Shown here one piece after another: positions 1 to 29,364 of a DNA stretch of 29,364 bases. The notes beneath the pieces were generated by a model. That model was not told where the DNA came from. It did not search any database and saw nothing but the letters and a program-made list of their open reading frames with translations. This stretch comes from a virus: IMG/VR virus record IMGVR_UViG_3300008267_000254, positions 1-29,364 of that record. One strand, given 5' to 3'. A program made the position numbers and the translations under genes. How positions within the stretch are numbered: position 1 is the first letter of the stretch; every line of letters starts with the position of its first letter.

Positions 1-398
1 AAGATAAGAAGTACAACTCAAAAGTTAAAAGAATTGAGCACTTGATTAACAAGTATAAAACAATTTGGGAAATCTCACAAAAGTCATTGATTGAAATGGC
101 TGCCGACAGAGCTCCATTCATTGACCAGTCACAATCAATGAATATTTATATGGGTAACCCAACTTTGTCAAAGATTTCATCATCACATTTCTATGGATGG
201 GAGAAGGGATTGAAGACACTTTGTTACTATGTTAGAACAAAAGCAATCTCAACAGGAGCTAAACATTTGGCAGTTGATATATCAAAAATTAACCAACCAA
301 AACCAACACCCGAACCTCCAAAGGTGGATTACAGTTACATGAATTTACCTCCAAAACCTGAGAATAGTGATTTTGATTGTTTTGGATGTTCGTCTTAA
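1..398 (+). CDS. nrdA: Ribonucleoside-diphosphate reductase large (alpha) subunit, C-terminal part (5' truncated)
   Basis: The reading frame is open from the window edge, with no stop before the first possible internal start, so this is the 3' end of a longer gene. The class I NrdA reduces ribonucleoside diphosphates to deoxy forms in the cytoplasm, feeding phage DNA synthesis. The visible part matches the end of the catalytic barrel: the stretch [20 protein letters not shown], then [14 protein letters not shown], then [20 protein letters not shown]. This is very close to the eukaryotic/Bacteroidetes-type large subunit as I remember it. The protein ends in a flexible Pro-rich tail and a CFGCSS terminus, whose two cysteines fit the redox pair that re-reduces the active site. 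A hairpin terminator follows. Family assignment is strong. Whether the upstream catalytic cysteines are intact cannot be seen. Confidence 0.93.
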
Positions 399-420
399 AT
401 TTAAAAATATCCGATGTGTT

Positions 421-450
421 ATCCCGAGCTAGGTCGGGATTTTTTATTTT
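421..450 (+). terminator. Rho-independent terminator after nrdA
   Basis: Perfect 7-bp stem ATCCCGA / TCGGGAT (421-427 and 434-440) with a GCTAGG loop, followed directly by a T-rich tract (440-450). It lies 22 nt after the nrdA stop and before the structural block, so it separates the nucleotide-metabolism transcript from the tail genes. Confidence 0.85.
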
Positions 451-479
451 ATACGCTATTTAGTTAAAATATCACGACA

Positions 480-494
480 TTATATTTATAACAT
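480..494 (+). promoter_or_regulatory. TATTTAT-type box before the gp25-like gene (candidate phage promoter)
   Basis: The sequence TATATTTATA at 481-490 has its TATTTAT core at 483-489, exactly 5 nt before the ATG at 495. The same core and spacing recur before the genes starting at 18139 and 23057 (minus). A weaker relative, CTATTTAG, lies at 456-463. No Shine-Dalgarno sequence is visible. It follows a terminator, so a new transcript must start near here. The promoter role is inference from recurrence and position. Confidence 0.5.
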
Positions 495-953
495 ATGGCA
501 AATGGTGTTACATATGGTATTAATTTTCCTTTTAGAGATTCTTTTGATGGGAAATACCTTGATTTATCTAACTATTCTAATGAAGAAATTAGAAGTAGTT
601 TGATTCATTTACTTTTAACTAGAAAGGGTAGTAGATATTTTTTACCCGATTTTGGTACAAGACTATATGAATACATATTTGAACCATTGGACGGACCAAC
701 ATTCAATGACATTGAGATTGAGATTAAAGATTCTGTTGAGAAATATATTCCTAATTTACTTGTTACCTCGATTAAAGTAACTGGTATTGCGACTGAGGAG
801 GGGACTGATGTAACAACCGATGGTAATGTTGAGAATAATTCGTATGATTTACCGGGAATGTCGGAAAGAGAGTATACTGCAAAAGTAAGAATAGATTACT
901 CAATAACTTCAGATGTTTTTAGTTCTAAAGATTTTGTAATAATTAATATATAA
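495..953 (+). CDS. Baseplate wedge protein, T4 gp25-like (GPW/gp25 family)
   Basis: This 152-aa protein carries the gp25/GpW signature: residues ~32-64 read as IRSSLIHLLLTRKGSR, then PDFGTRLYEYIFEP, followed by an acidic helix (ND.EIEIKDSVEKYIP) and a beta-strand LLVTSIKV. Family members sit in the inner wedge of contractile-tail baseplates and nucleate sheath assembly. T4 gp25 is 132 aa; the extra length here is a loop at ~100-125 rich in Thr, Asp and Asn. The next gene, a gp6/J-like wedge protein, starts one base after the stop (TAA-A-ATG), which is the usual gp25-gp6 pairing in contractile injection machines. The start is supported by the TATTTAT box and the terminator just upstream. Confidence 0.92.
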   Translation: MANGVTYGINFPFRDSFDGKYLDLSNYSNEEIRSSLIHLLLTRKGSRYFLPDFGTRLYEYIFEPLDGPTFNDIEIEIKDSVEKYIPNLLVTSIKVTGIATEEGTDVTTDGNVENNSYDLPGMSEREYTAKVRIDYSITSDVFSSKDFVIINI

Positions 954-954
954 A

Positions 955-2790
955 ATGGCAAACAAACAAATTTCATATACAACAAGAGATTTTCAATCTA
1001 TAAGACAGGAACTTATAAATTTTGTAAGGACGTACTATCCCGATTTAATTCAGAATGTTAATGACGCTTCGGTATTTTCAGTGTTTTTAGATTTAAATGC
1101 TGCGGTTACTGATAACCTACACTACCATATTGATAGGAGTTTACAGGAAACGGTATTACAGTACGCTCAGCAAAGGTCTTCAATATATAATATTGCAAGA
1201 ACTTATGGTTTAAAAATTCCGGGACAAAGACCATCGGTAGCTCTTGTTGACTTTTCAATAACAGTTCCTGCATTTGGAGATAAACCTGACGAAACCTATT
1301 GTGGCATTTTAAGGAGAGGTAGTCAGGTTATCGGAGCGGGACAAGTATTTGAGACATTATATGATATCGATTTTACGTCAAGGTTCAATAATGAGGGTTA
1401 TCCAAACAGAAAAGTAATTCCTAATTTTGTTAATAATCAGTTAGTTAATTATACAATTGTCAAAAGAGAGCCAGTTGTTAATGGGATAACAAAAGTATTT
1501 AAAAAAGTTATAAATCAAGCTGACTCAAGACCATTCTTAGAACTTTTTTTACCTGAGAAAAATGTATTAGGGGTTACAAGTGTATTATTAAAAGATGGTA
1601 ATACCTATACAAATGTTCCTTCTGCTCAAGAATTTTTAGGTTCTACGAATAGATGGTATGAAGTTGAGGCTCTTGCTCAAGATAGAATTTTCATTGAAGA
1701 CCCTACAAAACCAAGTGATACTCCTGGTATTAAAGTTGGTAAGTATGTTCAAACTAGTAGTAGATTCATTACCGAATTTACACCTCAAGGGTTTATGAAA
1801 GTGACTTTTGGAGGTGGTAACACTTCGACAGACGAATTATTGAGAGAGTTCGCATTGAATGGTACACCATTAGATTTGTCTAAATATCAAAACAACTATA
1901 GCTTAGGTTCGGTATTAAAACCAAATAGTACTTTATTCATTCAATACCGAATTGGTGGTGGCTTAGGGACTAACGTTGGTGTGAATGTCATTAATCAGGT
2001 TGGAACTGTTAATTTTGCAATAAACGGTAGTTCTGCGAATATAAGACAACAAGTAATTAATTCCTTAACATGTAACAATATAACTGCTGCAATTGGTGGG
2101 GCAAATGTCCCTTCGGTTGAGGAAGTAAGGAATTTAGTGTCATTTAACTTTACGGCTCAAAATAGAGCGGTTACGGTAAATGATTATGAAACTTTAATTA
2201 GAAAAATGCCATCTCAGTTTGGGGCACCTGCAAAGGTTGCAATTACTGAAGAAGATAATAAGGTTAAAATTAACTTATTATCTTATGATGTTAATGGTAA
2301 ATTAACTAATGTTGTTTCAAACACTCTCAAAACTAACTTGTCAAATTATTTGTCAAATTACCGAATGATGAATGATTATATTTTCATATCTTCAGCTAAC
2401 GTCATTGACGTTTCATTTGATATCTCATTGGTGTTAGATGCAACACAAAACCAAGGAACTGTAATTACAAACGTGATTAATTTGATAAGTAATTACATGA
2501 GTCCTGCTAATCAAAACATGGGTGGTAATGTGTTTATATCCGAGATTAGAAGAATTATACAACAGGAAAATGGGGTAATCACCATCAGTGATTTGAAAGT
2601 GTTTAATAAAGTTGGAGGACTGTACTCGTCATCTCAAACATCTCAACGATATTCCGACGCAACAACTAAAGAAATTCAGTTAATCGACGATACTCTTTTT
2701 GCGGAACCTAACCAAATATACCAAGTAAGGTATACGAATACGGATATCCAAGTTAGGGTGAAAAACTTGTCAACTACGAATTACAGTTAA
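955..2790 (+). CDS. Baseplate wedge protein, T4 gp6 / baseplate J-like
   Basis: A 611-aa protein with an N-terminus typical of gp6-type wedge proteins: YTTRDFQSIRQELINFVRTY, then NDASVFSVFLDLNAAVTDNL with HYHIDRSLQETVLQYAQQRS and the region ARTYGLKIPGQRPS. In T4, gp6 dimers form the continuous ring of the baseplate and bind gp25 and gp7. The middle third has a beta-rich domain with a Gly-rich strand pair (VTFGGGNTSTDE, YRIGGGLGTN). The segment VEEVRNLVSFNFTAQNRAVT (NDYE following) is the family's conserved C-terminal element. Length is close to T4 gp6 (660 aa). Its tight spacing after the gp25-like gene supports the call. Confidence 0.9.
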   Translation: MANKQISYTTRDFQSIRQELINFVRTYYPDLIQNVNDASVFSVFLDLNAAVTDNLHYHIDRSLQETVLQYAQQRSSIYNIARTYGLKIPGQRPSVALVDFSITVPAFGDKPDETYCGILRRGSQVIGAGQVFETLYDIDFTSRFNNEGYPNRKVIPNFVNNQLVNYTIVKREPVVNGITKVFKKVINQADSRPFLELFLPEKNVLGVTSVLLKDGNTYTNVPSAQEFLGSTNRWYEVEALAQDRIFIEDPTKPSDTPGIKVGKYVQTSSRFITEFTPQGFMKVTFGGGNTSTDELLREFALNGTPLDLSKYQNNYSLGSVLKPNSTLFIQYRIGGGLGTNVGVNVINQVGTVNFAINGSSANIRQQVINSLTCNNITAAIGGANVPSVEEVRNLVSFNFTAQNRAVTVNDYETLIRKMPSQFGAPAKVAITEEDNKVKINLLSYDVNGKLTNVVSNTLKTNLSNYLSNYRMMNDYIFISSANVIDVSFDISLVLDATQNQGTVITNVINLISNYMSPANQNMGGNVFISEIRRIIQQENGVITISDLKVFNKVGGLYSSSQTSQRYSDATTKEIQLIDDTLFAEPNQIYQVRYTNTDIQVRVKNLSTTNYS

Positions 2791-2807
2791 GATTATTTAT
2801 TTTTTGA

Positions 2808-2832
2808 AAATAGTGTCTAAACTATTTATCAA
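2808..2832 (+). promoter_or_regulatory. Inverted-repeat element with AAACTATTTATCAA box before the 1871-aa gene
   Basis: Positions 2808-2827 read AAATAGT-GTCTAA-ACTATTT, a perfect 7-bp inverted repeat with a 6-nt spacer. The right arm runs on into AAACTATTTATCAA (2819-2832). The same layout and the same 14-mer occur before 18139. Eleven nt lie between TATTTAT and the ATG at 2841, including a purine stretch AAAAAAGGAA that could serve as a ribosome-binding site. It may be a promoter with an operator-like symmetry; function is inferred. Confidence 0.6.
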
Positions 2833-2840
2833 AAAAGGAA

Positions 2841-5800
2841 ATGCCGAATTCATTTAGAATAAAGTCAGATTTAGGTACGGATAAGGTACTTCAGGTTAAA
2901 TTAGAACAGAATTTTGATTCACTTGAAATACTATCAATGTCAATTAATCCCGAACAAGAGTATCTTAGAACTTGTGCGGAATTTGGAGTCATTTGCGGTA
3001 GGGTATATGTGAACAATGGGTTTGGATTACCTAACGCTAGATTATCTATTTTTATACCATTAGAGGAGCAAGACGAGACAAACTCAATAATCTCGACATT
3101 ATATCCATATAAAGATTTTAGTACGGTTAATGAAGATGGGTATAAGTATAATCTATTACCATATACTTCATCTCACTCAGGTCACGTACCTGTTGGAACT
3201 TTTCCTGAAAGGAGTGATGTCTTAATTGACAAGTCAGTAATTGAAGTTTATGACAAATATTATAAGTTCACAGTAAAAACAAATGATGCTGGTGATTTTA
3301 TGATTTTCGGTGTCCCTGTTGGACAACACGATTTATTCATGCAGATTGACTTATCTGACATTGGACAATTTTCATTAACACCTCAAGATTTAATCAGATT
3401 AGGTTTGGCGACTGAGGACCAAGTGGACGGAACTAAATTCAAGTTCTCAGAAAACTATTCTGAGTTACCTCAAATTATTACTGTTACTAAAACAATACAG
3501 GTTGAACCTTTCTTCGGGGAACCTGAGGTTTGCAATTATTCGATAACAAGAACTGACTATGACTTGTCAACTATTGCAAATATTAAATTGCAACCTACCG
3601 CAGTTTTCATGGGGTCACTTATCTCTATTGATGATAAGAAGAAAATTGGTTCGGCGTGTAAAGTAAAATCAAAGGCAGGTCAGTTATGTGATATGACGAC
3701 AGGACCTGGTCAAATACTTGCGGTGAGACAAACAATATTTTCAGATGATAATGGATTACCAATACTTGAAGAATTTAGATTAGATAATGACGGTAAGGTT
3801 ATTGACCAAGATGGTACATGGGTATTAGAAGTACCGATGAATATGAACTATGTTTACACTGATGAATATGGACAACAAAGAGTTAGTAACAACCCTGATT
3901 TAGGAGTACCAACAAAGGGTAAGTATAGATTTAAAATCAAGTGGTTACAATCTCCACAATTATCAGATGAAGTTAAAAGGGCGTATTACTTATTACCTAA
4001 TATTAAAGAAAGAGGTTGGTCAAGTCCTGACAGTGACCCGATAGATAATGAGAGTAGTATCTCAACTGTGACAGAATCAAATCAACCAGTTCAAAACACC
4101 CAAGGTAACCCACTAACTCAAACAGTTTATATTACTTTAGCTGAAGAAACGGTTTATCGATTAAAATTTATTGAGAATGTTCAAAATTTGGTAATTACAG
4201 GACCTAATGGTACACAACTTAATGGTACAACATTAAGAAACCCTGGAACATATACTTTCACATTTGATGTTGAAACTTTAAGTAATCCATACACAATTGA
4301 GTTTGACGATGTTCCTATTGATGTATTTTTATTACAATCATCATACGCTTTTAGTTTAGATTGGAACGAATATGCGAATCCAACTGAGGCGATTAATTGT
4401 GTGGATACTTTTTATGATATGGTATATAATAAAGTGTATACTGTGTCTCAGTTAATTGATAGATACCAATCTAATCGATTTGCAGGTAACACACTAATTG
4501 TTAAAAAAATCACAGATTCGAATTGTGAAGGGACCTATAATACGTTCCCAACTAATGATGCAATATATAGAGTCGATGTATTATTTGTGATTATATCATT
4601 CTTTTTGGATTTCTTTAAGTTTTTGACAATACCTGTGATGTTAATATTACACGTTTTGGCGTTTGTTTTAACTAATGTTTTTTATCCGTTCATCATCGCG
4701 TTTTCAATTTATTTAGGGTTTCTTGCGACTTCATTTGGTATTGATGCTGCGGCTGCGATAGCGTCCCCTGTCCCTCAAGTTGCGTTATCCATCGCTTTAA
4801 TTGCCAAAACGGTTTTAATTACCGCCTTTGCAGTGTTAATCTTAGTGTATTCTGATAGAATAAAGGAGGCCTCAAAAAAATTGCTTAATATTGGGTTACC
4901 TTTAGTATTATATACAGATGACGGATGTGAAAGATGTAATTGTCAGGCAGAATATGGAGGAATTGACCAAACTGAAGATGACCCACAAAGTGTTGATGGT
5001 TCATCATTAGAAGATGCTGCTGCGGCTGTTATTGGAGTACCTGTTTACGACCCACAGACATCAATATTGATTGATGTTACAAGTACCAATCCATATAATG
5101 GATATACCCCTGACGAATTGTTAAATGTTGGTCAGATTTGGGCGGGATATTCATCTACAGGACAAGGTGCTGAATATACACTGAAACGTTTTCCTTGGAA
5201 CCCGTCAACCTATGGGTATTATTTCACATTAAATTTACCACCTGCTGAATTATATAATCTATTTAACACTAAATCAAAATATTATAATAACGTACAAAAT
5301 TTTGGAGATAGTAATATTGCGGGATGGAATCAAATCAGGGTTAACTGGATTCCACAAACTAATAACCCAAATACAAAACATCACTATGACAATGTAACAA
5401 TATTGGTATTAGATAAAAACAAAATCAGTACTCTACCGTCAGGTCAGATAGTATCATTCCAAGATTCAGCACAATCTGGAGATATAAATTTTGGACAAAG
5501 TACTGGTACAATTAATACCCCGTCTCAGATAACTGTAAGTTATTCTAATCCAGATGACTTGGGTAATACAACATTATCTACTAACTATAATATACCTCTT
5601 GAATATACTAGTGGTAATACCACAAATGTGGATAATGCATTCCCTGCTGACGTTGAATATTTTCAAGTAATAACTGGTATGACCATTGGTGATTTTGCGG
5701 CGATTGCTCCATCAGATGCAAATGAATTTTCATTTGGTGTTAGATATCTACAAAGATTAGATGGTATTGATGTTAATTATAGAAGATTGAGATATTATCG

Positions 5801-8456
5801 TCTTGATGTTTCAGAAAATCCGGATAATATATGTAATTCTTGTTGGTATGGTTATCAGCAAACTGCGATTAAAGATGCGGGATATAGTTTCTTATTTAAT
5901 GAGAATGATATTGAACGAAGTGCAATTACTAATTATGATGATTATGGGATTGTTATATTAATGAGAGGTGTAGACCCAAATTCACCAAGAATACCTCAAC
6001 AGATAGATTTGAGCAGAATATTTGGTGTTGAAACTTACCAGTGGAATTCGGATTACGTTGTAACTGGAAACTTTAAGATGAACATACCAATACAGTCGAC
6101 TAATGACTCTATGAAACCGGCATCACACTCAACTTCATCAAACCCTAATGTTTTAGATAAAAATGTATTTTTCCCAAGTTATAGTTTTACCTATACCGGT
6201 TTTAATACAGGTGGTGAAAGCTTACTTCCGGCTTATTATTCGGACACGGATGATGGGGGGATATTTGCAGCTTACGCACCGGTAAACGACCCTGGAGGAA
6301 CTGTTTATAGTGATGGAGGAACTAGTAACGTATTCACTAATACAAGTGCAGGGGTTTTATATGTAGATAATAGTGATATTTGTACGGCATCAATCTTTGC
6401 ACCGACAAACAATTATGTAAATGCTTTTACTAGATACTTTGCACTACCATATAGATTTAGTGCAACACAAGCGTTAAATTGTGGAGACCTAGGTGGATTT
6501 GTTGCGAAATGTTTTGATAATATGTACCCAAACACATGTCTTGGGGATACCGGAGATAATATCGGAAATGTTAGGAATATTACAGGTTATTATGGTGGAG
6601 AAATTGTTGCCGGAGCATCAATAATGTCTATGAGATTGATGAATGGTGGTGATGAAGACGGTGCCGGTGATTTTTATAATAGGGACATTCCTTATAATGA
6701 CCAAAGTAAGTATGGCTCACCGGCATATATATCTACATCATATATTAATCGAATAAATGCGAATAATTCGGCGTTTAATCCATGGACTTTAACCTCAAGT
6801 AGAATGGTATTTAGGTCGGACAGATTACCGACATCGACTAATGTTCAAAAAAATGGTAAGAACTATTATTTCCTACACCAAAACAGTACGTTCGCAATTT
6901 TTAAAATATCAGATGCTGGTGCTCAACAATCATTGATAAATGTCACTAATAACCCTACGACAAATAATGAAAATACTCAACATTTCTTTGGTAGCAATCC
7001 GGTGATAGAGTCATTGAGTGATTGTTCTAAAGCGGTTCCATTAGAATGTTATGATGTTGATGATGAAGGGCAACCAATTATTAAACCTAATTGTAATGAA
7101 CTGATGGACCCATCAGGTAAACAAAAGTATTTCTTAAAGGGTAATGGGTGTTATAATTTGGTATCCAAACCAATCACTACAATACCTAAAGATATTAAGT
7201 CTGTTGTTGAATGGATAACAAGACTTAAAATGAATTTGGCTGCTTGTTTTGAGATTATCTCACATACATTTAATAATCAATATGTTAATGGTACGTTATA
7301 CGTTTATCCGTTTAGAAATAACCGAGTATTTGATTCTCAAAATGAACCATATAGTATCTATTGTAAAGATTTGGTAATTTTACATCCATCCAATAATTTT
7401 TATTATAGAAGTAGTCCATTCTCAACAACATCACTTACAAATATTAATGATGGTTATTTCATTGGTAAAACTAATCCATTTGGTACCGATGATGGAGTTG
7501 GTAATAAAAAATACTTAGGAGCTCCTACAACAATACTTGACTTAGGACCAAGAGATGCTTTCTTACAAGAACTAGCATATTCTGATGATTATGATGGTTA
7601 TATAGTCGCAAAATTAAAACCAACTTCATTTCAAGAGATTACGGATATTTTGAATATATTCATATTAAGTAGGTTAATTAATACGTCGTTCTTACAACAG
7701 TTAATACCAATATCTGATGACCCTAATGAAGGTCAGTCTGACCCGACTATTAAAGCATTATTCTCTAATACAAGATGGAGAGATGATGGGGTTACATTAA
7801 TACCTGGATTTGTTGATGGTGATTATTCTCAAATGATTGCAATCAATTCCGAATTTGGTATACAAGAGTTCTCACCTGAGTCTTATAATGCAAGTTCGTT
7901 ATATTTCTCAAATGCTGATGAGTTCCCATATTTTGGTTTATTTATGCAAGGTAATAACCAAGACAGAGACTACATTACTCCGAGAAGAACAATATGGAAT
8001 GAGAATGCGCCGGTACCATCTTCACAATATGATTTTACAAATATTGCGGTTAATAGCCAGGAGGTTCCATACTATTTGTGGCATTTTACAGGTTTGAATA
8101 ATACTGACCCCGATACAATTTTCGGAACACAGTCTAACAATTATGCAACAACATACCCTGACAGTAGCGGAGAGTTTTCAAGTAAGTTCTTTAGTTTCAA
8201 ATATCAAGAATTGGATAGAATTAACTCATCTTCAAGATATACTCAAGTTGATGGTAACAATAGTTTCTATTATAAAGGTTACATTATTAATTATGACTCC
8301 AGCGGAGAACCAACCGAGATTAAACCAACAAATAATTATAGTCAAACAGTACTTGCAAATTCTCCATACCATTTTTATTTTGGTTTGAAAAAGGGTGCAA
8401 GTGCATTAGATAAGTTTTTCATAAAATACGTAGATACAAATATAACTTTTGAGTGA
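2841..8456 (+). CDS. Giant baseplate-cluster structural protein with internal membrane segments (possible gp7-position protein)
   Basis: At 1871 aa this is the largest gene of the window. The N-terminal ~200 residues contain a carboxypeptidase-regulatory-like beta fold split by an insertion: GRVYVNNGFGLPNARLSIFI near residue 54, resuming at TNDAGDFMIFGVPVGQHDLF. Residues ~578-672 are strongly hydrophobic, with about three or four predictable membrane-spanning stretches (for example TIPVMLILHVLAFVLTNVF, IIAFSIYLGFLATSFG and ALIAKTVLITAFAVLILVY), followed by a charged segment and a C696-x2-C699-x-C701 cluster. Another CxxC lies at 998/1001. The remaining ~1100 residues are Asn/Tyr/Ser-rich and beta-like. 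Directly downstream of gp25-gp6-like genes, it occupies the place of gp7 in T4-type orders, but I cannot demonstrate homology. The next gene starts inside its last codons. Confidence 0.8.
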   Translation: MPNSFRIKSDLGTDKVLQVKLEQNFDSLEILSMSINPEQEYLRTCAEFGVICGRVYVNNGFGLPNARLSIFIPLEEQDETNSIISTLYPYKDFSTVNEDGYKYNLLPYTSSHSGHVPVGTFPERSDVLIDKSVIEVYDKYYKFTVKTNDAGDFMIFGVPVGQHDLFMQIDLSDIGQFSLTPQDLIRLGLATEDQVDGTKFKFSENYSELPQIITVTKTIQVEPFFGEPEVCNYSITRTDYDLSTIANIKLQPTAVFMGSLISIDDKKKIGSACKVKSKAGQLCDMTTGPGQILAVRQTIFSDDNGLPILEEFRLDNDGKVIDQDGTWVLEVPMNMNYVYTDEYGQQRVSNNPDLGVPTKGKYRFKIKWLQSPQLSDEVKRAYYLLPNIKERGWSSPDSDPIDNESSISTVTESNQPVQNTQGNPLTQTVYITLAEETVYRLKFIENVQNLVITGPNGTQLNGTTLRNPGTYTFTFDVETLSNPYTIEFDDVPIDVFLLQSSYAFSLDWNEYANPTEAINCVDTFYDMVYNKVYTVSQLIDRYQSNRFAGNTLIVKKITDSNCEGTYNTFPTNDAIYRVDVLFVIISFFLDFFKFLTIPVMLILHVLAFVLTNVFYPFIIAFSIYLGFLATSFGIDAAAAIASPVPQVALSIALIAKTVLITAFAVLILVYSDRIKEASKKLLNIGLPLVLYTDDGCERCNCQAEYGGIDQTEDDPQSVDGSSLEDAAAAVIGVPVYDPQTSILIDVTSTNPYNGYTPDELLNVGQIWAGYSSTGQGAEYTLKRFPWNPSTYGYYFTLNLPPAELYNLFNTKSKYYNNVQNFGDSNIAGWNQIRVNWIPQTNNPNTKHHYDNVTILVLDKNKISTLPSGQIVSFQDSAQSGDINFGQSTGTINTPSQITVSYSNPDDLGNTTLSTNYNIPLEYTSGNTTNVDNAFPADVEYFQVITGMTIGDFAAIAPSDANEFSFGVRYLQRLDGIDVNYRRLRYYRLDVSENPDNICNSCWYGYQQTAIKDAGYSFLFNENDIERSAITNYDDYGIVILMRGVDPNSPRIPQQIDLSRIFGVETYQWNSDYVVTGNFKMNIPIQSTNDSMKPASHSTSSNPNVLDKNVFFPSYSFTYTGFNTGGESLLPAYYSDTDDGGIFAAYAPVNDPGGTVYSDGGTSNVFTNTSAGVLYVDNSDICTASIFAPTNNYVNAFTRYFALPYRFSATQALNCGDLGGFVAKCFDNMYPNTCLGDTGDNIGNVRNITGYYGGEIVAGASIMSMRLMNGGDEDGAGDFYNRDIPYNDQSKYGSPAYISTSYINRINANNSAFNPWTLTSSRMVFRSDRLPTSTNVQKNGKNYYFLHQNSTFAIFKISDAGAQQSLINVTNNPTTNNENTQHFFGSNPVIESLSDCSKAVPLECYDVDDEGQPIIKPNCNELMDPSGKQKYFLKGNGCYNLVSKPITTIPKDIKSVVEWITRLKMNLAACFEIISHTFNNQYVNGTLYVYPFRNNRVFDSQNEPYSIYCKDLVILHPSNNFYYRSSPFSTTSLTNINDGYFIGKTNPFGTDDGVGNKKYLGAPTTILDLGPRDAFLQELAYSDDYDGYIVAKLKPTSFQEITDILNIFILSRLINTSFLQQLIPISDDPNEGQSDPTIKALFSNTRWRDDGVTLIPGFVDGDYSQMIAINSEFGIQEFSPESYNASSLYFSNADEFPYFGLFMQGNNQDRDYITPRRTIWNENAPVPSSQYDFTNIAVNSQEVPYYLWHFTGLNNTDPDTIFGTQSNNYATTYPDSSGEFSSKFFSFKYQELDRINSSSRYTQVDGNNSFYYKGYIINYDSSGEPTEIKPTNNYSQTVLANSPYHFYFGLKKGASALDKFFIKYVDTNITFE

Positions 8457-10215
8457 TTTAGGTAAAATATCGTTTTTAAAAGGGTCGGCAAGATATAAGG
8501 GTTCGACTGAGCAAAGTATTGGATTACAGGTTCCGTTAGTTAATACTATGAAGGAACTTGAGGAGTTTGATAGAAATATAAATGTTGATTTAGCGGATTT
8601 ATATGATGCTGAGAGACAGAGGTCTCCCTACATATATCCCATGGCAAAATTCAGTATTATTTTTGAAAATGCTTATTCGGGTACTACTCCGACAAATTCT
8701 AATCCGTATCCACCGTTTAATAATAATTTATATTACATTAATGAGAATTATTATAAACAGTTACAAATTCAGTCGAATGGTGCGGTCATACCATGGGGTG
8801 GATTACCACAATACAATGAGTTTGATTTTATTCGAACTGATTATGATGTTACTGGATACACATTAAATAGTCAGACTGACCCTCCTCATTATGTTCCTAT
8901 GGCGAGAGATGCGGCTAAACTAAATTGGTCATTTTATATCTCCTATCCATTTAGTAGTACGACATCGCAAGTAATGTTTTATACTAGTGAGGCTGGTAAT
9001 ACATCCTTTTTTACTGCCGGTGACGGAATACCATTTATTATGTTTAAAACATCGTATAATGGAAAGTCGGTATGGCAATTTAAGTGTCAAATACCTCACG
9101 GACTTAAAAACGGGGAAAGTGTAATTACTAGTGTGCAATCCAACTCAATTAACGTATTTGATGTTTATAGTTTTGGTGATGGGACTCAAGATTCGGAGAT
9201 GTATATTTTCAATATATATGATATTGGATTTACTAACTTTACTGATACTTTGGTCGGAACTTTTAAACGAGTTGTTAATAAAGAATATCTTATCGAAAGT
9301 ACGTCTAGATATTATGTAAGATTACATAAAATAATAGACACTCCAAACAATGCTAATTTAACTTACGCCGGATTTGAAAACAATGCGTTTAGAACTGTAA
9401 AGAAGTTTATATCTCCACAACTATCTCCAAATTTTGTTTCAAGAGTTGCAACAAAAGAAGGTAGTGATTCATATAACTTATCATTTACAGATAATGTCGA
9501 TATTACTGGGTTATATGATAATTTAAATCGACCTATTACTGAGTTATATTTTACAGTTGTAAATCGAGGTAGATTTGGATGGTTTAATAAACCAACAGGA
9601 AACCCTTTGAATATTGCATTAAAACATGGGTGGTCATTTAATTTAGGTCCTCAGTTGAATACTTGGTGGGATAATGTTAATACAAATAACTTGACCAATG
9701 TAACCACAACGTCATTTACTAATTCGTATCAGGGAAGAACATTTTATTACAATAATGAATATAATGTCGGCGATATAATAAAAGGTGATTTTTGTGAGTT
9801 TAATGATTTTACACAAGAAGAGAGAGTTATTTCCGAATATTACCATAAGTTCACATTTAATTCTGACAATTTTGTAATAGGAGGTGGTACACCAACTAAC
9901 CAACTCGGATATTACTATAAACCACACTACAAGTTCCAATTAAAAGTATTTTCTCCATATATTGAGGAGAGTGATGGTCAGGTAATTGCGGGTTTACCTA
10001 ATTATGCTTACTATAAAAATGCTACACAAGAGTTTATTTGGAGGGACATATATCCATTCGGTTTTATTGATGAAAACGGAAACGGAGTTGATTATCCATT
10101 TATGAACAATAAACATTATCCGTATAATAATTTTACTTTCAGAATTATACCTGAGGGTACAAATATTATCTCGGCTCCAAGTATATCTGACCCATTGATT
10201 GATGATTGCGAATAA
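8449..10215 (+). CDS. Structural protein of the baseplate cluster, function unknown
   Basis: A 588-aa protein that I do not recognise. The start is a TTG at 8449 that overlaps the previous stop by 8 nt (reading SDLGKISFLKGSARYKGSTE); no earlier ATG fits, so translational coupling is likely. Residues ~20-60 (GLQVPLVNTMKELEEFDRNI, then DLADLYDAERQRSPYIYPMA) look like a conserved helical head. The rest is rich in Tyr, Asn and Phe with short beta-like segments and no signal peptide or membrane helix, the usual make-up of baseplate or fibre-attachment proteins. The C-terminus (NNFTFRIIPEGTNI then SAPSISDPLIDDCE) overlaps the start of the next gene. Structural role is inferred from position and composition. 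Confidence 0.75.
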   Translation: MSDLGKISFLKGSARYKGSTEQSIGLQVPLVNTMKELEEFDRNINVDLADLYDAERQRSPYIYPMAKFSIIFENAYSGTTPTNSNPYPPFNNNLYYINENYYKQLQIQSNGAVIPWGGLPQYNEFDFIRTDYDVTGYTLNSQTDPPHYVPMARDAAKLNWSFYISYPFSSTTSQVMFYTSEAGNTSFFTAGDGIPFIMFKTSYNGKSVWQFKCQIPHGLKNGESVITSVQSNSINVFDVYSFGDGTQDSEMYIFNIYDIGFTNFTDTLVGTFKRVVNKEYLIESTSRYYVRLHKIIDTPNNANLTYAGFENNAFRTVKKFISPQLSPNFVSRVATKEGSDSYNLSFTDNVDITGLYDNLNRPITELYFTVVNRGRFGWFNKPTGNPLNIALKHGWSFNLGPQLNTWWDNVNTNNLTNVTTTSFTNSYQGRTFYYNNEYNVGDIIKGDFCEFNDFTQEERVISEYYHKFTFNSDNFVIGGGTPTNQLGYYYKPHYKFQLKVFSPYIEESDGQVIAGLPNYAYYKNATQEFIWRDIYPFGFIDENGNGVDYPFMNNKHYPYNNFTFRIIPEGTNIISAPSISDPLIDDCE

Positions 10216-10993
10216 GATTAAAATATTAAGAGGAACCAAAAATAGAGAATTGGTTATTCCGATTACTCAAAACTGGGATTTCTCAGATAGAGGAGATACC
10301 GTTGATGCTTTCCAGGACGAAGTTGTTAAACAAGTATTAGGTATACCTGTGAATTATGAATTAGCCAGATTCACTAAAAAGGCGATAACTGTTAACCAAC
10401 AATTAACTACGTCAGTCATTCATCAGTTTTATTTTTACAATACTGGAACAACTTCTTTCTATGATAGTTATGTGAACTCAGGGTTATTCACTTTTGACGA
10501 AGTTTATTATAACGCTAAAAGTTTTGATAAGTCGTTCTTTAAACTCGATTTTTATGATACTACTGACAAAAAGAAGAATAAAAATTATCTGACATTAATT
10601 TTATCTAATCCAAATACTACTGAGGTTATTACTAGTAATGGTTCGGATTATAATACCTACAAACCTTATTTTAATTTAGACTATAATAAAGGGTCTGAAG
10701 GTTATTTTATCCATTGGTTTAAAGAGTTCGATATTCTTTCATTGAGTGCGATGTATATGACTGTAAAATTCTTTAATGGTAAAACTGGACAATTTACAAC
10801 TTTTGTTAAAGGTAGTTCTCAGGGTAGCCCTCAAAACTTCGGTTCAAGTAATCCGTACTCCGTAAGCAACGATACTTTCTTTCAAAAAGTGGAGTTCGAT
10901 TTTATTAGCTACGAGTATAACTTTCCGGCTAACGGACCAAAAGATTATAACCATATTAAATGGTATGAATATGTTAACCCACCAATTCAATAA
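10202..10993 (+). CDS. Small structural protein of the baseplate cluster, function unknown
   Basis: A protein of about 263 aa. An ATG at 10202 is preferred; a TTG one codon earlier (10199) is the only other nearby start. It overlaps the upstream stop by 14 nt, and its own stop shares a base with the next ATG (TAATG at 10991-10995), so these genes are probably translated from one message. The N-terminus (KIKILRGTKNRELVIPITQN) is followed by a mixed alpha/beta region and an Asn/Ser-rich part (GSSQGSPQNFGSSNPYSVSN). No membrane segment, signal peptide or known motif is seen. Placement between other baseplate genes suggests a virion component, perhaps a wedge or connector subunit. Confidence 0.72.
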   Translation: MIANKIKILRGTKNRELVIPITQNWDFSDRGDTVDAFQDEVVKQVLGIPVNYELARFTKKAITVNQQLTTSVIHQFYFYNTGTTSFYDSYVNSGLFTFDEVYYNAKSFDKSFFKLDFYDTTDKKKNKNYLTLILSNPNTTEVITSNGSDYNTYKPYFNLDYNKGSEGYFIHWFKEFDILSLSAMYMTVKFFNGKTGQFTTFVKGSSQGSPQNFGSSNPYSVSNDTFFQKVEFDFISYEYNFPANGPKDYNHIKWYEYVNPPIQ

Positions 10994-12063
10994 TGGAAAC
11001 ATTTAAAGTACAAATATCACCAGGGTTTTTGAGTTCTGATATTATTCAAGAGACCTATAACTCAAACTCATTTGGAGTTTATTCGGGTATGTCTTATATT
11101 TTATCTGGAGGTACAAATGGGGGTTCATTATTAACAGGGCTCACAATCCCTGTTTTATTAAAACAAGACTTCCAAGATGTTGGATATTATTCTGTGTTTG
11201 ATGGGAATGTTGCTCAAATAAATGTATCTGAGAATTTTATTTTCATTAAGAACCCCGACAACTCAAACCTAAATTCGATTAGAGTTTATAACACATCTGA
11301 AAATTCTAATATTAATTATTTAACTACTTCATTTTTCCAAATATCATGGGGTGATGGGTCTGCAATAGAGGTACTTGATAGTACGAATGAATATTTTGAC
11401 CATAACTATGCGAATGATGGAACTTATACTATAACATTAATTCATTTTACATCTTTCGGTCAAATTGTTGTTGAGAAAGACATCACATTACCTTATGGGG
11501 TTACTGATGTTAGTAACCCATATGGAACCGTACAATTCCAAAATTTACAGAATTCATGGTCAACAACGCCATCTGAGATAAATTTTTATACCTCGGCCGA
11601 TACAACCACTGAAGCTGAAGTTCAGATTGTTTCATTACCGTACTTAGTTACGGGTTATACCAAATCTAAATTAGGTGATATTAAAACATACGGTGGGTTT
11701 CCTTCAGTTGGAACGGACGTACCTATCGATGGAGGAGGAACTGGGAGATTAACTGATATTACATCAACATATACTGCTTACACTATTAATGATTTAGATT
11801 ATATTGACTATAGTGATAGGACTTCAATATTTAGATACTATTCATCAGGACTAACTGAGTCACAAGTTGAATACTTACCTATAGTTAAAAATGAGGTTTA
11901 TTTAAACATTATTGACCAGGCTCAGTTACTTTCAAACGTTTTTGTTGAGAGAGGTAAAAATAGTGCTATGGAAAACTTTAGAAGAATTGGAGAGGTTCGA
12001 ACAATAGACGCACTTGAGGAATATGGATATAAATTCTTTAATGTGATTAAAACTCAATTTTAA
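10993..12063 (+). CDS. Baseplate-cluster protein with a PKD-like domain
   Basis: A 356-aa protein whose start overlaps the previous stop by one base (TAATG). Residues ~112-165 form a PKD-like immunoglobulin-type beta-sandwich: FQISWGDGSAIEVL, then EYFDHNYANDGTYTITLIHF and IVVEKDITLPYG. WGDGS and the (Y/H)xYxxxGTYT(I/V) strand are the hallmarks of that fold. PKD domains mediate protein-protein or glycan contacts and are common in Bacteroidetes surface proteins and phage tails. The remaining parts (residues 1-110, 170-356) are not recognised; the C-terminal segment (ENFRRIGEVRTIDALEEYGY) is helical. It is probably a virion protein. The domain call is by eye from the motif. Confidence 0.78.
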   Translation: METFKVQISPGFLSSDIIQETYNSNSFGVYSGMSYILSGGTNGGSLLTGLTIPVLLKQDFQDVGYYSVFDGNVAQINVSENFIFIKNPDNSNLNSIRVYNTSENSNINYLTTSFFQISWGDGSAIEVLDSTNEYFDHNYANDGTYTITLIHFTSFGQIVVEKDITLPYGVTDVSNPYGTVQFQNLQNSWSTTPSEINFYTSADTTTEAEVQIVSLPYLVTGYTKSKLGDIKTYGGFPSVGTDVPIDGGGTGRLTDITSTYTAYTINDLDYIDYSDRTSIFRYYSSGLTESQVEYLPIVKNEVYLNIIDQAQLLSNVFVERGKNSAMENFRRIGEVRTIDALEEYGYKFFNVIKTQF

Positions 12064-12087
12064 AATTACTCATAAACTATTTATTAA
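12063..12087 (+). promoter_or_regulatory. AAACTATTTATTAA box before the 300-aa gene
   Basis: Sequence AAATTAC-TCATAA-ACTATTT at 12063-12082 continues as AAACTATTTATTAA (12074-12087). It shares the right half with the elements at 2808 and 18112, while the left arm has lost symmetry. The core TATTTAT ends 16 nt before the ATG at 12101. It lies in one of the few true gaps in the plus-strand block and probably starts a new transcript; the role is inferred. Confidence 0.5.
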
Positions 12088-12100
12088 ATATTAGAATTAA

Positions 12101-13003
12101 ATGGCAACTGGCAATTACGGAACTATAAGACCATCAGACGTTAGTCCTGATGATATCGAGATAATAATGAATTATACACCATCGAGAGATGTTACAAGTA
12201 ATTTTGTTTTAAAAAAATTAGATAGTTCTAATATTAGACCTTACTTTAATAACACATCAACAGGGGGTAACACTAATGAAATATTAGGTGGATTATACAA
12301 CTTAAATTTACCATCTGAGGAGTTTAATGCGTTAGGTATCTACACGTTAATGATTAGACCTGCACAGATAAGAACATCGATAACAGATTGTGGAGTTCTA
12401 AGTTCATTACCAAACGTTAAGGGTATTATTATTGATTTAAATAACGTACCATCCGAGTATAGAAACAAGTTTATTAACCAACGACTTGTTGGATTTAGAG
12501 TGGAGTATTTAAACCCAGACGGGTCCAAATCTCCAAACATGTTTAGAATCATCACATCTAACTTTTTTTGTGAACCTGTAACTCAAAACGTTACTAATAC
12601 TATTTTAAAGTCAACAAGATATGTTTATACCGACACTGTAACTAACTTGATGTTTTGTACATTATCACCATCATCTTCACCAACAAACAGACCAAATGCA
12701 ACACCAAATATTGGAGTTGCGGGACAAGATATTATAATCACCAATACATTTTTTAACCCAACGATAGTCGAGGTTGAAGTGGTTGACCAAGATATATCAA
12801 CATTGGCAATTGCACTTTATGGTAATCAAACTAAGTCGATTGAAGATGGTATCTACACTATTTACGACTCAAGCAATAACATTTACAAACAATATAACTT
12901 ATATGAAATTCGTGACCAATTTAACGAGTTGTTGTATGAAGTTAGACAAGATAGAGGTAATAACATTGATTTTAGTAAAAATTTTGAGAATATCATAGCA
13001 TAA
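12101..13003 (+). CDS. Conserved-looking structural protein, function unknown
   Basis: A 300-aa protein beginning ATGNYGTIRPSDVSPDDIEI. The N-terminal ~110 residues look like a compact beta-rich domain (LGIYTLMIRPAQIRTSITDC). The middle contains GIIIDLNNVPSEYRNKFINQ and a variable Ser/Pro/Asn linker at ~198-215 (SPSSSPTNRPNATPN). The C-terminal segment (YNLYEIRDQFNELLYEVRQD) is helical with charged heptad-like spacing. I do not recognise a family. It follows a promoter-like box and shares a TAATG overlap with the next gene, so the two are co-translated. A baseplate or tail-fibre connector role is likely from context only. Confidence 0.72.
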   Translation: MATGNYGTIRPSDVSPDDIEIIMNYTPSRDVTSNFVLKKLDSSNIRPYFNNTSTGGNTNEILGGLYNLNLPSEEFNALGIYTLMIRPAQIRTSITDCGVLSSLPNVKGIIIDLNNVPSEYRNKFINQRLVGFRVEYLNPDGSKSPNMFRIITSNFFCEPVTQNVTNTILKSTRYVYTDTVTNLMFCTLSPSSSPTNRPNATPNIGVAGQDIIITNTFFNPTIVEVEVVDQDISTLAIALYGNQTKSIEDGIYTIYDSSNNIYKQYNLYEIRDQFNELLYEVRQDRGNNIDFSKNFENIIA

Positions 13004-15975
13004 TGGCAAAGTACACATGTCCACCACAATCAGATTCAGGTTCAGGTACATTCTCTGACAATTTAGTCGGTTTACAAATTACCGATGGTGGAGGACTTAC
13101 GCAAGGTAATTTCGCATTTACAACATCAGTAGTTCAAAAAACAAATCGAAGTTTTGATACAGGTGTTTTCTCGGCGCCAATTACTTTGAGTTCGTTATCG
13201 GTAGGAAGTGAAGCTCAGTCTCAGAACATTTTTGATAAGAATTTTAGAATATACCCTAATTTTGACCAAACAAATGTTTTAAATTTTGTTAACTATGGTT
13301 CATTAGTTAAAAGATTTGAGGCTGCGGTTACAAACATTATTAATTTTTTTCCGGCTGGATTAGAAATTTCTAAGTATAGACAAGACTTTACATCGGGTAA
13401 TACTGCGACTGGAATCACGTTTACTCAAAATGAGAATATTACGACATTTACAATACCTATTGAGATTATACGTAATCCATTTGGTATTGATTTTTCTCAA
13501 AATGCCGAGATAAACCTAAACAGTTTATCAAGTCCTGTTTCACCATATCGTAATTTAAAAACTAAGTATAGGAGTTACATTTTAGATATTAATAATAATC
13601 AATACGAGATTAGTTTATTAACACCGTCGTCATCTGTAAGTGCTGGTACGTTAACATTATCTGTAATTGGTAATCCATTCTCAGGTTCGTCGACAAGTAG
13701 TGATGATTACGTAATTCGACTTAACGATACTGTGGTTAACGAAGTGTTTAATCTCGAACTTGATGAGGTTGAGGAGATACTTTTAAATCGGTATTCATAT
13801 CCAAAATATACTGCAAAATTCCAAGTTCCCACTGAAGGAGATGACGGAACTCAGTTCATTAGTTTCCAAAATTTAACTTGGCCAATGGACGGTCAGTGGA
13901 ACATCGATATTCGAACTTCATCTTTTACATTTTACTTAGAGAATCTAAACGAGATTGGAAGTAATTTTGATGTATTTAAAACTAACTTAGTCTCAAGATT
14001 TTATGTTACAGATTCATTCCAAGAATTCGATACTCCTGATTTAAAGGTTGATAAGGTTTTAAAAATTTATGGTAGGAGTTTTGATGAAAACAAAAAGTAT
14101 ATTGATGCAATACAATATGCTAATTCTGTAAATTACAATATTGGTAATGACATACCGTCAAACCTTGTGGTTAATTTAGCTCAAACTTTAGGTTGGAGTA
14201 CTAACATATCGCCAATCACTAATGTTGGTTTTTTAAGTTCAATATACGGTACGACTCAAAATGCTTTTCCTGCTTACTCAACACCACAAACAATTAATGA
14301 TTTAAATAACCAATACTATAGGAACTTAATATTAAATTCAGCGTACTTGTTTAAATCTAAGGGAACTAGAAAGAGTATTGATTTTTTGATGGAGAATATT
14401 GGAGTACCTGATGCATTACTTGAATTTAACGAGAATGTTTATTTGGCGGATAGTAAAATAGATATTGAACAATTTAATACGTATTTTGCTCAGATTGATG
14501 GAGGTACGTATATTCCGACAACTCCTACCTATAACCCTAATAATTTATTTACGATTAGAGGTATTCAGTATACCGCTTACACATCGTCAACACAAGTAAT
14601 TAATGTTGATACAACATCAGGAGATTACCCTATCGATGAACAAGGTTACCCTACAAACCCAACTATAACTGACGATTTTTATTTTCAGAAAGGTGAGGGA
14701 TGGTTTGAATCGACTCCGAGTCATCGAAGTCCTCAGGTCATTGATAACAATACAAGTGTGTTTACCGGCTCTAATCCATCGGTTCAAACCACACTTGAAG
14801 GTTTCACATATGGTCAAAAATATTTAGACAGATTTAGAGAATTCCCATATATGGATTTAGGGTTCTCTATTAAAAAACAAGTGGACAATAAAAAAAGTTG
14901 GATAGACAGTAATGAAGGAAACCGAATTGGAACCGACAATATATTCGACGCTTATTACTACCAAAGCGATGATAGGTTAACTCTTAATGTTAAGAATGTT
15001 GATTTATTTTTGAATCCAGCTCAAGCAATTGCTTATGATGTTTGGTACGTATCGAGAACAAAAAATTACCCTATTCCAATTACAGGGTTATCATCTCCGT
15101 ATCCACAAGTTGGAGGAGTTGACTCGACATTTATTAACCCACAACCACAAAACGAGAGTTTCTTTAAGTTCTACAACACATTTTGGAGTGAGATGATTAA
15201 TGTTAGAAACAGACAATATTCATCTGATGGCAAAACTAGCGGGTACCCAACATTACAGTCAATATTTTGGAAGTACTTGACAATGAATGAAGATGTTGGT
15301 TTAACTAATAATAACTTTAATTACCAAAATATGATTAATTATGTTAATGGTCTTGGTGATTTTTGGATTAGATTGGTTGAACAATTTGTTCCTGCTACTA
15401 CAATATGGAACACGGGTACTAAGTTTGAGAACTCGGTTTTCCATAGACAAAAATTTGTATATCGTAGACAAAGAGGTTGTCAAGTTTCCACAATTACAAC
15501 ACCGTCTGCGGTGGTGACAGGACCAATAGTACCTGAAGTCACTATACCATCGTCGACTGTGACTTATCCATCAGTTCCTGTGGTAGATTGTACGGGAACT
15601 CAAACCTCATGGTATTATGTAATTAGTTATAAGACTAAATACATTTATAATGGTCAAATTTACAACGTGCAAATTACGTCAAACAATAGTGAGATATACA
15701 ATTGTGGTACTCAATTTACGACAGAAGAATGGGAAAATTTTGTAAACGATTTCATTATTGATGGAAATGTCTCAATAATAACAGTCACAAATACTGTTAC
15801 TGATGAAATAACAAATCCACAATCAATCCAAGATACTGGATTTGAATTTACATTAAATAGTGATGGTAATATTGTCTCAACAGTTATTAATCCTGAATTT
15901 GAGCCTGTTAATACTCCTGTTGCAGCATATAATAACTACGGATTAACTTATTCATTCCAAGCAATAATTTCATAA
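13003..15975 (+). CDS. Large tail/baseplate protein with a tail-protein-I-like segment
   Basis: A 990-aa protein starting at the ATG that shares a base with the preceding stop. Residues ~330-480 contain a helical segment with YYRNLILNSAYLFKSKGTRK, then SIDFLMENIGVPDALLEFNE. This resembles the sKGT.....ll...G.p signature of phage tail protein I (P2 gpI / TIGR02242-like) families, which join the baseplate wedge to receptor-binding fibres. The rest is Asn/Tyr-rich beta structure, with a helix near residue 810 (LGDFWIRLVEQFVPATTIWN). Toward the C-terminus a Pro/Thr/Val linker (~825-860: VTGPIVPEVTIPSSTVTYPS) leads into a small domain with YYVISYKTKYIYNGQIYNVQ. The next gene, an adhesin, starts one base after the stop. 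The call rests on the KSKGT segment and context. Confidence 0.72.
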   Translation: MAKYTCPPQSDSGSGTFSDNLVGLQITDGGGLTQGNFAFTTSVVQKTNRSFDTGVFSAPITLSSLSVGSEAQSQNIFDKNFRIYPNFDQTNVLNFVNYGSLVKRFEAAVTNIINFFPAGLEISKYRQDFTSGNTATGITFTQNENITTFTIPIEIIRNPFGIDFSQNAEINLNSLSSPVSPYRNLKTKYRSYILDINNNQYEISLLTPSSSVSAGTLTLSVIGNPFSGSSTSSDDYVIRLNDTVVNEVFNLELDEVEEILLNRYSYPKYTAKFQVPTEGDDGTQFISFQNLTWPMDGQWNIDIRTSSFTFYLENLNEIGSNFDVFKTNLVSRFYVTDSFQEFDTPDLKVDKVLKIYGRSFDENKKYIDAIQYANSVNYNIGNDIPSNLVVNLAQTLGWSTNISPITNVGFLSSIYGTTQNAFPAYSTPQTINDLNNQYYRNLILNSAYLFKSKGTRKSIDFLMENIGVPDALLEFNENVYLADSKIDIEQFNTYFAQIDGGTYIPTTPTYNPNNLFTIRGIQYTAYTSSTQVINVDTTSGDYPIDEQGYPTNPTITDDFYFQKGEGWFESTPSHRSPQVIDNNTSVFTGSNPSVQTTLEGFTYGQKYLDRFREFPYMDLGFSIKKQVDNKKSWIDSNEGNRIGTDNIFDAYYYQSDDRLTLNVKNVDLFLNPAQAIAYDVWYVSRTKNYPIPITGLSSPYPQVGGVDSTFINPQPQNESFFKFYNTFWSEMINVRNRQYSSDGKTSGYPTLQSIFWKYLTMNEDVGLTNNNFNYQNMINYVNGLGDFWIRLVEQFVPATTIWNTGTKFENSVFHRQKFVYRRQRGCQVSTITTPSAVVTGPIVPEVTIPSSTVTYPSVPVVDCTGTQTSWYYVISYKTKYIYNGQIYNVQITSNNSEIYNCGTQFTTEEWENFVNDFIIDGNVSIITVTNTVTDEITNPQSIQDTGFEFTLNSDGNIVSTVINPEFEPVNTPVAAYNNYGLTYSFQAIIS

Positions 15976-15976
15976 T

Positions 15977-18112
15977 ATGCCTTTAGAATTTAACATATTA
16001 TTAACAGGGGATTGTCAGAGTACCAACTCAGGAGCAATGTCCGTTTCATTTACCGGAGCGTCACCATATTACATTACATGGGTTAATCCGACAACTTACG
16101 CATCTGCGACTACATCAAGTAACTACTCAATAGGTTCATTATCAGCTGGTAGTTACTCTTTTAATGTTACGGATACTACTAACATTAATACGTTGATTAA
16201 TTTTAATGTGACATCATCGTCAACTTTGAGTATAACATCAACAGTAAATACTACTTGTGGTAATAGTAATGGGGAGTTGACTGTAACGACACCAACTAAT
16301 TACGGAACAAATACGATTAATTTGTATCAAAATGGTTCACTACTTTCAGGAATTACAACACAGGCTAATGGATATACATTTAGTAATTTAGGTGAAGGTG
16401 TTTATTATGCGACTTGTACGAATTACGGAGGTTGTTTCGGGACTTCAGAAAACACTGTAATTTATAACTCACCAACATTGGACTATGGGTTTTATATTGT
16501 TGATAATCCGTCTTGTTCTTTAACTAATGGTAAAGTTTATATTACAGGTTTAACGGGGTCATCTCCATTCACATACGAGTGGTCAGGGTTTATAACTGGA
16601 GAAACAACCAATAGTTTCATCACAGGTTTAACGAATAATAATTATACTTGTACAGTTACGGATTCTTATGGATGTTCAGTTACAAAAACTGCAACAGTTA
16701 ATAACGCATTACCAATATCGATTATTAATACAAGTCAGACTCCTCCATCATGTTCAGGCGCTACAGGTTCACTTACTTATAGTATTACAGGTGGAACTGG
16801 ACCTTATTATTACCTATTGAGTAATGGTGATTCACAAGTGAGTTATGATACCCTTGTAACATTCAATAACTTGCCTTCAGGGAGTTATACTTTAACTGTT
16901 ACGGACGTTGCGTTATGTCAAAAATCATTATCGGTTAATTTATTAACTCCTAATTCATTCTCAGTTGTTGGTGTTAATAAAGGTAATGCCACCTGTGGTT
17001 TTACGACTGGATTTATAAATATAAGTGTTATTGGAGGGGCGACCCCATATACTTATACCTTAACTAATTTGTCGGGGTATAGTGAAGTACAAACTACATC
17101 TTTAAACTCTACAACTTTTAGTTCATTATCTGCAAACACATATAGTTTAAACATTACGGATTCTTTAGGTACTTGTTCATATACAAGTTCTATTGAGATA
17201 TTAAACGAGAATCCATTTACAATCACTACAACACCTACAAGTACATATTGTTACAGAAACAAAGGACAAATAACTGTTGATGTTACTGAGGTTAACCCTT
17301 CCACTGCAACTACCAATTTTTATACTTATTCATTATCTAACGGTTCTTCGTCATTTGCTACTACTGCTCAGACCTATACATTTTCCGGGTTAACCTCAGG
17401 ACCGTATACTGTGACGGTATCGAATCAAAACGCATGTAATCAAGTTAGTAATACGTCAGTTGACGGATTAACACCTATTAATTTTGTATTGTACAGTACA
17501 GGTTGTTTAAATGGTAGTGGAGGTACAGTATCTGCAATCATATTTGATGAAGGTCCATTTGACTTTACTTGGAGTGATAATGTAAATGGACAAACAGGTG
17601 TTTATATCTCAGGGTTGACCGCTGGTACATACACACTAACTCTAAGCGGTACGAACAACTGTAATACAACACAACAAGCAACAGTAGATTGTACTCCGAG
17701 TGTGTCTACAACAGTGAGTGGGGAAATCACCGGAGGGACGACTACAATTTCAACGTCATTCTTAAATTATAAAACAATGTTGACTCAAGGGTTTTATGAT
17801 TTAACTGTCGGACATGATTATTGTAAATTAAATAATGCGGTCTTTAGATGTGTTGTTGAATTAGATGGTGTAACATATTCTAATCCATTCTACACAACGG
17901 TATCATTGAATGATTATCCGAATGTTAGTGGATTTTCAACAGCATTAAGTTACGTGTTATCAACAATACCTTATTTGGATACTGTTTATGTTGACCCTGT
18001 AACTAATCAAGTAACTATTGAGTCTGCGGTTGTTGGAGGTGTTGAATATTATAAAGACGAGACAGTTACTGTATCAACTCAGATAACTTATAATATATCT
18101 TGTTTGACGTAA
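15977..18112 (+). CDS. Tail adhesin with seven SprB-like repeats
   Basis: A 711-aa protein built mainly of seven tandem ~81-86-aa modules whose leading cysteines fall at residues 13, 94, 180, 259, 340, 425 and 510. The typical unit runs C...(N/T)G.(I/V)T(I/V)..GG..P(Y/F)(T/Y)Y.L, then (F/Y).(I/N)(G/L)L..G.Y(T/S)(L/V).(V/I)TD..GC. This is the SprB-repeat type pattern found in gliding-motility adhesins of Flavobacterium and other Bacteroidetes surface proteins. A distinct C-terminal domain (~575-711; YDLTVGHDYCKLNNAVFRC, then SGFSTALSYVLSTIPYLDTV) lacks the repeat. It probably acts outside the cell as a fibre or receptor-binding component. It follows the tail-protein gene after one base. Repeat calling is by eye, and exact unit borders are approximate. 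Confidence 0.82.
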   Translation: MPLEFNILLTGDCQSTNSGAMSVSFTGASPYYITWVNPTTYASATTSSNYSIGSLSAGSYSFNVTDTTNINTLINFNVTSSSTLSITSTVNTTCGNSNGELTVTTPTNYGTNTINLYQNGSLLSGITTQANGYTFSNLGEGVYYATCTNYGGCFGTSENTVIYNSPTLDYGFYIVDNPSCSLTNGKVYITGLTGSSPFTYEWSGFITGETTNSFITGLTNNNYTCTVTDSYGCSVTKTATVNNALPISIINTSQTPPSCSGATGSLTYSITGGTGPYYYLLSNGDSQVSYDTLVTFNNLPSGSYTLTVTDVALCQKSLSVNLLTPNSFSVVGVNKGNATCGFTTGFINISVIGGATPYTYTLTNLSGYSEVQTTSLNSTTFSSLSANTYSLNITDSLGTCSYTSSIEILNENPFTITTTPTSTYCYRNKGQITVDVTEVNPSTATTNFYTYSLSNGSSSFATTAQTYTFSGLTSGPYTVTVSNQNACNQVSNTSVDGLTPINFVLYSTGCLNGSGGTVSAIIFDEGPFDFTWSDNVNGQTGVYISGLTAGTYTLTLSGTNNCNTTQQATVDCTPSVSTTVSGEITGGTTTISTSFLNYKTMLTQGFYDLTVGHDYCKLNNAVFRCVVELDGVTYSNPFYTTVSLNDYPNVSGFSTALSYVLSTIPYLDTVYVDPVTNQVTIESAVVGGVEYYKDETVTVSTQITYNISCLT

Positions 18113-18136
18113 AATAGTTCCAAAACTATTTATCAA
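18112..18136 (+). promoter_or_regulatory. Inverted-repeat element with AAACTATTTATCAA box before the Pro/Thr adhesin gene
   Basis: Positions 18112-18131 read AAATAGTT-CCAA-AACTATTT, a perfect 8-bp inverted repeat. The right arm continues as AAACTATTTATCAA (18123-18136). It has the same 20-nt architecture as the element at 2808 and overlaps the last base of the preceding stop codon. TATTTAT ends 5 nt before the ATG at 18139. It is a candidate promoter/operator at the start of the fibre-tip gene group; function is inferred. Confidence 0.6.
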
Positions 18137-18138
18137 TA

Positions 18139-19137
18139 ATGGGAGCGTTTACTATTACGACATTAGGTGGGGACCCACCATATCAAATATATGTTTGTGA
18201 CATTTATGAATTTAATTGTTCATTGGTTACAACATATGAAAACTATATACCACCGGCAACTACTTTCTACGCTCCGAGTCAGTTTGACACGGCTCCAATT
18301 ATATTGGTAAAGGTTATTGACCGAACAGGTTGTATCTATAGTGAACAACACATGTGTGTTACACCGACTCCTACACCAACAGTCACTCCAACACCCGCTA
18401 CACCGACTCCAACACCATCATTCACACCAACACCATCTCTAACACCGTCTATTACACCTACAATGTCGTTAACTCCTACAGTAACAGTAACGCCTACAAT
18501 AACACCATCTATTACTCCTACTCAGACAGTTACTCCTACAAATACGGTAACTCCTACACCTACAGTTACATCTGAAGGACCATCGGCCTACTTATTTATT
18601 GAGCCTTACAGTGGTTCGTCAAGTATTGGTAGTTATATGTATAGTTTAGGTTCATCATTCTATGGATTTACAAATGGTACAAGACCTAGTGAGTCCGCAT
18701 CAACATTCCAAGATGACATGGTTAAGTATGTTAATTACTCAGGTTGGACAAATGGAGAATTCCCGAGATTAATTAAAGGTAGAGTAAACACAACAAGTGG
18801 TGGGTTTGACACATACGGTAATCCAATCATTGCGTATAATTTACAAACAGTTGTTGTTCCTGAGGACACAGTGTTATCTAAAGGGTGGTATACTTGGATA
18901 ATACCTACAATAATGACAAATAGTCAAAAGCAAGTTGAGATTGATTTAGGTATTGTGAATCCAAATGTATTTACAAGTGTAAAGATGGAGGAAACAATAT
19001 ATAATAATACCTTCACATATAGTGGACCAACAATAAGTCATCAAACATATAGAGTGTACACTTCATATCCATCTAAAACGTTTGAACTTGACAATATTGA
19101 TAATTTATATTTTAGAGGTAGTGTGTTAGAACCATAA
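18139..19137 (+). CDS. Adhesin/fibre protein: SprB-like N-terminal module, Pro/Thr linker, C-terminal beta domain
   Basis: A 332-aa protein in three parts. Residues 1-74 are a single Cys-containing module ([18 protein letters not shown], then [13 protein letters not shown]). It is homologous by eye to the complete small proteins encoded at 19992 and 28134 and to single SprB-like repeats. Residues ~75-144 are a low-complexity stalk of TPTPT/TPSIT/TVTPT units. Residues ~148-332 are an unrecognised, probably receptor-facing domain ([20 protein letters not shown] ... [20 protein letters not shown]). The linker resembles that of the 831-aa adhesin on the opposite strand. A promoter-like box lies 5 nt upstream and the next gene starts two bases after the stop. 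A tail-fibre role is inferred. Confidence 0.78.
18361..18570 (+). repeat. Degenerate 6-nt-period Pro/Thr-coding repeat tract
   Basis: An in-frame tract of ACxCC(A/T)/ACACC-type units encoding T-P-T-P, T-P-S-I and T-V-T-P motifs. It is the inverted counterpart of the larger tract at 27400-27890. For example, TCTATTACTCCTACT at 18508-18522 is the exact reverse complement of 27619-27633, and ACACCGTCTATTAC at 18442-18455 matches the reverse complement of 27626-27639. Confidence 0.85.
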
Positions 19138-19139
19138 TT

Positions 19140-19988
19140 ATGAGTACGTTTCCATATAAAAATCCATTAACTTCAGTCCAATCAGTTGGAACAACAAGTG
19201 TTGCCAGGTCTGCGACTTTTGGTAATACTTTTAGTGTTAATAACACTGGTGGATATATGGAGGTATATTCATTAAGTGACTTGGTTTATACAATACCTTC
19301 AGGTACTACAGGACCTATTGAATATACGGGTAATACAATACCTATTGATTTTATTAAAGGTAGTGGTAGTGCTTGGTCACCCGATGTATTAACTTTAGCT
19401 TCAGATAATATATCATCTGGACGAAGAAGACTTGGTATGTTGGTTTATGTGTATGAAGAAGACCAAGTGTACCAATTCCATATTAGTGGTTATAGTAGTT
19501 TATGGACTGCGGCAACTGCAAGTACAAATTGTGTAACAATCTCTAATTTTGGTACAACAGTTAAAAATAATACTTCACAAGGGCAGGCATTTATAAATGC
19601 TTGGACGGCATCGACAATTGAAGATGTTAGTGGATATACAAGTACTACTGCGGTTTGGAGAAAGTTTAATACGGGAAGTAGTAGTGGAGGAACCGGTATA
19701 ACAGGCTCAGGAACCTCAGGGTACGTTCCAAAATGGAATAGTAGCTCAAGTTTGACCAATAGCTTAATTCAAGATAACGGAACTACAGTTTCTATAGGTT
19801 CACCGTCAAGTGCCGCTGCGATATTAGAGGTTGCCTCTACATCACAAGGGGTATTATTTCCAAGAATGACACAGTCACAACGACTGGCAATTAGTTCACC
19901 TACGCCAGGTTTAATAGTGTACCAAACTGATAGTAGTGATGGTATGTACATATATAAAAATAGTATTGGATGGGTTCAAATGATATAA
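19140..19988 (+). CDS. Tail fibre protein with Bacteroidetes-type C-terminal motif
   Basis: A 282-aa protein. Residues ~1-160 are an unrecognised N-terminal part that includes RRRLGMLVYVYEEDQVYQFH. A Gly/Ser/Thr hinge (SSSGGTGITGSGTSG) leads to YVPKWNSSSSLTNSLIQDNG, a phrase typical of fibre shafts that precede the tip. The last ~54 residues hold LEVASTSQGVLFPRMTQSQR and LAISSPTPGLIVYQTDSSDG, a motif recurrent in fibre and surface proteins of Bacteroidetes and their phages. No S74-type autocleavage chaperone domain follows: the protein ends at GWVQMI. It is in a three-gene unit with the Pro/Thr adhesin and a 75-aa module protein, with 2-3-nt gaps. A fibre role is well supported by motif and context. 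Confidence 0.82.
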   Translation: MSTFPYKNPLTSVQSVGTTSVARSATFGNTFSVNNTGGYMEVYSLSDLVYTIPSGTTGPIEYTGNTIPIDFIKGSGSAWSPDVLTLASDNISSGRRRLGMLVYVYEEDQVYQFHISGYSSLWTAATASTNCVTISNFGTTVKNNTSQGQAFINAWTASTIEDVSGYTSTTAVWRKFNTGSSSGGTGITGSGTSGYVPKWNSSSSLTNSLIQDNGTTVSIGSPSSAAAILEVASTSQGVLFPRMTQSQRLAISSPTPGLIVYQTDSSDGMYIYKNSIGWVQMI

Positions 19989-19991
19989 ATT

Positions 19992-20219
19992 ATGGTTGCA
20001 TCAATAGACATAACAGACGTTAACGGAACATTACCATTTAGTGTGTATGTTTGTGATGAATATTTTAATAATTGTCAGTTAACTTATACGATTACTGACC
20101 CTGTATATTGGCCCGTGCAGTTTGATATACCGCAAGAATTATTCGGGTCTAATACAGTAATATTAAAAATTGTTGATTCTGTTGGTTGTGAAACCTTTAA
20201 AGTTTTCTCTTGTTCTTAA
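19992..20219 (+). CDS. Small single-module SprB-like protein (75 aa)
   Basis: A 75-aa protein made of one module: NGTLPFSVYVCDEYFNNCQL, a strand ending in P.QFDIP, then NTVILKIVDSVGCETF and a terminal Cys. The G..P(Y/F).(V/I)Y(V/L)C ... C ... K.(V/I)D..GC pattern is shared with the N-terminus of the 18139 gene product and with the 73-aa protein encoded at 28134. It resembles one SprB-like repeat without the rest. The gene follows the fibre gene after 3 nt, so expression is probably coupled. It may be a soluble or fibre-bound accessory; no signal peptide or membrane helix is visible. The open frame is short but the homologous trio makes it credible. Its stop overlaps the convergent resolvase gene. 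Confidence 0.75.
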   Translation: MVASIDITDVNGTLPFSVYVCDEYFNNCQLTYTITDPVYWPVQFDIPQELFGSNTVILKIVDSVGCETFKVFSCS

Positions 20220-20233
20220 TTTTTTAAATTAAG
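20215..20233. terminator. AT-rich hairpin between convergent genes (possible bidirectional terminator)
   Basis: CTTAATTT-TTT-AAATTAAG is a perfect 8-bp inverted repeat placed exactly on the overlapping stops of the plus-strand 75-aa gene (20217-20219) and the minus-strand resolvase gene (20216-20218). With no other intergenic space, it is the only candidate to separate the convergent transcripts. The stem is AT-only apart from its ends, so termination strength is uncertain. Confidence 0.4.
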
Positions 20234-20809
20234 GTAAGATAAGACTACAGTATATGCGTCGGTCATATCAAAATTCTCCTTTTTTAGAGTATTGTTTCTT
20301 GTATATAACCATTGTATTTGAGGTTCTCTTTTAGATACAAGTTCCCATATAATCATTTTTTTATCTACGTCTTTAGGGTAACCTCCAAATAGAACATGTT
20401 TACCTTTCTCATTTTTTTGTACGAGCTCAGGGAATGCTAGTTTTCTTGAATTATATGTTGAAACGTATTCGGGAACAACACCTAATACATCATAAACTTC
20501 TTTAGATATTAATGTGTTATATCTTAATAAAGTTGCAATTGTGTAAACATTATTACTGTTTAATAGGGGTTCCTCAATAACTACTCGGATTACACCGATA
20601 CCTTTATATTCCTCAAGCTTCTTTCTAAATAAAGTGGATTTATTAATTAATTCTTCCATTTTATTGTCTGAAGTTGGTTTTGGTCTCGGAGAGATGTGAG
20701 TTAATTCTAACAAATCTCTTGAAGATAAATCAAAAAGTGCAACACCAATTGTTTTGGTTGACACGTCTAAACCTAAAATCTTAGGTGAGTTTTTTATACT
20801 TTTCGCCAT
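20216..20809 (-). CDS. RuvC-like (RNase H-fold) Holliday-junction resolvase / nuclease
   Basis: A 197-aa protein with the RuvC/RNase H-fold signatures. Residues 11-24 read ILGLDVSTKTIGVA with the first acidic residue D15. A second strand at 75-81 reads RVVIEEP (E79/E80). The C-terminal helix carries D181 and D184 (ENFDMTDAYTVVLSYL), fitting the final catalytic acidic pair. RuvC-like enzymes cut four-way junctions in a metal-dependent way, and phage versions process replication and recombination intermediates before packaging. The ATG at 20809 follows a 43-nt AT-rich gap after the tail-fibre gene start-to-stop order on the minus strand. It is unusual among fibre genes: replication functions otherwise lie at the window's right end. 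Other RNase H-fold nucleases are possible; the family is clear, the exact substrate is not. Confidence 0.85.
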   Translation of the reverse strand: MAKSIKNSPKILGLDVSTKTIGVALFDLSSRDLLELTHISPRPKPTSDNKMEELINKSTLFRKKLEEYKGIGVIRVVIEEPLLNSNNVYTIATLLRYNTLISKEVYDVLGVVPEYVSTYNSRKLAFPELVQKNEKGKHVLFGGYPKDVDKKMIIWELVSKREPQIQWLYTRNNTLKKENFDMTDAYTVVLSYLNLKN

Positions 20810-20824
20810 ATATTAAAACAAATT

Positions 20825-20842
20825 AATTTATTTTAATAAATT
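20825..20842. repeat. AT-only inverted repeat upstream of the resolvase gene
   Basis: AATTTATT-TT-AATAAATT forms a perfect 8-bp inverted repeat in the gap (20810-20852) between the 734-aa fibre gene and the resolvase gene on the minus strand. It could be a weak terminator or regulator allowing separate control of the resolvase. In such AT-rich DNA, chance symmetry is plausible. Confidence 0.3.
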
Positions 20843-20852
20843 GTAAATAAAA

Positions 20853-23057
20853 TTAAAAGTCTAATTTAATTACTACTTGTTGCACACCTTGTCTAACTTG
20901 AGGTGATTGGAACTTAGCAAGACCTAATAGATTCTTATTATTATCGAATAATCCAATTTCTGACATATAAGTTGTTTGTCCATTTCTCCATGTTGGATTA
21001 GATGAATTAACAAATTGGTTATTTGGTAAATTAACCAAATATCTCATTTCATATATTGTTGCTTGAATATCTGTTGATAAACTACCGTAGAAATAATAAT
21101 CATCACCGAAACCAATACTTGGAGATATGTCACCAACTACTGGTATTTGTATTAACTGAGATAAATCGTAATTAGTCCCATTGGTGTATGAATTTACAGA
21201 TATTACAAATGTAGTTGAAGTTAATGCACTCACCACAACATGTGCTCCACCATTATCAACCTGACTTGTGTAGTCTATTTTCTTCCATGATTCACTTGAC
21301 GGTCTAGTTTGTGAAGTAGTACCTGTCTGAGCTAAAATAAAGAAATCTGTTGCTGAGAACCCTGAAGTTGTACCTGAGTTCATACATTTAAATTCGTTAC
21401 CAAAACTCACAGTTACGTTTTGTTCGTTTAACCCACAACCACTTGATGGTCCGATGATTTTTTGATAATAGTTACAATGCATTCCTTGCCACTTACCTTC
21501 AAATCCATAAGTCACCCACATACATTGAGAGTCATTGTCTAATACACCATCAGTTGAGTCGTCATTACATGAACCTGGACTTATTAATCCGACCTTAGGT
21601 GCTGGTAATGTGAAGTTACGATTTGATACTGAGTTAAGTACTGCAACAATCTCATCATCATCAAAAATAATCATTTGGTTATCAGGGAAAACTTTACCGA
21701 CTCTATTTGGGTATCCGTTACTTTGAGTGTTAGTATCATATAAATGATAATATCTCATACCTGGAGAATTCATATCAGAATTCTTGGATGACTTCATATA
21801 GAAAGGTGTTAACAAATCTAAACTTGAGTATCCGGGAGGGTCAATATATAATGTTAATCCGTTACAACATGAACTATTTTTATGCCACATTATCCATGGA
21901 AGTTTGATTGTAAAGTTTATTGCCTCACCTGGAGTACTACCATCAGTGTATACTTCGGTTGCGAACTTTTCACCATAAAAGTTAATGATACTATTATTTG
22001 TATAGTGAACAATTGCAATTGCTTTTTGGTCTTCAGGTAATACATCTATTCTTTCTTGGAAAGAATTATAGTAATAAGTGTCAGTTTGAGCGGTAGTTGA
22101 CGAGAATGAATTATAGAAATATTGGCCACCTGAGTTTGTATAACCTAAGTATTCTTTTGTTCCGATGTAATCTCGAGAACTAAAATTTCCATAACCTATG
22201 TTTTGAGTCTCAATAATACCTGCAGGGTTCTCAGTCCATGGAATATTCATATTCCAAATCTTCACATAACCGTCATCAGGTGTACAAATAGATTCATAGT
22301 TAATTACACTAGTACTCCAATAGTTTAATGGAGTAGAAACATCATAACCTGTCATACCCGATGGATGGAAGAACGCTCTACCATAACCTGCATAACCTAA
22401 TGTTGTTAAATCAGGCGGGAATCTATCTAATGTAATACACAAGTCACCACCACACCCAACGGTATCGACTACCATAACTTTAAAAGTTAAAATTGGATGA
22501 CAAGTTTCATATGAACAAGTACAACCTGTTTGAGTGTATAATGTAACATATGTTCCCGCAGAAACTGTAGCAGTTGATGAGTCCCCACATGGAGAACTAT
22601 ATAATACAAGTTGAGTTGTACCTCCATTTACTTCATCGGTTTTAAAAACATATTCTGAATTATATGTCCATGCACTTGAAGTATACGGTAAAAAATTAGA
22701 CGTACATGCTGAGAAAAACCCTAATGGTGTTGCAGTATTAAATACTGACTCATCTGATGAAGCCATAAAAGGTATACCATAAGTTATACCTGAAGAACTA
22801 TCTAAATACAGTGGGTACTTAATGTTGTTTTTTGTTGATTGAGGAATTCCTACATTATTGTGAGCGTTGAATGGAGGTTCTAATACGTTGTAAGATGAAT
22901 TATTATATCCATAATTTAATAACTTGTTATAATCAACCTCACTATCACCAACTTGAAAATATGATATATTGAAGTTACCTTCAGAAATTTTTCTTCGACC
23001 GATATCGGTTAATCTTGTTACTAATAACCCTTGTGTATTTTTAAGTATATATGACAT
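20853..23057 (-). CDS. Large tail-fibre / virion structural protein
   Basis: A 734-aa protein. Its N-terminus, SYILKNTQGLLVTRLTDIGR then RKISEGNFNISYFQVGDSEV, is a recurrent head of T4-like and jumbo-phage fibre-type virion proteins (a (R/K)LTD.GR..IS.G pattern). The middle is long, Asn/Ser/Tyr/Cys-rich and beta-like, with CxC clusters (TGCTCSYETC) and CC near residue 415. The C-terminus (MSEIGLFDNNKNLLGLAKFQ, then VRQGVQQVVIKLDF) fits the attachment/oligomerisation end of tail fibres, where SEIGLYD-type strands are common. The ATG is placed 5 nt after a TATTTAT box in a 27-nt gap, so it probably heads its own transcript with the resolvase downstream. Host-binding or fibre-anchoring is inferred. 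Confidence 0.8.
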   Translation of the reverse strand: MSYILKNTQGLLVTRLTDIGRRKISEGNFNISYFQVGDSEVDYNKLLNYGYNNSSYNVLEPPFNAHNNVGIPQSTKNNIKYPLYLDSSSGITYGIPFMASSDESVFNTATPLGFFSACTSNFLPYTSSAWTYNSEYVFKTDEVNGGTTQLVLYSSPCGDSSTATVSAGTYVTLYTQTGCTCSYETCHPILTFKVMVVDTVGCGGDLCITLDRFPPDLTTLGYAGYGRAFFHPSGMTGYDVSTPLNYWSTSVINYESICTPDDGYVKIWNMNIPWTENPAGIIETQNIGYGNFSSRDYIGTKEYLGYTNSGGQYFYNSFSSTTAQTDTYYYNSFQERIDVLPEDQKAIAIVHYTNNSIINFYGEKFATEVYTDGSTPGEAINFTIKLPWIMWHKNSSCCNGLTLYIDPPGYSSLDLLTPFYMKSSKNSDMNSPGMRYYHLYDTNTQSNGYPNRVGKVFPDNQMIIFDDDEIVAVLNSVSNRNFTLPAPKVGLISPGSCNDDSTDGVLDNDSQCMWVTYGFEGKWQGMHCNYYQKIIGPSSGCGLNEQNVTVSFGNEFKCMNSGTTSGFSATDFFILAQTGTTSQTRPSSESWKKIDYTSQVDNGGAHVVVSALTSTTFVISVNSYTNGTNYDLSQLIQIPVVGDISPSIGFGDDYYFYGSLSTDIQATIYEMRYLVNLPNNQFVNSSNPTWRNGQTTYMSEIGLFDNNKNLLGLAKFQSPQVRQGVQQVVIKLDF

Positions 23058-23078
23058 ATTTTATAAATAGTTATTTAT
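23058..23078 (-). promoter_or_regulatory. ATAACTATTTATAAA box before the 734-aa fibre gene
   Basis: On the minus strand ATAACTATTTATAAAAT (23074-23058) abuts the ATG at 23057, with TATTTAT ending 5 nt before it. The core lies in a perfect inverted repeat ATAAATA-GT-TATTTAT (plus 23063-23078). It matches the plus-strand boxes at 2819, 12074 and 18123, so one factor could read both strands' transcription units. Promoter function is inferred. Confidence 0.55.
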
Positions 23079-23084
23079 TATTTT

Positions 23085-25622
23085 TTAAACCCATGGACAT
23101 GCTGAGATTTGTATTGTAAAGGTATCATTGACTGTTGTGGAAGGAGCCCCATTATTTCTCCAAATCCACATTTTTTTAGTTCCTACGTTTATTTGTGATG
23201 TATATTGAATACTGTAATAAATAAATTGATTAACTGGTAAATTTGCAGGTATTAACAAATTATATGATGGATTTGTGGGGGAAGTTTGAGATGGTTGACC
23301 ATCCTCAAAAGAGAGATACATAGGAGCATTTCCTTTAGATGTGAAATACATTCTAAAGTAATATGTTTGACCTACCGTTAAACTTGCACCACCTGGAAGT
23401 GTAACTCGAGCATTTGGAATGTTATTAGCTCCGCCACCTCTTGTATTGGCTCTTGGAAAATTAATTCCGAGTGTTGATATTGTTGTTGAATCATATGGGT
23501 TTGAGATTACGGTTGCGATAGAACCTGCAATACTACCGTATACAAATTGTTGATTACAATTAGGTTGAGCCGCGCATAGTCCAAATGTTGAAGTTGTTAA
23601 TGTTTGATAACTTGCGGTTGGAGTCTCAGTGGGTAGAATATTTCTCCTAACTCCATATTGGTAGATGTTAATTTGACTATCTATAGTTGCGCATCCCGAC
23701 TGAACCTCAAGATTTGTTAAAATAAGTAAATGAGTTATGTCGTTTAATCTTTGACAAGTGCTACTATACAAATAAGGTGTTGTGTATTGAGTGTCATAAG
23801 ATGTATAAATAGTGTCACCAGGGTATAATGTGATATTGGACTCAAAGACATCAAATCTACCCCAGCTATAACAAGGAAACTCAAGAGTTGCGTTATTTTG
23901 AGTCCATGGGCCTTGAGTCCATTGACCTCCTGACGAAAGTGAAAATGAGATACTTTCTTGAGTTCCATTTGCTCTAAGTATATATGTTGAAGAAGGTATG
24001 AATGGAAACGTATCTGTATAGTTCACTATAAAGTTACCATCTTCAGGTGGCATATCTGGTGAGTTTACATACTGATAACCTAATCTTAACATCAATGTAC
24101 CGGTAACCACAACATTAATTGGCCAGTTGTTTGTTGGAATTGTTGATGAAATATCTAAGTTTACATTAGGTAAAACACTATTGATATTTGAATTTAAAAC
24201 CGCACAAGGGTTATTAAATGTTAATGCTACTGGATTACTTACGCTAACTGTTGCATTTTGAATAATGCTTAAATTATTTGTACTATCTGATATTTGAACT
24301 TGGTAATTACCTGACTGTAAATTACTAATAATTGGTCCAAATTCAGCAAATCCATTTATATAATATGTGTATGGAGGGGTTCCACCATTTGGTAAAATAG
24401 TAATAGTACCAGTTGTGGTGTTTCCTGGAAGTAAACATACTTCGTTGCCTGTTGCGGTGAATGTTGGTGGTATGTCGACACATTGTCCTTCATCTGCGTG
24501 AACTCCAGAATTAAATATTCCTGAGCTAATCCATTCACCTAAAGGACTCGGGTCCGATGTTAATTTACTAAATGATATGGAATTACCTGGGCTTGGTAAT
24601 AAAGTACATCCAGGTGCTAAATTTAAATCTGATGTGGTTGAGGTCTCTGTTGACGTGAACCAATTGAATGAGGTATCCGCGGATAATATCATCGAAGATA
24701 CTGCAATATCGTTAGGTGTGTTTAATGTATAGTAAGGTAAATAGTTCTCAGTGCCTGCACTTGTGAATGTTAAATAGAAACGAGTATCACAATATACAAA
24801 ACTTAAACATAGATACTCAGGGTAAGTTGTTGTTGGTATATTTTCAGTAACAGTACACGTTGATGTAATAGTTTGACCACCCGAATCAATTGTTGTTAAT
24901 TCGTAAGACCCTGCCGATAAATCTTGTAATGGTAAATCAATTGGACTATCGTTATAGTATGTTGTATATGGAGGTTCTCCACCATTAATATCTAAAGTTA
25001 CGGTTCCAGTATTTGCCCACACACTTGTTTTTGTTGATGAACAAGTTACTTCTAATGGAGCTGGTGAATAAACTACGGTACAGCATAAAGGAACAACCGC
25101 ATTGTAATCATCCACTACGTAATAACAGTATTCCCCTGGAGGTGCTTGGGTATTAATTATTATTTGACCTATTTGTGCGGAACCGGCTATTTGAGTTCCC
25201 GTATTTGCTGAATATACTCTATATGGTTGTTGACCTCCTGTTATAGTTATTCCTAAATAACCTGTTGTAGCTCCAGGCGCTGGTTGAGGAGTATTACATG
25301 TTACCTCTAATGGTAGTTCGGTTAATACCGAACACTCGTTATAATTTGATATTGTTACGTTTTCATCTAAAACAATGTCTATTGTATCAGGACATGGTAA
25401 TACTTCTAAACATGTTGTACAAGAAGTCTGTTCAACCATCGTATCTAAATTATACGTCAATGGTTGATAAAATAATTCAGGTAATTCAACATAAGTTGCA
25501 CAAAAATCAAATCCCTCTAAGGTTGATATACTATAAACTTCGTTTTCTGATACAGTAGCTGGAATACCATTTAAGTAAAAGTATTCTTCAGTATCACAAC
25601 AGTTTTGAAATCCAAATGCCAT
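23085..25622 (-). CDS. Adhesin with Cys-spaced N-terminal module and SprB-like repeats
   Basis: An 845-aa protein. Residues 1-78 form a module with cysteines at 8, 9, 41, 68, 71 and 77 (FQNCCDTEE ... SCTTCLEVLPC) whose spacing matches the N-terminus of the neighbouring 831-aa adhesin almost residue for residue. SprB-like repeats follow at ~109-184 (ITITGGQQPYRVYSANTG) and ~194-260 (LDINGGEPPYTTYYNDSPID, then DLSAGSYELTTIDSGGQT). A third lies at about 395-460 (ITILPNGGTPPYTYYINGFA, then NLQSGNYQVQISDSTNN). The C-terminal third is an unrecognised beta-rich domain with SLTVGQTYYFRMYFTSKGNA. A second copy of the repeat family beside the 711-aa adhesin supports a role in fibre or adhesin structures. 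It lies 13 nt after its upstream neighbour on the minus strand. Confidence 0.8.
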   Translation of the reverse strand: MAFGFQNCCDTEEYFYLNGIPATVSENEVYSISTLEGFDFCATYVELPELFYQPLTYNLDTMVEQTSCTTCLEVLPCPDTIDIVLDENVTISNYNECSVLTELPLEVTCNTPQPAPGATTGYLGITITGGQQPYRVYSANTGTQIAGSAQIGQIIINTQAPPGEYCYYVVDDYNAVVPLCCTVVYSPAPLEVTCSSTKTSVWANTGTVTLDINGGEPPYTTYYNDSPIDLPLQDLSAGSYELTTIDSGGQTITSTCTVTENIPTTTYPEYLCLSFVYCDTRFYLTFTSAGTENYLPYYTLNTPNDIAVSSMILSADTSFNWFTSTETSTTSDLNLAPGCTLLPSPGNSISFSKLTSDPSPLGEWISSGIFNSGVHADEGQCVDIPPTFTATGNEVCLLPGNTTTGTITILPNGGTPPYTYYINGFAEFGPIISNLQSGNYQVQISDSTNNLSIIQNATVSVSNPVALTFNNPCAVLNSNINSVLPNVNLDISSTIPTNNWPINVVVTGTLMLRLGYQYVNSPDMPPEDGNFIVNYTDTFPFIPSSTYILRANGTQESISFSLSSGGQWTQGPWTQNNATLEFPCYSWGRFDVFESNITLYPGDTIYTSYDTQYTTPYLYSSTCQRLNDITHLLILTNLEVQSGCATIDSQINIYQYGVRRNILPTETPTASYQTLTTSTFGLCAAQPNCNQQFVYGSIAGSIATVISNPYDSTTISTLGINFPRANTRGGGANNIPNARVTLPGGASLTVGQTYYFRMYFTSKGNAPMYLSFEDGQPSQTSPTNPSYNLLIPANLPVNQFIYYSIQYTSQINVGTKKMWIWRNNGAPSTTVNDTFTIQISACPWV

Positions 25623-25635
25623 ATTTTAATATTTT

Positions 25636-28131
25636 TTATCCACCACAAATTCTTGTGATTGTGTTATCTGTGTAGTTTCCAACAAGTATCTTATTATTTA
25701 TGTAATCAAATGCTATTGAATCAGGTTTACCTCCAGTTGACATTACTTTTGTAATTGTGTTAGTTAACGGATTAATTACCACCACTTCTTGAATATTATT
25801 AAGTGTTACATATAACTTTTCATCTATTGAGTTATAGACAATTGTGGATGGTCTACCTGACAATGAAATTGTATTACCCGTTAATAATGTACTTTGATTA
25901 ACCGTGTATATTTTGTTAAAGTTGTAATCGGTAATATATAATGTATCATTAACATCTACGTATTCCACTAATCTAGCACCTGCTGCGTTTTCTAATTGTA
26001 TCGTGTTTGTAATTGTATATGCGGTTGTTGTTGTATCAATAACGTTTAATTGATTCGCTGAGTAGTTTGTTGCAAATAATCTACCTGATGAAGGTACCAA
26101 TTTAGAGCTATAACTATATGGTATATTGATAGTTGATGCGGTTAACAATGTTGATGTGTCAACTACAGTCATATAATTTGATAATTGATTACCTACATAT
26201 AATCTATTATTATCGTAATCTAATGTTAATCTTGAAGGAGTACCGTCAACAGGTATTTTAGCTACGTGAGTTGTACTAACTCCGGTAATACTATACACTT
26301 CAACAGATGCTGACATACTGAAGTAAGCGTAACCTCTTTCATTATCTGCAATTAATCCGTATGGTGTTGTTCCACCGGTAACATTTGATGCCGATTGGAG
26401 CGATAATGTTGATAAATTATATCTGGCCATTGTTGGACCACCTGCATTATAATAAGCAACAATTAATGAATCGATTGTTCCATCATAATAGTCGAACACA
26501 CTTAATTGATTAGGTGAATTGTATATTGCGATAGATACTGTATCAATAACATGCGGACATGGTATTGTCGGAGTTGGAGTTACAGTTGGGGTAGGTGTTG
26601 GAGTTGGTGAATAAGCCGGAGTACACCAGTAACAATTAAATAAATTACCACTTTCGATTGAGTCTAATTTTGCCGTTGGTGGGGCAAACGTATCAGCACT
26701 ATATGTTACACAAACGGGATTACCATCAATGATAGCACTAAACGTAGCACCTGTATTAAACGGAACAGGGTCTGATACCACATATTGGAATGGGTCGTTA
26801 CAATCTACCAAAAGTTTGGACAACGTACTTGTAAACGTTGAACTAAATGATGTAAATGTTGAGCTACCTGTTACAGATACTGTTTTAGGTAAATTCGATG
26901 GTGTTGGTGAAGGTGTTTGAGTAACTCCTGGGAAGTTATAATTAACTGCTGAGAATGATAATGCTTTTGTATTACACACAACTGTCGGTGTTGGAGTTAC
27001 GGTTGGAGTTGGTGTAACTGTTGCCGTTGGTGTTGGAGTAGGTGTTGAACCTGAAGTTACATTACAATCAAATGTCGCTGTAAAATCAAATCCATAACAA
27101 TCCGAAGCGGTTGGAGTAGGTGTTGGACACACTGTATTGAACAATACCTCATCCAAATCAGGACATAAACTTGAACTACCTGTTGGACCAAACAATACAC
27201 ATGTTCCACCACTTGTTTCAGACAAACACCATCTTGTGTCTGTTGAGTTATAATAAATGTATGATGGAGTTGTTGCGTCAGGTGCATAAAATACTGCCTT
27301 ACCATTAAACTCACCATAATTATAATATATTCCGTTATATTGTTCGTAAGAAACCAAATCAACAAACACACAAAAACTTGTTTGTTCACATTGATATGGT
27401 GAAGTTGCACTTGGTGTTGGTGTTTGAGTTGCACTAATACTTGGAGTTGTTGTTGGTGTTACCGCAAATGTTGGAAGTGGAGTTTTGGTAATAGTTGGTG
27501 TCGGTGTGATTGTTGGAGTTATTGATGGTGTTGGAGTATTGGTTGGAGTTATCGACGGAGTTGGTGTGGGAGTTGCGGTTAATGTATTAGTTGGAGTAAC
27601 AGTTCTTGTTGGTGTGTTAGTAGGAGTAATAGACGGTGTAACCGTATTTGTTGGAGTAATGGTTGCGGTTGGAGTGATTGTTGGTGTTACAGTTCTGGTA
27701 GGTGTGACCGTTGCGGTATTAGTTGGAGTTTGTGTAACTGTAGGTGTGACCGTAGGTGTTTGTGTTACGGTTTGAGTTGGAGTATGTGTTGGAGTTAGAG
27801 TTATTGTAGGTGTGGGGGTTGGAGTTCTTGTTGGACTCGATGAAGGTCTTGGAGTTGGTGTTGGGGTTCTTGTTGGAACAGGTGCACATGGGAATGTAGT
27901 TTCACATTCAGTACACGATGTGAATGTTAATGTACTAGCACTTACTAAATTATGTACGGTATAACCTGTGTTGAAACCACTACCAACGGTATAAGTACAA
28001 CCTGTATATAGGTCAGTAATTACATAATACGATGTATTTGCAGAAAAAGTGTAGGTAGGTGATAAATACTGAAATTGGAATAAATTATTATCACAACAAC
28101 CCGATACCTGTATCCAAAGTAAACTTGCCAA
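25636..28131 (-). CDS. Modular adhesin: Cys N-module, Pro/Thr stalks and YVTN-like beta-propeller
   Basis: An 831-aa protein starting at a TTG two nt after the upstream stop; no ATG lies near, and the Cys-rich module aligned with the 845-aa adhesin begins right here. Order: residues 1-82, Cys module (CC at 12-13, C45, SCTEC at 72-76, PC at 81-82). Residues ~83-244, Pro/Thr stalk. Residues ~245-355, a domain with [20 protein letters not shown] and [16 protein letters not shown]. Residues ~359-380, short stalk, followed by a further beta domain. Residues ~505-525, third stalk. Residues ~527-831, about six to seven strands of YVTN/YncE type ([60 protein letters not shown]), a beta-propeller. Such propellers bind ligands or partners on cell surfaces. 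It is probably a receptor-binding fibre; exact target unknown. Confidence 0.82.
27400..27890 (-). repeat. Long degenerate Pro/Thr-coding repeat tract (stalk)
   Basis: About 490 nt of 6-nt-period units, read on the minus strand as [11 protein letters not shown] and T-N-T-P. The plus strand appears as GGAGTTGG/GGTGTTGG repeats. Two smaller related tracts lie at about 26990-27055 and 26565-26615. Such repeats are prone to slippage and recombination. The tract is in inverted orientation to that at 18361-18570. Confidence 0.85.
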
Positions 28132-28133
28132 AA

Positions 28134-28355
28134 TTAAACGTCTTTACAAAGTGTTATTATACATCCAACATTATCCACCGCTTTAACGCAATAGTGGACC
28201 ATATCTTGTAATGGAACAGGAGGTGTAAAACTATACGGTAAATCTCCAGTTTCGATTTGGTCAATATAATAACAAGCAGTTGCTCCTGAGGTACATAAAT
28301 ACACTTCATATGGTGAGTCACCTGTAATACTTGAAATTGTTACTAATGTTGGCAT
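28134..28355 (-). CDS. Small single-module SprB-like protein (73 aa)
   Basis: A 73-aa protein (ATG at 28355) of one module: [20 protein letters not shown], then a P..F..P strand and [20 protein letters not shown]. It is homologous by eye to the 75-aa protein encoded at 19992 and the N-terminus of the 18139 gene product. It leads the minus-strand adhesin group: the 831-aa adhesin starts at a TTG two nt after its stop, so the two are likely coupled. A TATTTAT core lies 6 nt before the ATG. No signal peptide or membrane segment is seen. Role unknown; it may be a fibre accessory. The open frame, homology and upstream box together support a real gene. Confidence 0.75.
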
Positions 28356-28370
28356 ATGAATATAAATATA
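28356..28370 (-). promoter_or_regulatory. TATTTAT-type box before the 73-aa gene (divergent region)
   Basis: On the minus strand TATATTTATA (28370-28361) precedes the ATG at 28355, with the TATTTAT core ending 6 nt before it, in line with the boxes at 480, 18123 and 23063. The plus-strand reading TATAAATA (28361-28368) also resembles the T4 late promoter core, here 56 nt before the primase ATG. The 69-nt region 28356-28424 must serve both divergent units. Assignment to one or both is uncertain. Confidence 0.45.
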
Positions 28371-28424
28371 AAAGGTAAGAAAAGTTTGTGTAGTTTGATT
28401 TAAATAAGTTTTTTATTATATTTT

Positions 28425-29327
28425 ATGGATATGGATGAAAATGAAGTTTTAGTTGACATGTTACGGGACTTGTTCGGCAAGGACAAGCACTATTATGAGT
28501 CGAAAGGACAAATATCATTTAATTGTCCTTATTGTGACGACGGAAAGAATAAGGGGAATTTGGAGGTTAATATCAACGAGCACGTATACAAGTGTTGGAG
28601 TTGTGCGGAAACAAATGGAACCCATGGAGTGTTAGGTAAATTAGTTGATATTTTTGGAACAAAAAGACAAAAGAAAATTTACGACGTATTCAAACCCGAA
28701 GAATATAAAACAAGGGAGAAAGAAAGACCGAAGTTAAAGTTACCAAAAGAATTCATTTCTTTCAAAGACGTAAACCCATTACACATTCCACATAAGGAGG
28801 CGTTAAAGTATATTAAATCTCGTGGTATTACAGACCAAATGATTGAAAAGTACAATATTGGATTTGCGTGTGAAGGAGAATACATGGGAAGAATAATTGT
28901 CCCATCATACGGGATGGACGACGAGATGAACTATTTTGTTTCAAGAGCTTGGTTTAAAACAAAAAACAAATATAAAAATCCAGAGTTTCCAAAAGAGACA
29001 ATCATCTTCAATGAGAAACTAATTGACTGGGAAAAACCGATTTATATATGTGAAGGTGTTTTTGACGGATTCTTTACACCAAACCCAGTTATACTTTTAG
29101 GAAAGGTACTTCATGATTTATTGTTTGACGCGATATATAATAAGGCTAAGTCAGATGTTATAATATGTTTGGACGAAGATGCTTGGAACAACGCAAAAAA
29201 ATTATACAACACTCTTAATGGAGGTAAGTTAAGAGGAAGAGTTAAAATTATAAAATTACCAAAAGACAAAGATGTTGCCGAACTAAGGGGTAACATTGAA
29301 GATTATTTTTATCAAATGAATTATTAA
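28425..29327 (+). CDS. DNA primase, DnaG/T4 gp61-like (zinc finger + TOPRIM)
   Basis: A 300-aa protein combining an N-terminal zinc-binding element and a C-terminal TOPRIM domain. Zinc ligands are C34, C37, C57 and C60 (NCPYCDDGKN ... YKCWSC), the last in place of the His of CHC2 fingers. The middle (KEALKYIKSRGITDQMIEKY then NIGFACEGEYMGRIIVPSYG) matches the DnaG catalytic core. The TOPRIM Glu is E210 (IYICEGVFDGFF), and the DxD pair D250/D252 (DVIICLDEDA) is followed by a KDKDVAE element. It would synthesise RNA primers for lagging-strand replication. Its length suits T4 gp61 (342 aa) with no helicase domain. ATG at 28425 is the first of two nearby starts (the other two codons later). Family is certain; partners lie outside the window. 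Confidence 0.93.
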   Translation: MDMDENEVLVDMLRDLFGKDKHYYESKGQISFNCPYCDDGKNKGNLEVNINEHVYKCWSCAETNGTHGVLGKLVDIFGTKRQKKIYDVFKPEEYKTREKERPKLKLPKEFISFKDVNPLHIPHKEALKYIKSRGITDQMIEKYNIGFACEGEYMGRIIVPSYGMDDEMNYFVSRAWFKTKNKYKNPEFPKETIIFNEKLIDWEKPIYICEGVFDGFFTPNPVILLGKVLHDLLFDAIYNKAKSDVIICLDEDAWNNAKKLYNTLNGGKLRGRVKIIKLPKDKDVAELRGNIEDYFYQMNY

Positions 29328-29330
29328 GAA

Positions 29331-29364
29331 ATGGATTTAAAAAAAAATGCTGAAGAGATTAGAC
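29331..29364 (+). CDS. Start of a gene cut off by the window edge
   Basis: An ATG three nt after the primase stop opens a frame reading MDLKKNAEEIR, continuing to the window end without a stop. Close spacing suggests co-transcription with the primase. Nothing can be said of the product. Confidence 0.5.
   Translation, partial: MDLKKNAEEIR

Follow-up and report, generated by a model that had tools for sequence, protein, structure and literature searches.

A strongly hydrophobic, predicted helical block of membrane grade was found inside a giant protein encoded in the baseplate gene cluster of a contractile-tailed phage, and it is kept by nearly all members of a protein family that has no match in the annotated collections searched, except for one uncharacterised predicted structure (BFVD A0A8S5LA66). 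Hydrophobic helices at the tail tips of non-contractile phages are already known, and so are membrane helices of contractile injection systems; a near-universal hydrophobic helix within a giant protein of the baseplate cluster in contractile phages is a new variation on these. The near-universal presence of the block suggests that the baseplate touches or enters a bacterial membrane, the crossing of which by contractile-tailed phages after sheath contraction is a poorly understood step. As hundreds of members encode a segment of membrane grade at the same fixed position of the baseplate cluster, the block offers a specific part for follow-up.

The window, meaning the whole stretch of DNA that was analysed, comprises 29,364 bases of one strand of IMG/VR record IMGVR_UViG_3300008267_000254. 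A baseplate gene cluster lies at its start, in which a gp25-like baseplate wedge protein of 152 aa (495..953, plus strand; Pfam GPW_gp25 5.1e-11, PHROG 261 1.1e-16) is followed by a gp6/J-like baseplate wedge protein of 611 aa (955..2790, plus strand; PHROG 219 5e-25, Pfam Baseplate_J 3.2e-7) and, directly downstream of the latter, by the ORF of the giant protein (1871 aa; 2841..8456, plus strand). With gp25- and gp6/J-type wedge genes adjoining the giant gene, the cluster has the composition of a contractile-tail cluster. None of the PHROGs or Pfam families was matched by the giant protein itself. The next gene downstream encodes 588 aa (8449..10215, plus strand) and is a conserved neighbour.

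Relatives of the giant protein were recovered at 33-86% identity by scanning viral contigs, and an alignment-based scan gave at least 598 confirmed stretches. Bacterial assemblies supplied five matches, of which three carried the label Bacteroidota or Cytophagales, and a second large branch surfaced when one of the five (L098) was used as the start. The window's branch is referred to here as freshwater and the second branch as gut/rumen, which are working labels that we infer, the contig names themselves stating no habitat. Contigs of the second branch (L098 and L177-L265) are up to 412 kb long and encode giant proteins of up to ~3000 aa with variable C-terminal extensions. In the window's protein, residues ~1455-1871 (7203..8453, plus strand) form a C-terminal module conserved in the alignment (VNGTLY..PF and FYFGLKKG motifs), which occurs in shorter relatives too, as seen in the sequences of L098 and L099.

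Gene order was also compared. In 240 of the 255 comparisons, which cover both branches, no more than 600 nt separate the end of an upstream gp6 relative from the giant gene, and the 588-aa downstream gene was detected with an iterated profile in 110 freshwater-branch and 65 other loci. The order gp25, gp6, giant gene in both branches supports a baseplate-associated structural role, and this order points to the giant protein being a component of the virion.

A search of 50,697 phage records, including by tblastn, returned no relative of the giant protein and no cultured member. A profile search of solved structures returned no relative either, and scanning relatives against PHROGs produced nothing convincing. 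The BFVD structure, from Myoviridae sp. ctPuP5, aligned at 39% identity over 396 columns (E 2.9e-39), and is on that alignment a likely family member. A related gp6 is carried by distant phages, cultured or metagenomic (Flavobacterium immuto, Microcystis Mel-JY01 and LR756508); no relative of the giant protein could be detected in them, and when the stretches beside their gp6 genes were read no such hydrophobic neighbour was seen. The large phages that make up the family have been met almost exclusively in metagenomes.

The hydrophobic block occupies residues 575-669 (4563..4847, plus strand), which make up the top 95-residue hydropathy window of the protein, with a mean Kyte-Doolittle (KD) value of 1.86; the 95-residue maxima of 200 shuffles had a mean of 0.47 and were at highest 0.93. 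Transfer energy along the protein was also determined in 19-residue windows, using the Wimley-White octanol scale. Windows that start at residues 573-623 were favourable without a break (minimum -13.7 kcal/mol) and those starting at 640-654 were favourable again (-7.3 kcal/mol), the next best place in the protein being at ~1599-1608 (-8.5 on the same scale). In this phage the block consists of one stretch of ~46 residues and one of ~20 residues, both of membrane grade, and with such strongly favourable windows and almost no charge it has the character of an integral membrane segment, which may insert into a bilayer. The sequence-only reading had put three or four long hydrophobic stretches at residues ~578-672, followed by a cysteine cluster at 696-701, and the hydropathy peak is indeed there (residue 578 begins at nt 4572 and residue 701 finishes at nt 4943). 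That number of stretches agrees with the hydropathy of the window's protein but is not conserved, as freshwater relatives have between one and four non-overlapping 19-residue membrane-grade windows. What stays constant is the opening stretch of ~40-46 residues and, in the freshwater branch, the cysteine cluster behind the block. A conserved stretch of ~46 residues is long for a single bilayer helix.

A strong hydrophobic stretch (19-residue KD > 1.9) was present in ~94% of 255 relatives from two deep branches, and only 0.8% of 964 other ORFs in the related loci, all on the plus strand and of at least 250 aa, reached the same value. By the sequence-only reading, absence of the block from homologues would have counted against it; the reverse was found, and the relatives rule out that it is a peculiarity of one phage. 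The shuffles, together with the neighbouring ORFs used as controls, rule out chance or composition as its source. Two short relatives of 728-747 aa (L097 and L100) are without the block and may mark a block-less form of the family. The position of the block is likewise kept. In both branches a Y[TS]V...R motif and a P-x-N cap come a short way ahead of it, the hydrophobic stretches spanning residues ~575-670 in the branch of the window and ~455-520 in the other, and its median offset from the Y[TS]V motif is 38 residues in the 183 proteins for which both were found.

Residues 577-626 (4569..4718, plus strand) hold the conserved hydrophobic helix of ~40-46 residues and the near-invariant H604, which is 99% conserved in the freshwater-branch alignment (88 sequences, mutually at most 90% identical). 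When compared with the closest relative (L001), dN/dS over these residues was 0.014, the lowest measured in the gene, versus 0.038 over residues 1-400 and 0.17 over residues 401-500, all of these ratios being rough because synonymous divergence exceeds 1. Columns 580-612 of the freshwater alignment are 3% charged and show one narrow polar stripe with 100-degree periodicity; the periodicity was seen in the second branch also. The hydrophobic columns of the block swap I, L, V and F freely, their entropy being 2.06 bits where the hydrophobic columns within residues 1-540 have 1.07. Such exchange resembles that of lipid-facing or loosely packed helices, although it can be taken as a hint only because the polar columns of the block are likewise more variable than elsewhere, so that the variability is partly general. 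The polar stripe would suit a shielded oligomeric bundle as well.

Residues 1-760 were modelled as a monomer with AlphaFold2 using the 88 sequences (mean pLDDT 76, pTM 0.62). Well-predicted beta domains cover most of residues 44-540, and are followed by a low-confidence linker (540-578, pLDDT 31-39), by predicted helices at 580-641 and 645-682 (pLDDT mostly 72-81) that lie outside the beta domains, and by a beta-hairpin at the cysteine cluster. Residues 44-248 (2970..3584, plus strand) are predicted as a transthyretin/carboxypeptidase-regulatory-like beta-sandwich with insertions (pLDDT mostly 83-94), which superimposed on human carboxypeptidase N with a VIA-align Z of 9.6 (2.2 A, 79 residues) and, despite this fold match, gave no sequence match in Pfam. 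The likeness to the transthyretin/CarboxypepD_reg-like fold is confined to these residues and is uninformative on the hydrophobic block. Further beta domains are predicted for residues 253-540 (3597..4460, plus strand), their strands lying ahead of the hydrophobic insertion.

A shorter relative from the second branch (L226) was modelled over residues 1-959, also as a monomer (pTM 0.83), and has a predicted 30-residue helix at 459-488 (pLDDT ~79-89) followed by a disordered stretch. This helix is placed beside the fold with fair confidence and might pack against other parts of the protein. Segments flanking the block on both sides matched a second beta-sandwich structurally, at a modest Z of about 4.8, so that this domain seems to carry the hydrophobic element as an insertion. 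The matches from fold searches were chiefly to beta domains, and no baseplate wedge structure was among the matches listed. The buried core that the sequence-only reading had named as counter-evidence is not seen in the model of the window's protein, where the helices stand past a disordered linker and clear of the beta domains; for the second-branch helix burial is possible.

The cysteine cluster reads CERCNC, a CxxCxC arrangement at residues 696-701 (4926..4943, plus strand) just as had been noted, and C696, C699 and C701 are invariant in the 88 sequences. Cys562 (4524..4526, plus strand), just before the block, is invariant in alignments of 23 and of 88 sequences, and would complete a candidate metal site with the cluster. 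Conservation of the cluster is less than strict in the second branch. Among 39 full-length relatives more cysteines are invariant, at positions 45, 231, 273, 283, 520, 1395, 1437, 1469 and 1508, and other disulfide or metal sites are therefore possible in the giant protein.

Hydrophobic segments of this kind have been described in the tails of two non-contractile phages, and the likeness drawn here rests on those descriptions. The pb2 protein of T5 has a hydrophobic stretch of 46 residues, compatible with two transmembrane helices and proposed to form a channel, which in pb2* is proposed to enter the outer membrane as two helices (PMC10038345). In lambda, gpI has two hydrophobic tail-tip helices (H1/H2) that are thought to be stored and then inserted into the outer membrane after opening, and the tip also has a four-cysteine iron-sulfur site, in gpL (PMC11101478, PMC10721106). 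A stretch of ~46 residues inside a tail protein, as judged from gene order, is likewise present in the giant protein. The differences are that T5 pb2 is a tape measure in the tube lumen, whereas the protein described here is a baseplate-cluster protein encoded next to gp6; that gpI is a small tail-tip protein with the cysteines in a separate protein; and that the spacing of C562/C696/C699/C701 differs from that of gpL C173/C182/C205/C212. Among contractile machines, the Anabaena tCIS has baseplate-attached parts (Cis12/Cis13) that reach a membrane, Cis13 by a membrane helix (PMC8894136). That helix, however, is found at the C-terminus of a tail-fibre-like trimer and provides an anchor in the thylakoid of the producer, whereas the block at 575-669 of 1871 residues is internal. 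Judged by title and abstract, nothing relevant came from a literature search for membrane segments predicted in the baseplates of jumbo phages.

By analogy with T5 pb2 and lambda gpI, we tentatively favour a virion-borne, initially shielded hydrophobic hairpin that would insert into the host membrane after contraction. The giant protein would be a structural component of the contractile-tail baseplate, and an insertion emerging from its beta-sandwich domains would form a helical hairpin that is membrane-active. Within the virion this hairpin would lie shielded inside the baseplate or against partner subunits, and in the freshwater branch invariant C562 and C696/C699/C701 might clamp its base, perhaps around zinc or an iron-sulfur cluster. 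Baseplate rearrangement and sheath contraction would then release the hairpin, which once inserted could keep the tail tube in register, or several copies could help to make the DNA passage with their polar stripes facing one another. Points against this reading are the length of the conserved stretch, the segment number that varies from one to four, the polar stripe that a shielded bundle would explain equally, the partly general variability of the block and the second-branch helix that may be packed on its own protein. If this holds, the idea of tail-tip helices as a membrane passage, taken from T5 and lambda, extends to contractile phages. The broader proposal is put forward with greater reserve: that this is an undescribed family of large baseplate proteins with its own membrane-inserting hairpin, and that the passage through a host membrane is made or lined by the baseplate as well as by the tube or spike.

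The same helix could instead be packed as the hydrophobic centre of an oligomer in the baseplate, or lie permanently under partner subunits, and never meet lipid. Its striped pattern is compatible with a bundle, the second-branch helix is predicted beside the fold and nearly all family members keep the block, but its hydrophobic residues are freely interchangeable rather than tightly specified, and the window's block lies past the linker. A charge of ~3% across 33 columns is furthermore extreme for soluble bundles. We regard a permanently buried element as somewhat less probable than insertion, the second-branch model being the main point in its favour. A different role, in which the protein is a membrane-bound assembly factor or envelope protein merely encoded within the baseplate cluster, is most improbable: relatives of known function are lacking and the virion placement comes from gene order, but the gene keeps a constant position after gp6 in both branches, and the very large beta-domain architecture with variable extensions is typical of tail proteins.

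The block could also lie in the inner membrane of the producing cell, with baseplates assembling there as do the membrane-held baseplates of tCIS and T6SS. The membrane helix of Cis13 holds the tCIS on thylakoids, and with truncated Cis13 most float free (PMC8894136); in Bacteroidota, the docking partner of the T6SS baseplate is TssN, a protein with five membrane helices (PMC10781749). The hydrophobicity of the block makes co-translational insertion plausible, but no signal peptide was seen by eye at the N-terminus of the giant protein, and a virion protein lodged in the membrane would need extraction before release. A segment number that differs between relatives, from one to four, could moreover flip the side on which the ~1170 C-terminal residues lie, if topology mattered. 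Anchoring, for which tCIS and T6SS are good precedents, fits less easily with this varying number, and we consider it unlikely. Both insertion after contraction and anchoring during assembly had been proposed in the sequence-only reading; they are still among the leading explanations, and neither sequence nor the monomer models separate the two from each other or from permanent burial.

Other features of the window were recorded alongside the baseplate cluster. A protein of 990 aa (13003-15975) has a middle part (YYRNLILNSAYLFKSKGTRKSIDFLMENIGV) that by eye resembles P2 gpI / T4 gp7-type proteins, and no PHROGs or Pfam match was obtained for it. Proteins with SprB-repeat or Hoc-like beta repeats are encoded on opposite strands at 15977-18112 and 23085-25622 (complement); SprB repeats are known from Bacteroidota gliding adhesins. 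Two Thr-Pro rich long-repeat proteins (TPTPT...), both matching PHROG 15511, are also on opposite strands, at 18139-19137 and 25636-28131 (complement), and the Thr-Pro repeat region coincides with a GC-skew peak near 26-28 kb. Beside the tail genes are a RuvC-like resolvase (20216-20809, complement) and a DNA primase (28425-29327).
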